Part shown: positions 1 through 47,082 of the stretch, one piece after another
Layout of the letters: every line of letters starts with the position of its first letter
How positions within the stretch are numbered: the first letter of the stretch is position 1
NCBI GenBank assembly: GCA_018066285.1
Contig: JAGHRS010000045.1
Coordinates: 1 to 47,082, forward strand
DNA length: 47,082 nt
Source: Candidatus Treponema caballi
GTDB lineage: Bacteria > Spirochaetota > Spirochaetia > Treponematales > Treponemataceae
Direction of reading: 5' to 3'
Translations under genes and position numbers: made by a program
The notes under the pieces: generated by a model
Databases searched by the model: none
What the model was told of the DNA's origin: nothing
Seen by the model: only the letters and a program-made list of their open reading frames with translations

Positions 1-75
1 TAATATCACAGAAATACTTTTATCTTACGAGAAAAATGAATTGTTCAGTTTTACCAGATTCAGAGGAAGGTATTC

Positions 76-2670
76 TTAATCCTGCACATTCCAAGTGTGG
101 CAGCCGCTCTTCACGTATAAAGGCTCATCCTTCCCGGGAAGCCAGACAGTTCCCGTACATCCTGAAGGAACAGTGACTTTATAAATCAGCGCGCTACCGT
201 TCTTTTCCCAGCAGCTTGAAACCGTTCCGCGGATTGTCTTCACGGCCGCTTTTGCGCGCTCAGCCTTATCCGGAACCTGCGGTCTGAAAATGATGTTCTT
301 CCAGCCCGGGTTCTTTTCATCCATCTGAATGCCCGCAAGATAGCGGTACAGCGTCACGACCGCGCCCCCATTCATCGGATGGCACATGGACGCCATTGCA
401 GCCTGGAACGAGCCCTTCTCTACCTTTTCCCAGCGTTCCCACAGCGTTGTCGCGCCGTTTTCAAGCATGTAGCCCCAGCTCGGATAATCCCTGTTTGTCA
501 GAAGCTGCCAGGCGACATCTTTCTTTCCATACATGAACAGCACTTCAACAGCATAGCGCGTGCAGATGTTACCTGTCGTCAGATGTCCGCCATGACGGGC
601 GATGTCATCAGTGAAGTTTTTCAAGACACCAGGGACATGCTCTTCATCCACCATGCCAAGGAAAAGCGGCAGAACGTTCGATGACTGCGAATTCGTCGCG
701 TAGTATTCACCATCAGCATGGAAGAACTCCCTGTTGAAAGCAGAGCGGACTTTTTCCGCAAGCTCAGACCAGCGTGCTTCATCTTCAGTTTTTCCAAGAA
801 CACGGGCCATGCGCGCTATCTGAGAGCAGCCGTAATAGAGGAAGCCCGTACTCATAAGGCGTGGCGGCGTATTCAGAGAAAGGGCGCCACCACCCGTGCT
901 GTCATGATCCGTCTCGCTTACCGGAGGCGCCCAGTCACCCATACTGGTAAAGCGGACAATCATGTCGTCAGAGTTACGGAGCATATATTCAACCCAGCGG
1001 ACGACAGCGGTATAGTTTTCACTCAGGATGCGCGTGTCGCCATACTGCATGTACAGATTCCAGGGCAGGACGATGAGGCTCGCACTTACAGGATCTGCCG
1101 GACGGAAGCCATAGCGCATGAACGGAGCCGTATCCGTAACGGCGCCAGTCACTTTTCCCTGCGTATCACGGATGTCGCGGAGCCACTTCGCATACAGCTG
1201 ATATAAGCGGAAGCTGTAGAGAGCCGCATCGTTACGTACAGTCATGTCGTTCAGCCAGCCAAGCCGCTCATCACGCTGCGGACAGTCAGTCGGAAGGCCG
1301 TGCAGGTTGCATCCCTCAGTCTGAAGGACAATGTCGTAAAAGCCCTGGACAGTTCTGTCACTGCAGGAGAAACTGCCCGTTTCAGTCACATCACTCCGGA
1401 CTACGCAACCGGTGAACATATCAGTTGAAGGTCGTTCCTTAAGGCCCGAAATCTGCGCATAGCGGAAACCGTGGTACGTAAAGCGCGGCTCCCAGACTTC
1501 ATGAACCAGAGAACCGTCCCCCGGTTCCCCGACTAGAGAACCGTCCCCTGGTCCCTTCAGGATGTACACATCCTCAGGATGAGCGTTTCTGAGGCTCGTC
1601 GGATCAACGCTGCCGTCGGGTTTTATTTCCTCTGCAGGCTTTATGGTGATGACATCACCCGCCTTCCCGGAGACACGGATTCTGACCCATCCTGAAAAGA
1701 TTTTTCCGAAATCGAGTGTCCAGCTGCCATCCTTTACGTTGATTATTTCCTTTACCGGCAGTTCTTCCACCACGCGGATGGGCTCAAGAACCTGCGAACG
1801 GAGTTTTCCTTCAGGCGGTTCCTTTTCTATGCACGTTGCCCAGGCACTGTCATCAAAGCCGGCGGTATCCCATCCGGGCATTTCCATGCGGGCATCGTAG
1901 ACTTCACCGTTATAAATGCTGTTTTTCCGCACAGGGCCGTCACACGTGAATTTCCATGCTTCGGGGCCTTCTGCAACCCAGACGATGCTGCCATCTTCAT
2001 ACTCCAGCCGGACAAGCAGGCTGAAAAGGCTGTCACCCCAACCAATGCCATCCTCAGCTTTCCTGAGACTGTGCCAGCCAAGGCCCGTCAGAACGCCGGC
2101 CGCATTTCTGCCTTCTGTCAGAAGCGCCGTTATGTCATAAGTCGCGTAATAAAGTGATTTCGCATAATCTGCAAAAACGTTGTTGAGGACGGAATCATCA
2201 GCTTTCCGGCCGTTTATGGTAAGACAGTTGTAACACGGAGAAGAAAGGAACGCGGCGGCAGAAACGAGCCCAGCCTTTACGGAAAACTCAGAACGGTACT
2301 GGTAACTTTCCTGATCGATGCGGATGCCGCCGATCCAGGGTGCTTTCCAGGAATCACACGGAAGCAGGCCCATCGTAAAGGTGGCTGTCTCAGAACGAAG
2401 CAGGTCACCGCCACTGGAAAGCTCAACGAGCCAGAAGTATGTAACGCCGCTTGAAAGAGGATCTCCAGCATAGATTGCGGAAAGCGCGTTTTTCTCATGA
2501 ATGGGGCCACTGTCCCAAAGCGGGTCAGAAAGCGACTTATCTCTGGAAACCACGATGCGCCAGCTGTCGATGTCATCATCGATGCCTTCAAGACTCCATG
2601 AAAAAAGGGGCTTTTCCATATCCAGGCCACAGGGATTTTTCATGTACTCACACAACACAGAGACTGTCAT
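76..2670 (-). CDS. GH78 alpha-L-rhamnosidase with repeat-derived insertion
   Basis: Hydrolyses terminal alpha-L-rhamnose from plant glycans or glycosides. The protein is about 864 residues, normal for bacterial GH78. It has N-terminal beta-sandwich domains, the family segment LPTDCPQRDERLGW that carries acidic catalytic residues, then an (alpha/alpha)6 barrel and a C-terminal beta domain. No signal peptide is visible, so it is probably cytoplasmic. An ATG at 2676 lies directly against GGAGG, so I choose the ATG at 2670, six bases from that site. The esterase gene ends 24 bp upstream, which suggests one transcript. Residues about 373-388 read GPGDGSLVGEPGDGSLV and come from two copies of the dispersed repeat. 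They sit in a loop between YILK and EVWEPRF, both family-conserved. Family call is secure; the exact substrate is not known. Confidence 0.93.
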   Translation of the reverse strand: MTVSVLCEYMKNPCGLDMEKPLFSWSLEGIDDDIDSWRIVVSRDKSLSDPLWDSGPIHEKNALSAIYAGDPLSSGVTYFWLVELSSGGDLLRSETATFTMGLLPCDSWKAPWIGGIRIDQESYQYRSEFSVKAGLVSAAAFLSSPCYNCLTINGRKADDSVLNNVFADYAKSLYYATYDITALLTEGRNAAGVLTGLGWHSLRKAEDGIGWGDSLFSLLVRLEYEDGSIVWVAEGPEAWKFTCDGPVRKNSIYNGEVYDARMEMPGWDTAGFDDSAWATCIEKEPPEGKLRSQVLEPIRVVEELPVKEIINVKDGSWTLDFGKIFSGWVRIRVSGKAGDVITIKPAEEIKPDGSVDPTSLRNAHPEDVYILKGPGDGSLVGEPGDGSLVHEVWEPRFTYHGFRYAQISGLKERPSTDMFTGCVVRSDVTETGSFSCSDRTVQGFYDIVLQTEGCNLHGLPTDCPQRDERLGWLNDMTVRNDAALYSFRLYQLYAKWLRDIRDTQGKVTGAVTDTAPFMRYGFRPADPVSASLIVLPWNLYMQYGDTRILSENYTAVVRWVEYMLRNSDDMIVRFTSMGDWAPPVSETDHDSTGGGALSLNTPPRLMSTGFLYYGCSQIARMARVLGKTEDEARWSELAEKVRSAFNREFFHADGEYYATNSQSSNVLPLFLGMVDEEHVPGVLKNFTDDIARHGGHLTTGNICTRYAVEVLFMYGKKDVAWQLLTNRDYPSWGYMLENGATTLWERWEKVEKGSFQAAMASMCHPMNGGAVVTLYRYLAGIQMDEKNPGWKNIIFRPQVPDKAERAKAAVKTIRGTVSSCWEKNGSALIYKVTVPSGCTGTVWLPGKDEPLYVKSGCHTWNVQD
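1508..1554 (-). repeat. Two RAYT-type repeat copies inside the rhamnosidase gene
   Basis: Two adjacent copies, at about 1508-1528 and 1531-1554, read AGAACCGTCCCC on the plus strand, so they are sense in the minus-strand gene. Both stay in frame and encode PGDGSLV-like peptides. The first copy has GGAAC against GGTTC at its outer arms where other copies have GGACC against GGTCC, a compensatory exchange that keeps the stem paired. Confidence 0.9.
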
Positions 2671-2694
2671 TTTCATCCTCCGTCTTATAAAGGA

Positions 2695-3582
2695 TTATCT
2701 ATTGTGAATAACGTCATCAATCCATCCGGTGACACCACGCGGCAACTTTTCATCCATAGGAGTACCGTCATCGAATTTCAGGTTTGCATGAAGCGGATTG
2801 ATGATGCAATGCTGTCCCATTTCCAGATTGACATATATTGACTGGATGCAGTGATCACCGCTGTAAGTCCAATCAGGCGTAAAAAGCACACAGTGTTTCA
2901 TCCGTCTGAGCCGGCTGAGACGAGGTCCAAGCTCAACATCAAAATCATGCAGTTCATCATGCATGCTCATGGCAATGAACAGGTAAATGCCCTTTTCATC
3001 ATAACGATCAAGGATTATGTCATCAGGAACGGCACCACTTCCTGCAGGAAGAAGCGCATCAAAAGAATCCGTGTACTGCGTGACCATTTTGAATGCCATA
3101 AGTCCGCCGGCTGAATTGCCTATGATTATTTTCTTTCCCACACCCGGAGTCTTTTCCTTGATGAAATCATGTATCAAATCATAAAGCGGAACCGTGTATT
3201 CATCGCCCCAAAAGCCACGCATTCCTTTATCATCGTTTTTTTCATTTGCAAGAGGGACAAGAAGATACGCGCCACCAAAATCAGCCTGATATTCATCGGT
3301 TGCAAAAAATTCAGCACCGGTATAGTTGATGCACACATCCCCTTCCAGCGAGTTTGATACACCATGCAGGAATATGATTAACGGATAATCCTCCTTTTCC
3401 GGATATCCGTGCTCTGTCGGGTCATAGAAATAATACCTCAGGTCACCGGCAGAAGTTCCCCTAAATACATCCATATGAAATCTGTCAAAGTATTCACCGA
3501 CTTTAAATGTCGGTCCTTTTGTGATGAATGCACCAGCAGGAATTTCATCTGCCCACGGTACTTCAGGTTCATCATTTACCAT
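2695..3582 (-). CDS. Alpha/beta-hydrolase esterase (PHB-depolymerase/feruloyl-esterase-like)
   Basis: A 295-residue alpha/beta hydrolase. The strand-turn segment PLIIFLHGVSN carries the oxyanion-hole HG, and GNSAGG is the nucleophile elbow with Ser. The C-terminal GDHCI offers a plausible catalytic His. No signal peptide is evident. A GTG at 3588 is possible, but the ATG at 3582 lies eight bases after AAGGA and is preferred. Upstream of and probably co-transcribed with the rhamnosidase, it may remove acyl groups from the same plant-derived oligosaccharides. That role is inferred from context; the hydrolase fold is seen in the sequence. Confidence 0.8.
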   Translation of the reverse strand: MVNDEPEVPWADEIPAGAFITKGPTFKVGEYFDRFHMDVFRGTSAGDLRYYFYDPTEHGYPEKEDYPLIIFLHGVSNSLEGDVCINYTGAEFFATDEYQADFGGAYLLVPLANEKNDDKGMRGFWGDEYTVPLYDLIHDFIKEKTPGVGKKIIIGNSAGGLMAFKMVTQYTDSFDALLPAGSGAVPDDIILDRYDEKGIYLFIAMSMHDELHDFDVELGPRLSRLRRMKHCVLFTPDWTYSGDHCIQSIYVNLEMGQHCIINPLHANLKFDDGTPMDEKLPRGVTGWIDDVIHNR

Positions 3583-3630
3583 TTTCACTATCCTTCCAGA
3601 TTATTCCAGAAAACTCTCCTGACACGGTAA

Positions 3631-3666
3631 AAGTATACCACAACATTTTAAAAAGACGGTATACTT
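3631..3666. promoter_or_regulatory. Divergent promoter with 9-bp inverted repeat (AAGTATACC / GGTATACTT)
   Basis: AAGTATACC at 3631-3639 and GGTATACTT at 3658-3666 are perfect inverted copies 18 bp apart. Each contains TATACT in the outward direction, at 3660-3665 for the galactosidase and at 3632-3637 on the minus strand for the esterase/rhamnosidase pair. They are thus symmetric -10 boxes, and possibly also an operator for a sugar-responsive regulator. No good -35 box is visible on either strand, which would fit activator dependence. Confidence 0.6.
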
Positions 3667-3672
3667 ATTTCT

Positions 3673-5880
3673 ATGGAAAAGCACATATCCAATACATTTA
3701 CACTGGGAGACCTGACCGCCCGGTACATCATTGAAGAAAATGGACGACCTGTCCTGGACCTCATCCCGACTTCAAAGCTCGGTGATGTTGTAGAACTAAA
3801 AAAATCAAACGGAGACTGCCTTGTCCAGTGTAAGCTGATCGGTGACCAGTATCCGACCGGCTATTCGGGCGGCGTTACGCTCAGAAACAGCGGCACCGTG
3901 GACCACATGCACCTGGTAAAGCAGGATGTACGTAAGCTCACGGATGAGATAAGCGGCAAGCCCCGCACCGAGATTGACACCATCCTTGCAGATGACGCGC
4001 ATCACACATGGATTCACACACTCGGCTTCACGGAAGGAGAGCCGTGCGTTGATTCAAAGACCACGTTCATTAACGGGGAACTGGGGGACGGTTCTCTGGG
4101 ACCAGGGGACGGTTCTCTAGTTACTGGACCAGGGGACGGTTCTCTGGTTCACGACATCATCCCCGCACCAGGGGACGCTTCTTTGGAACTGCTCTCCAGT
4201 TTCAGTCTCAGCAACATAACGCCTTTTTCTGAAGGCGAATCACATAACAAGGTGAAGATCCACCGCATCCGCAGCAAGTGGAGTGACGAAGGCTGGCTCA
4301 TCAGTGAGACCGCTGAGTCGCTCCAGCTTGAACCTGCGTGGGCGTACTGGCCCGCAAAGTCAATCCGCTACGGACAGATCGGCACCATGCCGGTCCGCAC
4401 CTTCGCCCCGTTCGGCGCACTTGAAGACACAGAGGCTGGCGTCGTGTGGGCGGCATCTCTTGCCATTGAGTCTTCCTGGCAGATGGAGTTCTACCGCCGT
4501 GACGCGGGCTTCAACTTCTCAGGCGGACTTGCCGACCGCGAATTCGGACATTGGATAAAGACCATTGCCCCAGGCGAAAGCTTTACGACGCCAACTGCCA
4601 TTCTGACAGCCAGCACCCGCGGCGTTGATGACGCCTGTCAGCGTCTGACTTCATGGAACAAAAAGTTCCTCGCTCTTAACCCCGCTTCCGAAGAAAGCCT
4701 GCCTGTCATGTTCAACGAATACTGCACGACATGGGGCACACCGTCTGAAAAGAACATCACCGACATTCTTGATGCGATTGACGGTCACGGCATTGAGTAC
4801 TTTGTCGTAGACTGCGGCTGGTTCCTTGAAGATGGCAAGGACTGGGGCAACTCGATGGGCGACTACATCCCGTCTGATACGCTCTTCCCGAACGGGCTCG
4901 GCGCCGTGACGAAGAAGATTCACGACAAGGGCATGAAGGCCGGCATCTGGTTTGAGATAGACAACATCGGCAAGTTCGCCCACATCTACAATCAGGAAGA
5001 ACTGCTGTTGAAACGCGACGGCCTGGTGCTTGAGACACAGAACAGGCGCTTCTTCGATATGCGGAAGCCTGAGGTAAAAGCATATCTCACGGAACGCGTG
5101 AACGGCACGCTCAAAAAGTACGGCTTTGAGTACATCAAGATGGATTACAACGACACGTACGGTCTTGGCTGTGACGGCGCGGAATCACTTGGTGAAGGAT
5201 TGAGGCAGGACAGGGAAGCATCGCTCGACTTTGTGCGTGCCCTGAAAAAAGACATTCCAAACCTTATCATAGAAAACTGCGCTTCCGGTGGCCACAAGAC
5301 AGAGCCGCTCATGATGTCGCTCGTAAGCCAGGCCTCGTTCAGTGACGCGCATGAATGCACGAACATTCCGGTAATCGCCGCAGCACTCCACAGGACGATA
5401 CTGCCCCGCCAGAGCCAGATCTGGTGCGTCATCAGAAAGACCGACTCGCTCAAGCGGCTCGCCTACTCTGTCGCGGCTACGTTCCTGGGCCGCATGTGCT
5501 TTTCTGGCGACGTGACTGAGCTTACAAAAGAGCAGTGGGCAAAGATTGATGAGGGCATCACGTTCTACAAGCGGATTGTACCGGCAATAAAAGATGGCTA
5601 CACCTGGTTCTTCGGCGACCGCGGCCCCGCTGCCCGTAAGCTCGAAGGCTGGCAGGGCATTCTGCGGCAGGGCGGCGGCGTCACGTACCTGACGGTGCAC
5701 GTGTTTGACAACGCACCGCGCTCGTTTGCGATTGACCTGCCGGAAGAAGTTGCCGCATCACTGAAAGAAGGCATCGTCGGAGAGTACAAGGGCACCGGTA
5801 TAAGCGCAATGCTTTCAGACAGAACGCTCACCGTCACCCGCGACGAGGATATGGAAGCGCTCGCCCTCATACTGCGATAA
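3673..5880 (+). CDS. GH36 alpha-galactosidase with 36-residue repeat-derived insertion
   Basis: Releases alpha-1,6-galactose from raffinose-family oligosaccharides or galactomannan. At 735 residues it matches large GH36 enzymes: N-terminal beta-supersandwich, TIM barrel, C-terminal beta domain. The nucleophile motif KMDYN places Asp at about residue 491. ENCASGG and the SDAHE acid/base motif (Asp about 558) are present. There is no signal peptide. TATACT ends seven bases before the ATG and no Shine-Dalgarno is present, so the mRNA may be leaderless. Residues about 137-172 are a glycine/aspartate-rich insert encoded by four in-frame repeat copies, just before the conserved LELLSSFSLSNITPF. The catalytic barrel is untouched, so activity is plausible. 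Confidence 0.94.
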   Translation: MEKHISNTFTLGDLTARYIIEENGRPVLDLIPTSKLGDVVELKKSNGDCLVQCKLIGDQYPTGYSGGVTLRNSGTVDHMHLVKQDVRKLTDEISGKPRTEIDTILADDAHHTWIHTLGFTEGEPCVDSKTTFINGELGDGSLGPGDGSLVTGPGDGSLVHDIIPAPGDASLELLSSFSLSNITPFSEGESHNKVKIHRIRSKWSDEGWLISETAESLQLEPAWAYWPAKSIRYGQIGTMPVRTFAPFGALEDTEAGVVWAASLAIESSWQMEFYRRDAGFNFSGGLADREFGHWIKTIAPGESFTTPTAILTASTRGVDDACQRLTSWNKKFLALNPASEESLPVMFNEYCTTWGTPSEKNITDILDAIDGHGIEYFVVDCGWFLEDGKDWGNSMGDYIPSDTLFPNGLGAVTKKIHDKGMKAGIWFEIDNIGKFAHIYNQEELLLKRDGLVLETQNRRFFDMRKPEVKAYLTERVNGTLKKYGFEYIKMDYNDTYGLGCDGAESLGEGLRQDREASLDFVRALKKDIPNLIIENCASGGHKTEPLMMSLVSQASFSDAHECTNIPVIAAALHRTILPRQSQIWCVIRKTDSLKRLAYSVAATFLGRMCFSGDVTELTKEQWAKIDEGITFYKRIVPAIKDGYTWFFGDRGPAARKLEGWQGILRQGGGVTYLTVHVFDNAPRSFAIDLPEEVAASLKEGIVGEYKGTGISAMLSDRTLTVTRDEDMEALALILR
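4083..4185 (+). repeat. Four tandem repeat copies inside the alpha-galactosidase gene
   Basis: Copies at about 4083-4098, 4099-4121, 4126-4149 and a degenerate one at 4167-4185, all sense. The third pairs along its full length. The fourth has GGGGACGCTTCTTTGG, two changes in the core. All are read in one frame (GDGSL, PGDGSLV, PGDGSLV, PGDASL), which suggests local tandem expansion with the reading frame kept. Confidence 0.9.
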
Positions 5881-5884
5881 AACT

Positions 5885-6035
5885 GGGACCAGGGGACGGT
5901 TCTCGCCGGTAGCCAGCGTCCATGCTGGCTACCTTCCCGAGTATTGAGCACAGCAAGTTGTGCTCAATACTCCTTGCTTTTCAGGGCCATCCGTGGCCCT
6001 GGATTTTTCTGGGACCAGGGGACGGTTCTCTGGTC
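5885..6035 (+). repeat. Composite element: repeat, three hairpins, repeat (copy 1)
   Basis: Two direct copies of the repeat (5885-5904 and 6011-6035) bracket three perfect stem-loops. Stem 1 is GGTAGCCAGC at 5908-5917 with its complement at 5924-5933. Stem 2 is the 14-bp GAGTATTGAGCACA at 5939-5952 with 5959-5972. Stem 3 is CAGGGCCA at 5982-5989 with 5994-6001. A second copy in opposite orientation lies at 15198-15344. The block ends 17 bp before the start codon of a GNAT gene. Confidence 0.88.
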
Positions 6036-6052
6036 TCAGCCAGGAGGAACAG

Positions 6053-6847
6053 ATGGACAGCGGTATACAGACCTCAGCACTGACAGAATCGCTCATTGAT
6101 TTCATGATGGAAATGAACGGGCACGATGATCAACGCAGCTTCTACTTTCCCGATGACAGGGATGAAACTGCTGCACTTGTCAGAGAAGGAGCTGTTCCTT
6201 ATGTGTTGTTTGATGAAATGCATGAACTGTCAGCATGTGCTATTGCTGATTCTGTAGCAGATAAGCAGACTGTTGAGGTTTCAGGACCGTTCGGTTCAAC
6301 AGAAGCCAGGCTCAAGCTTATCCATAAGATTAAAGAAGACTTCCCCGGATATGATGTCCTTCTGTTTCTTTCCCCAAAAAATGAACTGTGTAAGCACTTC
6401 ACTGTACTGAGTGAAGAGTATTCCATGGAAATATCTGTTCCACAAAAAACTGACGCTGCTGAAACAACAGGAAAACAAGAAACGCATAAAACCGCTGTCT
6501 ACGACGCAAAGACAGATTCACTTGCCCTTCACGACAGGCTTTTTCCAGATGCATACGCCAACGCAGCGCGTCTTCCAGAAGAATATGACATCCTTGTACA
6601 CAGAGATGACGGTATGGTTACCGGTTATATTGCATATGAGAAGGAGGAAGGTTACATCGATTTTATCGCTGTTGTCCCTGAATACAGGGGGAAGGGAATT
6701 GCACGCACACTCATCCGGGCTGCGTTAAGCAACATGGCTGGAAAAACAGTCAGACTGACCGTATCCAGTTCCAATTCAAACGCAATTGCCCTGTACGAAG
6801 CGCTAGGATTCACACTCTCTCATCATATGATTGCACTTAAAGTATGA
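6053..6847 (+). CDS. GNAT-family N-acetyltransferase with long N-terminal domain
   Basis: A 264-residue protein. The last 110 residues or so form a GNAT domain with the acetyl-CoA loop VVPEYRGKGIARTLI and the C-terminal SSNSNAIALYEALGF. The first 150 residues are a less recognisable domain, as in tandem or fused GNAT proteins. The ATG at 6053 follows AGGAGG by five bases. An in-frame upstream extension runs through the three-hairpin composite and is rejected. The substrate cannot be told. The gene lies between the galactosidase and a MATE exporter, with a long hairpin-rich leader. The stop codon directly abuts another repeat copy. Confidence 0.8.
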   Translation: MDSGIQTSALTESLIDFMMEMNGHDDQRSFYFPDDRDETAALVREGAVPYVLFDEMHELSACAIADSVADKQTVEVSGPFGSTEARLKLIHKIKEDFPGYDVLLFLSPKNELCKHFTVLSEEYSMEISVPQKTDAAETTGKQETHKTAVYDAKTDSLALHDRLFPDAYANAARLPEEYDILVHRDDGMVTGYIAYEKEEGYIDFIAVVPEYRGKGIARTLIRAALSNMAGKTVRLTVSSSNSNAIALYEALGFTLSHHMIALKV

Positions 6848-6867
6848 GAGAACCGTCCCCTAGTCCC
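6847..6867 (-). repeat. Repeat copy, antisense to flanking genes
   Basis: Reads GAGAACCGTCCCCTAGTCCC on the plus strand directly after the GNAT stop codon. It is one of only three copies lying antisense between two genes of the same direction. Confidence 0.85.
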
Positions 6868-6883
6868 AACTTCCTGCGTCCTC

Positions 6884-6931
6884 TGACATTTTCTGACATC
6901 CCGTGACATTTTATTTATTTTCTGTTACTAT
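6884..6931 (+). promoter_or_regulatory. Promoter of MATE gene with three 10-bp TGACAT repeats
   Basis: GTGACA at 6903-6908, a 17-bp spacer and TACTAT at 6926-6931 with an upstream TG form an extended -10 promoter. It would start transcription near 6938, about 39 bases before the start codon. TGACAT occurs at 6884, 6894 and 6904, an exact 10-bp period, so the three copies face the same side of the helix. The last overlaps the -35 box. This could be an activator or repressor array. Confidence 0.7.
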
Positions 6932-6976
6932 GCTCACATCCATTTTGCACAAATACTACAGATAAAGGATTTCCAC

Positions 6977-8347
6977 ATGTCAGATTCAGCAGCAACTCAG
7001 CTTCAGGAAAACAAGATGGGCACCATGCCCGTCGGAAGACTCATCTTCTCAATGTCCATCCCGATGATGATTTCAATGCTCGTACAGGCACTGTACAACA
7101 TTGTCGACAGTATCTTCGTCGCCCAGATTTCAGAAGATGCGCTCACCGCAGTTTCCCTCGCCTTTCCTATCCAGAACCTGATGATAGCCGTTGCAGTCGG
7201 TACTGCAGTCGGTGTCAACGCATTGCTTTCACGCCGCCTTGGTGAGAAAAACCAGGAGGATGTCGATAAATGCGCAGGAAACTCGCTGTTCCTTTCTGCC
7301 GCAAGCGCAGTAGTATTCATCATTCTGGGCTTTACCATTCCGCGCTTCTTCTTTGAAACACAGACAGACAATCCGGCAATCATTGAGTACGGCGTCACCT
7401 ACCTTTCTATCTGCATGATCTGGTGTCTTGGCGTTTTCTGCTCAATCACACTGGAACGCCTGCTTGCCTCAACAGGACGCACCGGCCTTTCCATGGCGTC
7501 ACAGCTTGTTGGCACCGCGTTCAACCTGGTGTTCGACCCGCTCCTGATTTTCGGTTACTGGGGCTTCCCGAAAATGGGCATTGCCGGTGCCGCAATCGCA
7601 ACCGTCATGGGCCAGTTCGCCGCAATGATTACATCGCTTATCCTGAACCTGAAATACAACAAGGATATCAACTTCAAGCTGAAGAATCTGCTGCCTGATG
7701 GCCGCATCATCAAGGGGATTTACTCAGTCGGTGTTCCGTCAATCCTGCTGCAGTCAGTAGGTTCCGTCATGGTCTACATCCTGAACATGATCCTCGGTAC
7801 CTTCTCATCAACAGCAATCGCTGTATTCGGCGTCTACTTCAAGCTGCAGAGCTTCATCTTCATGCCGATTTTCGGTCTGAACAACGGCGTCGTTCCTATC
7901 ATCGCCTACAACTTCGGTGCCCGGAAGAAGAGCCGCATCAAGCGAGCTGTCCTCGTGGGAACCATATCCGCATTCTGCATCATGTCAGTCGGAACGCTCA
8001 TCTTCGAGCTTCTTCCAGGCTGGCTCCTCGGCTTCTTCAATGCGTCAGAGCAGATGCTTTACATGGGCATTCCGGCCCTGCGCATCATCGCCGTCCACTT
8101 CCCGATTGCCGCAATCTGCATCATCTTCGGTTCAGTTCTGCAGGCGTTTGGCGAAGGCGTAAAGAGCATGATCGTAAGCTTCATCCGCCAGCTCGTCGTT
8201 CTGCTGCCGGTCGCATGGCTGCTCTCACTTACCGGCAACGTAAACGCCGTCTGGTGGGCATTCCCGATTGCAGAAACTGCGTCACTCACCTGCACGCTCA
8301 TTTTCTACAGCGGACTCAACAAGAAGTACCTGAAGAGCATGCAGTAA
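6977..8347 (+). CDS. MATE-family multidrug/Na+ antiporter
   Basis: A 456-residue inner-membrane exporter of the NorM/DinF class, expected to expel cationic drugs or metabolites with Na+ or H+ influx. It has about twelve hydrophobic segments. The first carries the MATE signature: PMMISMLVQALYNIVDSIFV, with the second repeat half starting near GVPSILLQSVGSVMVYILN. The start is the ATG eight bases after AAAGGA. It has its own strong promoter and is followed by two hairpins, so it is probably monocistronic. It resembles the second MATE gene at 20291 only at family level. Confidence 0.92.
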   Translation: MSDSAATQLQENKMGTMPVGRLIFSMSIPMMISMLVQALYNIVDSIFVAQISEDALTAVSLAFPIQNLMIAVAVGTAVGVNALLSRRLGEKNQEDVDKCAGNSLFLSAASAVVFIILGFTIPRFFFETQTDNPAIIEYGVTYLSICMIWCLGVFCSITLERLLASTGRTGLSMASQLVGTAFNLVFDPLLIFGYWGFPKMGIAGAAIATVMGQFAAMITSLILNLKYNKDINFKLKNLLPDGRIIKGIYSVGVPSILLQSVGSVMVYILNMILGTFSSTAIAVFGVYFKLQSFIFMPIFGLNNGVVPIIAYNFGARKKSRIKRAVLVGTISAFCIMSVGTLIFELLPGWLLGFFNASEQMLYMGIPALRIIAVHFPIAAICIIFGSVLQAFGEGVKSMIVSFIRQLVVLLPVAWLLSLTGNVNAVWWAFPIAETASLTCTLIFYSGLNKKYLKSMQ

Positions 8348-8391
8348 TCAACCGCAAACGGTTGATTTTTGAGTTTTCCTTCGGAAAACTC
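8346..8391 (+). terminator. Tandem hairpins after MATE gene
   Basis: AATCAACCG (8346-8354) pairs with CGGTTGATT (8359-8367) over loop CAAA and runs into five T residues, overlapping the stop codon. Immediately after, GAGTTTTCC (8371-8379) pairs with GGAAAACTC (8383-8391) over loop TTC. The first is a fair intrinsic terminator. The second lacks a T-tail and may be a stabilising or repeat hairpin. Confidence 0.65.
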
Positions 8392-8438
8392 AACGGGTTC
8401 TATCTGCTTTTAAAAAACATCTGATTTTCTCAATGAAC

Positions 8439-8616
8439 GGAGGGGTGGGAACCTGCCTGCCGTCTGTGTCTATGCGTCGTCCTTCCGGCGCAGCTGTCCT
8501 GTCACAGTCGGCGGCAGGGTGAACGCGTATACCTGCCGATACTGCGCCATGCCAGCAGCGCCTCCGGACGCCACACAGCCCCAGCCGTACGGCAGTCTCC
8601 CACCCCTCCTTTCTTT
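8439..8616 (+). ncRNA. Candidate structured RNA of about 175 nt, class unknown
   Basis: The stretch closes on itself through nested helices. GGAGGGGTGGGA (8439-8450) pairs with 8598-8609, CTGCCGT (8457-8463) with 8589-8595, CTGTGT (8464-8469) with 8573-8578, GCGTC (8474-8478) with 8567-8571. GGCGC-A-GCTG (8487-8496) pairs with 8553-8562, CAGT (8505-8508) with 8541-8544, and CGGCAGG (8512-8518) with 8532-8538. The outer stem is followed by TTTCTTT on the plus strand. It does not carry the SRP, tmRNA or RNase P motifs I know. A 92-codon minus-strand reading frame across it is judged spurious. The remaining bases of the 8348-8686 gap show nothing else. Confidence 0.6.
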
Positions 8617-8686
8617 AAATAAGGCATATCTGCTTTTTTTTACGGGGATGCGCTCGGGCGGGGATTGCTTTCTGAACGCGTAGATT

Positions 8687-9193
8687 TTACACTTCGATTG
8701 CGTAGTACTGGCTGACTTTGCCTTCCTGGTAATTCTCGTTTTCTGCAATCAGGATGCCGCCGCATTTTCTGATTGTCGCACCGGATGCGATATTGTCCTT
8801 GTAGCAGCCGAGGATGACTTTCTTCATGCCCTTCTCTTTGCAGACAGAAAGAGCGTACTCGAGCATTTTTGTGGCATATCCCTTTCTGCGTTCAGAGGGC
8901 CGCACGCCGTAACCCACATCACCTATGCTGTCAGATAAATCTTTCGGAAGCTCGTAGCGCACGCTCAGAAGGCCGATGATTCTATCCCCTTCAAGGCACA
9001 CGAAAACAATGGATCTGCCCCACTCAGGAGTGCCTGAATCCGCATTCGAGCGTATTTTAGTAAGCCAGTCAGCATACTCCATTACGGGAAGGCCCATACT
9101 CGCGGATATGCCCTGTTCGCCATTGTCGTAATGCTCCTGCACGTACTCCTTGAGCGCTTCTTCGTCTTTTTCTTCCGGCAATCTGAACTGCAT
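8687..9193 (-). CDS. GNAT-family N-acetyltransferase
   Basis: A 168-residue single-domain acetyltransferase. The region GDRIIGLLSVRYELP is the central beta hairpin, VGYGVRPSERRKGYATKMLE is the acetyl-CoA binding loop, and CYKDNIASGATIRKCGG is the C-terminal motif in which a residue near Asn caps the cofactor. The arrangement resembles small-molecule or RimJ/RimL-like members, but the substrate is not predictable. GGGGAG lies eight bases before the ATG. It faces the next gene divergently; the 9194-9434 gap between them holds two repeat copies. Confidence 0.85.
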   Translation of the reverse strand: MQFRLPEEKDEEALKEYVQEHYDNGEQGISASMGLPVMEYADWLTKIRSNADSGTPEWGRSIVFVCLEGDRIIGLLSVRYELPKDLSDSIGDVGYGVRPSERRKGYATKMLEYALSVCKEKGMKKVILGCYKDNIASGATIRKCGGILIAENENYQEGKVSQYYAIEV

Positions 9194-9296
9194 ACTCTAT
9201 CTCCCCTTTATTTCCGCCACAGGATAATCCCACAGTTCCTGCAACATCACTGTTTCCTGGCTCGCTCTTTCAGATTCATATCACGTATATAGTGTA

Positions 9297-9351
9297 ACCA
9301 GGGGACGGTTCTCTAGTCCTCGAAGTGAATCGGGGGGGACGGTTCTCTAGT
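9297..9351 (+). repeat. Two repeat copies in divergent intergenic region
   Basis: Copies at 9297-9319 and 9331-9351, both plus orientation. The second has seven G residues before ACGG, an expansion of the G-run. Between here and the next gene a small GGAC/GTCC hairpin at about 9389-9404 is visible; nothing else is supported in this gap. Confidence 0.88.
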
Positions 9352-9434
9352 TTGCTCCTGTAGCCCTGGGAACAGGAGTTTGCATAACTGGACAAAAGTC
9401 CGCAACCAAGAAAGGGAATACAGGAGATATGAAG

Positions 9435-9851
9435 ATGAACTATAGTAAAATTGAAACAGAACAAATACATAATCTGTGGCAATTACAACTGGCATATAAA
9501 GAGGAAATCGGTGAGGAACAACCTCCTATGGAAGCAATTGACCGCCTGACGGTAGCCATGCAAGAAGGCTCCATTGAGTTTTACGGCGCATGGGATGATA
9601 ATAAACTTGTCGGATGTTGCTCTATATCAAAGGGATTCTCAACTTTTAATTATGGCATCAGCGGAGTTTTTGAGGACTTTTATATTCTTCCAGGATACAG
9701 ACACAAAGGAATTGCCCGCGAACTTGTTCATTTTGCTTACGAAAACAGCGGTGTGGAATCCCTGACCGTTGGGTGCGCCGACTGTGATCTAGAGATGTAT
9801 GGAAAAATAGGCTTTACAATCAAACTGGGAAATCTTCTTGCGTTTAAATAA
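9435..9851 (+). CDS. Small GNAT-family N-acetyltransferase
   Basis: A 138-residue acetyltransferase. VFEDFYILPGYRHKGIARELVHF is the cofactor-binding segment (given here from FEDF to VHF in the family pattern), and the protein ends with an EMYGKIGF motif. An ATG at 9429 lies only two bases after AGGAG, so the ATG at 9435 is preferred. The gene is AT-richer than the carbohydrate genes to its left, which hints at acquisition. It is flanked on both sides by repeat copies. Substrate unknown. Confidence 0.83.
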   Translation: MNYSKIETEQIHNLWQLQLAYKEEIGEEQPPMEAIDRLTVAMQEGSIEFYGAWDDNKLVGCCSISKGFSTFNYGISGVFEDFYILPGYRHKGIARELVHFAYENSGVESLTVGCADCDLEMYGKIGFTIKLGNLLAFK

Positions 9852-9858
9852 CAACAGG

Positions 9859-9879
9859 AACTAGGGGACGGTTCTCTAT
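9859..9879 (+). repeat. Repeat copy between GNAT and LRR genes
   Basis: Left arm GGAACTAG, core GGGGACGGTTCTCT, then TATATA. It is sense to both flanking genes and lies 28 bp before the start of the LRR gene. Confidence 0.87.
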
Positions 9880-9906
9880 ATATATTCGAACAGGAAAGGG
9901 TGAAAC

Positions 9907-10881
9907 ATGGCAGATACATTGCAGCAACTGATTGATTTTTACAATTCTGCGGACGAAAACGGTGTGACAAATCTTGAAAAGGTTCGTACGCATCAGAAAA
10001 TTCTGCGGCGCGTGGAAACGACTGACAAAAACAAGAGCGTGGAAGCTGTAGACAGCACAGCAGCGGAAGACGGTATTCCGAGCGGAATTGTTACGGAGAA
10101 CGGCAAGATCATCGGTTTCGGCATTCACATTTTCAACGAGGACGTGTATCCGCTGAAAAGCTTTGAAATTTACCTCCGAAGCTGTGAACTGACTGGTGAA
10201 CTGAACCTTTCCGACTGCACGGATATGGTCTTCCTCGATGTGTACCACAACAAAATCACTGCGGTGAAGTCAAAGAACATGCCTGCAATGCGTATTTTCG
10301 GAGTGCAGGACAATCTGCTTGAAACGATAGACGTCTCTGAAATGCCACGCTGTCAAGGAATTGACGCCGGAATGAACCGATTGAAAGAACTGGACGTTTC
10401 AAAGAATCCCGAGCTTGTGGAACTGTATATCAACGACAATAATTTTACTGAAATTGACCTTTCCCATAATCAGAAGCTGAAGTATTTCTACTGCCACAAC
10501 AACCGGATTACCAGCCTTGATACGCGGGCAAATCCGCTGCTCCGCCACCTTAACGCGACAGGAAACCCGATGAAATCAATCCGCTCTCTGGCGCCGCAAA
10601 GGGATGAGCCCCTTCCGCTTGAGGTGTACGCAGGAGACGGTGGAAGCGTCGGCCTGAAATTCAATCCGGTGTATAATGCACAGTGGAAGGAAACGGGCGA
10701 ATGGCAGCAGACATACTACGCATATCCCGATGAAGGATATTGCTTTGATGGTTGGTATGAAAATGGCGTAAAGGTTTCCGAAAAAGAAAACTGGACAGAT
10801 GAATACGGCTCGAGTAGAGTTATAGAAGCGCGATTTAAAGGAGGATATCAACGCAACGGGGACCAGGGGACGGTTCTCTAG
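9907..10881 (+). CDS. Leucine-rich-repeat protein ending in a repeat-encoded tail
   Basis: A 324-residue protein. Residues about 75-230 hold irregular leucine-rich repeats of the pattern LxxLDVSxNPxLVELYINxNxxTEIDLS. The C-terminal 90 residues include a YPDEGYCFDGWYENG segment like the Listeria-Bacteroides (InlB B-type) repeat. No signal peptide or lipobox is visible, which is odd for this architecture, so it may be intracellular or a fragment of a surface protein. AAAGGG lies six bases before the ATG. The last residues, DQGTVL, and the TAG stop come from a dispersed repeat copy, so the original C-terminus may have been replaced. Function unknown; a binding role is likely. Confidence 0.75.
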   Translation: MADTLQQLIDFYNSADENGVTNLEKVRTHQKILRRVETTDKNKSVEAVDSTAAEDGIPSGIVTENGKIIGFGIHIFNEDVYPLKSFEIYLRSCELTGELNLSDCTDMVFLDVYHNKITAVKSKNMPAMRIFGVQDNLLETIDVSEMPRCQGIDAGMNRLKELDVSKNPELVELYINDNNFTEIDLSHNQKLKYFYCHNNRITSLDTRANPLLRHLNATGNPMKSIRSLAPQRDEPLPLEVYAGDGGSVGLKFNPVYNAQWKETGEWQQTYYAYPDEGYCFDGWYENGVKVSEKENWTDEYGSSRVIEARFKGGYQRNGDQGTVL

Positions 10882-10884
10882 TCC
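10859..10884 (+). repeat. Repeat copy supplying the stop codon of the LRR gene
   Basis: A full-length copy, GGACCAG through CTAGTCC. It is read in the frame that gives DQGTVL followed by TAG. It also lies about 30 bp upstream of the next start codon. Confidence 0.9.
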
Positions 10885-10915
10885 TCCTCTAGTCCGACTT
10901 CCGTTGGAGGATACA

Positions 10916-11413
10916 TTGGCAAACATATTGACCGGCATCCGGATACTCTGTGGTCTGTTGATCCTGTTTTTTCCACCATTTTCTGGATGGTACTATGCGC
11001 TGTATCTGCTTGCAGGATTTACGGATGCAATCGATGGAACCGTTGCCCGGAAAACAGGTACAGAATCGGCTTTTGGCGCTAAATTTGATACTGTCGCAGA
11101 TTTTATTTTTGCAATTTCAATTGCCGTAAAACTCCTGAACGCCTTTGTTTTTCCATTATGGTTGTGGCTCTGGATTGGCGTCATTGCACTAATAAAAATC
11201 GGAAGCCACGTCGCAGGATATATAAAATATCATGAACTGAAGACTGTTCATTCTGTATTGAATAAAGTGTGCGGTGGAATTGTTTTTATAATCCCCTTAA
11301 TAATTGGATGCAGTCATGTATATCAGGTAAAGTCTTTGATAGTCATAGCAGCCTGCATTCTTACAACTGTTGCAGCAATAGCAGAAGGAATGGCCCTTCT
11401 TAAAAACAAATAA
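10916..11413 (+). CDS. CDP-alcohol phosphatidyltransferase family protein
   Basis: A membrane enzyme of about 165 residues that would transfer a phosphatidyl group from CDP-diacylglycerol to an alcohol. The full family motif is present: DAIDGTVARK, then Gly, Asp and Asp at the expected spacing (GAKFDTVAD). Four to six hydrophobic segments follow. The alcohol, whether glycerol phosphate, serine or inositol phosphate, cannot be told. A TTG at 10904 is possible, but the TTG at 10916 lies five bases after GGAGG and is preferred. At this length it is shorter than typical PgsA. It is AT-rich, like its neighbours. Confidence 0.83.
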   Translation: MANILTGIRILCGLLILFFPPFSGWYYALYLLAGFTDAIDGTVARKTGTESAFGAKFDTVADFIFAISIAVKLLNAFVFPLWLWLWIGVIALIKIGSHVAGYIKYHELKTVHSVLNKVCGGIVFIIPLIIGCSHVYQVKSLIVIAACILTTVAAIAEGMALLKNK

Positions 11414-11418
11414 AAGCT

Positions 11419-11440
11419 GGGACCAGGGGACGGTTCTCTA
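11419..11440 (+). repeat. Repeat copy between convergent genes
   Basis: GGACCAG plus core, right arm diverged to TATGCTC. The same TATGCTC tail follows the copy at 25625, so the match extends a little past the consensus. Confidence 0.87.
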
Positions 11441-11443
11441 TGC

Positions 11444-11971
11444 TCACAAAAAACAAATACTCTCTACAGTCTGCTCATAGTCATCGTCTATCAGAACAAA
11501 TGGCAGACCATTGTTCATGCACCCCTGGCGGAATCTTTCGTTTTCACGTTTCAGTAAATCCTGAGTGCAATACCCGTCATCAATACGGTTTTCAATGATG
11601 CCCTCATATTTCATGATTTCTTGATAATGCTCCGTGATGTATCTTTCGCTGAAGCACAGACAGATAAACTTTATTTCCTTCAGGTATTCTTCATCAAAGT
11701 CAGTCTTCCATGTGAAAGGGATATAGCACCCCTCCACTATCAGGTTCTGTTTGTTCTCAACAGCGGTTTTTATGATTTCTCTGGTCACAGGCCAAAGGAA
11801 TGCCGTCATATCCGCATCAGACGAGTCCGGCGACAAGCTGGTGTAGCCACTCCTGATCAGACCCATCTTGATGTGGTCCTGCGAAATGTACGGGATATGA
11901 AGCTTTTCCATCAGCTTCTGGGCGTAGCGGGTCTTTCCTGTATGTGTAGTGCCAGTTACTATGATAATCAT
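11444..11971 (-). CDS. P-loop kinase-like protein
   Basis: A 175-residue protein. IIIVTGTTHTGKTRYA at the N-terminus is a Walker A motif (GxxxxGKT). ISQDHIKMGLIRSG resembles the substrate-binding segment of small-molecule or zeta-toxin-like kinases, and ENKQNLIVEGCYIPF resembles a Walker B strand. FLCFSERYITEHYQEI may contain the lid arginine. The substrate is unknown. GGAGG lies 11 bases before the ATG. It starts two bases after the stop of the small gene at 11974-12183, so the two are probably co-transcribed. Confidence 0.7.
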   Translation of the reverse strand: MIIIVTGTTHTGKTRYAQKLMEKLHIPYISQDHIKMGLIRSGYTSLSPDSSDADMTAFLWPVTREIIKTAVENKQNLIVEGCYIPFTWKTDFDEEYLKEIKFICLCFSERYITEHYQEIMKYEGIIENRIDDGYCTQDLLKRENERFRQGCMNNGLPFVLIDDDYEQTVESICFL

Positions 11972-11973
11972 TT

Positions 11974-12183
11974 TTAATCATTCCTCCGTACAAATTCCAC
12001 ACATTTTTCTTTCATATGGATTTTTCTCACTGACCATCCAAACTCAAGAAGCTCTATCTTATAAGTCAAAAAGGAATGATCTATAGCCACACCGGCAATC
12101 TTTTCAATTTCATCATAAGATGCTTTCAAAGAATCGCTTTCCTGAGATTTTACATATTCCCATAACTTTGAATATTTGCTCAT
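11974..12183 (-). CDS. Small conserved protein (DUF7662-like)
   Basis: A 69-residue soluble protein with an N-terminal KYSKLWEYVKSQ and an FxEIE-like segment (YDEIEKIAGVAIDHSF). It resembles a small domain family often seen as stand-alone regulators or toxin/antitoxin-like partners. The resemblance is from memory and weak. TAGGA precedes the ATG. It is the first gene of a two-gene unit with the P-loop kinase. Confidence 0.55.
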   Translation of the reverse strand: MSKYSKLWEYVKSQESDSLKASYDEIEKIAGVAIDHSFLTYKIELLEFGWSVRKIHMKEKCVEFVRRND

Positions 12184-12297
12184 TCCAATTCCTACCTTTC
12201 CAGCCTCATCTTCCGGAAACTTCTACACTCCATTCATTTTAACCTATATAAACGATATTCTCAAAAGAATGTTGTTATGTATACTTCAAATTGTAGT

Positions 12298-12360
12298 GGA
12301 CTGGGGGACGGTTTTCTATGCGAAGAAGGTCCTCTGTATGGACTAGGGGACGGTTCTCTA
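12298..12360 (+). repeat. Two repeat copies antisense to flanking genes
   Basis: Copies at 12298-12319 (GGGGGACGGTTTTCT, one core change) and 12340-12360. Both are plus orientation while the genes on either side read minus. They lie beyond the GMP synthase terminator and may be outside any minus-strand transcript. Confidence 0.87.
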
Positions 12361-12367
12361 TGTACAC

Positions 12368-12393
12368 AAAAAAAGCCCCGCCCAAAGCGGAGC
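12368..12393 (-). terminator. Strong intrinsic terminator downstream of GMP synthase
   Basis: On the minus strand GCTCCGC pairs with GCGGGGC over a TTTGG loop and is followed by seven T residues. Confidence 0.8.
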
Positions 12394-12432
12394 TCTTAGC
12401 TAACCTTAATCTTAAGAAAAGCGGTTTATCCC

Positions 12433-12496
12433 GAGAAACGATAGGTTATTTTGCGTAGCAAAATAATGCGAGCCCTTTGGCGAGCAATCGTTTCTC
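12433..12496. repeat. Nested palindrome downstream of GMP synthase
   Basis: GAGAAACGAT (12433-12442) and ATCGTTTCTC (12487-12496) are a perfect inverted repeat. They enclose a second perfect stem, TTATTTTGC (12446-12454) with GCAAAATAA (12458-12466) over GTA. This could be a small non-autonomous hairpin element or an RNA stabiliser. The rest of the 12184-12524 gap is repeats and terminators. Confidence 0.6.
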
Positions 12497-12501
12497 AGAA
12501 A

Positions 12502-12522
12502 GAAAGTCCCATCGGGACTTTC
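12502..12522 (-). terminator. Hairpin 3 bp after GMP synthase stop
   Basis: GAAAGTCCC pairs with GGGACTTTC over a three-base loop. The minus-strand tail is only TTTCTG, so this is a weak terminator or 3' protective hairpin ahead of the stronger one at 12368. Confidence 0.55.
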
Positions 12523-12524
12523 TA

Positions 12525-13502
12525 TCATTCCCACTCTATTGTTGCTACTGGCTTTTCTGAGATATCCCAGAGAACGCGGTTGATGCCAGGAATCTGGACG
12601 ATCTTGTCGCGCATTGCACAGAGAGATGTGAACGGGATTTCAGGAACAGTTACCTTTACGGCGTCTGTTGTGTTTACGGCGCGGATGACGCAGGCCCAGC
12701 CCATGTAACGCTCGCCCTTTCCGTTCACGTACTTGATGCCTGTTGACTGCATGTCAGGAATAGCGCAGAAGTACTGCCATGGTGTCTGTGGGAGCTTCCC
12801 AATCTCCTCGCGGACGATTGCATCAGCTTCGCGGAGTGCTTCAAGGCGGTCACGTGTGATGGCGCCTGTGCAGCGTACACCGAGTCCCGGTCCCGGGAAC
12901 GGCTGGCGGTAAACCATGTGGTCTGGAAGACCGAGTGTCTTTCCTACGACGCGAACCTCATCCTTGTACAGGAACTTGATTGGCTCAACAAGCTCGAAGT
13001 TGAGTTCTTCAGGAAGACCGCCGACGTTGTGGTGTGCCTTTACGCCGTCACTTTCCAGGATATCCGGGTAGATTGTGCCCTGTGCCAGGAACTCAATGCC
13101 TTCCTGCTTAGCGGCTTCCTCAGCGAAAACGTTGATGAACTCGCCACCGATGATCTTTCTCTTTTTCTCCGGTTCCACAACATCCTTGAGCAGGTTGAGG
13201 AAGCGGTCTGTTGCATCAACATAAACGAGGTTTGCGTTCATCTGGTTTCTGAAAACCTCGATAACTTCTTCCGGCTCACCCTTGCGGAGAAGACCGTGAT
13301 TGACGTGAACGCAGACAAGATTCTGTCCGATAGCCTTGATGAGAAGTGCTGCAACGACTGATGAGTCAACGCCGCCTGAAAGTGCGAGCAGGACTTTCTT
13401 GTTTCCTACCTGTGCCTTGATGGCTGCAATCTGTTCGTCGATAAATGACTTCGCCAGCGCTTCATTTGTGATGCGCTCCATTGAATCAGGTCTCTTTTCC
13501 AT
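12525..13502 (-). CDS. guaA: GMP synthase, ATP-PPase/dimerisation subunit without glutaminase domain
   Basis: Converts XMP to GMP using ATP and ammonia. The 325 residues cover the N-type ATP pyrophosphatase domain, with the PP-loop LALSGGVDSSV near residue 40, the GTIYPDILESDG segment and the complete C-terminal dimerisation domain ending KPVATIEWE. The usual N-terminal class I glutamine amidotransferase domain of about 190 residues is absent. Translation starts in what is normally the interdomain linker. The start is well supported: GAGGAG lies nine bases before the ATG at 13502 and an extended -10 promoter lies further up. It therefore needs free ammonia or a separate glutaminase, and none is seen in this window. 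The flanks carry repeats and a RAYT. Confidence 0.92.
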   Translation of the reverse strand: MEKRPDSMERITNEALAKSFIDEQIAAIKAQVGNKKVLLALSGGVDSSVVAALLIKAIGQNLVCVHVNHGLLRKGEPEEVIEVFRNQMNANLVYVDATDRFLNLLKDVVEPEKKRKIIGGEFINVFAEEAAKQEGIEFLAQGTIYPDILESDGVKAHHNVGGLPEELNFELVEPIKFLYKDEVRVVGKTLGLPDHMVYRQPFPGPGLGVRCTGAITRDRLEALREADAIVREEIGKLPQTPWQYFCAIPDMQSTGIKYVNGKGERYMGWACVIRAVNTTDAVKVTVPEIPFTSLCAMRDKIVQIPGINRVLWDISEKPVATIEWE

Positions 13503-13559
13503 GTATTTTTTCTCCTCAGGAGATCTGCAGGATGCAGATGCTCTTCCTTGATGCACCGC

Positions 13560-13589
13560 ATTTTATCACAAAAAAAGAGCGGAATTCAA
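13560..13589 (-). promoter_or_regulatory. Promoter of GMP synthase gene
   Basis: Minus strand: TTGAAT (13584-13589), an 18-bp spacer, and TAAAAT (13560-13565) with an upstream TG. The transcript would have a leader of about 50 bases that contains the ribosome site. Confidence 0.6.
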
Positions 13590-13633
13590 TAACCTACCGC
13601 AAAATAATGCACTAAATGCGAGAAAGCGCAAGA

Positions 13634-13702
13634 GGGACTAAGGGACGGTTCTCCAGAACTCTCACCGCTGGGGACTAGGATGGGGACCAGGGGACGGTTC
13701 TC
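13634..13702 (+). repeat. Two repeat copies upstream of the RAYT gene
   Basis: Copies at 13634-13655 (GGGACTAAGGGACGG, one core change) and 13682-13702. They are in the same orientation as the transposase gene and as the copy downstream of it at 14626. Confidence 0.88.
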
Positions 13703-13704
13703 AA

Positions 13705-13737
13705 AAATTTCTTTTTTTTCTGAAAAAAAAGAAATTT
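13705..13737. repeat. 15-bp perfect A/T hairpin beside the upstream repeat
   Basis: AAATTTCTTTTTTTT (13705-13719) pairs exactly with 13723-13737 over CTG. It starts two bases after a repeat copy and 77 bp before the RAYT start codon. It could terminate read-through into the transposase gene or be a recognition structure for it. Confidence 0.75.
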
Positions 13738-13813
13738 CCATTAAGTGACCACACATAATAATTATTTGAGGATTAATTATTCATCTTCAAGTAATCATCA
13801 GTGGAGTTCATAA

Positions 13814-14557
13814 ATGCCAAGAAAAGCCAGGGTCCTCTGCGATAGCAGGACATATCACGTAATGATCAGAGGTATCAACAGACAGTCCATCTTTGAAGAC
13901 GAAGAAGATAAAAGCACATTTCTTTCATTGCTGGTACGCTATAAACAAAAATGTCATTTCAAGCTGCTTGGATATTGCATGATGGGAAATCATGCACATT
14001 TACTGATAAAACTTGGGGATTTTGAACTACAATCCGTGTTCAGACGAATAAATACAGCGTATGCGTATTATTTCAATTTGAAATATGACCGTACCGGGCA
14101 CCTTTTTCAGGATAGATACAAAAGCGAACCTGTCACATCTGACAAACAGCTTCATCAAGTCTTGCGATACATCCATCTGAATCCCGTCAAGGCAGGAATC
14201 TGCTCAAATCCAGAGAAATTCAAAGACAGCAGCTATCAGGATTACTTAAAAGGAAAATCCTCACTGGTTAACACCCACATGATACTTTCGATAATGTCAA
14301 AAACGAGGCTGAAGCAATTCACAGCAGAGCAGAATCAGGACTGTTTTATGGATAATGAATCCAGACGGATTTTTCGGGTTACCGACAAGAAAGCAAAAGA
14401 AATAATATGGATGACATTCGGAGGAAATTCTGCAGCGGATTTCCAAAGACTTGGAAATCCATGGAATTATCTTGTTCTGATGAAACTCAGAAAAAAAAGG
14501 ACTGTCAATCAATCAAATAAGCAGATTAACAGGAACGTCGCGACGTATGGTCATTGA
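13814..14557 (+). CDS. REP-associated tyrosine transposase (RAYT, Y1/HUH family)
   Basis: A 247-residue single-strand DNA transposase-like enzyme of the IS200/IS605-related Y1 superfamily. The HUH motif is H60-A61-H62 within MMGNHAHLLIK. The RAYT-typical GHLFQDRYKSEPV and LRYIHLNPVKAGI follow, the latter holding the likely nucleophile Tyr119. The C-terminal 90 residues are basic and may bind the target hairpin. All key residues are intact and the frame is unbroken, so it is probably active or recently active. GGAG lies seven bases before the ATG. Same-orientation repeat copies flank it, two upstream and one downstream, and there is no paired transposase end of the IS200 kind. Known RAYTs are single-copy domesticated enzymes that act on REP hairpins. 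Confidence 0.93.
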   Translation: MPRKARVLCDSRTYHVMIRGINRQSIFEDEEDKSTFLSLLVRYKQKCHFKLLGYCMMGNHAHLLIKLGDFELQSVFRRINTAYAYYFNLKYDRTGHLFQDRYKSEPVTSDKQLHQVLRYIHLNPVKAGICSNPEKFKDSSYQDYLKGKSSLVNTHMILSIMSKTRLKQFTAEQNQDCFMDNESRRIFRVTDKKAKEIIWMTFGGNSAADFQRLGNPWNYLVLMKLRKKRTVNQSNKQINRNVATYGH

Positions 14558-14625
14558 AGCTGGAAAACGATTGGTGTCATGAAGAACAGATTTTGAAAGC
14601 AAGAAACCAGTGGAAACCAGGGGAA

Positions 14626-14645
14626 ACCAGGGGACGGTTCTCTAG
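14626..14645 (+). repeat. Repeat copy downstream of the RAYT gene
   Basis: Full core preceded by three short direct repeats of GAAACCAG at about 14604, 14613 and 14623, as if the left arm had been copied several times. It lies between the convergent RAYT and GNAT genes. Confidence 0.88.
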
Positions 14646-14662
14646 AAACTCACTCTAGAAAT

Positions 14663-15181
14663 TCACGCTTTTTTGATGTAACACACACGCGTAACGTCAT
14701 CATTTTGAACTGAATACATGTCAACCTTGCCGCAGTACGCGAAACCGCTTTTTTCAAGCAGCGTGCGCATCGGCTTATTGTTGGGATGGGTGTCTATTCT
14801 GAGAGTCGGACACTGCTCAAGAGTCCAGGCGAAGACCGACTGCCCGACGCCGCGAACGGCCCCTGACGACGCCATCATGTGCAGGACGCCGTAGTCGTTG
14901 TTGTCAGGCCACGCGCCGTCATAGATTGTGTCGTAGAGCGGATCGTGTCCGCGCGTGTAACAGAAGGTGGCCGCTACATCGTTTTCCGACTCAAGCACAT
15001 ACTGTGTGCCGGCTACGATATTTGCTTTCAGAGCCTCTTCAGACGGCCAGAGTTTCTTGCCGGGAGACGGCAAGCCCCACTGGCTCTCGTTTCCCTGTTC
15101 CTTCATGAATTGGCGGGCGTGCGCGTATATCTCAAGCATTACAGGCAAATCATCAATAAGGGCTTTTCGAACAACAAACAT
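14663..15181 (-). CDS. GNAT-family N-acetyltransferase
   Basis: A 172-residue GNAT protein beginning MFVVRKALIDDLPVMLEIYA. GAVRGVGQSVFAW is a variant of the acetyl-CoA loop, and HPNNKPMRTLLEKSGFAYCG is the C-terminal motif. The ATG at 15181 follows CAGGAG by six bases. A longer reading frame upstream would translate the composite repeat (DRNQGTVLF) and is rejected. Like the GNAT gene at 6053, it is preceded by the three-hairpin composite about 16 bp before its start codon. Substrate unknown. Confidence 0.83.
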   Translation of the reverse strand: MFVVRKALIDDLPVMLEIYAHARQFMKEQGNESQWGLPSPGKKLWPSEEALKANIVAGTQYVLESENDVAATFCYTRGHDPLYDTIYDGAWPDNNDYGVLHMMASSGAVRGVGQSVFAWTLEQCPTLRIDTHPNNKPMRTLLEKSGFAYCGKVDMYSVQNDDVTRVCYIKKA

Positions 15182-15197
15182 CCTTTTCTCCTGAGGA

Positions 15198-15344
15198 AAG
15201 AGAACCGTCCCCTGGTTTCTATCAGATCCAGGGCCATGGATGGCCCTGGAAAGCAAGGAGTATTATGCACAGCTCCTGTGCATAATACTCGGGAAGGCAG
15301 CCAGCATGGATACTGGTTACCGGCGAGAACCGTCCCCTAGTCCC
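15198..15344 (-). repeat. Composite element: repeat, three hairpins, repeat (copy 2)
   Basis: Inverted copy of the element at 5885-6035. Outer repeats lie at 15198-15218 and 15325-15344. The middle stem is GAGTATTATGCACAG (15258-15272) with 15276-15290, 15 bp. Relative to copy 1 it has two compensatory pair changes, G-C to A-T and A-T to T-A. CCAGGGCCA (15228-15236) pairs with 15241-15249. The third stem (15296-15321) is imperfect here. Confidence 0.88.
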
Positions 15345-15346
15345 TC

Positions 15347-16120
15347 CTAGTCCCTCGGGTCAAACCGCTCGAAAATCGGGATGCTTCCGGCGGCGCGACA
15401 GGCGTCGAAGTCTGCTTTTGACGCAATCGTCCAGGAAAACTCCTGTGCGCCCTTCTTGTCAACAGAACGCCGCACCCACTTGTCGGCACGGTCTTCAAAC
15501 TTGTATGCCATGAAATCTGGCTTGGTAAGCACATTGAACCAGAGTTTCGTTAACAGACCGCGCTGCCACTTGGGCAACCCTTCCGGACGCAGAATAAAAT
15601 TCTGTGCAAGCTGACCACGCATAACATCAGGGCAAAGTTCACGCACATCTTTTATGACACGAGGATCAAACGATTCAATGCAGAAGTCGCCCTTGTACGA
15701 AGCAAGGCGCGAGAGCACTGCTTCCGTAAGCGGACGATGGTTGCCCCGGAATGCCTTGAGTTCGATTATCAGCGGATAACGGCCATCCACAAGATTCAGG
15801 ACTTCATCAAATGACGGTATCTGCTCTTCAGTGCCTTCAAGGCGGAGCGCGCGGGCTTCGTCAAACGTCAGATCCTCAAGGAAGCCTTCCGCGCCCGTAC
15901 AGCGCTTGAGCGTCTCGTCGTGAAAGACCATAAGGCTGCCGTCTTTCAAGAGGTGTACGTCGAACTCCATGCCCCATCCATTCTCAATGGCGCGGCGGAA
16001 AGCAGGAAGCGAATTTTCTGGAATTGCAGGTTTGTCGTGAAACCCGCGGTGTGCGAATATCTGGCCTCGGAACGTCTCCAGAAGCGGATGTCCCGTGCGG
16101 CACGAAAAATGCTCTTTCAA
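15347..16120 (-). CDS. Glycerophosphodiester phosphodiesterase (GDPD)
   Basis: Hydrolyses glycerophosphodiesters to glycerol-3-phosphate and an alcohol. The 257-residue TIM barrel opens with IFAHRGFHDKPAIPENS, whose His-Arg and Glu bind metal and substrate. MEFDVHLLKDGSLMVFHDE supplies Glu-Asp and the second catalytic His, and YPLIIELK follows. All hallmark residues are present. There is no signal peptide, so it is probably cytoplasmic, as in the UgpQ group. It starts with TTG at 16120, eight bases after GGAGGA. The TAG stop lies in a GGGACTAG stretch that belongs to the tail of the adjacent repeat, so the last residue or two may be repeat-derived. Confidence 0.9.
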   Translation of the reverse strand: MKEHFSCRTGHPLLETFRGQIFAHRGFHDKPAIPENSLPAFRRAIENGWGMEFDVHLLKDGSLMVFHDETLKRCTGAEGFLEDLTFDEARALRLEGTEEQIPSFDEVLNLVDGRYPLIIELKAFRGNHRPLTEAVLSRLASYKGDFCIESFDPRVIKDVRELCPDVMRGQLAQNFILRPEGLPKWQRGLLTKLWFNVLTKPDFMAYKFEDRADKWVRRSVDKKGAQEFSWTIASKADFDACRAAGSIPIFERFDPRD

Positions 16121-16137
16121 ATAACAACTCCTCCCGG

Positions 16138-16160
16138 GACCAGAGAACCGTCCCCTAGTC
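16138..16160 (-). repeat. Repeat copy upstream of GDPD
   Basis: A full-length copy with a complete 11-bp stem (one T-G pair in the outer arm). It is followed to about 16184 by decayed CTAGTCCCC units. Confidence 0.88.
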
Positions 16161-16187
16161 CCCTAGTCCCCGTCCTAGTCCCCGTTT

Positions 16188-17534
16188 TTAATCATCCATA
16201 TCCTCGTAAGCAGCAAGTCCCTTCTTTGCTTCAGGGATGGAATCACCGTGCTTTACGAAAAGCATCGTAACAAAACTCAGAGCAACGAACAGGGCAGCAT
16301 ACGGGAAGAGTACCTTGTAACTGACTTTTCTCATAAGTGTTCCGGCGAGAATCGGGGTGACTACCTGGGCAGCCATTGAAGCTGTGTAGTAGTAGCCAGT
16401 GAACTTGCCGATATCAGAGCCCCTGCACATTTCAACGACCATCGGCAGACTGTTTACATTGATTGCAGCCCATGCAAGGCCAACGAGCGCGAACACGATA
16501 AACATAACTGTCGTAATGGATGAAGATGTTGTTGTCAGGATATAGCCAAGACCAAAGCAGACAGCAAGCAGGATACATCCGCCCATGATTGTCTTCTTGC
16601 GACCAATACGGGATGCGAGCATACCGATAGGAACATATGACACGATTGCGCCACCAGTTGCTATCAGAAGACAGGTACTGGCTCCTCCAAGTCCCTGACC
16701 CATAATCTGATCGACATACGTCGTAAACCAGGTGGTAACACCGTTGTAACCGATGAACCAGAGTGCAATGGAGGCAAGCATGAAACCAAGCGAAACCTTG
16801 ACCTGCTTTGGCAGCACTTCCTTTCCGCTTCCATCGTCTTCAGCAAGATTCCACTCAGGATGCTCATCCTCAAGCTTCTTGTTTTCAGCTACGAGCTTAG
16901 GCTCCTTTATTGTCAGGAACAGGACAAGCACGCTTACGAACATGATTGCCGACACAACGATGAACAGCGGCTGATAGTTGACGTGAGCAAGTCCCTCTGT
17001 TTTTGCATTAGGATACATGACAGCCGCAACACCCAGATAGATGATGCCGCCAACAGCTCCCATCAGGTTGATGATTGCGTTTGCCTTTGAGCGGAGTGGC
17101 TTAGGTGTTACATCCGGCATGAGTGCAACAGCTGGAGAACGGTACGTTCCCATGGCAACAAGAAGAAGGCCGAGACAAATGACAAACAGCACAAGCAGGC
17201 TTGTAGACGGAGATACAGCATATCCGTTGTCAAAGAAAGGAAGCAGGTTCACCAGCACAATGGCGACCGCAGTTCCCATAAGGATGTACGGCATACGCTT
17301 TCCGATTTTCGTGTTTGTCTTATCCGACAGACCGCCAAAAAACGGCAGCAGGAACAGAGCGAGGATGTTGTCCAGCGCCATGATGGCACCTGAATACGTC
17401 TCGTTCATATTGAACGTTTTTGTGAGGATGAGCGGTACTACGTTGTCATACATCTGCCAGAAAGCGCAGATAGACAGAAACGCAAGACCGACAAGCAGCG
17501 TCCGTTTGTTGTCAAGTTCCATTTTTTCTTCCAT
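16188..17534 (-). CDS. MFS transporter (GPH/SLC45-like)
   Basis: A 448-residue, twelve-segment major facilitator. GGLSDKTNTKIGKRMPYILMG is the loop 2-3 signature (cited from GLSDK to PYIL), and ASRIGRKKTIMGG is the matching loop in the second half. The pattern resembles glycoside-pentoside-hexuronide and sucrose/H+ symporters, which would fit the sugar-degrading genes, but specificity is inference. AAGGGG lies seven bases before the ATG at 17534. A longer start at 17552 lacks a site. It reads toward GDPD with a gap of under 70 bp that contains a repeat. Confidence 0.85.
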   Translation of the reverse strand: MEEKMELDNKRTLLVGLAFLSICAFWQMYDNVVPLILTKTFNMNETYSGAIMALDNILALFLLPFFGGLSDKTNTKIGKRMPYILMGTAVAIVLVNLLPFFDNGYAVSPSTSLLVLFVICLGLLLVAMGTYRSPAVALMPDVTPKPLRSKANAIINLMGAVGGIIYLGVAAVMYPNAKTEGLAHVNYQPLFIVVSAIMFVSVLVLFLTIKEPKLVAENKKLEDEHPEWNLAEDDGSGKEVLPKQVKVSLGFMLASIALWFIGYNGVTTWFTTYVDQIMGQGLGGASTCLLIATGGAIVSYVPIGMLASRIGRKKTIMGGCILLAVCFGLGYILTTTSSSITTVMFIVFALVGLAWAAINVNSLPMVVEMCRGSDIGKFTGYYYTASMAAQVVTPILAGTLMRKVSYKVLFPYAALFVALSFVTMLFVKHGDSIPEAKKGLAAYEDMDD

Positions 17535-17581
17535 GTTTTTTCCCCTTTTCAAGCCAGCCGTTCATCCGGCAAGCAGCATTT

Positions 17582-18100
17582 TTATTTTACGATAACAGCA
17601 CGTGCGGTAATTACCTTTTCCCGTGCAGGACCTGCCTTGTAGCCGATGGCGGCAGAACCGTACACACCGTGGTTATCCGGCACACCGTACTCGTGAAGCA
17701 GGTGGCGCACATCCGGGTCGTCATAGCAGTCTTTCAGCTGATTAATCCAGACGCAGCCAAGGCCTAAAGCCTCTGACGCAAGGTAGATGTTCTCCATTGC
17801 GCAGGCGTTGTCCACCTCGCGGAATGCGCTTTCCTTGTCATTTGACGTCAGGATGAGGACTGCAGGCTTATACATGTCGTAGCCTGCATCCCGTCCGAGC
17901 GCCTTCGCGACCGCAGCAGCAAGCGTCTGAATCTTTTCGCGGTCAACAAGTGCCGTGAACTGCCAGGTCTGTCTGTTTATGCCGCTTGGAGCAGCAAGGG
18001 CGCAGTCAAGGATAGTCTGGACATCCGCCTCTGAAACTGACTGGTCTGTGAAAGAGCGGCATGAGCGGCGGCTCTTTATGAAGTTGATGAATTCGTTCAT
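17582..18100 (-). CDS. Nitroreductase-family FMN oxidoreductase
   Basis: A 172-residue flavoprotein of the nitroreductase fold. SRRSCRSFTDQ near the N-terminus contacts FMN phosphate, APSGINRQTWQF contains the Ser/Asn-Gln flavin contacts, and GLGCVWINQL and AAIGYKAG complete the fold. The usual substrates are nitro compounds, quinones or a tethered metabolite; none can be assigned. The start codon is two bases after the deoD stop, so it is translated from the deoD transcript. Confidence 0.88.
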   Translation of the reverse strand: MNEFINFIKSRRSCRSFTDQSVSEADVQTILDCALAAPSGINRQTWQFTALVDREKIQTLAAAVAKALGRDAGYDMYKPAVLILTSNDKESAFREVDNACAMENIYLASEALGLGCVWINQLKDCYDDPDVRHLLHEYGVPDNHGVYGSAAIGYKAGPAREKVITARAVIVK

Positions 18101-18102
18101 GC

Positions 18103-18807
18103 TCAGTCGGCTGTTGCCGCCTCCAGTGCAATCTTCATCATCGTGGTGAATGTCTTCTGTCTTTCTTCTGATGTCGTTGATTCGCCTGTGACGATATGGT
18201 CTGAAACAGTCAGGATACCGAGCGCCTGACGTCCGTATTTCTTTGCGAGTGTGTAGAGTTCAGCAGTCTCCATCTCAACGCCTGAGACACCATACTTTGC
18301 CCAGAGCTTCCAGTTCCCGTTCTCATCATAGAACAGGTCGCTTGAAATGACGGTGCTTACAATCGGCTTTATGCCTTCCTTACCGGCAGCGGCGTATGCT
18401 TTCTGAAGCAGATCCCAGTCGGCGGTAGGAGCGAAGTGCAGGTTTCCGAAGCGCTGGTTCATCAGGCTGGAATCAGAGCAGGCGCCCATTGCAAGAATAA
18501 CGTCGCGCACCTTTGTCGCCTCATGGATTGCACCACATGTTCCGATGCGGATGGCCTTCTTTACGCCATAGAACTGGAACAGCTCGTTTACGTAGATTGA
18601 AAGGGATGGCTGACCCATGCCGGTGCCCTGAACGGATACGCGCTTGCCGTTATAGGTGCCCGTATAGCCGAACATGTTGCGGACTTCGTTATAGCAGACG
18701 GCGTCCTTCAAAAAAGTTTCTGCGATGAACTTTGCGCGGAGCGGATCTCCCGGCAGCAGTACTGCCTCGGCAATCTGTCCGTCTTTTGCAGCGATATGTG
18801 TACTCAT
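18103..18807 (-). CDS. deoD: Purine-nucleoside phosphorylase, DeoD type
   Basis: Phosphorolysis of purine (deoxy)nucleosides to free base and (deoxy)ribose-1-phosphate for salvage. The 234 residues match hexameric DeoD in length. [21 protein letters not shown] has the phosphate-contacting GDP loop (PGDPLRAK). RIGTCGAI and [14 protein letters not shown] give the ribose/base pocket, and TVSDHI carries the catalytic Asp. GGAGG precedes the ATG by five bases. An extended -10 promoter lies just upstream. Confidence 0.95.
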
Positions 18808-18831
18808 AAAAATCCTCCAGAATTACAGTAA

Positions 18832-18845
18832 TGGTAATTATACCA
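18832..18845 (-). promoter_or_regulatory. deoD promoter with overlapping TGGTA/TACCA inverted repeat
   Basis: Minus strand: TGGTATAAT is a perfect extended -10 (18837-18845), with a poor -35 as expected. The plus strand reads TGGTA-ATTA-TACCA across it, a possible operator for a deoxynucleoside or purine repressor. The predicted leader is about 23 bases. Confidence 0.65.
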
Positions 18846-18910
18846 CACATTCTGGCGGATATGGGAAAAATGCTTTCAGGATGCAGATGTTGCTTGCGAA
18901 TGAGCAGCAA

Positions 18911-19501
18911 CTACATGAAGATGATGCCGAAGATGGCGCCCGCAAGCACGACGATGACAGGACTCAGTTTCTTCACGGTAAGCAACAGCGTCAGTGCAAC
19001 GGCGAAGAATATTGTGCCGGAGACAGACGTGAGCGCCAGCGGGAAAGCGGAAACGGCCGTACCAGCTTCTGAAACTGCAGCGGCTCCATCATTCACGGTG
19101 ACGACGGCAATTTTCAGGACGTTCCAGGCGGCAACGGCAATCAGTCCAGCGCTTACCGGGCGGACGACATTGAACACCGTCTTCACAAGCGGCTTTTCCT
19201 GGAAAGCAGTATATGAGCGCGCGATAATCAGGATGATGATGAGTGATGGCAGAACGGTCGCGAACGTGACGAGCACGCCGCCCATAACGCCGTACAGCTT
19301 GCAGCCGATGTACGTCGCCATGTTGATGCCGATGGGGCCCGGCGTGCTTTCGGAGACAGCGACCATGTTGTAGAACATTTCAGGTGTTATGAGCCCGCCA
19401 CCGACAACCGGCTCGTACATGAGCGTAATGGCTACCTGCCCGCCGCCAATCGTGAACAGTCCTATGTAGAAGAAGCGCCACATCAAAGCAAGAAGGCTCA
19501 T
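18911..19501 (-). CDS. Chromate-transporter family protein, second half
   Basis: A 196-residue membrane protein of the ChrA half-size type. FYIGLFTIGGGQVAI and ESTPGPIGINMATYIG are the family signatures, followed by five or six hydrophobic segments. Half-size ChrA proteins usually act as a pair of opposite membrane topology. The partner ends in an ATGA overlap with this gene, so translation is coupled. The family exports chromate in some bacteria, but in anaerobes the true substrate is often unknown. Confidence 0.87.
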   Translation of the reverse strand: MSLLALMWRFFYIGLFTIGGGQVAITLMYEPVVGGGLITPEMFYNMVAVSESTPGPIGINMATYIGCKLYGVMGGVLVTFATVLPSLIIILIIARSYTAFQEKPLVKTVFNVVRPVSAGLIAVAAWNVLKIAVVTVNDGAAAVSEAGTAVSAFPLALTSVSGTIFFAVALTLLLTVKKLSPVIVVLAGAIFGIIFM

Positions 19502-20169
19502 TTTGTGTCTCCTTCGCTTTCAGTGGATAGAGAACCGTCCCCTGGTTCCAGCTCCTGCGCTCGTTCTGGAGAACCGTCCCCTGGTCCACCGGCAACTGGC
19601 GGACGGCGTTTCAGCGAGAACGCGTACACGACAAGACCGAGCACGAGAGACGCGACAACAACAAGCACAGTCGGCGCCCGGAACACGACGATCGCGGAGA
19701 AGGCAGCTGTGAACAGCAGGAGCTTCCACCAGACAAGGATTTTCTTTATGAAGGTGACGACCGCTTTGCACAGCAGCGCGGCTACCGCAATATTAATACC
19801 CATGAGCGCTTTCTGTACCCACACTATCTGGGTGAAGTTTTCAAGGAAGCTTGCGATTACTGAAATGATGATGAGGGAAGGAGTTACGACACCGAGCGTT
19901 GCAATGGTGCCGCCCAGAACGCCCGCCTGCGTGTAGCCGATGAAGGTAGCCACGTTCACCGCGATGATGCCGGGCGTCATCTGGCCAATGGCGAAATAAT
20001 CAAGCAGCGTCTCTTTTGTAACCCAGTTACGCTTGTCCGCAAGTTCGCTTTCAAGAATAGGCAGCATGGCAAGACCGCCGCCAAACGTAACGGCACCAAT
20101 CTTGAAAAAGACGGCAAAAAGCTCAAGCAGCCTACAGAACCGTCCCCTGGTATCTTTCTTCTCGTTCAT
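19498..20169 (-). CDS. Chromate-transporter family protein, first half, with repeat-coded ends
   Basis: A 223-residue partner of the following gene. FKIGAVTFGGGLAML and GQMTPGIIAVNVATFIG are the ChrA motifs. The start is taken at ATG 20169 (MNEKKDTRGRFC). The residues DTRGRF are read from a repeat in a different frame from the other genes. Upstream, the only ribosome-site candidate is the AGGGGACGG of another repeat copy. The C-terminal tail contains PGDGSP and PGDGSL from two more copies. Both ends of this membrane protein are thus repeat-built, while the transmembrane core is intact. Confidence 0.83.
   Translation of the reverse strand: MNEKKDTRGRFCRLLELFAVFFKIGAVTFGGGLAMLPILESELADKRNWVTKETLLDYFAIGQMTPGIIAVNVATFIGYTQAGVLGGTIATLGVVTPSLIIISVIASFLENFTQIVWVQKALMGINIAVAALLCKAVVTFIKKILVWWKLLLFTAAFSAIVVFRAPTVLVVVASLVLGLVVYAFSLKRRPPVAGGPGDGSPERAQELEPGDGSLSTESEGDTK
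19527..19587 (-). repeat. Two in-frame repeat copies at the C-terminus of the ChrA-type gene
   Basis: Copies at 19527-19548 and 19567-19587, sense to the gene. They encode PGDGSP and PGDGSL in a charged tail just before the stop codon. Confidence 0.9.
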
Positions 20170-20249
20170 ACAGAACCGTCCCCTGGTTCCTGACTCATCC
20201 GTCACCACAGAACCGTCCCCTAGTATACTATAGAACCGTCCCCTAGTAC
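20134..20249 (-). repeat. Cluster of four repeat copies at divergent ChrA/MATE promoters
   Basis: Copies begin near 20134, 20170, 20206 and 20230. The first lies inside the ChrA-type gene, the next three in the intergenic region. Core starts are 36, 37 and 23 bases apart. Right arms are mostly degenerate (CTGT instead of CTCT). A TATAGTATACT sequence between the last two could be a -10 box for the minus-strand operon. Confidence 0.9.
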
Positions 20250-20251
20250 AC

Positions 20252-20280
20252 TTGAAAAAGATACCGTCTCCCGCTATAAC
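20252..20280 (+). promoter_or_regulatory. Promoter of second MATE gene, near-leaderless
   Basis: TTGAAA (20252-20257), exactly 17 bp, and TATAAC (20275-20280). Ten bases separate the -10 from the ATG at 20291, so the leader would be about 3 bases. This rules against the TTG at 20252 being a start codon. Confidence 0.7.
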
Positions 20281-20290
20281 GGTACAAAGT

Positions 20291-21670
20291 ATGAAGACCA
20301 CTTCAAAGACAACGGACATAACCCAAGGCGTCATCTGGAAGCAGCTTCTCGCCTTCTTCTTTCCCATCCTGTTCGGCACCTTCTTCCAACAGCTCTACAA
20401 CACAGTCGACGCAATCATCGTGGGCCGCTTTCTCGGCAAAGAGGCGCTGGCCGCCGTCGGTGGTGGAACGGGTACCGTCGTCAATCTGCTTGTGGGTTTC
20501 TTCACGGGACTTACCGGTGGCGCAACCGTCAGCATCTCGCAGTTTTACGGCGCAAAGAACAGGCGCGACCTGCACCGGGCAGTACACACGGCGCTCGCCT
20601 TCTGCATTGCAGGCGGCCTCATCATCACCGTTCTCGGCATCTTCTACGCCCCGTGGATGCTCCGTCTTTTAGGCACTCCGGATGAAATCCTTGAGCCTGC
20701 AATCCAGTACATCACGATTTTCTTCATGGGAATCCTGCCGTCCATCATTTACAACATGGGCGGCGCCATTCTACGTGCTGCAGGCGACTCAAAGCGCCCG
20801 TTCTACATCCTGATAATTGGAACGTTCCTGAACATCATCCTCGACATTCTGTTCATCGCCGTCTTCAAGCTGGGCGTCGCAGGTGCCGCTTATGCCACAA
20901 TCGCATCCCAGACAGTCACGATGATTCTCGTCATCATCATCCTGATGAAGACAAATGACATCTATCGCCTGACGCTGAGGGACATCCGCTTTGACGGTCC
21001 CATGCTCAGGACAATCCTGCACCTGGGTCTTCCGACAGGCTTTCAGTCAGTCATGTACACGGTGTCAAACCTGATAATCCAGAAAAACGTGAACGCATTC
21101 GGCACAAACACGATTGCAGCGTGGGCTGCATACGGAAAGGTCGACTGCATTTTCTGGATGATGATCAACTCGTTCGGCATTGCAATCACGACGTTTGCAG
21201 GCCAGAATTACGGCGCAAGAAAACTCGACCGCGTCCATAAGGGAACAAAGCAGTGCCTCTTCATGGCGGCGATAGCCACCGTTGCAATGGCCATCATCTT
21301 CATCGTGGCCGGCCGCTACATCCTCTGGCTCTTCTGTGATGATCCCGCAGTCCTTGAAGAAGGCATGAAGATCATCAACTTCCTCGCGCCGTCATTCATC
21401 ACGTTCATCTGCATTGAAGTTCTGTCAGGCACCATCCGCGGCTGCGGCAAGACGCTCGTCCCGGCGCTCTTCACCTGCGGCGGCGTCTGCATCCTCCGCA
21501 TCATCTGGCTGGCGGTGGCAGTGCCTGTGTGGCCGACAATGATCACCGTCTCAGCGTCCTACCCCATCAGTTGGACGCTCACAAGCGGACTGTTCATTGT
21601 ATATTACAGATATCTTAAAAAAAGGGACTTCGGCGCAGCGCCCGTAAAAGCAAACAAATCTTTCATCTGA
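20291..21670 (+). CDS. MATE-family efflux transporter
   Basis: A 459-residue twelve-segment exporter. FPILFGTFFQQLYNTVDAII is the MATE signature in the first segment, and LGLPTGFQSVMYTVSNLIIQ begins the second half. FAGQNYGARK is conserved. The Asp in NTVDA is a likely cation site. No Shine-Dalgarno is present, and a strong promoter almost abuts the start. It belongs to a different subfamily from the MATE gene at 6977. It is divergent from the ChrA-type pair, with four repeat copies between or at the gene ends. Confidence 0.9.
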   Translation: MKTTSKTTDITQGVIWKQLLAFFFPILFGTFFQQLYNTVDAIIVGRFLGKEALAAVGGGTGTVVNLLVGFFTGLTGGATVSISQFYGAKNRRDLHRAVHTALAFCIAGGLIITVLGIFYAPWMLRLLGTPDEILEPAIQYITIFFMGILPSIIYNMGGAILRAAGDSKRPFYILIIGTFLNIILDILFIAVFKLGVAGAAYATIASQTVTMILVIIILMKTNDIYRLTLRDIRFDGPMLRTILHLGLPTGFQSVMYTVSNLIIQKNVNAFGTNTIAAWAAYGKVDCIFWMMINSFGIAITTFAGQNYGARKLDRVHKGTKQCLFMAAIATVAMAIIFIVAGRYILWLFCDDPAVLEEGMKIINFLAPSFITFICIEVLSGTIRGCGKTLVPALFTCGGVCILRIIWLAVAVPVWPTMITVSASYPISWTLTSGLFIVYYRYLKKRDFGAAPVKANKSFI

Positions 21671-21699
21671 CAACTCCGCCCGTAAACGCAGACTGAGCG

Positions 21700-22677
21700 C
21701 TAGCTTCTGACAGGCGCCCACTCAGGTTCATACTCGCCCGGATACACGCGGATAGAGCATGCTTCCATGCACACCTCATCAACAAACTTCTGGATATCCT
21801 GGGCGAACGGCGAGAAAAGGTCGTCAGGCGAATATGACAGATCGAGCACCGTCTCCTCGCCCTCGAAAGCAGCCCGTGAAAAAGCACCCTGAAGAGAGAC
21901 CATGTCTTCAACCGCAGGATACACATGCGGCATCTTCTTTTCCTCGTACTTGAACTTCAGGAATGCGAGCTGCATTTTCTCAAGCTCAGCGTGTGACGCG
22001 CCTTCAAGAGAGAAACCTGATGACAGACCACAGTTGTTGCAGCGCTGCCACTCGGCAAAGTCTGAAAGGAACGCGGATGGCTTCAGGCGGAGCGGATGAA
22101 GCACCGTCAGAAACCACGGCACGGCGCGGCCTTCGGTATAGAAAGCGTCTGAAGCAAACGACAGATTCTTAAGAAGCGTGATGTCCTGCGTTGAAAGACG
22201 CGGGCCGGCCTTGACGCCATCGAATGAGAAATACATGTGGTTCGGATACTGCTGAATCAGGAAATCGAGGAGCTCGCGGAAGTTCTTTACGCCGAACGTT
22301 TCGCTGTCAAAAGCGGAACAGTCCGCATCGAAACCGAACACAAGCCCCATGTCATTAAGGAGCGCGCACTTTTTCTCAAGCGATTTACGCTGGTTCTGCC
22401 AGTCTGCGCTCACGTCGATTGAAAGCGAGCAGTACAGTTCCGAGGCAGTCTCTGCGACCTGGCGGTCAATGACCATGTGCGGCAGATGAATGTCAAACAG
22501 TACATCCGGCGTTTTGCGCGCGGCTGCTTTCATGAAGCGGATGAGATTATCTTTTGAAGAAGTAAGCTGGCGGTCGTACACCGTGAACTGGCGGATATCC
22601 TTTTCCTTAAAGGAATCAAGCGCCTTTTCAAGTGAACCTGCCGCAAAATCGAAATGCCTGTCTGTACCTGAGTTCAT
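21700..22677 (-). CDS. Unknown protein translationally coupled to asnA
   Basis: I do not recognise this 325-residue soluble protein. It has alternating helix/strand predicted blocks such as DVLFDIHLPHMVIDR, MYFSFDGVKAGPRLS and WFLTVLHPLRLKPSAFL, compatible with a TIM-barrel-like fold. A CNNCG segment could bind metal, but there is no radical-SAM CxxxCxxC. The ATG shares its A with the asnA stop (TGATG), so translation is coupled and a link to asparagine or aspartate metabolism is possible. A GTG at 22707 is an alternative start inside asnA. Confidence 0.6.
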   Translation of the reverse strand: MNSGTDRHFDFAAGSLEKALDSFKEKDIRQFTVYDRQLTSSKDNLIRFMKAAARKTPDVLFDIHLPHMVIDRQVAETASELYCSLSIDVSADWQNQRKSLEKKCALLNDMGLVFGFDADCSAFDSETFGVKNFRELLDFLIQQYPNHMYFSFDGVKAGPRLSTQDITLLKNLSFASDAFYTEGRAVPWFLTVLHPLRLKPSAFLSDFAEWQRCNNCGLSSGFSLEGASHAELEKMQLAFLKFKYEEKKMPHVYPAVEDMVSLQGAFSRAAFEGEETVLDLSYSPDDLFSPFAQDIQKFVDEVCMEACSIRVYPGEYEPEWAPVRS

Positions 22678-23714
22678 CAGAGCAAGTTTATGCCCTTTTT
22701 GCTGCACAGGTCAACCATGTCGGCAGGCCAGGTGCTGACCTGGGTTTCGCCGATGTGTGCTTTACGCAAGAAGTACATGCAGAGACGCGACTGACCGATA
22801 CCGCCGCCGATTGAAAGGGCAAGCTCTCCTGCAAGCAGTCTCTTGTGGAAGTAGAGCTTCTCGCGTTCGGTCGCTCCGCGTTCGGCAAGCTGTGCCTTAA
22901 GCGTTTCCGGTGATACGCGGATACCCATTGAAGAAAGCTCGAATGCGCGTTGCAGAACCGGGTTCCAGACGAGCAGGTCGCCGTTCAGTCCGTGGTGGCC
23001 GTTACCCGTATTGGTAATCCAGTCGTCGTAGTCAGGAGCACGGCCGTCATGCTGGGTACCATCCTTCATCTTTGCGCCGATTCCGATGATGAACACGGCA
23101 CCGTATTCCTTTGCAGCGAGGTCTTCCCTTTCTTTTACTGTCTTTCCGGGATACTTTGCAAGAAGGTCTTCTGCATGGATGAATGTAATGTCATCCGGCA
23201 GAATTGGTGTAATTGCAGGATATCTGTCGTAAATGTAGAACTCAGTACGCTTCAGGCAGCGGAAAATCTTACGGACAACATCCTTCAGGTAGTCGATGGT
23301 GCGGTCTTCAGCGGATATGACTTTTTCCCAGTCCCACTGATCAACGTACAGCGAGTGGATGTTGTCCAGCTCCTCATCCGCGCGGATTGCGTTCATGTCT
23401 GTATAGATGCCGAAATCAGGAGGCAGTTCCATATCCGTGATTTTCACGCGCTTCCACTTTGCAAGCGAATGGACAATCTCCATCGTCTTGTCGTTCATGT
23501 CCTTCACAGGAAAGGCAACTGCCCGTTCGACGCCATTCAGGTCATCATTCAAGCCTGTTCCCCGCTCAACAAACATAGGAGCGGTGACGCGGGTAAGGTT
23601 CAGCTCAGTTGAAAGTGCGAGCTGAAAGAAATCTTTGATCATTACAATGGCATGCTCAGTCTCTTTGACTGAGAGAAGGGACTTATAGCCTTCTGGAATA
23701 ACTGTGTTTGACAT
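22677..23714 (-). CDS. asnA: Aspartate--ammonia ligase (asparagine synthetase A)
   Basis: Makes asparagine from aspartate, ammonia and ATP. At 345 residues it is close to E. coli AsnA. APMFVERGTGLNDDLNGVER and the class II synthetase-like YIYDRYPAI are present. The C-terminal ALSIGGGIGQSRLCMYFLRK is motif 3. It has no ribosome site. A near-consensus promoter puts the transcript start at or next to the ATG, so it is probably leaderless. An in-frame ATG at 23741 lies in the promoter spacer and is rejected. Confidence 0.95.
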   Translation of the reverse strand: MSNTVIPEGYKSLLSVKETEHAIVMIKDFFQLALSTELNLTRVTAPMFVERGTGLNDDLNGVERAVAFPVKDMNDKTMEIVHSLAKWKRVKITDMELPPDFGIYTDMNAIRADEELDNIHSLYVDQWDWEKVISAEDRTIDYLKDVVRKIFRCLKRTEFYIYDRYPAITPILPDDITFIHAEDLLAKYPGKTVKEREDLAAKEYGAVFIIGIGAKMKDGTQHDGRAPDYDDWITNTGNGHHGLNGDLLVWNPVLQRAFELSSMGIRVSPETLKAQLAERGATEREKLYFHKRLLAGELALSIGGGIGQSRLCMYFLRKAHIGETQVSTWPADMVDLCSKKGINLL

Positions 23715-23721
23715 ATGAATA

Positions 23722-23750
23722 TTTATACGTTTTTTATGCATAAATGTCTA
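23722..23750 (-). promoter_or_regulatory. asnA promoter, leaderless
   Basis: Minus strand: TAGACA (23745-23750), 17 bp, TATAAA (23722-23727), then seven bases to the ATG. Confidence 0.75.
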
Positions 23751-23779
23751 CATCATTTTGTAAACCTGTAGTTTATGAG

Positions 23780-23808
23780 TTGTTTTTTAGCGAAAAGGAA
23801 TGTATAAT
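23780..23808 (+). promoter_or_regulatory. Promoter of GGDEF gene, leaderless
   Basis: TTGTTT (23780-23785), 17 bp, perfect TATAAT (23803-23808), then seven bases to the ATG at 23816. An AAGGAA at 23795 is too far upstream to be a ribosome site. Confidence 0.7.
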
Positions 23809-23815
23809 TTAAAGT

Positions 23816-25489
23816 ATGAGTCCAGCGTCATACGCGACCATTGATATTCTCTGCATCATCATTCTTGGTGCACTTCTGGTAAGGCAGAAGCTTACACATA
23901 AAAAAGACGATGCATCCAGACAGTTTCTGCGTCTCCTTATCGTTTCCATACTTTTCTGTGTAAATGATGCCATCTGGGGGCTTCTCTCTTCCGGCATACT
24001 GCGCTGGAAAAATGGCGGTCTGTTTGCATTTTCGACAACATTTCACTGGCTTGCCGGTCTGACCGCATGGACGTGGTTCCGCTACATCAAGTACTACACC
24101 CATAACAAAAAGGACCTCAACCCGGTAAAAATCATTCTCTGGCTCATTCCTTTTGATGTACTGACGATTCTCCTCATCATCAATTTCTTTACGCCAACAG
24201 TATTCAGCATCATCACTGAAAGCGGATTGCTTGTTTACAAAACCGAAATGGGACGTGTCATTCCCTTCCTTCTTGAATCATTCTATTTCATCATAGGATT
24301 ATTGGAAACGCTCATCCACCTGATAAAGGAAAAAGACACCATCAAACGGCAACGCTACGTTACCGTGCTTATCTTTGCAACATTGCCCATCATTACCGGT
24401 GCCATACAGTATTTCCTGCCTTTCGCACCTGTTTGTTCAACAGGCTTCATGCTGTCATGCCTCTTCATTTTCATTTTCAACACAACTGCAGAAAATGAGA
24501 TTTTCACCGTTCTGCTGCACGAAGCAAGCAATCTGGAAAAAATCTCATCATACGAACAGCAGCTTAAAAACGCATTTGAAAATGAAGTGTATCACGAGAT
24601 ACTGCAGAAACAGGGTACTGGTGTCATAGCCGCAAACATGGAAGAAGAAATTGTCTTCATCAATGATGCGGCTGCAAGAATGTACAATTATCAGGACGCT
24701 TCATCATTTACCGGAAGTGCTGATGAGCTCATCATGAAAAGCGAATCTGCCTGTGCAGATGCAATCCTTCACAAACTCCGTGACATGAAACGGACCGGCG
24801 GTCACTTAAGTTTCGAAGTAACCACACGTCAGAGTGAATACAAACTCAAGAACATTCTTGTTGAAGCACACGTTGTAGATATTTTCGGCGGAAACAGGCT
24901 TTCCATCTTCACTCTGGCAGACATCACCAATAATAAACTGCTTGAAAAAGAACTGCTGCATCTGTCCGAAACCGATCCCCTTACAGGTCTTTCAAACAGA
25001 AGAAGCGGAGAGCAGCGGACAGAACTACTGCTTCTGAGCAAAAAAGCCGGCATGTTCTGTATTCTGGACGCTGACCATTTCAAGACAATCAATGACACCT
25101 ACGGACACTCTGTAGGCGATAAAGTTCTTGTCGGCATTTCACAGTGTCTGAAGAAAGCTTTCCGTGAGCTGGATATCATCATGAGGATGGGAGGAGACGA
25201 GTTCTCAGTATTTGCAGTAAATATTGATACAGAAGAAAAAGCCCGGATTTGTCTCGACCGCCTCGTGGATGAAATCAAGAAGTGTGAAATCCCTGAACTG
25301 AACGGAAATCACTTCTCTATCAGTATAGGTGCAGTTCTCTGTCTTCCTGAAACAAGAAAGCCGATTGACGAATACTTCAAAATGGCAGACGCAGCCCTGT
25401 ACAAGAGCAAGGAAACCAGGGGAAATCATTACGAATTCTACGATCTTTCAGCCGAACAGCCTGCCGTTGAAGAAGTTGAAGAACTGTAA
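23816..25489 (+). CDS. Membrane-bound diguanylate cyclase (7TM-like, PAS-like, GGDEF)
   Basis: Makes the second messenger cyclic di-GMP from two GTP. The first 220 residues hold about seven hydrophobic segments. Residues about 255-375 form a PAS-like sensor (TGVIAANMEEEIVFINDAA). The cyclase domain starts at TDPLTGLSNRR and has an intact active site GGDEF at 459-463. RELD, nine residues before it, matches the inhibitory RxxD site, so product feedback is likely. ILDADHFKTINDTYGHSVGD is the metal/GTP segment. There is no Shine-Dalgarno; the transcript appears leaderless. It is divergent from asnA over a 100-bp region. A PilZ receptor lies at 35040. Confidence 0.93.
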   Translation: MSPASYATIDILCIIILGALLVRQKLTHKKDDASRQFLRLLIVSILFCVNDAIWGLLSSGILRWKNGGLFAFSTTFHWLAGLTAWTWFRYIKYYTHNKKDLNPVKIILWLIPFDVLTILLIINFFTPTVFSIITESGLLVYKTEMGRVIPFLLESFYFIIGLLETLIHLIKEKDTIKRQRYVTVLIFATLPIITGAIQYFLPFAPVCSTGFMLSCLFIFIFNTTAENEIFTVLLHEASNLEKISSYEQQLKNAFENEVYHEILQKQGTGVIAANMEEEIVFINDAAARMYNYQDASSFTGSADELIMKSESACADAILHKLRDMKRTGGHLSFEVTTRQSEYKLKNILVEAHVVDIFGGNRLSIFTLADITNNKLLEKELLHLSETDPLTGLSNRRSGEQRTELLLLSKKAGMFCILDADHFKTINDTYGHSVGDKVLVGISQCLKKAFRELDIIMRMGGDEFSVFAVNIDTEEKARICLDRLVDEIKKCEIPELNGNHFSISIGAVLCLPETRKPIDEYFKMADAALYKSKETRGNHYEFYDLSAEQPAVEEVEEL

Positions 25490-25505
25490 CACATTTCTTT
25501 CCATG

Positions 25506-25514
25506 TGATATACT
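25506..25514 (+). promoter_or_regulatory. Extended -10 promoter of nuclease gene
   Basis: TGATATACT, with a weak GTAACA -35 17 bp upstream. Six bases separate the -10 from the ATG, so this is another leaderless candidate. Confidence 0.6.
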
Positions 25515-25520
25515 TTTCCC

Positions 25521-26492
25521 ATGAAACACAAAACACTCCGCGTTTTCTATATTTGTCTTCTGCTCTTTTTCGCAGCATGTCTGTCCGTGAACCAGGGGAC
25601 GGTTCTCTATGCCCAGACTCATGTGGACCAGGGGACGGTTCTCTATGCTCAAAATGAAGCTCTCGTTCTCGGCGACGACATCCAGCTGCCAGTCTGCCCT
25701 TCCACAACAGGTGCAGGCGTTGAAAGCGGCCATGAGTTCAGAAGCTTTTCAGGTTACACCATCTGCTACCGTGAAGAGTACGAGCAGCCGGAATGGGCCG
25801 CTTACACATTGACGGCCGAAAAGCTCGTTAAGAATGCCTCCCGCGAAGACAACTTCCGCCCTGACCCGAAGATCAGCACAGGCTCAGCGTCCCTTGCTGA
25901 CTACAAGGGTTCAGGCTATGACCGCGGGCACCTGGCCCCGGCTGCTGATTTTGCTTACAGCGAAGAGGCAATGAGCGACTCGTTTTATTTAAGCAACATG
26001 AGCCCGCAGAACGGCAGCTTCAACCGCGGCATCTGGGCAAAGCTCGAAGCCGCCGTGCGTGACTGGGCCGGTGAGACGCTCATCACGTATGTGGTGACAG
26101 GTCCCGTTCTTGAAAAGCCCGCCAGCGGGTACGGCTTCATCGGAGCGAATGAGATCAGCGTTCCCGAGTACTATTACAAGGCGCTGCTGTTTGTGTACGA
26201 GGATGGCGCCGTTGCCGCTGCTGGAGGCACATCCGGTGCGGCTGACAGCGCAAAAACGCCAGCTGCTTTGACGACCGCTGGCGCATCCGCTGAAACGCTC
26301 ATCAGCGCCACGACAAGCGACGGTCAGCAGGTGTGGCTCTTTGCGACCGGCTACCTGCTTCCAAACGAAAAGGGCAGCGCCGACCTCGCGTCGTTCACCG
26401 TGAGCATAGATGACGTCGAATCGCGCACCGGCCTCGACTTTTTCAGTCTGCTGCCTGATGTATATGAAGACGCGCTCGAAGCAGCGAGGTGA
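25521..26492 (+). CDS. Secreted DNA/RNA non-specific endonuclease (NucA/NucG type)
   Basis: A 323-residue extracytoplasmic nuclease of the beta-beta-alpha-metal fold. The N-terminal hydrophobic segment ends FFAAC, a plausible spirochaete lipobox, so it may be a lipoprotein. The catalytic motif DRGHLAPAADF has Asp134 and the general-base His137, and LSNMSPQNGSFNRGIW supplies the Mg2+-binding Asn. Directly after the signal segment, NQGTVLYAQ and DQGTVLYAQ come from two repeat copies, before the mature domain. An alanine/threonine-rich loop at about 235-265 is atypical. Likely role: nucleic-acid scavenging or defence. Confidence 0.9.
   Translation: MKHKTLRVFYICLLLFFAACLSVNQGTVLYAQTHVDQGTVLYAQNEALVLGDDIQLPVCPSTTGAGVESGHEFRSFSGYTICYREEYEQPEWAAYTLTAEKLVKNASREDNFRPDPKISTGSASLADYKGSGYDRGHLAPAADFAYSEEAMSDSFYLSNMSPQNGSFNRGIWAKLEAAVRDWAGETLITYVVTGPVLEKPASGYGFIGANEISVPEYYYKALLFVYEDGAVAAAGGTSGAADSAKTPAALTTAGASAETLISATTSDGQQVWLFATGYLLPNEKGSADLASFTVSIDDVESRTGLDFFSLLPDVYEDALEAAR
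25589..25646 (+). repeat. Two in-frame repeat copies after the nuclease signal peptide
   Basis: Copies at 25589-25611 and 25625-25646, sense to the gene. They are read in a frame giving QGTVLYAQ twice. They are the last copies in the window; none follow in the remaining 21 kb. Confidence 0.9.
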
Positions 26493-26503
26493 CACAGCAA
26501 AGC

Positions 26504-26987
26504 ATGATTACTGAACTCAAATACGGAAACACAAACACGTATCTCATAAAAGAAAAGGGGTCGTATATTCTTTTTGATACGGATTGGACTGGAAATTGCA
26601 AATCTTGGTGCAACAATCGTAGTTGTTGATATCCAGAAAGATTTCATCCACTTTTCTGATCCCATTTTCAAAAAAGACAAAAGCCGGTTCATCCCCATTG
26701 ATGAGACAAAAATCAAAACAGTTTCAATCAAGGAAAGCCGCAAATTTCTGTCTGAAACAGGAATCACAGGAGAACTCATCCACACTCCCGGGCATAGTGA
26801 TGACAGCATATCCCTGTGGCTTGATGAAGGTTCCCTGTTTGTCGGTGACCTTAATCCACTCTATGAACTTGAAGCATACAAAGGAACACAGATTGCGGAA
26901 ACATGGGAAAAGCTGCTTAAGCTGAATCCAAAGCGTATCTATTACGGACATGCAAAAAAACTGGAAAAAAACAAAACAGAAGAATAA
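26504..26987 (+). pseudogene. Broken metallo-beta-lactamase-fold hydrolase
   Basis: The first frame reads MITELKYGNTNTYLIKEKG to FDTDWTG, a normal MBL start, then ends at 26629. Around 26582-26592 the homologous sequence jumps to another frame (GLEIANLGATIVVVDIQKDF) and continues to 26987. That part has GELIHTPGHSDDS and YYGHAKK, the late metal-binding motifs. The HxHxDH segment and some 40-50 residues that normally lie between are missing. A deletion with frame change explains this better than a sequencing slip. The product would be inactive. Confidence 0.8.
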
Positions 26988-27002
26988 GCAAGTACACATA
27001 AA

Positions 27003-27040
27003 AAAAAGCGGATGTGCCATGAAAGCTCCATCCTCTTTTT
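27003..27040. terminator. Bidirectional terminator between pseudogene and argD
   Basis: AAAAAG-c-GGATG (27003-27014) pairs with CATCC-t-CTTTTT (27029-27040). There are A/T tracts on both sides, placed between convergent units. Confidence 0.6.
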
Positions 27041-27045
27041 CGTGC

Positions 27046-28263
27046 TTATTTCACGCTCTCGAGCACTTTCTTGAGCACAGCGAGTCCCGCGTCAGCATCC
27101 TTCTTTGTCAGGACAAGCGGCGGCAGGAAACGGAGTGTGTTCGGTCCGGCTGTTGAAATGCAGAGACCGAGCGGTTCTGCTTCAAGGCAGTTTTTCTGGA
27201 TGGCGCCGGCACTCTGCTCAATGTCAATGCCGATCATGAGGCCCTTTCCCCTGACATCCTTTACGCACGGCAGGTTCCAGCCCTTCACCGTCTGCCTGAT
27301 ATACTCGCCGGTTTCTGTGACATGCTCCAGAAAGCCCGGCTTTGTTAGCTCGGTGATGACTGCAGTTGCGGCTGCTGTTGCAAGCGGATTGCCGCCGAAC
27401 GTTGACTGATGATCTCCTGAAACGAACACGTCCTTCACGATGCCCTTGAAAAGGCAGGCACCCATCGGAACGCCGCCTGCAATTCCCTTTGCAGTGGTAA
27501 TGACTTCAGGATCAAAGCCGAGCTGCTCACTTGCAAACAGTGTGCCAGTTCTTCCCATACCTGTCTGTACTTCATCAGCGATGACGATTGCACCTGCTTT
27601 TCTTGCAGCGTCTGCGGCGGATTTTGCCCACTCAGCGTCTACCAGGTTTACGCCGCCTTCGCCCTGCACGCACTCCAGCATGAAAGCGCAGACGGTGTCG
27701 TCGAACGCAGTCTTTATGTCATCGTAGTTGTTGGCGCGGATTGTCTTGAATCCTTCCGGGAACGGCGCGAAGCAGTCCGGATGGAACTTATCCTGTCCCG
27801 TTGCCATGAGCGTCGTGATTGTTCTTCCGTGGAATGACTTTTCGAGCGTTACAATGACGTTCCGCTTTTTGTCAGCCTTTGCAGCCGGCGCGCCTGAAGT
27901 TGAAGCAATCTGGCCTTCTGAAACAAGCCAGCCATACTTGCGGGCAAGCTTGATTGCAGCCTCGTTTGCCTCAGCACCGCTGTTTCCAAAGAAGATTCTC
28001 TCATAGCCTGATGCCGCGAGCATCTTTTCGACGTAATTCAATGCCACGTCTGAATTATAGTAGTTTGAAATGTGAATCTCTTTCTTAGCCTGCTTTGCAA
28101 CAGCCTTAACCAGAGCCGGATGAGCGTGTCCCAGACAGTTGACGCCGATACCGGAAACAAAATCGATATATTTCTTCCCCATCACATCAGTGAGGGTGCA
28201 GCCCTTTCCCTTAACAAACACAACCGGAAAGCTACCGTAATTATTTGCAATGACTCCTGCCAT
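27046..28263 (-). CDS. argD: Acetylornithine aminotransferase
   Basis: PLP enzyme converting N-acetylglutamate semialdehyde to N-acetylornithine with glutamate. At 405 residues it has full class III aminotransferase features: FGNSGAEANEAAIKLARKY, the SFHGRT loop, VIADEVQTGMGRTG, with the Schiff-base Lys in TTAKGIAGGVPMG. It ends NTLRFLPPLVLT. It is the last gene of argJ-argB-argD and starts 17 bp after argB. A short insert, TSGAPAAKADKK, at about residue 130 is unusual but lies in a surface loop. Confidence 0.95.
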   Translation of the reverse strand: MAGVIANNYGSFPVVFVKGKGCTLTDVMGKKYIDFVSGIGVNCLGHAHPALVKAVAKQAKKEIHISNYYNSDVALNYVEKMLAASGYERIFFGNSGAEANEAAIKLARKYGWLVSEGQIASTSGAPAAKADKKRNVIVTLEKSFHGRTITTLMATGQDKFHPDCFAPFPEGFKTIRANNYDDIKTAFDDTVCAFMLECVQGEGGVNLVDAEWAKSAADAARKAGAIVIADEVQTGMGRTGTLFASEQLGFDPEVITTAKGIAGGVPMGACLFKGIVKDVFVSGDHQSTFGGNPLATAAATAVITELTKPGFLEHVTETGEYIRQTVKGWNLPCVKDVRGKGLMIGIDIEQSAGAIQKNCLEAEPLGLCISTAGPNTLRFLPPLVLTKKDADAGLAVLKKVLESVK

Positions 28264-28280
28264 AGTAACTTAATCCTCCA

Positions 28281-29159
28281 TCAATAAATCATCGTTCCAA
28301 TACCACGATCGCTGAACATTTCGATGAGCAGACTGTGCGGAACGCGGCCGTCGATGATGTGCGTACGTGGAACGCCGCCGTTCAATGCAGCAAGACAGCA
28401 CTCAATCTTCGGAATCATGCCGCTTGAAATAATGCCGGTGGCCATCATTGAAGGAATGGCGACTCTGTCTATCCGCTTTATCAGAGATGCAGGATCTTCC
28501 ACGTTGCGGAGAACACCCGGCACGTTTGTCAGCTGAACGAACTTTTCTGCTTTCAAGGCAATCGCAATCTTTGCAGCTGCAGTGTCCGCATTGATGTTGT
28601 AGCGGCTCTCATCCCCCTGTTCCCCAAGAGCAACGGTAGAGATAACCGGAATAAAGCCCTGGTCGAGCAGTGACTGTACTATCTCAGGATTAACTTCTGT
28701 CACTTCACCGACAAAGCCTAAATCAGCGCCGTCCTTCTCAATCTTCTTTGCGCGGAGCAGGCCGGAGTCAACGCCTGAAAGGCCGACTGCCTTGCCGCCT
28801 TCCTGCAGCAGAATGCCGACAATGTCCTTGTTGAGTTTGCCGGTCAGAACCATCTGGACAATCTCCATCGTCTCAGCGTCCGTGTAGCGAAGTCCGTTGA
28901 TGAACTTGCTTTCCTTGCCGACGCGCTCAAGCATCGCGTTTATTTCAGGACCGCCGCCATGTACCAGTACAACATGTATGCCGATGGTATTCAACAGCAC
29001 AATGTCTTCCATGACGGCTTTTTTCAGATCTTCATTGAGCATGGCGTTTCCGCCGTATTTTACGACGACAGTCTTGCCTACCCAGCGCTTGAAGTACGGG
29101 AGCGCCTGTACCAGAACTTCTGACCAGGTTTCACTGTCCATCGGGTTTTCGTCTTTCAT
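28281..29159 (-). CDS. argB: Acetylglutamate kinase
   Basis: Phosphorylates N-acetylglutamate, the usual control point of the pathway. The 292 residues carry the amino-acid-kinase motifs VVKYGGNAM and [14 protein letters not shown], a [13 protein letters not shown] nucleotide segment, and the GMIPKIE region. N-terminal [16 protein letters not shown] resembles the interlaced helix of arginine-sensitive hexameric enzymes, so feedback by arginine is likely. It overlaps the argJ stop by ATGA. Confidence 0.95.
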
Positions 29160-30496
29160 GTTCTATAGTCTCCGTTAATCTTTACGTATTCGTATGTCAG
29201 GTCGCAGCCCCATGCAGTTCCGGCCGCGTCGCCGTCTTCAAGTTCAACCAGAATCTGGACAGCGCCTTCTGTCAGGACGATTTTCGCCAGGTCCTCGTCA
29301 AAATCAAGCGGAACACCGTGGTCAAACACCTTGATGTAACCGCCAGCGCTCTTTCCGCCTTCCGCTGCGTCTGAACCGCGGCCAGCCTCGACGTAAGACG
29401 CGCGCTCTTCTTCAGTCAGTGCAGAACCGCTCTTGAATGAGACGGAACACTTCTCTGGCGTGAAGAACTCGCCACTGTAACCGAGCGCGCACAGGATGCG
29501 TCCCCAGTTTGCGTCCTTTCCGAAGAACGCCGCCTTCACAAGGCTTGATGAAATGACTGACTTTGCAAGCTTCCGTGCAGTGTCTACATCGACAGCGCCG
29601 GTGACGTTGCATTCAAGCAGATGGCTTGCGCCTTCACCGTCAGCGGCAATCTTCTTTGCCATCATGGTGTTCAGCATATTGAGCGCGGCAAGGAACGCGT
29701 CGTAGTCAGCGCCCTTTGCTGTGATTTCCGCATTGCCTGCCATGCCGTTTGCAAGAACGAGCAGCGTATCGTTGGTACTTGTGTCACCGTCAACTGAAAC
29801 GCAGTTGTAGGTGCCGGCAATGCTCTCGCGCAGCGCCGCCTCAAGCATTTCCCCGCTGATGGCGCAATCTGTCGTAATGAAGCCGAGCATTGTTCCCAGG
29901 TTGATGTGAATCATGCCTGAGCCCTTTGCCATGGTTCCAAGCCGGACTGTCTTTCCGCCAAGCTCAAACTCAACGGCGACTTCCTTGAAGCGGGTGTCTG
30001 TCGTCATGATTGCGCGACGTGCCTTTTCGTGACCTTCTTTTGAAAGCCCCTTAACAAGCTCATCTATGTTTTCTTCAATAACTTCTACAGGAAGCTGCTG
30101 GCCGATGACACCAGTTGAGCAGACGAGAACATCATCCTCGTCAATCTTGCCCCACTCAGCGTCTCCCGCAGCAAGACCGCCGGCTGTTGAAAGCGAAACG
30201 GCTGCAGCGTGCGTCATGCGGACTGCAACATTTGCGCCCTGATCGCCCGTGCAGGCGTTGGCGTTTCCGGAGTTGGCAATGACTGCCTGTGCACGATGAC
30301 GGCTTACACGCATTTTTGAAAGCTTAACCGGTTCAGCCTTAACCTTGTTCTGAGTAAAAACTCCGGCTGCGGTACAGGGCTTTTCAGAAACGATAAGCGC
30401 AGTATCTTCCTTAGTGCGTCCAGCCTTTATGCCGCAAAGCATGCCGTTAGCATAAAAGCCTTTTGGAGCAGTAACTCCACCGTCAATAAACTGCAT
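29156..30496 (-). CDS. argJ: Ornithine acetyltransferase (ArgJ family)
   Basis: Transfers acetyl from N-acetylornithine to glutamate; some members also make acetylglutamate from acetyl-CoA. At 446 residues it is somewhat longer than usual. The self-cleavage and nucleophile site is NLG-T202-MLGF, after AKGSGMIH, so alpha and beta chains should form between Gly201 and Thr202. [12 protein letters not shown] is conserved. [17 protein letters not shown] is also intact. Presence of argJ means the cyclic pathway. The leader has an ACGGAG site and two ArgR-like boxes. Confidence 0.95.
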
Positions 30497-30522
30497 AATA
30501 ATACACTCCGTGTAAATAAATA

Positions 30523-30578
30523 TGCATTTATTATACAGAAAATAAGACCATAATGCAATAGATTTGTATATTTTTGCA
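30523..30578 (-). promoter_or_regulatory. argJBD promoter with two ArgR/AhrC-like boxes
   Basis: Minus strand: TGTATAATAAATGCA (30523-30537) contains the -10 TATAAT (30530-30535) and matches the TGNAT...ATNCA form of ARG boxes with one extra centre base. A second box, read on the plus strand as TGTATATTTTTGCA, lies at 30565-30578. ArgR bound there would block RNA polymerase. The rest of the 30497-30700 gap holds the lipoprotein promoter region (weak TTGTCT, 18 bp, TATTGT near 30629-30658). Confidence 0.65.
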
Positions 30579-30700
30579 TAAAAATGAAAACTTAAAAAGG
30601 GAGACGCCTGCCTACCAGTGTAACCTTGTCTGAAATAAGCAGTTTATGGTATTGTAAGAGCATGCGGAAGGACTCCGCTTTCATTACGAGGAAATACACA

Positions 30701-31099
30701 ATGAAACATACATCATTTACAAAGACAGTTTTTATTCTTCTGCTTACAACAGCCATCATCCTTCTTTCTGCATCCTGCCAGTCAGTTCCAACAGACGTAC
30801 CGGAAGACCTGACAAAGGCTGACCTCATCCAGCTCGCACAGGACAGCTATGATGATGGAAACAAAGCAGCCGCTAAATACTACTACGAACTCATCATTGA
30901 ACGTTACGGTGATGACGATTCATCACGCATAGTGGCACAGTTTGAAATTGCCCACATTCTCATTAAGGATGGAGATACAGACAAAGCCCGCCCTATGCTC
31001 GAAGAAATAATCACAGATTTTGATAACAATCCAGAGCTTGCCTACATCATTCCGGAGTATCTGAAGCTCGCAAAGATTGACCTTGCGAAATGCGAGTAA
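30701..31099 (+). CDS. Small TPR-like lipoprotein
   Basis: A 132-residue protein. The signal peptide ends LLSASC, a good lipobox, so Cys is lipidated. The mature part has about two and a half tetratricopeptide-like helices (DLIQLAQDSYDDGNKAAAKYYYELIIERYG, quoted here only as its DLIQLAQDSYDD start). It is related in style to BamD/YbgF accessory lipoproteins but much shorter. GAGGAA lies eight bases before the ATG. The leader includes a GCGGA/TCCGC hairpin at 30664-30678. Probable role: periplasmic scaffold; not established. Confidence 0.75.
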   Translation: MKHTSFTKTVFILLLTTAIILLSASCQSVPTDVPEDLTKADLIQLAQDSYDDGNKAAAKYYYELIIERYGDDDSSRIVAQFEIAHILIKDGDTDKARPMLEEIITDFDNNPELAYIIPEYLKLAKIDLAKCE

Positions 31100-31130
31100 A
31101 AAAAAAGAGCCTGACAGGCTCTTTTTTTTT
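31100..31130. terminator. Bidirectional intrinsic terminator
   Basis: An A-tract, GAGCC, TGACA loop, GGCTC and a T-tract, symmetrical on both strands. It serves the lipoprotein gene and the convergent vWA gene. Confidence 0.9.
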
Positions 31131-32364
31131 ATTTCTTCCTTCTTGCAGCCTTGTCATCAGGCGTGATGATGGCGTCAATCTTCACATCTTTCTCAGCTGA
31201 AAGCTCATCGATAAGCTCTCTCGTGCAGACAATCGTTGTTCCGCGCGGTTTCGGATGCGGCTCTGCGTCTCCAATAAGGATGACCTGCCGCTGTGCTTCA
31301 GGACGCCAGTCATAAAACTCAATCGCGCCATAAAGGGCTTCGTACACAGCTTCTGGGATATCGCCGCCCTCAATACCGATTATCTTGAACGAGTTCAGGT
31401 TCTTCAGGAACTCAGAAGTGTCGCGTGTAAACGGGAAATACTTCAGCGGCAGTCCGCGGTAACGGAAGCTGTCGACGTAATCGCGGTATAAAAGCAGACC
31501 GTAGCGCACATCCGGACACTTGGCGAGTTTTTCCATCATGTTCGGAACAAGTTCCTTCCGAAGCTGATCGATGTCATCCAGCATACTGCCCGTTGCATCA
31601 ATACAGAACACAACGTCAATGATGTCTTCAGTATCAAGCTTGTCAAACGCATCCATAATATCCTGAATGATTGTCTCAGGACCTTTTGAATACGTCAGGT
31701 TTTCCGCAATCTCAGAGAACGCAGCCGCCGCCTCAGGACTGTAATCATCCGTCAGAACTACCTCAGGCTCCGGTTCTGGTTCTGGCAGCGGGATACGCGT
31801 CGTCTTGAAATCAAACATGAACGGATTATCCATAAAGCCGCCAGTGTAATCGCCATACTGTTTTTCAAACGTGCGGATGTTGATGAACGTGCCTTTGGAA
31901 ATGAGGATTTCGCCGTTACGTGACCACGGATAGCCATACAGCAGTTTCTCAGGGATGTATATGTGAAAAGCGCTGCCGAACTGTTCGTCACTTTCAGGAG
32001 TTGAGTCCATAAGGCTGTACTTGCCGTATTCAGAAACGAGGAATTCTCCGTTCAGGATACGCTGCTCATCACCATTTATTGCATTCCAGCTTTCTGCCCG
32101 GTATGCATAGTTGGACTCCTTTCCTTCCGGGTCTTTCGTGGTTTCAGTGAGCATTATCGAGTTGATGTCCGCCTTCTTCCTGATGAACAGGTGATATCCG
32201 CCTGCAGGATCGCTTTCCAGCCGGATGTCGGAAACTTCAACGATGAGATCAGCAGCTGAAAGTACTGCACAGCAAAACAGCAGCAGAACCGCTGCAACAA
32301 ACTTTCTCCAGTCTTTTTTTGACGCCATATCGATACTATCGGTATTTTTTGCACGAATTGCCAT
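31129..32364 (-). CDS. Secreted von Willebrand factor A domain protein
   Basis: About 411 residues. An N-terminal hydrophobic stretch (FVAAVLLLFCCAVLSAAD) is a signal peptide. A beta-rich region of unknown type follows, then a PEPEPEPE linker at about 200, then a vWA domain starting IDVVFCIDATGSM, whose DATGS is the metal-ion-dependent adhesion site. Later MIDAS residues (GGDIPEA) are present. The start is uncertain: ATG 32364 gives a long n-region, ATG 32328 a more standard signal peptide; neither has a ribosome site. Likely a periplasmic or surface binding protein. Divergent from the next gene by 70 bp. Confidence 0.8.
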   Translation of the reverse strand: MAIRAKNTDSIDMASKKDWRKFVAAVLLLFCCAVLSAADLIVEVSDIRLESDPAGGYHLFIRKKADINSIMLTETTKDPEGKESNYAYRAESWNAINGDEQRILNGEFLVSEYGKYSLMDSTPESDEQFGSAFHIYIPEKLLYGYPWSRNGEILISKGTFINIRTFEKQYGDYTGGFMDNPFMFDFKTTRIPLPEPEPEPEVVLTDDYSPEAAAAFSEIAENLTYSKGPETIIQDIMDAFDKLDTEDIIDVVFCIDATGSMLDDIDQLRKELVPNMMEKLAKCPDVRYGLLLYRDYVDSFRYRGLPLKYFPFTRDTSEFLKNLNSFKIIGIEGGDIPEAVYEALYGAIEFYDWRPEAQRQVILIGDAEPHPKPRGTTIVCTRELIDELSAEKDVKIDAIITPDDKAARRKK

Positions 32365-32434
32365 AGTCTTTTTTCTGAAGTTATGATACACTTTCTTTAA
32401 CAATACTTAAGGAAAAGCGGATATCGGGTAGAGC

Positions 32435-33517
32435 ATGGCATCTGAAGAAATTGAATTTACATCAGTCGATCTTTCAGAATTCTACGATGAATCAGAGCTC
32501 TCGCAGAATGAGAATTCGACAGACCTCGTCGTCCTCACGGAAAAGGAGCGCATCCTCGTCAACATTATGTTTGACCGACTTGCTGAAATCTCTCCTCAGA
32601 AAATGAGCATCATAGCAGACCGTGTCGCCGACCTTGAACGCCTCACCCGCAACATTGCACACTTTCCATCCCTTCTTGAACGTCAGGAAGGCCTTTTTGA
32701 AAACCGCGACCAGTTCACTCTTCTTGAAAACCTGCTTTCCCAGCACGGCAACGACAAGACGCTGCACGTTCCGACAAAGGCCCTGCTTGGCAAGGGATTT
32801 CTCGTAGCAAAGTTCCATCTGTTCATGACGATGGCTTCCCTTTCCGCAAAGCACGAGTTCCCGCGTCACGAAATACAGGAATACAGAAACACAGCCCTGA
32901 CGCTCATGTTCACGGTCATGGCTGAGGATGTCTATCTGAGCCTTCTTGACAACACGGATATATCCGTAGACCTCAGACAGCAGGTTGCGGGTGCCCTGAT
33001 CATACTGTGGGAACACAGAAGTGACCAGAACGTCGCTGATATGGCGCCTGTTCTTGGATCCGTCTGGAAAGCCCGCCGCAAGATTGCTCCTGTTTTCGGA
33101 ACAATGGTCGGTACGAGCGAACTGCTGCTGCTCTCAATGGAAATGGACAACGCATGGATAGAATTCATCTCTCAGAAAGCAGGAGTCCCTGAAATTGCAA
33201 TGTCTCTTGAGGAATTCCTGTTCGGTCTGACGTATGAAGACATCCAGCGCGTCAAAAGCATATTGAAAGACAAAGGCATTCACGCCATAGGACGCCAGGA
33301 AGTTGCATCCATTCTGGGTGTAACACCTGAAAACCCGGATGATGAAAAATCTGATCCACGGCAGTTATACCTGAATTACTCAATCCGCAGGGATAACGCG
33401 AAAGCCCGCTTACGCATGAATCTTCCAGGCCCTCATCACACACTGGAAGACCACTACATGCAGTTCATTCTGGAAACAAACAAGGAGAAACAATACAATG
33501 ACGTCTTCGCAAGATAA
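32435..33517 (+). CDS. Unknown helical protein in operon with XRE-cupin regulator
   Basis: A 360-residue soluble, strongly helical protein rich in LxxL-type pairs, with no domain I can name. The acidic N-terminus (MASEEIEFTSVDLSEFYDES) precedes long amphipathic helices resembling ARM/HEAT-style repeats. It probably belongs to a spirochaete-restricted family; this is inference. Its last 20 bases overlap the regulator gene, and its 3' end supplies the regulator's AAGGAG site, so the two are translated together. Confidence 0.6.
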   Translation: MASEEIEFTSVDLSEFYDESELSQNENSTDLVVLTEKERILVNIMFDRLAEISPQKMSIIADRVADLERLTRNIAHFPSLLERQEGLFENRDQFTLLENLLSQHGNDKTLHVPTKALLGKGFLVAKFHLFMTMASLSAKHEFPRHEIQEYRNTALTLMFTVMAEDVYLSLLDNTDISVDLRQQVAGALIILWEHRSDQNVADMAPVLGSVWKARRKIAPVFGTMVGTSELLLLSMEMDNAWIEFISQKAGVPEIAMSLEEFLFGLTYEDIQRVKSILKDKGIHAIGRQEVASILGVTPENPDDEKSDPRQLYLNYSIRRDNAKARLRMNLPGPHHTLEDHYMQFILETNKEKQYNDVFAR

Positions 33518-34085
33518 GCAGATTCCTTACCGCTTTGGAGAAAAGCTCAGGTCAGTCCGCGAACGTAAAGGCTATACACTCAAGGTGGTCGCTCAGCAGG
33601 CTGGCGTCAGTGAAAGTCTTGTCTCACAGATTGAGCGCAACAGGGTTTCTCCCGCCATAGACACACTGCTTACACTCGCAGATGTCCTGGACATCAATCT
33701 GGAATTCCTTTTTGAAGAATACCGCCGTGACAGGCCTGTCAAAGTCATCCGCTCAGAAGAAAGACGCAAGACACAGGAAGATGAAGTCTGGTACGAAGAG
33801 CTTGCAAAACCTGTAGAAGCAGACGGCGAGCATGCCATGGAATCATACCTGATTACCATTCCAGCAGGTGAACAGACGCACAGAGGCTCATACGGCCATC
33901 TTGGACGCGAATTCGGCTACATTATTGAAGGAAAGGCCCGCCTTCAGTACGAGTCAACAACATACGACCTTGACGAAGGCGACAGCATCAGCTTCTCGGC
34001 TTCTTCACCGCACACGCTGCTCAACAGAGGTGACATCGCACTCAAGGCACTGTGGGTTGTCACGCCGCCGCAGCGTTTCTCCTGA
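33498..34085 (+). CDS. XRE-cupin transcriptional regulator
   Basis: A 195-residue regulator. Residues about 12-66 are a Cro/CI-type helix-turn-helix (LKVVAQQAGVSESLVSQIER). Residues about 115-190 form a cupin barrel (GREFGYIIEGKARLQYE, DEGDSISFSASSPHTLLN) that binds a small ligand. Members control amino-acid, polyamine or sugar genes. No local operator is evident. AAGGAG is ten bases before the ATG, inside the previous gene. Confidence 0.9.
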   Translation: MTSSQDKQIPYRFGEKLRSVRERKGYTLKVVAQQAGVSESLVSQIERNRVSPAIDTLLTLADVLDINLEFLFEEYRRDRPVKVIRSEERRKTQEDEVWYEELAKPVEADGEHAMESYLITIPAGEQTHRGSYGHLGREFGYIIEGKARLQYESTTYDLDEGDSISFSASSPHTLLNRGDIALKALWVVTPPQRFS

Positions 34086-34088
34086 TTC

Positions 34089-35006
34089 ATGCATTTTTCG
34101 ATGAACATCACACAGCCGCTCAGAAAAAAACGGGCGGCTTTTGTTTTTACAGCCCTTCTTCTGGCAGCGTTCAGCCTTTCTGGATGCGCCACAATCCGCT
34201 CAGCCGGAGCCCCACTTTCCTACAATGAAGTCAGCTCAGAAACTGTCCTTGTCTCGGCGGCAACACTGCATCCTGCCATCACCGTAGAAACGTACAGGAA
34301 CGAAAACTATCCGCTCACGTACCACCTGGTGACGGTTGATCTTTCTGACAGCAGCATTTCGCTCGTGTCAGCGCCGCTTCTGGCAGCGTCTTCCGCTGAC
34401 AGCGCAGAATCCGTCTGCGTCACAGGCGAAACGACACAGAGCTTTGCACAGCGGACGGGCGCCATTGTCGCCATAAACGCAACGCCGTTTTCTATTCCCG
34501 GGAATAAACCGCTTTTCATGACGAGTCGCAGACTGTTCACCGGTCTTGTCATTGAAGACGGCACACAGCTTTCCGCCCCGGAAGAACGGTATGGCGCCCT
34601 CGGTTTTACGAAAGACAACACAGCTTTCATCATGGAATCGCAGACTGAGCCACTTCCTGAAGATACGGTGTCCGTTCTCGGCGGCTTCTGGATCATTCTG
34701 AAAGACGGAAAACATACAGACGACTTTGCCGACATCCAGAACTCGCGCACGGCCGCCGGAATTTCCGCTGACGGAAAGACTCTTTTCCTGCTCTCCGTGG
34801 AAGGCGAACGTTCCGCTTCGAGCAGGGGACTGAATTATTACGACTGTGCAGAAATCTTGAAAAAAGCAGGTGCTCGAAGCGCAATTCAGCTTGATGGCGG
34901 TGGTTCCACAAGTCTTATAATACAAGGAAATAACAAACTTTCATATTCCAAAAAACGTGCAGTAGCCAACAATTTTGGTATTTGCGTTACTATCAGTATT
35001 GATTGA
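34089..35006 (+). CDS. Phosphodiester glycosidase family (NAGPA/DUF2233) lipoprotein
   Basis: A 305-residue exported protein. The signal peptide ends SLSGC, a lipobox. The NAGPA domain includes SRTAAGISADGKTLFLLSVEG and the conserved AIQLDGGGSTSL, as in enzymes that split GlcNAc-phosphodiesters or trim cell-wall polymers. The start at 34089 follows the regulator stop by 3 bp without its own site; the ATG at 34101 is an alternative. It probably acts on the outer face of an envelope membrane. Confidence 0.83.
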   Translation: MHFSMNITQPLRKKRAAFVFTALLLAAFSLSGCATIRSAGAPLSYNEVSSETVLVSAATLHPAITVETYRNENYPLTYHLVTVDLSDSSISLVSAPLLAASSADSAESVCVTGETTQSFAQRTGAIVAINATPFSIPGNKPLFMTSRRLFTGLVIEDGTQLSAPEERYGALGFTKDNTAFIMESQTEPLPEDTVSVLGGFWIILKDGKHTDDFADIQNSRTAAGISADGKTLFLLSVEGERSASSRGLNYYDCAEILKKAGARSAIQLDGGGSTSLIIQGNNKLSYSKKRAVANNFGICVTISID

Positions 35007-35031
35007 CTTAATGGAGTTAATCAACTATCCT
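35003..35031 (+). promoter_or_regulatory. pilZ promoter, leaderless
   Basis: TTGACT (35003-35008), exactly 17 bp, TATCCT (35026-35031), then eight bases to the ATG. The -35 box overlaps the stop codon of the upstream gene. Confidence 0.65.
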
Positions 35032-35039
35032 ATATAAGT

Positions 35040-35969
35040 ATGGGTACAGCTACCAGTCAGCAGATTGCGAATTACTACGATTCCTACAGAGACACTGAAA
35101 TTACTTTTACAAAGGAAGTAATCAGAACCCTCAGTCTTGATCCAAGACAAGTCTACATCAAGTGTAATGGTTCACAGTGGCCCTGCATCATTAATTCTAC
35201 ATCACTCATGACAGCCCGCATAATCATCGGCAACAAGAGCGGTGCATTCCAGCACCTTCACGAATTAGGCACTACAGCCCAGATCCGTTTCGGTTTCAAC
35301 CAGCAGGAAGGTGATAAACTCTGCTTCTTTGTCTCTGCACGTGTACAGGAAGTTGCTCCGTACATGTCATCAAGCGACCTTTCTGTCGTTACACTTGCCT
35401 TTACCCAGCGTCCGCCGGATGACCTCATCGAAACAATCGGACGTGTTCTTGAAGCAAATGCAAACGCTGTCCGCCGCCGCGAAGAGCGTATCATCATGTC
35501 GGAAGAGTCAAAGCGCCGCCTTGCACTCCAGAAAGAGGAAACTGTCGTCTTCATCCAGAATGTGCCTCGTAACTGCATTATCCGTGACCTTTCTTTCTCC
35601 GGAGCAAAAGTAATCCTTCTTGGACTTGCCCAGTTCGTCAAGGATAAAGTCGCTGTCCTCAGATTTACTTTTGAAGATACACAGGAAGTGGTTGATGTAA
35701 AAGGTACTGTTGTTGCAGCAGATCAGGTTGAAGGAAGAAAGGAACTTGTTTCCATTTCAATCAGATTCGATGAAGCAACCGTTCCTATGTCTTACAAGAT
35801 ACACATCAACAGCTACCTCACAACGATGAGAAAGAAGCAGCTTGATTCAGTTCCCCAGCAGATGGCAGCTGCAGCATCACAGCAGGATCTGTCTGATAAA
35901 GCCCACGAGCAGGCAAAAGCTGCGCTTGGACTTGCTCAGGCTGGCTTCATGCCAAATACACATCGTTAA
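35040..35969 (+). CDS. PilZ-domain protein, likely c-di-GMP receptor
   Basis: A 309-residue protein with an N-terminal YcgR/PilZN-like region (residues about 20-150) and a PilZ domain about 155-265. The motif IRDLSFSGAKV has the D183xSxxG half of the ligand site. The arginine half is atypical: KRRLAL stands where RxxxR is expected, so binding may be weak. The C-terminal Gln/Ala-rich tail is probably flexible. PilZ proteins in treponemes affect motility and virulence. The likely leaderless promoter sets it apart from the gene before, and the TPR gene follows 23 bp on. Confidence 0.85.
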   Translation: MGTATSQQIANYYDSYRDTEITFTKEVIRTLSLDPRQVYIKCNGSQWPCIINSTSLMTARIIIGNKSGAFQHLHELGTTAQIRFGFNQQEGDKLCFFVSARVQEVAPYMSSSDLSVVTLAFTQRPPDDLIETIGRVLEANANAVRRREERIIMSEESKRRLALQKEETVVFIQNVPRNCIIRDLSFSGAKVILLGLAQFVKDKVAVLRFTFEDTQEVVDVKGTVVAADQVEGRKELVSISIRFDEATVPMSYKIHINSYLTTMRKKQLDSVPQQMAAAASQQDLSDKAHEQAKAALGLAQAGFMPNTHR

Positions 35970-35992
35970 TATAACTAATTAAGGAAGTTATC

Positions 35993-37144
35993 ATGTCTCA
36001 GTCAAACGCCCTGGATACTATTGTCTACATCAATCTCCCGGAAGGTTTTTCCCTTTCTAAAAACGCAATGCACATTGATACGACCATTCCTCTGCCTGTG
36101 CAGCTGCCTGTAAAGAACGGAGAAATTGCAAAGAAAGATACATTTGACATATCCGAGCTGACGCAGGAAATGATTCTGGCCGGTATCCTTACCGTCATGA
36201 CGTACGATAAGGATAACAAAAACATCCAGTACTACAGAAGCGTCCTGAATGAAGCCCGGCCAAACCTTAAGAAAGAACTCACAGAAGCAGCCATCCTTAA
36301 GGCACGCAACGAAGACTGGGATATAGCTGAAGAGATTTTCCAGGCACTGCGCGGCCTTGATCCTGAGGACATGGCTATTGTGCTCAACACAGCCCTGTTC
36401 TTTGATCAACGTGCTGAATCGTACAGAAACTCAGGACTCAACGATGATGCAGACGCATACGATGAATCTGCACTGAACTTCTACAAGATTGCCATGGCTG
36501 CAGAGCCTGCAATTCCGGACGCATTCTTCAACGCAGCGTTCTTCTTCCTGCGGCTCAGAAACTTCTCCCGCGGAAAGGAGTGCTTTGAAACGTTCCTGAC
36601 TCTGACTGCAGACCTTTCTGAAGAAGAGCTCGGTGAAAACGGCAAATACAAGCGCGACCGGGCAAAGAAGGTTGTTGAAGACATTACGAGCCGCAACCTG
36701 GACGACGAGCTTTTCAAGACTGCGTTCGATTACATCTCCATGGGACAGGAAGAAAAAGGTCTTGAGGCCATCCGCGAGTTCATTGAGAAAAACCCGGAAG
36801 TCTGGAACGCCTGGTTCATGCTTGGCTGGGCACTGCGCCGGCTTGAGCGCTACGATGATGCAAAGTCAGCTTTTGAAGAAGCAATAAAACTCGGCGGCAA
36901 CAACTGCGATACCTACAACGAACTCGCCATCTGCTGCATGGAACTGAATCTGTTTGAGGAAAGCCGCAAGAACCTGACACAGGCACTGCAGCTCGAGCCA
37001 GAAAACACGAAAATCATGTCAAACCTGGGATTCCTCGCACTGAAGGAAGGAGACATCAGCACAGCACGCCAGTACTTTACGGCTGTCCTTGAGTTTGATC
37101 CTGACGATCAGATTGTTAAAACTGCTCTGGAAGACATGGAATAG
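35993..37144 (+). CDS. Tetratricopeptide-repeat protein
   Basis: A 383-residue cytoplasmic protein. The N-terminal 75 residues are beta-rich and unclassified. At least six TPR-like units follow, the clearest being NAWFMLGWALRRLERYDDAK, NCDTYNELAICCMELNLFEE and TKIMSNLGFLALKEGD. AAGGAAG is six bases before the ATG. Its close spacing to pilZ suggests co-transcription and a scaffold role in the same process. The 3' end overlaps the convergent DUF192 gene by 29 bp. Confidence 0.85.
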   Translation: MSQSNALDTIVYINLPEGFSLSKNAMHIDTTIPLPVQLPVKNGEIAKKDTFDISELTQEMILAGILTVMTYDKDNKNIQYYRSVLNEARPNLKKELTEAAILKARNEDWDIAEEIFQALRGLDPEDMAIVLNTALFFDQRAESYRNSGLNDDADAYDESALNFYKIAMAAEPAIPDAFFNAAFFFLRLRNFSRGKECFETFLTLTADLSEEELGENGKYKRDRAKKVVEDITSRNLDDELFKTAFDYISMGQEEKGLEAIREFIEKNPEVWNAWFMLGWALRRLERYDDAKSAFEEAIKLGGNNCDTYNELAICCMELNLFEESRKNLTQALQLEPENTKIMSNLGFLALKEGDISTARQYFTAVLEFDPDDQIVKTALEDME

Positions 37145-37571
37145 TGTCGCCGACAGTGACGCCAACTCTCTCAAACCAGCCCTGAGGAACCTCAAGGGCA
37201 TATCTGCATGACACAGAACTTATCGTAGACGCAACGCTGTATGGCTTCATGTCAAAAATGTCGCGGATTTTTCCACGTGCATCAATAAACGCAATGGAAA
37301 GCGGATGCGGCGTATTCTTCATCCAGAAGGAAAGACGCTGATCTCTGTCAAAAACGAAAAGCATGCCGGTTCCGTCAGGTATTTCCTCACGTTCCATAAA
37401 ACCATGATTCCGCGACTCTTCAGTATCAGCTATTTCAGCCTCAACAGTGACAGACGTGCCATTCTGAAGCGCAATTTCAAGGGATTTGACCGGGAGCGCA
37501 TTACCGCTCTTGCAGGAAATGAAAAGCAGGCATGCTGCAATCACAAAAAAAGGAAGCTTGTTCTTTCTCAT
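37116..37571 (-). CDS. DUF192 lipoprotein
   Basis: A 151-residue protein. The signal peptide ends LLFISC, a lipobox. The DUF192 domain shows the usual GFMERE, MLFVF, FWMKNT and LEVPQGWFER segments. The family is exported and of unknown biochemical role. Its start overlaps the upstream gene's stop (ATGA). The end overlaps the TPR gene tail-to-tail, so each transcript carries antisense to the other. Confidence 0.88.
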   Translation of the reverse strand: MRKNKLPFFVIAACLLFISCKSGNALPVKSLEIALQNGTSVTVEAEIADTEESRNHGFMEREEIPDGTGMLFVFDRDQRLSFWMKNTPHPLSIAFIDARGKIRDIFDMKPYSVASTISSVSCRYALEVPQGWFERVGVTVGDTIPCLPEQF

Positions 37572-38092
37572 AGACTGTCCAAAAAGTCCTTCCGGGCCTT
37601 TTCTTCAGAGGCCGCTTCTGTCTGGGCCTTATCCGCAAGCTGGGAAGAAAGGTTCACGTCCATATACTTGATACAGAGCGGCTTTTCAAGCGTCATAATG
37701 ACTGAAGAACCGTTCCAGGAGCAGCGTTCTGGCGTGAGTTCGCCTGGATTGCCATATTTGTCGCAGAGTGTGCTGAAGACAGAATAGTAATCCATTCTGG
37801 CGGTATTTATATTGATGGTGATTGTGTACAGTTTTCCTTCGGTAAACTGGAACCAGCAGTCTGCAAGATAGCCGTTGCCTTTTGTCTCAATGAGGTTTCT
37901 GTCGCCATCCGGCAGCATGGAAACATCACGGTCGCCGCGATAGCCGAACTCAGCATCACGCAGCAGCGCAGACTTTACCTGATCAAGCGTCATGCCAAGC
38001 GTAATGCCACGATAGCCTGACGGCAAGCTGGTCTGCGAAAAAGCACACAGTGCTGAACAGAGGAAAATGGCTATGAAAACGATTCTTTTCAT
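37568..38092 (-). CDS. Unknown exported protein
   Basis: A 174-residue protein with a cleavable signal peptide (KRIVFIAIFLCSALCAFSQ). The mature part starts PSGYRGITLGMTLDQVKSAL, similar to periplasmic proteins in which a GxTxxQVxxxL segment forms the first helix of a BamE-like fold. An ESTEEN-like acidic tail follows. The start ATG lies 17 bp after the Crp-like gene's stop. A longer start inside that gene is rejected because it lacks a signal peptide at the N-terminus. Confidence 0.7.
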   Translation of the reverse strand: MKRIVFIAIFLCSALCAFSQTSLPSGYRGITLGMTLDQVKSALLRDAEFGYRGDRDVSMLPDGDRNLIETKGNGYLADCWFQFTEGKLYTITININTARMDYYSVFSTLCDKYGNPGELTPERCSWNGSSVIMTLEKPLCIKYMDVNLSSQLADKAQTEAASEEKARKDFLDSL

Positions 38093-38108
38093 TGCGGGCC
38101 TGAAATGA

Positions 38109-39287
38109 TTAACGCGCCTTTTGTTTTCTGTAGAAGGCAGCCTGCTTAGACAGTTCTTCGCAGTCAGGTGCAAAAATCTTGTTATCCTGAATGCGTACCA
38201 GCGGATCCTTCAGGAACTGGTTGATGGCAATAGCCTGCAGTTCCTGTGGGATACCACACATATTGAGAAGTTCGTACTGGTTGAACTCAAACTTATAATT
38301 TGAACCCCTGACGCATGCGAAATGCTGCTTATCAAGCTGCAGGGCGAGCATATCAATCATCTTGTGCTCAGGCTCCTGAATCTTTGCATTCTCAAGCTGG
38401 CGTGACATTGACCAGAGGCGTTCAGCGAGCGTATGGGTAAGACGGGCTATCATCTGCGGCTGGGTTGTTACCATCTGGTTGAAGTTCGTTCTATTCACGA
38501 CCATAAGCGTGCAGTCTTCAAAGCAGATTGCGTTTGCGGAACGCGGCTTGTTTTCAAGCAGAGCCATTTCACCGAAGAAGTCTCCCTTCTTGAGGATGGC
38601 GAGCGTTACCTCATTTCCTTCGACAACCTTGGTAATCTTAATCTGACCGGTCTGAATGATGAACATATCGTTTCCATTCTGACTTTCAGAGAAAATCATG
38701 TTGTCTTTTGTATAATTGCGGATTGCATCTGCTGTCGGCTCAAGATACGGCGGCATGCCCTTCTTTGAGAAAACGGCAATACGTTTCTTTGCAAACTCAG
38801 CATTCTCTCCCGTCGGAACGACCTTCAGATACTGATAGTATGTATAAAGAGCAAGCTGGATTTTCGCATTTGCCTCGTAGTATTTTGCATTGGTGAAAAG
38901 CTGTTCCGGAGACTGAACTGTTGCACTCTTGAGTGTAAGGCGTGTCAGGGAATCGTTGACTTCGCGCATCCTTGTAGCAAAGGTGCGGATAATCTTCATA
39001 GCAACAGGAGTGTTTTTCTCGATAAGTTCAGGATACTGTTCCTTGCGGACCGCAATGGCAACAACATCAGTTGCAGCTACAGCATTCTCATATTCTATAT
39101 GACCGGACATGCAGGCAATAACACCGACGAAGTCTCCAGGTCCAAGCATTGTCTGTGCTGTCGGGTCGTTTTCCTTGTAGCATGTTACATGACCGCTCTG
39201 AATAATGAAAAAGCGGTTGCTATCTGCACGGCCTTCAACGAGAACATAAGAACCTTTTCTAAAATTAGCAATTGTTAACTGCAGCAA
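38109..39287 (-). CDS. Crp/Fnr-like protein with two cyclic-nucleotide-binding domains
   Basis: A 392-residue protein. The first cNMP domain (about 5-110) has a degenerate phosphate cassette (GDFVGVIACMSG). The second (about 190-310) has a good one, GDFFGEMALLENKPRSANA, with the Glu and Arg that bind cAMP or cGMP. The C-terminal 75 residues look like a weak winged helix (YELLNMCGIPQELQAIAI). The double arrangement is typical of spirochaetes. It starts with TTG at 39287 after AGGTGGT. It probably heads the transcript that includes the two exported-protein genes. Confidence 0.85.
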   Translation of the reverse strand: MLQLTIANFRKGSYVLVEGRADSNRFFIIQSGHVTCYKENDPTAQTMLGPGDFVGVIACMSGHIEYENAVAATDVVAIAVRKEQYPELIEKNTPVAMKIIRTFATRMREVNDSLTRLTLKSATVQSPEQLFTNAKYYEANAKIQLALYTYYQYLKVVPTGENAEFAKKRIAVFSKKGMPPYLEPTADAIRNYTKDNMIFSESQNGNDMFIIQTGQIKITKVVEGNEVTLAILKKGDFFGEMALLENKPRSANAICFEDCTLMVVNRTNFNQMVTTQPQMIARLTHTLAERLWSMSRQLENAKIQEPEHKMIDMLALQLDKQHFACVRGSNYKFEFNQYELLNMCGIPQELQAIAINQFLKDPLVRIQDNKIFAPDCEELSKQAAFYRKQKAR

Positions 39288-39307
39288 AACCCATCACCAC
39301 CTAATAA

Positions 39308-39336
39308 AGTATAAAAGGCATCCGCTAAAAAATCAA
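39308..39336 (-). promoter_or_regulatory. Promoter of Crp-like gene
   Basis: Minus strand: TTGATT (39331-39336), 17 bp, TATACT (39308-39313). The leader is about 14 bases with an AGGTGG site. Confidence 0.65.
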
Positions 39337-39357
39337 GTTAAACATTGCCATTCTGAA

Positions 39358-40308
39358 TCACACAAAAATGATTTCAGACTCAAGCACAAACCCAGTCTTT
39401 GCCTTTACGACAGATATGACGTAATCTACAAGCTGTCTTACATCTTCTGCTGAAGCACTACCTGTATTGATGATGAAATTCCCGTGCCAGGGAGCAATCT
39501 GAGCCCCTCCTATCTGCACGCCACGTAATCCCGCTTCATCAATAATCTGGCCGCTTGGCTTACCAAATGCCCTGTTATTCTTGAATACACTTCCTGCAGA
39601 AGGATGAGAGAAATGACCTTTCTTATCCCTGTCTGCAATGTGTTCTTCGCATTCAGCAGCAATTTCACCAGGATTTCCTTCTCGTACTCGGAAATCAGCG
39701 GATACTATTACCTTCGAGCTGTCCTGAAACGGAGATTTCTTATAATCCCAGTCTCCGTCTGCAAAACAGTACTTTTTCAGTCTGTAACCGTCAGCACTGT
39801 CCAGATATGCAGCTGATACAAGCACATCACTTACAGAAACGCCATAACAGCGCGCGTTCATGAAAAGCGCACCACCAGCCGTTCCCGGAAGGCCTGCAAA
39901 AGCTTCCAGCCCGGAAAGCCCCTTATCCGCACACCATTTCGCAGCATCATCCATTGAAAGACCGGCGCCGCAATGAAGCAGAAAGGATGCTTCCATATTT
40001 TCTGTATCGGTAACAGTTTCCTCTGAAATAAAGGAAATCTTCTGTGTAGAAACTACAAAACAATCAAGGCCATCATCAGAAACAACAAGATTGGAGCCTG
40101 CTCCTATAACAAAAAACGGAGCATCCTCTTTATCCAGAGTCTGACAGACAAGCTGAAGACATTCAGCAGTATCAGGCTCAATAAAAACAGCAGCTGGTCC
40201 GCCAATCTTGAAAGTAGTATGCAGATTCATGGGTTCATCGTATTTTACAGTACCCGTAAATCCCGGCAACATATTGAAATTTTCCGCTATTTTCCTTAGA
40301 TTAACCAT
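39358..40308 (-). CDS. murB: UDP-N-acetylenolpyruvoylglucosamine reductase
   Basis: NADPH-dependent FAD enzyme forming UDP-MurNAc for peptidoglycan. The 316 residues show TTFKIGGPAAVFIEP, FVIGAGSNLVVSDDGLD (FAD-binding PP-loop), and GLSGLEAFAGLPGTAGGALFMNARCYG. The later HPSAGSVFKNN motif supplies the catalytic Ser. It is the type II (Y-loop-lacking) form. The ATG at 40308 (MVNLRKIAE) is chosen. TATACT ends eight bases before it and no ribosome site is present, so it may be leaderless. Confidence 0.94.
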   Translation of the reverse strand: MVNLRKIAENFNMLPGFTGTVKYDEPMNLHTTFKIGGPAAVFIEPDTAECLQLVCQTLDKEDAPFFVIGAGSNLVVSDDGLDCFVVSTQKISFISEETVTDTENMEASFLLHCGAGLSMDDAAKWCADKGLSGLEAFAGLPGTAGGALFMNARCYGVSVSDVLVSAAYLDSADGYRLKKYCFADGDWDYKKSPFQDSSKVIVSADFRVREGNPGEIAAECEEHIADRDKKGHFSHPSAGSVFKNNRAFGKPSGQIIDEAGLRGVQIGGAQIAPWHGNFIINTGSASAEDVRQLVDYVISVVKAKTGFVLESEIIFV

Positions 40309-40316
40309 ACATATAA

Positions 40317-40322
40317 AGTATA
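40317..40322 (-). promoter_or_regulatory. murB -10 box, leaderless candidate
   Basis: TATACT on the minus strand, eight bases from the ATG. No convincing -35 box. Confidence 0.45.
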
Positions 40323-40373
40323 TAGCAAGGAAAAGATAATTTCCATGATTCAGCTTATGTACGGAGGTTTCAA

Positions 40374-41906
40374 ATGGCATTAAAACTGTATAACACAATG
40401 GGACACAAACTTGAGGAATTCAAACCTATCAACGAAGGTTTCTGCGGTTTCTACGGATGTGGACCTACAGTCTACAACTATGCACATATCGGAAATCTGC
40501 GTGCATACGTCTTCCTCGATACACTCGACAGGACACTGCGCTATCTGGGCTACAACATAAAGCACGTCATGAACGTTACCGACATCGGCCACCTTTCAGG
40601 AGATGCAGATGACGGCGATGACAAGATGCTGAAGACTGCAAAGGAACGCGGACAGTCAGTCCTTGAAATTGCTGATTTTTACACAAAGGCTTTCTATAAC
40701 GACATTGACCGCCTGAACATCCGCCGTCCGGACGTTGTCTGCAAGGCAACAGAGCACGTTCAGGAAATGATTGACCTCATCAAGCGGATTGAAGCCAATG
40801 GTCATACCTATATGGCCGGCGGAAACCTGTACTACGACGTAACCACATATCCGGACTACGGCAAACTCGCAAACCTGAACCTTGATGAGCTGAAAGCAGG
40901 AGCCGGAAAACGCGACGTGGTTGTTGTTGACGAAAACAAGCGCAATCCGTACGACTTCGTCCTCTGGTTCACCAAGTCAAAGTTCGAAGATCAGGCACTC
41001 ACCTGGGATTCACCTTGGGGCCGCGGATATCCGGGATGGCACATTGAGTGCTCTGCAATGAGCATGAAGTACCTCGGAGAACACTTCGACATCCATACTG
41101 GCGGCATTGACCACATCCCGATCCACCACACAAACGAAATTGCACAGTCTGAGGGTGCAACAGGAAAGAAGTGGGTCAATTACTGGATGCACAACGAATT
41201 CCTTGTTGTCGCAAAGCCAAAGGGAGCTGATGGAAACGCAGAAGCCGGAAAAATGTCAAAGTCTTCAGGTAACTTTTTGACTCTTCAGGTATTAATAGAT
41301 AAAGGCTACGATGCACTGGACTACCGTTTCTTCCTGCTGGGAGGCCACTACAGGAGCCAGCTTGCATTCTCATGGGACGCCATGGATTCAGCAAAGAACT
41401 CACGCAAGGCTCTGGTAAAGCGCGTTGCGGCAATTCTTGCCGAATGCGGTTACACAGACGGAAAGATGCCTGAAAAGCTTACTGGTCTTGCCGGTGAACT
41501 TGCCGGCAGTGGATGGTCAGAGGCTGCAAAAGCACACCTCGACAAGTTCCAGGCAGCAATTGAGGATGACCTTTCAACACCGAAAGCACTTTCTGAGCTG
41601 CAGGTCACCATCAAGGACGCCGCAGTTCCGGCTGAAGAAAAGCTCCGCATTGTTGCAGCAATGGACTTTGTTCTTGGATTCAACCTCATTGAGACTGCTG
41701 CAAAACTCAGTGCAGAAGTTTCCGCAGCTCCAGCAGCCGGTGGAACAGGCGACAGTGAGATTGATGCCCTTGTTGCTGAACGCAATGAAGCAAAGAAGAA
41801 CAAGAACTGGGCACGCGCCGATGAAATCAGGAACATCCTTAAGGAAAAGGGAATTGTCCTTATCGATACTCCTCAGGGCACAACCTGGAAAAAAGAACAG
41901 GCATAA
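40374..41906 (+). CDS. cysS: Cysteinyl-tRNA synthetase
   Basis: Charges tRNA-Cys. The 510 residues show the class I signatures [18 protein letters not shown] (the CysRS form of HIGH, with Zn-binding Cys) and [13 protein letters not shown] (KMSKS). WHIECSAM and [18 protein letters not shown] carry the other zinc ligands. A C-terminal anticodon-binding helical part ends WKKEQA. GGAGG lies seven bases before the ATG. It is followed 36 bp on by the sigma-factor operon. Confidence 0.97.
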
Positions 41907-41942
41907 AACGCACTGAATTCTGTAACCATTCTGGAGAGTATT

Positions 41943-42506
41943 TTGTTAAGAGAGAGTAGTCAGTTTCATCAGGTTTCACGACCGGTTAATGCCGCAGATC
42001 CAGCTGATTTCAGACGCATATATAATGAAGTCATGCAGCTTCTGTTTAAGGTTTCATACCGTATCGTAAACGATGAAGAGGCTGCCGAAGACATTGTTCA
42101 CGATTCGCTCATCAAGATGAATGAGAAGGAAATGGTTTTTCCTTCCATGGATGACGCCAAGTACTGGCTTATCAGAGTCGTAAAGAATGCTTCACTCAAC
42201 TATGCAAAAAGAAAGATGAGGGAACGCAAGGCGTACGAAAAGGCGCTGCGCGAAGACACCCGGAAGATTGATTCCGGCGAAACTGAACTGCTCAAGGCAG
42301 ATGCAGTTGACCGGACAAAGCAGGCACTGGCAAAGCTGCCTGAAAATTTACGTGTTGTATTGATATTACGTGAATATTCCGAACTTAATTATAAGGAAAT
42401 CGGACGCGTATTGGGAATAACAGAGGGGAACGTTAAGGTTCGCGTGTTCCGTGCACGGGAACAGCTTGCAAAACTGATAGGAGAAGACGATGTCTACATG
42501 CCCTGA
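41943..42506 (+). CDS. ECF-type RNA polymerase sigma factor
   Basis: A 187-residue sigma-70 family factor. Region 2 spans about 25-95 (NDEEAAEDIVHDSLIKM, YWLIRVVKNASLNYAK). Region 4 spans about 120-180 (ALAKLPENLRVVLILREYSE, YKEIGRVLGITEGNVKVRVF), a clear helix-turn-helix. It starts with TTG at 41943 after GGAGAG. It overlaps the anti-sigma gene by 17 bp, the usual pairing for dose control. It probably activates its own operon, though no ECF promoter motif is obvious. Confidence 0.92.
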   Translation: MLRESSQFHQVSRPVNAADPADFRRIYNEVMQLLFKVSYRIVNDEEAAEDIVHDSLIKMNEKEMVFPSMDDAKYWLIRVVKNASLNYAKRKMRERKAYEKALREDTRKIDSGETELLKADAVDRTKQALAKLPENLRVVLILREYSELNYKEIGRVLGITEGNVKVRVFRAREQLAKLIGEDDVYMP

Positions 42507-43164
42507 TTCATCATTGATATCTGTTTATCTTGATGACGAACTGCCAGAGCCATACAAAACACGTTTTGAAGCACACCTCGCTTCATGCAGCCACTGCGGC
42601 GGAAAGCTTGAAAAAGCAAAAAAAATGCGCGACATGTTGCGTGCAGATGCTGACAGTCTGCTGCTTTCAGATGAAGAAATGGAAGCTGGTTTTGAACGTC
42701 TTCAGGCACGCATGACCTATCATCACGTTACAAAGAAAAGCGACAATATCTTCAAGTTCGCAGTCAGGCGCATCGCTCCGGCAATTGCTGCAGCCGCTGT
42801 TATTGCAGTTATCCTGCCACTGCGTCTTCTCAGAAATGACAATGCCACACAGCCGCTCATCATGCCTGTTGCACAAACGGCATCTTTCTTCCCGACGTTC
42901 TCATCTAATCCTGCAAAAACAGTCAATACGGCTCTTTCAGAAGCAAATAAGGCTATACGAAGCACCGTGTCTTCAAGTACAATGACTACAACAGTAAACT
43001 TAGAGGATACCAGTCTGGCAACAATCGACATTTTCAGACCAGACTTTTCTGATGATGTCATCCGCATCACCATTGACCTCAGTACTGTATCCGGTTTGCC
43101 GGGAAATGATGCATCTTCCATCATGGCAACACCGGTTTCCCTTTCCTCAGAAGGAATGAAGTGA
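42490..43164 (+). CDS. Transmembrane zinc-binding anti-sigma factor
   Basis: A 224-residue protein. The N-terminal ZAS motif HLASCSHCGGKLEK has the HxxxCxxC zinc site. One transmembrane segment lies near 95-115 (APAIAAAAVIAVILPL). The Ser/Thr-rich C-terminal part should face the periplasm. It would hold the ECF factor at the membrane until a signal releases it. It overlaps the sigma gene before and the next gene after (4 bp). Confidence 0.9.
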   Translation: MSTCPDSSLISVYLDDELPEPYKTRFEAHLASCSHCGGKLEKAKKMRDMLRADADSLLLSDEEMEAGFERLQARMTYHHVTKKSDNIFKFAVRRIAPAIAAAAVIAVILPLRLLRNDNATQPLIMPVAQTASFFPTFSSNPAKTVNTALSEANKAIRSTVSSSTMTTTVNLEDTSLATIDIFRPDFSDDVIRITIDLSTVSGLPGNDASSIMATPVSLSSEGMK

Positions 43165-44828
43165 GTCAAAACAAAGGATTTTCATATACTTTCCGCAAAT
43201 ATCCCCTGTTCAGGGCGTTTCTTATCGTCCTGTTCACTGCTCTTATTGTAACTGCAACCGCAATCATTCTGCATCAGACAAAAAAACTTCCTGTCATAGA
43301 CGGGTTGAATCCACCGGTAAGCGAGAGTGGCGAACTTGTCACCATTACAGGTTCTCATTTTGGCACAATGCGCTCTGACAGCTACGTTGAACTTGGCGGA
43401 AACAGGCTTGTCTCATCCGCTTATTCAACATGGACTGATGAAAAGATCCAGCTCATCATTCCATTCAATACAAACGACGGTCTTCTGTACATCATTACAC
43501 CAAACGGCCGGTCAAATCCCGTTGTTTTCACCTGCAGAACCACAATACCGGTGCCTGTAAAACCTGACGCAGAAACACTGCTTCCCGTAATTACAACAAT
43601 GAACGTCAATCAGGCTGCTGTCGGCAATACCATAACCATTACGGGCAATCATTTCGGAACACTCAGAAACGGCTCTCATGTCTGGTTTTCAGCAGCATCT
43701 GACAATGACAAAGACACTTCTGTCATTGCCTGTTCAGAAGCAGATAATGACTATCTTTTCTGGAGTGATCAGGAAATCCAGATTCGGGTTCCTGACGGAG
43801 CGGCATCAGGCTACCTCTGGATTGAAACTGCAAAAGGCCTGAGCAACAAGCTTCCTTTTACCATTACGACTCCTGCTGGCAGCAAGCAGTATCGGGATGA
43901 GCGGATATATCTTCTTGAACTGAATGCGGATATCTCAAATGTTGTCTCTTCAGAGCAGGGCATGATAACCATGTACACGCCATATCCTCCAGTCAATTCA
44001 TGGCAGCGTATATCACAGATGACAAGTTCATCCCCTGAACCAATAATCGAGAATTACCTGAACACTGCCGTGTATCAGATTCCGGTAAAGAACGGATTAA
44101 CTCAGAAAACTGCCGTCAAATCCGTCTTCAAGGTTCATGTCTGGACTGTTGAAACGACAGTCACCAACAAAAATGCAAAACAGGGAACTGATTCTTCCTC
44201 ATATTACGCTGCATATCTCAGACCAGACAGCATTGTTCCTTCTGATGATGCTTCTGTCGTTGAACTCGCAGAATCAATCGTAAAGAAAGAAAAAGCCCCC
44301 TATAACAAGGCAAAACTGATATATGACTATCTGACAAAAGAAATCATGCTGCTTGGAGGCAACCGTTCGGCTGAATCTTCTGTTCTTGATGTAATCAACA
44401 CAAAAGAAGCTGATTCTTACGACCTTGCCATCCTTTTTGCAGCATTATGCCGTTCTCAGGGTATTCCAGCCATTCCGGTTGCTGGTGTCCTTGTCCGCAA
44501 TGACCTTTCAACGGAAAATCACTGGTGGAATGAGTTCTATCTTGATTCAGTAGGTTGGATTCCTGTTGATCTGGGTATTGCATCAGGAAAAGCTCCTGAT
44601 ATTGCTCAGATAGCGGATGAACCAAAGTCATGGTATTTCGGTAATCTTGATTCCCAGCACATTGCCTTTTCACACGGATATAATGCAATAAAGAGTGCCC
44701 AGCAGTCAGGAAAGAAAGTCTACAGACCAAAGACATTTGCCCTTCAGTCTGTCTGGGAAGAAGCTTCTGAAGAAACAACAAGTTACAGTTCATACTGGAG
44801 CCCGGTTATCATACAGGGTGTTTATTAA
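43161..44828 (+). CDS. Membrane-anchored IPT/TIG plus transglutaminase-fold protein, catalytic Cys replaced by Ser
   Basis: A 555-residue protein. An N-terminal anchor lies at about 18-38. Two IPT/TIG immunoglobulin-like domains follow, at about 45-125 and 140-235 (LVTITGSHFGTMRS and TITITGNHFGTLRN). A beta-rich region leads into a transglutaminase-like domain at about 370-490. His454 (NHWWNEF) and Asp470 (VDLG) match the triad. The family's GxCxxxA is here ADS419YDLA, so the nucleophile Cys appears replaced by Ser. It may be a binding or sensing scaffold. Being third in the sigma/anti-sigma operon, it could be the envelope-side sensor or effector. Confidence 0.85.
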   Translation: MSQNKGFSYTFRKYPLFRAFLIVLFTALIVTATAIILHQTKKLPVIDGLNPPVSESGELVTITGSHFGTMRSDSYVELGGNRLVSSAYSTWTDEKIQLIIPFNTNDGLLYIITPNGRSNPVVFTCRTTIPVPVKPDAETLLPVITTMNVNQAAVGNTITITGNHFGTLRNGSHVWFSAASDNDKDTSVIACSEADNDYLFWSDQEIQIRVPDGAASGYLWIETAKGLSNKLPFTITTPAGSKQYRDERIYLLELNADISNVVSSEQGMITMYTPYPPVNSWQRISQMTSSSPEPIIENYLNTAVYQIPVKNGLTQKTAVKSVFKVHVWTVETTVTNKNAKQGTDSSSYYAAYLRPDSIVPSDDASVVELAESIVKKEKAPYNKAKLIYDYLTKEIMLLGGNRSAESSVLDVINTKEADSYDLAILFAALCRSQGIPAIPVAGVLVRNDLSTENHWWNEFYLDSVGWIPVDLGIASGKAPDIAQIADEPKSWYFGNLDSQHIAFSHGYNAIKSAQQSGKKVYRPKTFALQSVWEEASEETTSYSSYWSPVIIQGVY

Positions 44829-44838
44829 GGAGATATAT

Positions 44839-45525
44839 ATGGTTAAGGTTTTATCAGTCGGTGGTTCAATTGTTGTTCCAAACGAACCGGACACAGAGTT
44901 TTTAGGTGCTTTTTCAAAGATGGTAAAAGAGTGGCTCGCTGAAGATGCTTCACGCAAGCTCATTCTCGTTGTTGGTGGCGGCGCTCCGGCACGCATTTAC
45001 CAGAACGCATTCCGCACCGTTACTCCGGATGCAGCAGACAGCGCAGCAGCAGACTGGATCGGCATCATGGCAACACGCCTTAACGCACAGCTTTTGAAAT
45101 CAATTTTCGGCGACCTCTGCACACAGGATGTCGTCATTGACCCGACAGTCGTTTCAGACTTCACGGGACGCATCCTCGTTGCAGCTGGCTGGAAGCCGGG
45201 CTTCTCAACAGACAACGATGCCGTTCTTCTTGCTGAACGCTTCGGCGCAAAGACAGTCGTCAATCTTTCAAACATTGAGAAAGTCTACACGGACGATCCG
45301 CGCAAGAACCCGGATGCAAAGCCGCTCGACACCATCTCATGGACTGATTTCCGCAAGATGGTCGGCGATGAGTGGGTTCCTGGAAAGAACTGCCCGTTCG
45401 ACCCGATTGCAAGCAAGGGTGCTGAAAAGAACGGCATCAGCGTAATCTGCGCCGGTGGCAAGAACATTGTCAACATCCGCAGCATTCTTGATGACAAAGA
45501 CTTCATCGGAACAAGAATTGGCTGA
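44839..45525 (+). CDS. pyrH: UMP kinase, archaeal/spirochaete type
   Basis: Phosphorylates UMP to UDP. The 228 residues show the amino-acid-kinase fold: VLSVGGSIV, LILVVGGGAPARIY, and GFSTDNDAVLLAERFGAKTV for the nucleotide and UMP pocket. VYTDDPRKNPDAKPLD follows. GKNCPFDPIASKGAEK is the segment typical of archaeal-type enzymes and not of the E. coli type. AAGGAG lies six bases before the ATG. It follows the transglutaminase-fold gene by ten bases. Confidence 0.9.
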   Translation: MVKVLSVGGSIVVPNEPDTEFLGAFSKMVKEWLAEDASRKLILVVGGGAPARIYQNAFRTVTPDAADSAAADWIGIMATRLNAQLLKSIFGDLCTQDVVIDPTVVSDFTGRILVAAGWKPGFSTDNDAVLLAERFGAKTVVNLSNIEKVYTDDPRKNPDAKPLDTISWTDFRKMVGDEWVPGKNCPFDPIASKGAEKNGISVICAGGKNIVNIRSILDDKDFIGTRIG

Positions 45526-46762
45526 TTCTGGAAAGCGTCTGTACAAAAAACTGCTTCCTGAAATCCAGGAGCAGATAGAAGATGACCGCGCCCACTGCCG
45601 GGTAAACCCATACCGCTGTGATGACAGCATAGCAGTGCGCCGGAATCCCGACCGCGACAGAAGCAACCTGTGGCGGCCGGCTTTTGTACGCGACACAGAA
45701 AAAATCCTTCACCTGCCTGTCTACAACCGCTATGCGGACAAGACGCAGGTGTTCTCTTTCTATAAAAACGACGACATCACGCGGCGCGCACTGCACGTTC
45801 AACTGGTATCGCGGATTGCGCGCTCCATTGGAAGCGTGCTCGGCCTCAACACCGACCTTATAGAAGCAGCATCTCTTGGTCACGATATAGGACACACGCC
45901 GTTCGGACACGCGGGAGAACGCTTTCTTTCAGACCTGCTCCACAACGAGACAGGCATTTACTTCAATCACAACATCCATTCAGCGCGCGTGCTGGACACC
46001 ATCTTCAAGCGGAACATGACGCTTCAATCCCTTGACGGCATCATCTGCCACAACGGCGAGTTTGAACTGCAGGAATACAGGCCACGCGCCTACTCCGGCC
46101 CGGAAAGCAGCTGGTTCGAGCAGTTTGACGCGTATATGGACGACTGTGACAGAAACGGAGAAGAAGCGATAAAAAAGCTTGTTCCGTGCACGCTTGAAAC
46201 GTGCGTCGTACGCGTCTGCGATATGATAGCGTATATCGGTAAAGACAGGCAGGACGCCATGACAGCGCACATCATTGATGACTGTTCTGATTTCAGTTCA
46301 GATGAAATCGGTACGGCAAACGCGATGATCATCAACAACCTGACCGTCGACATCATCAACAACAGCTACGGAAAGGATTACATCAAACTGAGTCCTGAAT
46401 ACTTCAATGACCTGAAGACGGCAAAGAAGGAAAACTACCAGAAGATATACAAGACACCGGCCATTGAGGATGAAATAAACACCATCATAAAGCCGATGTT
46501 CAGCCAGTTGTATTACCGTCTGCTCGATGACATGACAAAACAGGATGAAAGCTCAATCATCTGGAAGCATCACATCAACTACGTACATCAGAACACGTTC
46601 TGGTACGGGGATGTTCCGTACGAAAAGACAGAGCCGAACCGCATCGTTGCAGATTATATTGCAAGCATGACGGACGATTATTTCATCGACCTGTTCACCC
46701 TGCTCTTCCCTGACAGCAAGCTCAGGGTGGAATACAAGTCGTATTTTGAGGACATTGAGTGA
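45491..46762 (+). CDS. dGTPase-like HD-domain triphosphohydrolase
   Basis: About 423 residues. The metal-binding HD motif is intact in SLGHDIGHTPFGHAGE, and DDITRRALHVQLVSRIAR holds the first His. ICHNGEFELQEYRPRAYSG and the DMIAYIGKDRQDAM segment complete a Dgt-like active site. It likely hydrolyses dGTP or other dNTPs. The start is uncertain: ATG 45491 overlaps pyrH by 35 bp, and TTG 45515 is also possible; neither has a clear ribosome site, so coupling to pyrH is likely. Nucleotide-pool control fits the pyrH link. Confidence 0.87.
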   Translation: MTKTSSEQELADSGKRLYKKLLPEIQEQIEDDRAHCRVNPYRCDDSIAVRRNPDRDRSNLWRPAFVRDTEKILHLPVYNRYADKTQVFSFYKNDDITRRALHVQLVSRIARSIGSVLGLNTDLIEAASLGHDIGHTPFGHAGERFLSDLLHNETGIYFNHNIHSARVLDTIFKRNMTLQSLDGIICHNGEFELQEYRPRAYSGPESSWFEQFDAYMDDCDRNGEEAIKKLVPCTLETCVVRVCDMIAYIGKDRQDAMTAHIIDDCSDFSSDEIGTANAMIINNLTVDIINNSYGKDYIKLSPEYFNDLKTAKKENYQKIYKTPAIEDEINTIIKPMFSQLYYRLLDDMTKQDESSIIWKHHINYVHQNTFWYGDVPYEKTEPNRIVADYIASMTDDYFIDLFTLLFPDSKLRVEYKSYFEDIE

Positions 46763-46769
46763 AATTCCT

Positions 46770-47048
46770 TTATTTTTCAGTTAAATCTTTAATGAGTAAT
46801 TGAAGATGAGAAATCTGAGGTTCAGTCAAACCGTCCGTTAAAAGAACATGGGTAGAAGATAATCCAAGCAGGTAATCTGTCGTAACATTAAAATAACCGG
46901 CAATTTTTATAAGCATCTCAACAGAGGGCATGATATTATCATTCTCCCAGTTTGATACACTTTGCTTTGTTACTCCCAAAGCACGCGCCAGTTCTGCCTG
47001 ATTAATTCCAGCATTCTGTCTGAGTTCCCTAATCTGTTCGTTAAACAT
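46770..47048 (-). CDS. XRE-family helix-turn-helix regulator
   Basis: A 92-residue protein. Residues 5-60 are a Cro/CI helix-turn-helix (NQAELARALGVTKQSVSNWE), followed by FNVTTDYLLGLSS, a common dimer segment, and a short C-terminal helix. The ATG at 47048 follows AAGG by about seven bases. It is convergent with the HD gene, 7 bp away. The window ends before its promoter is fully seen. Target unknown. Confidence 0.87.
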   Translation of the reverse strand: MFNEQIRELRQNAGINQAELARALGVTKQSVSNWENDNIMPSVEMLIKIAGYFNVTTDYLLGLSSTHVLLTDGLTEPQISHLQLLIKDLTEK

Positions 47049-47082
47049 AGAAGACCTTAAATGACAAATAAAACTGTACAAT

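Follow-up and report, generated by a model that had tools for sequence, protein, structure and literature searches.

Genes and repeats at the locus

The window, by which we mean the whole stretch of 47,082 nucleotides of Candidatus Treponema caballi that was analysed, carries a transposase gene surrounded by copies of a short palindromic repeat, many of them lying inside protein-coding genes. The features on which the analysis is based are the following.

13814-14557, plus strand: RAYT-type Y1 transposase gene in the middle of the repeat cluster, the only Y1_Tnp match detected in the genome
14491-14498, plus strand: run of eight A, beyond which lies a conserved C-terminal HTH in a frame that differs from that of the transposase domain
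13640-13702, plus strand: two copies upstream of the transposase, at 13640 and 13689
14629-14642, plus strand: copy just downstream of the transposase
9300-12358, plus strand: seven further copies left of the transposase, at 9300, 9334, 9863, 10865, 11425, 12303 and 12345
3673-5880, plus strand: melibiase-like (GH36) gene with four copies (Pfam PF02065, E 1.6e-37)
4083-4183, plus strand: the run of four copies in gene 3673-5880 (cores at 4083, 4104, 4131 and 4170), all sense and in a single frame
4126-4150, plus strand: hairpin copy in frame in the melibiase-like gene, peptide GPGDGSLV
1503-1554, minus strand: two copies in the rhamnosidase gene 76-2676, in frame, GPGDGSLVGEPGDGSLVH
19530-20244, minus strand: six sense copies in the chromate-transporter gene 19498-20379, located on both sides of its Pfam domain
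25594-25643, plus strand: two sense copies in the NS-endonuclease gene 25521-26492, placed after the N terminus and ahead of the domain, peptide NQGTVLYAQ
6848-6861, minus strand: intergenic copy, antisense to the neighbouring genes
16143-16156, minus strand: intergenic copy
5886-6036, plus strand: composite element made of a REP, three stem-loops and a REP, in the same orientation
15193-15343, minus strand: second copy of the composite
L076 11096-11240 and L085 1714-1836: further copies of the composite

Genes were called with a home-made codon-usage caller, by which the transposase was missed. The window also contains a GMP synthase-like gene at 12525-13556, with synthetase and C-terminal domains and with the glutaminase domain absent from the Pfam scan, and an ArgJ homologue at 29156-30496 (446 residues for a 400-position model).

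Fold and conservation of the repeat

The strand-sense hairpin over CGG that a sequence-only reading of this DNA had placed at 4126-4149 is present and is one base longer: in the RNA fold, the plus strand of 4126-4150 forms an 11-bp stem with a CGG loop, at -13.0 kcal/mol for the sense strand versus -5.4 for the complement. The two inner G-U pairs announced for the sense strand are a constant feature, two G.T (or G.U) inner-stem pairs being found in 64/64 copies and G.C in none. On the sense strand these are G.T pairs, on the opposite strand A.C mismatches. The description of the repeat as a strand-asymmetric imperfect palindrome is supported, but the asymmetry is not uniform. Among the three copies folded as RNA, the sense strand was the stronger in two (-13.0 and -13.6 versus -5.4 and -4.3 kcal/mol), while both strands of the copy at 10860-10884 are nearly alike (-9.3 sense, -8.6 complement), and 24 of the 64 copies, those of the CC...TAG form, carry in the sense strand a C.A mismatch that becomes G.T in the complement. 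As isolated DNA strands, the hairpins of the repeat are weak (-1.1 to -3.8 kcal/mol).

The pattern GGACYAGGGGACGGTTCTCTRGTCC, with at most three mismatches, has 13 matches in the window versus 0 in 100 shuffles, and the core ACCAGGGGACGGTTCTCT has 29 versus 0.01 expected. Conservation spans about -6 to +17 around the core and is lower in the right arms than in the left arms, in agreement with the many decayed right arms reported earlier. Invariance is as high in the unpaired CGG loop as in the stem, which by the refuting condition named in the sequence-only reading points to sequence-specific recognition rather than to a conserved RNA structure alone, the invariance of the core being partly built in by the search. 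Neither GTAG nor any other conserved guide tetranucleotide was found beyond -6 to +17 in the 64 copies, and the repeat has no match in Rfam.

Copy number and distribution in the genome

A search of the whole 2.9-Mb genome with the 14-base core, at no more than one mismatch, gave 64 sites, and 0 with the reversed pattern. The 64 curated copies were taken from the window and from 13 stretches fetched around the 64 core sites, and not from a reading of the whole genome. Altogether 67 sites were aligned, three of which (C57 70070, C42 18882 and C5 31464) were judged to be chance or native coding matches and set aside ahead of the counts; they are without palindromic arms and inside trigger-factor-, ABC- and RqcH-like sequence, these gene names being given by eye. 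In the six stretches scanned, the sites with 0, 1, 2 and 3 mismatches numbered 35, 17, 5 and 4, versus 0, 0, 0 and 5-13 in the controls, a tally by which few decayed copies escaped the search.

The copies are strongly concentrated around the transposase, 26 of the 64 being found within 10 kb of it versus 0.46 expected. On its contig, no copy is further than 12.5 kb from the gene (9, 5, 6, 6 and 4 per 2.5-kb bin), though the contig continues for another 21 kb rightward. The assembly consists of 75 contigs, so that some of the far copies may be near. No rRNA gene was found in the assembly, and a cysS model may point to a treponeme-like host. The flanks are unique at most copy sites, and many copies are in close groups with a spacing of 21-49 bp. 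The exact 12-mer core occurs 63 times here versus once in total among six congeners, five of which are without it. No exact empty site at the DNA level was obtained from these congeners, since over the longer matches they share no more than about 65-77% identity with this genome. In viral contigs, the 25-mer was found in none and the 19-mer in one.

The composite element is about 150 bp long and has four REP-bearing copies, whose stems show compensatory changes between copies; its inner part occurs five times in this genome and in none of the six congeners, and the copy in frame in prmC has the left REP only. A REPIN consists of two REPs in inverted orientation forming one unit; the composite differs from it by having two REPs in the same orientation.

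The transposase and its relatives

The product of the transposase gene matches Pfam PF01797 (E 3.1e-16), and its best, weak match in the PDB is TnpArep 4er8 (E 0.012). Against the NCBIfam equivalog NF047646 it scores 77.6 bits, below the cut-off of 80, with four relatives at 64.7-73.3. In the alignment, NHAH and RYIHLNP, which we take to be the HUH motif and the motif of the catalytic tyrosine, read intact. Both the HUH motif and the catalytic tyrosine are needed by a RAYT, according to the relevant sections of PMC3733652. HTH_23 is sub-threshold in 4/4 relatives, the putative HTH being in frame in those of Alkaliphilus and Gracilibacillus, and the HTH of the gene itself is found only in another frame. 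The break of frame at the eight-A run could be a relic, a sequencing error or a site of slippage-dependent expression. The score below the NCBIfam cut-off and the out-of-frame HTH suggest that the transposase may no longer be fully active. As is typical of a RAYT, the gene is present as a single copy in this genome and adjoins a repeated palindrome; the comparison with RAYTs made by the sequence-only reading is thereby borne out, a Y1/RAYT gene being found within the same cluster of repeats.

The transposase gene has a foreign codon usage and a G+C content of 0.395 versus 0.491 for the window, and its protein was found in none of six congeners. It is 36-47% identical to transposases of Firmicutes; the nearest RAYT relative by E-value is that of Alkaliphilus serpentinus (43% identity), with AACCAAGGGGACGGTTCTCATGGTT about 65 nt upstream. 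On plasmids, the best RAYT matches, in Sporomusa and Acetoanaerobium, reach 44% and none covers 80% of the query. Clustering was significant in 7/7 Firmicutes genomes measured, 4 to 18 copies lying no further than 10 kb from the related transposase versus 0.06 to 0.13 expected, which with the genome of T. caballi makes 8/8; the measurement was made where positions were fully listed and left out Sporomusa and Lysinibacillus, with incomplete position lists, and Alkaliphilus, whose contigs are small. In one Clostridiales genome the CGG core had no match. Part of the repeats of the relatives have the core GGGGACAG, which fits GGGGWSAS, and the core of this genome, GGGGACGG, is off by one position. 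At three loci of the relatives (L037, L038 and L041), flanking repeats of opposite orientation occur. In two contigs (G048 C16 and G049 C173, from the genomes of L036 and L039), the CGG-type copies are almost all codirectional with the transposase, 8/9 and 5/5 within 25 kb.

Covariation of the arms

Covariation, measured by pair counts, was found between species but not within the genome. Outer-arm exchanges had been said to preserve pairing, and the one at 1503-1527 is real and keeps it, but this does not extend to the copies of the genome as a whole: at seven outer-arm positions, 63 copies have 240 standard pairs versus 229.2 (sd 7.8) with shuffled arms (z 1.4). A lack of covariation was an outcome that the sequence-only reading had itself named as refuting its proposal. 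Pairing on contig C26 (30 copies) gave a z of 0.1; only the 33 copies off this contig spoke for covariation within the genome, by a z of 3.3 at three pairs. Between species, 16 repeats of 14 genomes gave a score of 0.306 versus 0.191 after shuffling (sd 0.022), reached in 0 of 500 shuffles, and at most 0.147 in slid controls, which carry more weight because kinship alone can push the score above such shuffles. Both sides changed at six stem pairs. This set contains one nearest-upstream copy per genome, chosen by a fixed rule, and two copies picked by hand, namely the CGG type of Pseudalkalibacillus and the copy at 4126; the copy chosen by rule in T. caballi, 13689, was retained despite the decay of its right arm. 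The repeat of Pseudalkalibacillus has the same GGGGACGGTTCTC core with quite different arms (GAATCAC / GTGATTC). Since covariation is present between species and not within the genome, the palindrome is conserved as a palindrome across species, with the copies inside this genome drifting.

Copies inside genes

The position of copies inside genes, including that of 4126-4150, was overlooked by the earlier reading. Called genes contain 35 of the 64 copies, 33 in sense and 2 in antisense orientation. When these are counted as events (n=18), 16 are sense-only, one is antisense and one mixed (p 0.0013), and 12/13 are sense-only once N- and C-terminal cases are removed (p 0.0034). The 29 copies between genes show no orientation bias; with the transposase added by hand, they comprise 7 sense, 7 antisense, 10 divergent, 3 convergent and 2 undetermined cases. 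The sense copies in genes are read in three frames, giving PGDGSL in 22, QGTVL in 7 and TRGRF in 4, and 13 of 16 in-gene spacings are divisible by three. A stop-codon filter was rejected as the sole cause of the sense bias, inversion in place keeping the frame open in 27/35 cases (p 0.0036), as was a replication-strand cause for the in-gene copies of the window, a single 47-kb stretch in which copies on either strand lie in genes of that same strand.

In three working genes the repeat is an in-frame insertion. The rhamnosidase has a net insertion of 14 residues that is absent from 3/3 PDB homologues; PrmC, in two alignments of eight matches, has one of about 38 residues, which comes from the composite element; and the Rsm22-like protein has an insert that is lacking in 18/18 aligned homologues. 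Two candidates were discarded as clean empty sites: in the melibiase the region of the copies is not alignable and the insertion is undelimited, and in MetH the repeats lie in a variable linker not clearly longer than that of its relatives. The other carriers, identified by domain or PDB match, are DNA polymerase I, MetH, a TetR-type regulator, a P-type ATPase, the chromate transporter, the NS endonuclease, a glucosaminidase and a phosphodiesterase.

Two causes are conceivable for the sense bias: selection acting on the peptide, or a preference of the insertions for the non-template strand. Between same-direction genes of this genome, 7 copies are sense versus 10 antisense, and this lack of bias outside genes favours selection. 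At 14 Firmicutes loci, where only copies with at least 6/8 outer pairs were counted, the same comparison gave 39 sense versus 10 antisense, which favours a mechanism or a role in the mRNA. The two sets of orientation data are in conflict over the cause. One possible, though unlikely, reading is that an HTH-type RAYT acting in cis seeds the hairpin locally and that, in genes, the repeat enters the single-stranded non-template strand during transcription, so that the sense orientation results from the mechanism and not from selection. In that case linker peptides, in sense and in frame, would be generated naturally by a system that reached this lineage from Firmicutes along with its repeat.

Proposed mechanism and alternatives

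We consider it likely that the HUH transposase of RAYT/TIRYT type encoded at 13814-14557 serves the repeat, and that the repeat is a mobile DNA element of the REP kind that has spread locally and is tolerated in genes, where its copies are read in frame as added peptides. TnpAREP binds and cleaves the folded single-stranded REP in a strand-specific manner and, in E. coli, needs irregularities of the stem, as described in the relevant parts of PMC8266576. Recognition of the REP in E. coli requires mismatches. By analogy, the transposase of T. caballi most likely recognizes one strand. We infer that this enzyme moves the repeat: with the invariant GGGGACGGTTCT core, the irregular stem and the CGG loop as guides, it would bind the palindrome as a single folded strand, either the sense one with its G.T pairs or the opposite one with its A.C mismatches, and would then nick and join this strand. 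New copies would land mainly within about 12 kb of the transposase gene, and the local pattern, which is observed, would result from the enzyme acting near its own gene (cis action). Many copies enter genes, and the survivors, nearly always sense, are read in frame, so that peptides of the PGDGSL, QGTVL or TRGRF type are added to linkers, to loops or at the ends of proteins. This explanation has on its side the position of the sole Y1_Tnp match inside the cluster, the absence or near-absence of transposase and core in congeners, the clustering in all genomes measured, the covariation between species, the in-frame insertions and the sense bias in genes. Counting against it are the NCBIfam score, the out-of-frame HTH, the absence of a guide tetranucleotide, the MetH linker, the undelimited melibiase insertion and the weak folding of isolated DNA strands.

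In another explanation, which we judge improbable, recombination, gene conversion or tandem slippage would have multiplied the repeats, with the transposase as a bystander. The many close groups at 21-49 bp spacing and the four REP-bearing copies of the composite would be in agreement with it; the unique flanks at most sites are not, nor is the independent clustering of related palindromes around related transposases in all eight genomes measured.

A functional RNA hairpin, in line with the sense-RNA fold of the sequence-only reading, for which the repeat would be kept as an mRNA stabilizer, terminator or regulator, appears quite improbable and found no support. The sense RNA does fold better than the antisense in 2/3 copies tested, and the same-direction intergenic copies of the Firmicutes loci are mostly sense; against this, the arms lack covariation within the genome, the loop, though unpaired, varies no more than the stem, genes contain over half of the copies, the same-direction intergenic copies of T. 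caballi lean to antisense (7 versus 10) and Rfam has no match. That the in-gene copies are ordinary coding repeats, selected for a GDGS linker peptide and not mobile DNA, can hardly be right: the PGDGSL frame does prevail (22/33), but the use of all three frames and the 29/64 copies between genes indicate that the DNA and not one peptide is conserved.

Relation to known systems

The mobile REP-like element proposed here can be compared with several described families. A class of transposases with GGGGWSAS repeats, TIRYT/TIRtron, is presented in the sections of Di Nocera 2013 (PMC3733652) devoted to it. The system of T. caballi resembles it by a Y1 HUH transposase, perhaps with an HTH-type C-terminus (here in the relatives), by a core in the flanking repeats that may correspond to GGGGWSAS (GGGGACAG in relatives, GGGGACGG here) and by repeat families of moderate size that, as far as those sections describe them, are often grouped. 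It differs in that the repeats fold like REPs, cluster sharply around the gene and sit in frame in genes, that the HTH of its own gene is out of frame, and that its own flanking copies (13640, 13689 and 14629) are all plus and not inverted. Based on the HTH of the relatives and on the repeat core, and not on a tree, the transposase would belong to the TIRYT class, or subclass 2.1. In the relevant sections of Quentin 2018 (PMC6006769), REP-like sequences are reported as not found near genes of subclass 2.1.

With the GTAG REP/RAYT systems (REPtrons) of gamma-proteobacteria, the locus shares a single-copy RAYT near a high-copy imperfect palindrome, an irregular stem and a strand asymmetry; in contrast, no conserved GTAG tag was found beside the palindrome in the 64 copies, the copies are clustered and not genome-wide, and 35/64 are intragenic, whereas those of the REPtrons are mostly extragenic. 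The Rickettsia palindromic elements (RPE) are similar, by description, in being palindromes that sit in frame in genes and add peptides, as is seen here in the rhamnosidase, PrmC and Rsm22-like genes. Parts of PMC3733652 already treat RPE elements as well as intragenic REPs, some of the latter within genes for DNA polymerase I, so that this gene is a target in both cases; according to the same parts, CGTC repeats, including RPE-4 and RPE-6, are without a dedicated transposase. Here, unlike in RPE, a candidate transposase lies at the centre of the cluster, and the sense bias was measured.

Clustering of RAYT repeats around their gene was not found by a search of open-licence PMC papers nor in the relevant sections of PMC3733652 and PMC6006769, and a search of that open-licence literature with the core as letters gave no paper related by title. 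Intragenic REPs and TIRYTs being known and such clustering not being found in that literature, what is new here is therefore a variant, namely a TIRYT-like transposase whose repeat forms hairpins, spreads locally and enters genes.

For the question of how REP elements are copied, a transposase gene amid young copies that are sharply confined to its surroundings, and that is missing from the congeners of its species, offers a defined place in which insertions, strand choice and effects of distance can be followed. The locus also illustrates one way for mobile DNA to extend proteins of its host by peptides, the carriers including DNA polymerase I, PrmC and MetH. Finally, these data suggest that the TIRYT class, described as being without REP-like sequences, does have hairpin partners.

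Follow-up and report, generated by a model that had tools for sequence, protein, structure and literature searches.

What is the structured element that ends just before a GNAT gene in Candidatus Treponema caballi, and do the repeats on either side belong to it? We addressed this in a window of 47,082 nucleotides, the whole stretch of DNA analysed, using two models of the element: R1, built from five copies of this genome, and R2, built from 22 copies of the genus (22 of the 27 R1 matches). A sequence-only reading had described two repeats bracketing three consecutive perfect stem-loops, and this description holds: the repeat CTGGGACCAGGGGACGGTTCTC occurs at 5883–5904 and 6009–6030 with 22/22 identity, and between these brackets lie perfect inverted repeats at 5908–5933 (10 bp), 5939–5972 (14 bp) and ~5980–6003. 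The core of this copy folds at -60.1 kcal/mol against -31.2 kcal/mol (sd 3.4) in 200 dinucleotide shuffles (z -8.5), and 0/200 shuffles were as stable. The parts of copy 1 are as follows.

5902..6004, minus strand: copy 1 of the three-hairpin core (R1/R2 model match; reads on the minus strand)
5980..6003 (about), minus strand: hairpin 1, loop CACGGATG (CANGGANG)
5939..5972, minus strand: hairpin 2, arms starting GAGTATT, without a GGA loop
5908..5933, minus strand: hairpin 3, loop CATGGACG (CANGGANG)
5883..5904, plus strand: REP-like repeat adjoining the core 3′ end, one copy of the presumed duplicated target
6009..6030, plus strand: REP-like repeat beyond the core 5′ end, the other copy of that presumed target duplication

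The ATG of the GNAT protein lies at 6053, 17 bp past 6035, in agreement with the distance first noted. The proposal that the element forms the GNAT mRNA leader fails on direction, as copy 1, in the orientation common to all other copies, reads on the minus strand and away from the GNAT gene. A role as leader or terminator of neighbouring genes, for which the 17-bp distance and the T-rich stretches that follow two hairpins on the plus strand of copy 1 might be cited, is in our estimate very nearly negligible: the conserved loops lie on the opposite strand, the T-rich tails are not common to other copies, and neighbours and orientations vary among copies. Across the genus, counting open reading frames only, a gene 3′ end lies within 120 bp of the core on the left in 20 cases and on the right in 25, and a gene 5′ end in 15 and 8 cases, respectively; cores favour gene ends, lie mostly between genes and show no bias to the transcribed orientation. 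No promoter-like site reading into either window copy was found, which is weak evidence either way.

The sequence-only reading had also recognized a second copy further along the window. It is present, with the whole of it (15191–15344) inverted relative to copy 1, and its core folds with a z of -6.0. Its third hairpin is imperfect: the stem has a C/A mismatch and a G/T pair, the loop end is disturbed, and the hairpin folds as a broken stem. An alignment of both copies in one orientation bears out the claimed changes: the middle stems differ at two base pairs, which are adjacent and remain paired in each copy.

15226..15327, plus strand: copy 2 of the core (model match, fold, alignment with copy 1)
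15227–15250, 15258–15290 and 15296–15321, plus strand: hairpins 1, 2 and 3 (the last imperfect) of copy 2
15200..15213, minus strand: REP half 5′ of copy 2
15325..15338, minus strand: REP half 3′ of copy 2

Scanning the genome with the model, a check suggested at the outset, yielded three more strong copies (C7, C13 and C1, named after their contigs) and two diverged ones (C47 and C64). The C13 copy lies, together with a REP half, in frame within a PrmC/HemK methyltransferase gene (locus L086, 1057–2190), where the insert adds about 35–38 residues relative to E. coli HemK.

The bracketing repeats belong to a family of their own. Their 13-mer GGGGACGGTTCTC occurs at 53 exact places in this 2.9-Mb, 75-contig genome, against 0 for the reversed control, and the window holds the genome's only PF01797 match, a RAYT-type Y1 transposase that scores 61.8 bits (cut-off 23) and, with NCBIfam REP_Tyr_transpos, 77.6 bits, just below the cut-off of 80. 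The following features surround it.

13814..14557, plus strand: RAYT-type Y1 transposase, assigned to the REP system
13683..13705, plus strand: REP-like repeat upstream of the transposase
13634–13656: further REP-like repeat upstream of the transposase
14623..14645, plus strand: REP-like repeat downstream of the transposase

The brackets thus show both marks of a REP/RAYT system, a high-copy palindrome-like repeat and a RAYT-type transposase flanked by such repeats, and they are a system separate from the core. Repeats of the GGACGGTTCT type with other stems also occur near RAYT relatives in some Firmicutes contigs. On the window contig, 23 of the 53 exact REP 13-mers lie around the sole RAYT-type gene (1506–25646), a local amplification near the transposase.

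The element had been taken as a higher-order unit comparable to BIMEs. A recurrent structured unit is indeed there; the bracketing repeats are not part of it. We considered whether REP brackets and three hairpins could be one composite moved by the RAYT of the window, and regard this as improbable. RAYT and REPs share the window, REPs bracket C7 as well as both window copies, and the C13 copy carries a REP half along on one side; against this, C1, C47, C64 and the copies in the six other genus genomes are without REPs, and no core flanks the RAYT gene. The core sequence is unrelated to the REP and is not the REP itself in alternating orientation. Because copies without REPs occur both here and in the six other genus genomes, where GGACGGTTCT is not amplified (0–10 places in each, against 71 in this genome), we hold with high confidence that the core forms a family independent of REPs, and the same REP-free cores, here and in other species, led us to reject the composite as a single REP/BIME unit.

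How widely this family is dispersed was assessed with both models. R1 matched cores in 8/59 relatives and in 0 of the 23 among them from other families of the order. R2 found cores in 7/7 genus genomes at E<=0.1, with 7–20 matches each; among these, chance may account for the weakest, and some lie on the opposite strand of a true copy. The copies fetched from this search had E about 1e-4 or better. At E<=0.001, R2 found cores in 82/245 genomes of the family Treponemataceae and none in a complete 1.1-Mb genome of that family. After removal of 3 wrong-strand or misplaced matches and 2 duplicate rows, the 108 R2 matches left 103 distinct copies, whereas the pairing table described below used 106 distinct rows. 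One exact pattern scan of viral contigs gave 0 matches. The earlier failure to match the element to a described family was borne out: a known RNA family was rejected for the core, with 0 Rfam matches in the window at gathering score and only weak ones below it (for example mir-7177, ncS54 and rsmX), and the literature on REP/RAYT, Treponema repeats and CsrA, mostly at abstract level, yielded no published description of this element. The core is apparently an undescribed dispersed family of ~90–105 bp three-hairpin elements. In another genus (g20), cores at eight loci stand in close head-to-head or mixed pairs, 10–120 bp apart, in the manner of BIME arrays.

The ends of the copies bear on how they spread. 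A direct repeat of local sequence (score 13–54) starts within 4 nt of the model 3′ end in 12/53 genus copies, and one further genus copy (L111) has a direct repeat elsewhere than at the core 3′ end. No clear case was seen among 37 copies from outside the genus; the test left out one of 54 genus copies and one of 38 family copies that lay too near a contig end, and five further loci (L119, L130, L137, L139 and L141) were not among the 38. Among the 12 repeat-bearing copies, three have REPs as their repeats, one has a short repetitive sequence and two belong to one array; REPs also occur in tandem by themselves. Seven clean independent loci (L069, L072, L076, L078, the L104 array, L115 and L160) have repeats of about 28–50 bp, the longer of which run on into hairpin 1. 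Repeat length varies by locus, from 13 to about 50 bp, and is not the fixed-length target duplication of a classical DNA transposon MITE. The inserted part also varies in its 5′ extent: it includes all three hairpins at L069, L076 and L078 and in the window, lacks hairpin 1 at L104 and L115, and is reduced to hairpin 3 at L072. Where it is short, the hairpins that it lacks form the end of the duplicated local segment. In the window it is the REP that is repeated, with 22/22 positions identical on the two sides of copy 1. At the 3′ end of the C1 core is an 8-bp repeat that has no significance by itself; combined with a gene end in a related genome (G004), it fits insertion at the last codons of a gene. 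Direct repeats starting at a fixed 3′ end suggest, at the level of sequence comparison, insertion with target duplication, and we infer with fair confidence that the core is mobile. Some of the repeat cases could stem from tandem duplication and later loss of hairpins. L074 (G034:C115) has, at about 1480–1750 on the reverse strand, three copies of the stretch that encodes the C-terminal part of a protein, the first and second each followed by a core-like insert.

The fixed 3′ start of the repeats and the variable 5′ extent of the insert are also what a non-autonomous SINE-like retroelement would leave, in which an RNA with hairpin 3 at its end would be copied at a nicked target site, so that the 3′ end is constant and both the 5′ end and the target duplications vary. 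We consider this highly improbable. RVT_1 was found in 12/36 genomes and was not found in the core-bearing genomes G002, G004, G005 and G006 (86–93% complete), so that the repeat-bearing G004 and G005 (93% and 88% complete) have no detected reverse transcriptase; moreover, exactly those hairpins that a short insert lacks are provided by the local segment, an outcome not expected from simple 5′ truncation. Genomes with a reverse transcriptase seemed to have more of the repeat-bearing copies, and those enzymes are of different kinds, that of G001 being a fusion of reverse transcriptase and Cas1 (L094, 406–2394, reverse strand, G001:C128). A search of 12 reverse transcriptase loci and 6 csrA loci found no core at E<=1. 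On contig C56 of the present genome (L100, reverse strand), a 405-residue reverse transcriptase adjoins a small protein (1207–2424 and 2744–3157); the small protein has no NCBIfam match and resembles the Avd protein of diversity-generating retroelements.

We then asked what keeps the three stems paired. The share of paired cells is 95.8% in the 22 genus copies (shuffles, 69.7%), where 28/34 pairs have changed on both sides, and 94.7% in the 106 distinct rows (shuffles, 61.6%). These alignments were fitted to the model and so lean towards it, and sliding the partner by 1–3 columns lowers pairing to 31–46%. Most positions of stems 1 and 3, loop-closing pairs excepted, carry 0–0.8 bits, and the arms of hairpin 2, GAGTTTT/AAAACTC, carry up to 1.8 bits. 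Most stem pairs show swaps such as AU to UA and GC to CG, and G-U pairs are few: 10/1024 cells in hairpin 3, 14/988 in hairpin 2 and 27/820 in hairpin 1, beside 19/252 (7.5%) in 12 tRNAs of the same loci.

Because the stems swap Watson–Crick pairs with few wobble steps, covariation is weaker here as proof of RNA. Template switching between hairpin arms is a known mechanism for such stem changes (PMC8794818), and copying of one arm from the other could also produce the Watson–Crick-to-Watson–Crick changes that the alignments contain. Compensatory change alone, on which the sequence-only reading had placed weight, is accordingly no proof of RNA, and stems that covary strongly almost without G-U pairs caution that, in bacterial hairpins, such changes may originate in the DNA itself. 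One alternative is that the hairpins matter as single-stranded DNA, for a recombinase or for replication, and that the stems are kept by template switching between their arms, with no role as RNA. It would account for the scarcity of G-U pairs in hairpins 2 and 3, for the swaps in most pairs by an already described mechanism, for the lack of orientation bias beside genes and for repeats that start at a fixed 3′ end. No candidate enzyme was found for it, and alone it leaves unexplained why A(N)GGA stands in both outer loops and not in the middle one, and why these loops match flagellin leaders. We judge it somewhat unlikely.

Template switching leaves the conserved loops unexplained. In these loops, information reaches 1.8–2.0 bits at C, A, G, G, A and G in hairpin 1 and at A, G, G and A in hairpin 3. 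Of the 103 distinct copies, 99 have A(N)GGA in hairpin 1, 100 have it in hairpin 3 and 96 have it in both; for the strict CANGGANG the counts are 91, 83 and 76, respectively. Distinct flanking hairpins, by comparison, carry CANGGANG in 13/331 cases, several of them duplicates of hairpins in the element. In 96/103 copies, both outer hairpins have an A(N)GGA loop, as hairpins of CsrA-titrating RNAs do. The E. coli CsrA consensus is RUACARGGAUGU and the usual site is AnGGA in a hairpin loop; (A/U)CANGGANG(U/A) is also given as a consensus, in a discussion of Schubert et al. (both in PMC6692469).

Two findings speak for the CsrA reading: csrA is present in all six other genus genomes, and the motif recurs in flagellin leaders. 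Two of the three flagellin leaders of this genome carry a CsrA-like motif, one at -41 and -17 and the other at -94, -45 and -16, and the third has none. At -45 the motif lies in a hairpin, the loop of which, GCATGGACGC, recurs in hairpin 3 of copy 1; the sites at -17 and -16 coincide in part with the Shine–Dalgarno sequence. The best PDB matches of these flagellins are flagellins of 281–286 residues, followed by a FlaB1. In T. denticola, a csrA homolog is present in the order flgK-flgL-fliW-csrA, and CsrA sites lie near the Shine–Dalgarno sequences of flaB1 and flaB2 (PMC9481697); the relative G002 has the same order, as read from its proteins. Altogether csrA is found in 51/59 relatives, and since it is near universal in the family, its co-occurrence with cores says little. 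Neither CsrA nor FliW was found in the present assembly, through gene loss or an assembly gap. As Flagellin_N also matches the FlgL of G002, yet the three Flagellin_N matches here are all of flagellin length, flgL seems to be missing too. The copies in this csrA-less assembly still keep their loops. The outer loops resemble CsrA sites, and we predict, at somewhat better than even confidence and from their sequence, that they are such sites; for the core as a CsrA decoy our confidence is less than even. Outside the cores, CANGGANG-like loops top three extra hairpins of the window, each with 5 or more further base pairs (13523–13539, 21756–21775 and 24061–24078), compared with 0.15 per window in shuffles.

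Like the core, the CsrA-titrating RNAs CsrB, RsmX, RsmY and RsmZ have several hairpins with GGA loops that match the CsrA/RsmE consensus (PMC6692469), whereas the core occurs in many dispersed copies, has two sites only and direct repeats at its ends, and shows no recognized promoter or terminator and no Rfam match. The CsrA sites of flagellin leaders (PMC9481697) share with it the hairpin with loop GCATGGACGC seen in a flagellin leader here; in the core, two such hairpins flank a third, and no Shine–Dalgarno sequence or flagellin gene follows. REP/BIME and CGTC-/GTAG-tagged palindromic repeats, as portrayed in PMC3733652, which also names Rickettsial palindromic elements, resemble the core in being dispersed hairpins, often at gene 3′ ends and rarely within genes, with heterogeneous stems, and many core copies have a CGTC-like end after hairpin 3. 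Unlike these repeats, the core is a fixed array of three different hairpins in set order and orientation, has direct repeats of local sequence at its 3′ end and has no dedicated RAYT that we found beside it. The in-frame C13 insertion in the PrmC/HemK gene is reminiscent of the Rickettsial elements; it differs in being the only in-gene copy seen in this genome, most cores lying between genes.

The reading that we prefer, at a shade under even confidence, is that the core is a dispersed, probably mobile, putative twin CsrA site acting as a decoy. The family would have spread within the bacterial family independently of REP repeats, and in the window it would have inserted into REPs, which were presumably duplicated on insertion. 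With their A(N)GGA/CANGGANG loops and stems otherwise free in sequence, hairpins 1 and 3 would have the shape of CsrA-binding sites; such a pair, with a rigid hairpin between its members, would be well suited to a single CsrA dimer. If transcribed in its conserved direction, the core may then draw CsrA from targets such as flagellin mRNAs. A bolder version of this decoy reading, which we consider unlikely as a whole, makes the core a mobile CsrA sponge: a transposable twin CsrA-binding RNA that would have spread through spirochaetes by 3′-anchored, target-duplicating insertion, would buffer or rewire the CsrA–flagellin circuit wherever it is transcribed, and might be a bacterial counterpart of SINEs. 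If the loops do bind CsrA, the site of a global regulator would be packaged in a dispersed element, each insertion would add a decoy or a new control site, and how mobile DNA shapes the CsrA network of spirochaetes would become testable.

Follow-up and report, generated by a model that had tools for sequence, protein, structure and literature searches.

Background

REPs are dispersed intergenic palindromes that lie near gene 3' ends, occur in inverted pairs and contain G.T pairs in their stems, and some of their families are species-specific (PMC3733652). By definition, a REP is a palindrome of 20-40 bp, one end of which carries an unpaired GTAG or CGTC tag (PMC3733652). YPAL/RU-2, RU-1 and other MITE-like repeats of enterobacteria are non-coding, mobile sequences of about 100-170 bp, and RU-2 is reported in 60 intergenic regions (PMC2759123).

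In the present study, we analyzed a 47,082-nt stretch of DNA from Candidatus Treponema caballi (contig JAGHRS010000045.1, positions 1 to 47,082; hereafter, the window), in which a sequence-only reading had proposed a candidate structured RNA, class unknown, on the plus strand. We found that the hairpin at this locus is one copy of a previously unlisted dispersed repeat, not a one-off RNA gene. The repeat resembles REPs, BIMEs and REPINs in being an intergenic palindrome located at gene 3' ends, in its inverted pairs and in its G.T pairs, but it measures about 230 nt in the window, its GTAG-like sequence lies inside the stem and it has no matching RAYT. In size, YPAL/RU-2 is closer to it than REPs are; compared with YPAL/RU-2 by description only, the repeat may differ in the extreme turnover of its stems with constant apex and loops and in its captured gene tails. 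The copies are also similar to attC sites, as imperfect palindromes after stop codons in which pairing is more conserved than sequence; however, the conserved part of the repeat is the apex, not the ends.

Results

Folding of the sequence and of its shuffled versions gave a single rod-like fold of nested helices at 8439-8616 on either strand, and none of 200 shuffles matched its stability; the hairpin described earlier is real. Of the two strands, minus gives the more stable fold (-106.5 kcal/mol, z -8.1); the plus strand, chosen in the sequence-only reading, reaches -90.1 kcal/mol (z -5.7). The extent of about 170 nt given there does hold a hairpin, but alignment of the arms showed that the complementary inverted arms reach beyond it, to 8412-8638 (~227 nt). 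The T-rich tract reported on the plus strand is present (CCCACCCCTCC-TTTCTTTAAATAA), and the gap said to follow a MATE gene is indeed there, as the hairpin lies between convergent MATE and GNAT genes. The features of the locus are as follows.

6977..8347, plus strand: MATE transporter gene (Pfam PF01554), the stop codon of which faces the 3' end of the element
8412..8638, minus strand: entire repeat copy, a long imperfect palindrome, family 1 (arm alignment score 32; shuffles, mean 9 and maximum 12)
8431..8440, minus strand: 3' end motif CCGTTCATTG, a relative of the CCCGTTC found in several other copies
8468..8580, minus strand: core (covariance model R1, 106.5 bits; the window copy is among the five used to build R1)
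8483..8486, minus strand: GGAA (GNRA-type), 3' side of the conserved 3x4 internal loop (from the sequence)
8512..8539, minus strand: type-1 apex, TCGGCAGG - loop - CCTGCCG (invariant or nearly invariant in five aligned copies; a sixth copy was obtained by the R1 search)
8563..8565, minus strand: 5' side of the conserved 3x4 internal loop, here GGA; most other copies have GUA (from the sequence)
8609..8622, minus strand: 5' end motif TTATTTAAAGAAAG, immediately outside the main stem and recurring in several copies; on the plus strand, this sequence forms the T-rich tract
8687..9193, minus strand: GNAT acetyltransferase gene (Pfam PF13302 and PF00583), convergent and ending 5' of the element

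The MATE gene has its own terminator-like hairpin at 8346-8367, and thus a terminator role for the giant hairpin is not needed in the window.

Rfam gave no family at the gathering score anywhere in the window, in agreement with the earlier view that no known motif fits. The length had been likened to that of 6S RNA with its hallmark lacking, and the Rfam 6S model gives no match even at E up to 10. TD-2 RNA (RF03162) leaves the hairpin itself unmatched. With the threshold relaxed, the closest match of note is a sub-threshold TD-2 match (34.2 bits; gathering score, 48.7) at 8342-8418 on the minus strand, which overlaps the MATE stop codon and adjoins the hairpin. The genome contains about 12 TD-2 matches, several of which have their end at the stop codon of a gene on the other strand, a positional habit like that of the giant hairpin; TD-2 differs from it in being smaller, with three short hairpins and a different sequence.

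Further copies of the hairpin were found when the source genome, a 75-contig draft, was searched at the DNA level. R1, the covariance model made from five type-1 copies, recovered six copies with this apex (TCGGCAGG...CCTGCCGCC) and, more weakly, a second apex type. The type-2 apex is longer, with the consensus UCGGCCCCGAG-hairpin-CGAGUGAGAUACC(A/U)UAGCGCCG, and R2, the model of copies with this apex, located 23 copies. Altogether, 29 copies were located, six with apex type 1, including the window copy, and 23 with type 2. Thus, of the earlier proposal, the structure and the lack of an Rfam match stand, whereas the idea of a single RNA gene does not. The copies have a common core and differ in their outer stems, in which complementarity is nevertheless kept; arm complementarity was far over that of shuffles in 24 of the 25 copies tested. 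Palindromes of this kind were absent from three large contigs that were scanned (C24, C63 and C47; 394 kb). Head-to-head pairs of copies occur in C17, C30, C35 and C61, with a spacing of about 200-340 nt, and in C7 (about 650 nt). Exact matches to the type-2 apex were on the plus strand of their contigs in 14 of 16 cases, which is unexpected under arbitrary contig orientation.

The sequence-only reading had named covariation as a check, and among the related copies it is strong. In type 1 (five copies), 18 of 40 predicted pairs have changed on both sides with pairing retained. The type-2 copies were aligned after trimming (MAFFT on untrimmed copies misaligned the arms). In the 20 copies so aligned, 84.9% of the cells were paired, compared with 58.1% after shuffling and 27-47% with slid partners, the covariation score was 0.628, compared with 0.172 (sd 0.023) for shuffled and 0.07-0.17 for slid controls. 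A separate count with whole-arm swapping agreed, with 74% paired, compared with 44% (maximum 54%); since the copies are related and their arms possibly homogenized, the shuffle figures are not strict probabilities. In the stem just below the type-2 apex, all 10 pairs have changed on both sides among the 20 copies. Covariation beyond both shuffled and slid controls, a criterion for structured RNA, is thus found in the repeat. Between copies, the stem sequence turns over completely while pairing persists, and the apex and the GUA/GNRA internal loop remain constant. In type 1, the shared 3x4 internal loop has GUA (GGA in the window) facing GNRA (GGAA, GAGA or GGGA); in many type-2 copies, GUA faces GUAA, GAGA or GAA, with exceptions. 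G.U pairs numbered 94 on the element-sense strand and 53 on the other (nominal p 0.0009), an excess that is only suggestive, being weak per copy (15 copies lean one way and six the other, with two tied). Together, the conserved loops and the G.U bias point to the minus strand for the window hairpin.

The final codons of the adjacent gene frequently recur, in inverted orientation, in the outermost 5' arm. When gene tails were scored against all copies, the gene's own element was the best match in about half of the cases, and a score of at least 12 was reached by nine of 19 element-adjacent genes and by one of 484 control genes. The copies C36:3457 and C36:7141 have about 75-79 nt of flank in common on each side, and one of these flanks includes the coding tail, ending AAKLDAFIFK, of the gene beside C36:7141. 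C17:4796 and C35:61263 are the products of a recent duplication, and most of their differences are in the outermost arms. Thus, the outer arms are related to the locus and can travel with the element.

With respect to neighbouring genes, the 3' end of the repeat usually lies close to a stop codon on the opposite strand: in 19 of 28 copies, such a stop (open frames of 110 codons or more, with gene ends taken from open reading frames, not from curated annotation) follows downstream, 52-192 nt from the start of the apex. When the count was limited to copies with a frame of 150 codons or longer on a single side, the stop was on the 3' side in 16 and on the 5' side in three (two-sided sign test, about 0.004). 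In two copies from a same-genus genome (G005) with a clear neighbouring gene end, this end is on the 5' side; thus, the placement rule may not hold across species.

As judged from sequence searches, the repeat family is lineage-restricted. R1 had no match among 58 relatives, and the type-2 apex pattern, with 16 matches in the source genome, was absent from the 389 further genomes searched in the order; these first-look searches miss copies, and absence elsewhere reflects their sensitivity and is no proof. Among 39 relatives, R2 gave four weak matches (22.8-26 bits), all in G005, where long hairpins carry an apex of the CGAGUCAAAUACC type, as in the source genome, and at least two of the four have the GUA/GNRA loop (GUA/GAAA, GUA/GAGA). 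In samples of three other relatives (1.06 Mb), R2 found no match, and a palindrome scan gave just five inverted repeats, all unrelated. Plasmids, phages and viral contigs that were searched had no match to the repeat. A pattern search of genome contigs gave two matches in unrelated phyla, which R1 does not recognize.

Discussion

We think it reasonably probable that the repeat is a lineage-restricted palindromic family, similar to REPs or MITEs but of unusual size and with an RNA-like architecture, which is probably mobile, with arms that template switching has probably extended and with probable transcription as a 3' hairpin. Each copy would probably be a non-autonomous element, comparable to a REP or MITE of very large size, spreading by a process that recognizes the fold. 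The copy number, the recent duplicates and the copies with common flanks suggest such a spread; against it, a dedicated transposase for the repeat was not found in the genome. As for the features of MITEs, inverted arms are present, no autonomous partner was identified and no target-site duplication was recognized among the flanks of the copies. In the same-genus comparison, neither a clean empty site nor a target-site duplication was demonstrable, the relatives being too divergent (the proteins compared are only about 50% identical). The outer arms have probably been lengthened and homogenized by template switching during replication, which would explain the inverted copies of the last codons of the adjacent gene. 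After insertion, the hairpin is probably co-transcribed with the adjacent gene and may provide it with a terminator-like or protective 3' end. It is rather unlikely that the repeat is a new kind of mobile hairpin, which would use its folded apex, in the form of RNA or single-stranded DNA, to insert at the ends of genes, would prime copying of the tail of the host gene during insertion and would thereby carry captured gene ends from locus to locus.

Constant apex and loops over covarying stems are the usual sign of a structured RNA, and the copies might be paralogous genes for small RNAs, trans-acting or protein-binding, encoded on the element-sense strand (minus in the window). The purine-rich GUA/GNRA and GAGUGAGAUACC loops on that strand and its surplus of G.U pairs agree with this explanation, which we nevertheless regard as doubtful: no promoter-like site was found beside the window copy, the outer arms, which are specific to their locus, extend over gene tails, and the G.U bias of individual copies is weak. 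Alternatively, an ancestral hairpin without a selected function may owe the complementarity of its arms solely to template switching during replication. Such switching is able to generate and preserve hairpins together with compensatory changes (PMC8794818) and is a known cause of quasipalindrome mutation in E. coli (PMC7202029), and the inverted gene-tail copies are consistent with it. However, this process would be expected to remove the asymmetric GUA/GNRA loop as well, and neither the similar apices beside dissimilar adjacent stems nor the multiplication to 29 copies is explained, so that a pure mutational by-product appears improbable.

Many copies follow stop codons and, in the reading direction of the gene, TTTCTTTAAATAA-like tracts come after several of the stems, as would be expected of unusually large intrinsic terminators that each arose in place at its gene. 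We consider this origin very improbable, since the common apex and loops indicate common descent, no such structures are present over the tails of control genes, and at one orthologous gene end in a relative the terminator is of the ordinary kind. The palindromic, probably mobile family thus remains our preferred reading.

Covariation is the basis on which structured RNAs are discovered, and here it is very strong within a repeat whose arms also take up copied pieces of the adjacent genes. The family therefore offers a natural test of selection versus template switching as the source of compensatory changes. If the repeat is mobile, it would represent a REP-like element of very large size, recognized through a complex fold and with no known enzyme, and it would supply many genes with a strong 3'-end hairpin.

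Several described systems were rejected as the identity of the repeat. A REP is excluded by size and tag, as the arms span about 227 nt and GUAG/GGAG is within an internal loop, not terminal. For integron attC sites, RYYYAAC/GTTRRRY boxes were not seen at the copy ends (compared by eye), and no match to the integron integrase (TIGR02249) exceeded the cut-off. Mobilization by a RAYT was likewise rejected, the single Y1_Tnp gene of the genome being surrounded by a different short repeat, GGGGACGGTTCTC. This gene, the sole Y1 (RAYT-like) transposase gene, is at 13814-14557 on the plus strand of the window, with GGGGACGGTTCTC copies on both sides. With at most one mismatch, GGGGACGGTTCTC occurs at 29 places from 1509 to 25643 in the window, compared with 0.04 expected; it resembles CGTC-tagged REPs, and some copies are within open reading frames (for example, 4084-4144, encoding GDGSL peptides). 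Of the reverse transcriptases of the genome, one, which has an Avd-like gene as its neighbour, appears to be of the DGR type, and the other is truncated by the end of a contig; neither of them has a link to the repeat. The former (L119; G000 C56:4413-4988, minus strand), with its small Avd-like neighbour, is a probable diversity-generating retroelement. Another palindromic repeat family, composed of TACCATGA and TAAAATACTAGAATT units, was observed in L099 (about 6790), L100 (about 8410) and L051 (about 13090).

Follow-up and report, generated by a model that had tools for sequence, protein, structure and literature searches.

A RAYT-type transposase gene of Candidatus Treponema caballi and its probable cognate hairpin repeat with a constant loop and a variable stem

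Introduction

RAYT (TnpA-REP) enzymes are best described together with GTAG-tagged REPs, which form the REPtrons and REPINs of E. coli, Pseudomonas and Stenotrophomonas. In these systems a single-copy Y1 HUH enzyme with a Y---NP motif and the fold of 4er8 is encoded by a gene that is flanked by its own hairpin repeat, and the repeat is also dispersed. Local accumulation of repeats around the RAYT, also after horizontal transfer (Thauera), was found in gamma- and betaproteobacteria (PMC2817692), and RAYTs are regarded as domesticated (PMC8049555). Whether RAYTs spread the repeats, and how the repeats are recognised, has been studied mainly in the GTAG systems of Proteobacteria. Another type is the TIRYT, or TIRtron (PMC3733652), which corresponds to TnpA-Y1 subclass 2.1 (PMC6006769) and to group 1 of Bertels. 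Inverted repeats bearing GGGGWSAS are described for TIRYTs in PMC3733652, which also reports intragenic REPs, and Quentin et al. found no REP-like structures for subclass 2.1 (PMC6006769).

Here we describe a RAYT locus of Candidatus Treponema caballi, where the window is the whole stretch of DNA analysed (47,082 nt). The locus shares with the canonical systems the single-copy Y1 HUH enzyme, the Y---NP motif, the predicted fold and a gene flanked by its own, also dispersed, hairpin repeat. It differs in that no GTAG is present and the constant part of the repeat is the loop, not the foot or the stem; in addition, REPINs are inverted pairs, whereas the close pairs in the window are direct (9/9). 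The nearest relatives of the window enzyme are the TIRYTs of subclass 2.1, which likewise have NH-x-H, FQ and YIHLNP motifs, a length of about 240-250 aa, a GGGGWSAS-like motif in the flanking repeats and, in some genomes, repeat families of moderate size. The C-terminal helix-turn-helix (HTH) of TIRYTs has a putative counterpart here in the +1 frame alone. Measured against GGGGWSAS, GGGGACGG of the window departs at position 7, whereas GGGGACAG of a sister RAYT clade fits. The terminal repeats of TIRYTs are described as inverted, whereas the window flanks (13689, 14629) are direct, and inverted flanks are seen in Alkaliphilus (L054, L060). Unlike what was reported for subclass 2.1, hairpins with covarying stems are present here. 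IS200/IS605 elements have the HUH/Y1 catalytic fold and hairpin substrates in common with this locus, but they exist as multiple near-identical transposase copies, whereas one gene and far more numerous repeats are found here. The system works like RAYT-REP and is best filed beside the TIRYTs, with the proviso that the window copy has neither inverted flanks nor a strict GGGGWSAS.

Results

The open reading frame at 13814-14557 (+ strand) encodes a RAYT-type HUH/Y1 transposase of 247 aa. In the alignment with relatives, N59-H60-A61-H62, F98-Q99 and Y119 within YIHLNP were found, and the HUH/Y core was fully conserved. The protein matched Pfam Y1_Tnp with 60 bits and the NCBIfam RAYT model NF047646 with 77.6 bits, which is 2.4 bits under the cut-off of 80 bits, a naming threshold rather than a biological feature. 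A structure model built from 16 relatives (mean pLDDT 80) had TnpA-REP 4er8 as its top PDB match (E 4.5e-8), and 4er8 was the sole match when the PDB was searched by sequence. Compared with the motifs and length given for TIRYTs (Y[IV]HLNP, FQ, near 238 aa), the window enzyme has YIHLNP, LFQD and 247 aa. The whole host genome (2.91 Mb, 99.8% complete) contains one Y1_Tnp match, the window RAYT.

The relatives terminate in an HTH (...SIRQISRITGISKSVIDR). The window ORF terminates in ...KKRTVNQSNKQINRNVATYGH, and the +1 frame encodes EKKGLSINQISRLTGTSRRMVIEAGKRLVS. The point at which the reading frame departs from that of the conserved HTH is an A8 tract at 14491-14498 (+), and the putative HTH follows in the +1 frame at 14499-14582 (+; GLSINQISRLTGTSRRMVIEAGKRLVS), as judged from the relatives, which have weak HTH Pfam matches. 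By this comparison, a one-base frameshift at the A8 tract separates the predicted HTH from the main frame. The shift may have arisen in the assembly, may mark a site of slippage or may be a true mutation; the window RAYT may be decaying now, or it may be expressed via slippage at the tract. The earlier note on this DNA had called the RAYT intact, which is correct for the catalytic core (H60-A61-H62, Y119) but not for the C-terminal HTH, which is out of frame by one base.

The window was scanned for AGGGGACGGTTCT with at most 2 mismatches, and 31 matches were observed, compared with 0.68 expected by chance. One match, at 21845, is without any flanking consensus and looks like chance, so it was discarded. 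The remaining 30 extend from 1510 to 25642, in agreement with the earlier estimate of 28-30 copies between 1.5 and 25.65 kb. Around the RAYT, repeat cores were located at 13640-13652 (upstream, 1 mismatch), 13689-13701 (124 bp upstream) and 14629-14641 (72 bp downstream), all on the + strand, which bears out the same-orientation copies noted before on both sides of the gene. At the left of the window, two cores on the - strand lie in sense in an alpha-L-rhamnosidase-like gene (1510-1522, in frame; 1537-1549), and four on the + strand lie in the glycosidase gene 3673-5880 (4083-4095, sense; 4104-4116; 4131-4143; 4170-4182, 1 mismatch). The cores at 5891-5903 and 6017-6029 (+) are the left and right ends of a first composite element described below. 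Intergenic cores follow at 6849-6861 (-) and at 9300-9312, 9334-9346, 9863-9875, 11425-11437 and 12345-12357 (all +), together with one in the last codons of an LRR protein gene (10865-10877, +) and one with 2 mismatches (12303-12315, +). On the other side of the RAYT, the - strand carries the right (15201-15213) and left (15326-15338) ends of a second composite element, a core on the stem GGGACTAG/CTGGTCCC (16144-16156), one core at the 3' end of a chromate-transporter gene (19531-19543, sense), two others in the same gene (19570-19582 and, in its start region, 20136-20148) and three more at 20172-20184, 20209-20221 and 20232-20244. The last two cores lie in sense in the nuclease gene 25521-26492 (25594-25606 and 25630-25642, +). 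The copies often adjoin gene ends or ribosome-binding sites. All nine close pairs in the window are direct, and the spacers between adjoining copies are unique.

A count across the whole genome had been proposed in the earlier note as a check. The exact 12-mer GGGGACGGTTCT occurs 63 times, whereas the reversed-pattern control gave 0, and this core is nearly invariant among the copies of the genome. Of the 63 copies, 27 are at most 12.7 kb away from the RAYT, in a region that makes up 0.87% of the genome (p about 1e-38). The same note had held that an equal repeat density in close relatives lacking a RAYT would speak against the link. In six genomes of the same genus, for which a RAYT search at E 1e-10 gave no match, the 12-mer is present in 0-1 copies each, compared with 63 here. 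Identity with the congeners is about 45-70% in the compared genes, too low for an empty site to be read at single-base level. The 12-mer is also dense, with no RAYT match, at C7:5460-14527, C1:5117-34568 and C42:32707-32968 of the host genome; on the chromosome these patches may adjoin the window, the assembly being a draft, or they may be former RAYT sites.

The conserved unit in the host genome is about KGRACYR-GGGGACGGTTCT-STRGTNCC, and full copies fold as GTGAACCAG...CTGGTTCAC. The same loop is found on the stem GGAAGCA/TGCTTCC in B. massilionigeriensis, whereas Pseudalkalibacillus and Bacillus NTK071 have it on the stem GAATCAC/GTGATTC. In these three Bacillota genomes, 98%, 86% and 70% of the copies form a stem of 5 bp or longer, compared with only 32% in the host genome. 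When the arms were swapped between genomes as a control, the value was 2-7%. When consensus stems were compared across 24 genomes, the pair at -4/+16 was CG in 8, GC in 8, AT in 3 and TA in 2, and the mean pairing was 5.5 of 8, compared with a mean of 4.08 and a maximum of 5.0 in 20,000 permutations. Within the host copies alone, stem covariation is weak per position; it was accepted because the between-genome tests (arm swap and 24-genome consensus) are decisive. Hence, the repeat is a hairpin in which all genomes share the 12-nt loop but differ in the stem, whose two arms covary. Weak stems also occur at several Bacillaceae loci. An alternative internal hairpin, GAACC/GGTTC, was rejected since position -4 is too variable. 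The GT[AG]G foot of canonical REPs is absent from the repeat consensus KGRACYR-GGGGACGGTTCT-STRGT, so that of the REP system proposed earlier the likeness to RAYT-REP stands, whereas the repeat falls outside the canonical GTAG type. Rfam gave no match in the window, a literature search for the 12-mer returned no matching repeat description, and for a constant loop on variable stems paired with RAYT clades no description was found in the openly searchable literature.

A survey of 193 genomes of the Bacillaceae, the family of B. massilionigeriensis, showed the 12-mer in 150 of them, with up to 290 copies (reversed controls 0-3). With the RAYT subclade assigned by match length, the median was 50 copies in the 39 genomes with the longer subclade, compared with 2 in those with the sister subclade only (16 genomes) or with neither (136) (Mann-Whitney p 4e-12). 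Six genomes without a long RAYT still hold at least 25 copies. The flanks of RAYTs of the longer subclade contain GGGGACGGTTC in 7 of 10 cases and those of the sister subclade contain RGGGACAGG in 18 of 20; the sister clade pairs with RGGGACAGGT instead of GGGGACGGTTCT. A tree built from 52 RAYTs places every one of the 27 GACAGGT-flanked rows in a single clade (support 96/92) with no GACGGTTC row inside it, and the window RAYT is outside this clade. Loop type agrees with RAYT clade without exception among the 52 rows. Of the 59 copies in B. massilionigeriensis, which has three RAYTs, 17 are found no more than 12.5 kb from the cognate RAYT and 0 near the other two. Around 20 RAYTs in 19 further genomes, 200 copies were found, compared with 7.0 expected; the nearest of these are partly the flanking repeats of the RAYT itself, and the enrichment is still seen to 8-9 kb. 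The link between RAYT and repeat is made firmer by the pairing of loop and clade, the crowding in Bacillaceae and the near absence from congeners. The cognate relation suggested in the earlier note is supported, as copy number, crowding and loop type all follow one RAYT subclade.

Several further features of these loci were recorded. Of the close repeat pairs at the Bacillaceae loci, 40 of 70 are convergent. Single copies at loci L166-L185 tend to point towards the RAYT (44:23 on the left, 29:17 on the right), with much of the signal from one genome (G192), and the tendency was noted for the window too. Clustering in another genome (G099) around a RAYT of the L036 type was not taken as cognate, since the RAYT there carries the other loop type. 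Upstream of the shorter RAYTs of the host's order (L004-L031) there is usually a + oriented motif resembling RGGGACAGAGC, and one genome of the order (G080) has 24 such genes. A hairpin test on the GGGACAGAGC motif near other RAYTs of this order failed, the motif not being in a hairpin loop, and we therefore do not extend the loop model to these RAYTs.

The best full-length relatives of the window RAYT outside the host genome are from Bacillota (Alkaliphilus, Sporomusa, Bacillus and others), with 36-47% identity. It groups with the Bacillota RAYTs and with one genome of the same family (L003), whereas the remaining RAYTs of the order cluster elsewhere. By this sequence comparison, the host system was probably gained horizontally from Bacillota. 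The exact donor is uncertain because the branch of the window RAYT is long and its position inside the long-RAYT clade is not settled by the 52-row tree. Three RAYTs of Alkaliphilus serpentinus have the same loop next to them, and at one of the three the repeats are inverted. Another observation in this species is that one RAYT (L065) shares with the window RAYT both the flanking loop and an HUH motif of the form NHAH, which is unusual.

Two composite elements, in each of which a three-hairpin element of about 100 nt lies between direct repeats, were found in the window at 5891-6029 (+) and 15201-15338 (-), with the three-hairpin element itself at 5904-6004 (+) and 15226-15325 (-). A third two-sided composite is on contig C7, and a fourth copy, in prmC (L078 9273-10325), is one-sided, with an in-frame element and one repeat that are absent from the congener compared. 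Outside the window, the copies of the element in the host genome are at C7:11128, C13:45716, C1:9124, C47:107337 and C64:15010. It has conserved linkers and compensatory stem changes, and 4 of the 7 host copies adjoin the RAYT repeat at an identical junction, with CTC abutting GYCGG. Since the element alone is found in all seven genomes of the genus (1-8 copies each), it is an independent repeat family to which the loop repeats became attached.

Gene context was taken from a simple gene caller. On this basis, 30 of the 63 copies in the host genome are intragenic, 29 of them in sense. Two matches (L075, L084) look like natural codons of conserved motifs and were set aside, leaving a sense to antisense ratio of 27 to 1, and in intergenic tandem contexts the orientation is 9 to 9. 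The genes concerned, named in part by reading the sequences, include polA, metH, prmC and glycosidase, rhamnosidase, nuclease and metal ATPase genes; the copies inside polA, metH and prmC are in frame. The peptide contributed by an intragenic copy is (E/G)PGDGSLV or QGTVL, and it lies in a linker or at a terminus, where congeners vary. This intragenic habit is not common to B. massilionigeriensis, where all 55 copies examined are intergenic. Replication-strand bias was rejected as the cause of the sense orientation, since the orientation flips with the gene strand within 25 kb, and so were stop codons, since two of the three frames of the consensus unit, read by hand, are open on both strands. 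It is possible that the bias comes from transcriptional exposure of the non-template strand, or from selection on the encoded peptide. As described in the accessible part of PMC3733652, Rickettsia palindromic elements and intragenic REPs are also short palindromic in-frame inserts in housekeeping genes, including those for DNA replication and repair. They differ in that a cognate RAYT is nearby here, and a sense-strand bias is not reported in that part of the source.

Discussion

We propose that the window carries a RAYT-type single-strand DNA transposase with a cognate hairpin repeat of about 27-30 nt, in which the loop GGGGACGGTTCT is the constant, recognised part and the stem differs between genomes, and that the system was probably gained horizontally from Bacillota. 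We put the probability of this reading at roughly 0.8. We infer binding, cleavage and present-day mobility of the system, and its action may be pictured as follows. The HUH domain would bind the single-stranded hairpin, with the C-terminal HTH aiding recognition, and Tyr119 would nick beside the hairpin and join the strand to other single-stranded DNA in the vicinity. Spread would be mostly local, such that copies accumulate up to roughly 10-15 kb from the RAYT and only some escape further.

The same family mechanism may have been at work only in the past: the RAYT would have spread the repeats while it was active and would since have been inactivated by the frameshift, so that they are relics and nothing is moving in the host genome. 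We consider this quite possible, if short of an even chance. The frameshift ahead of the HTH, the low share of stems of at least 5 bp (32%, compared with 70-98% in the three Bacillota genomes) and another genome (G100), in which the cognate-type RAYT is a short ORF with a stop while copies persist around it, are all consistent with such decay. The fully conserved HUH/Y core and the nearly invariant 12-mer argue against it, and the shift lies in an A8 tract, where an assembly error or slippage is plausible.

If the protein were instead a domesticated DNA-binding protein, the hairpin sites would be kept for a host function (mRNA stability, termination or nucleoid) and local copies would arise through duplication or gene conversion, not strand transfer. 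The RAYT is single-copy, its repeats often lie beside gene ends or ribosome-binding sites, and the literature view of RAYTs as domesticated (PMC8049555) points the same way; but the in-frame copies in polA, metH and prmC, the spacers between neighbours, which are unique, unlike those of a tandem duplication, and the near absence of copies from six congeners make this explanation unlikely. A chance proximity, in which the repeats have nothing to do with the RAYT and serve, for instance, as binding sites of a regulator, is highly improbable and already contradicted, because type, number and position all track one RAYT subclade across genomes.

To the preferred reading of a transposase with its cognate hairpin repeat, we add a tentative proposal, which we hold at somewhat under even odds. 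A distinct RAYT lineage may read the loop and not the foot, with GGGGACGGTTCT (in the sister lineage RGGGACAGGTTC) as the address and the stem free to change between hosts. Spread would take place mainly near the gene, and in the host genome entry into coding sequence would be almost only in sense, as if single-stranded DNA exposed by transcription were targeted.

The steep local gradient around the RAYT is indirect evidence that the enzyme drives the spread of the repeats. Through the in-frame copies in polA, metH and prmC, the repeats add peptide segments to core proteins. Two sister RAYT clades, two loops and hundreds of natural Bacillaceae copies with variable stems constitute a ready-made swap experiment, and the loop-tagged hairpins make a little-known pairing of enzyme and repeat testable.
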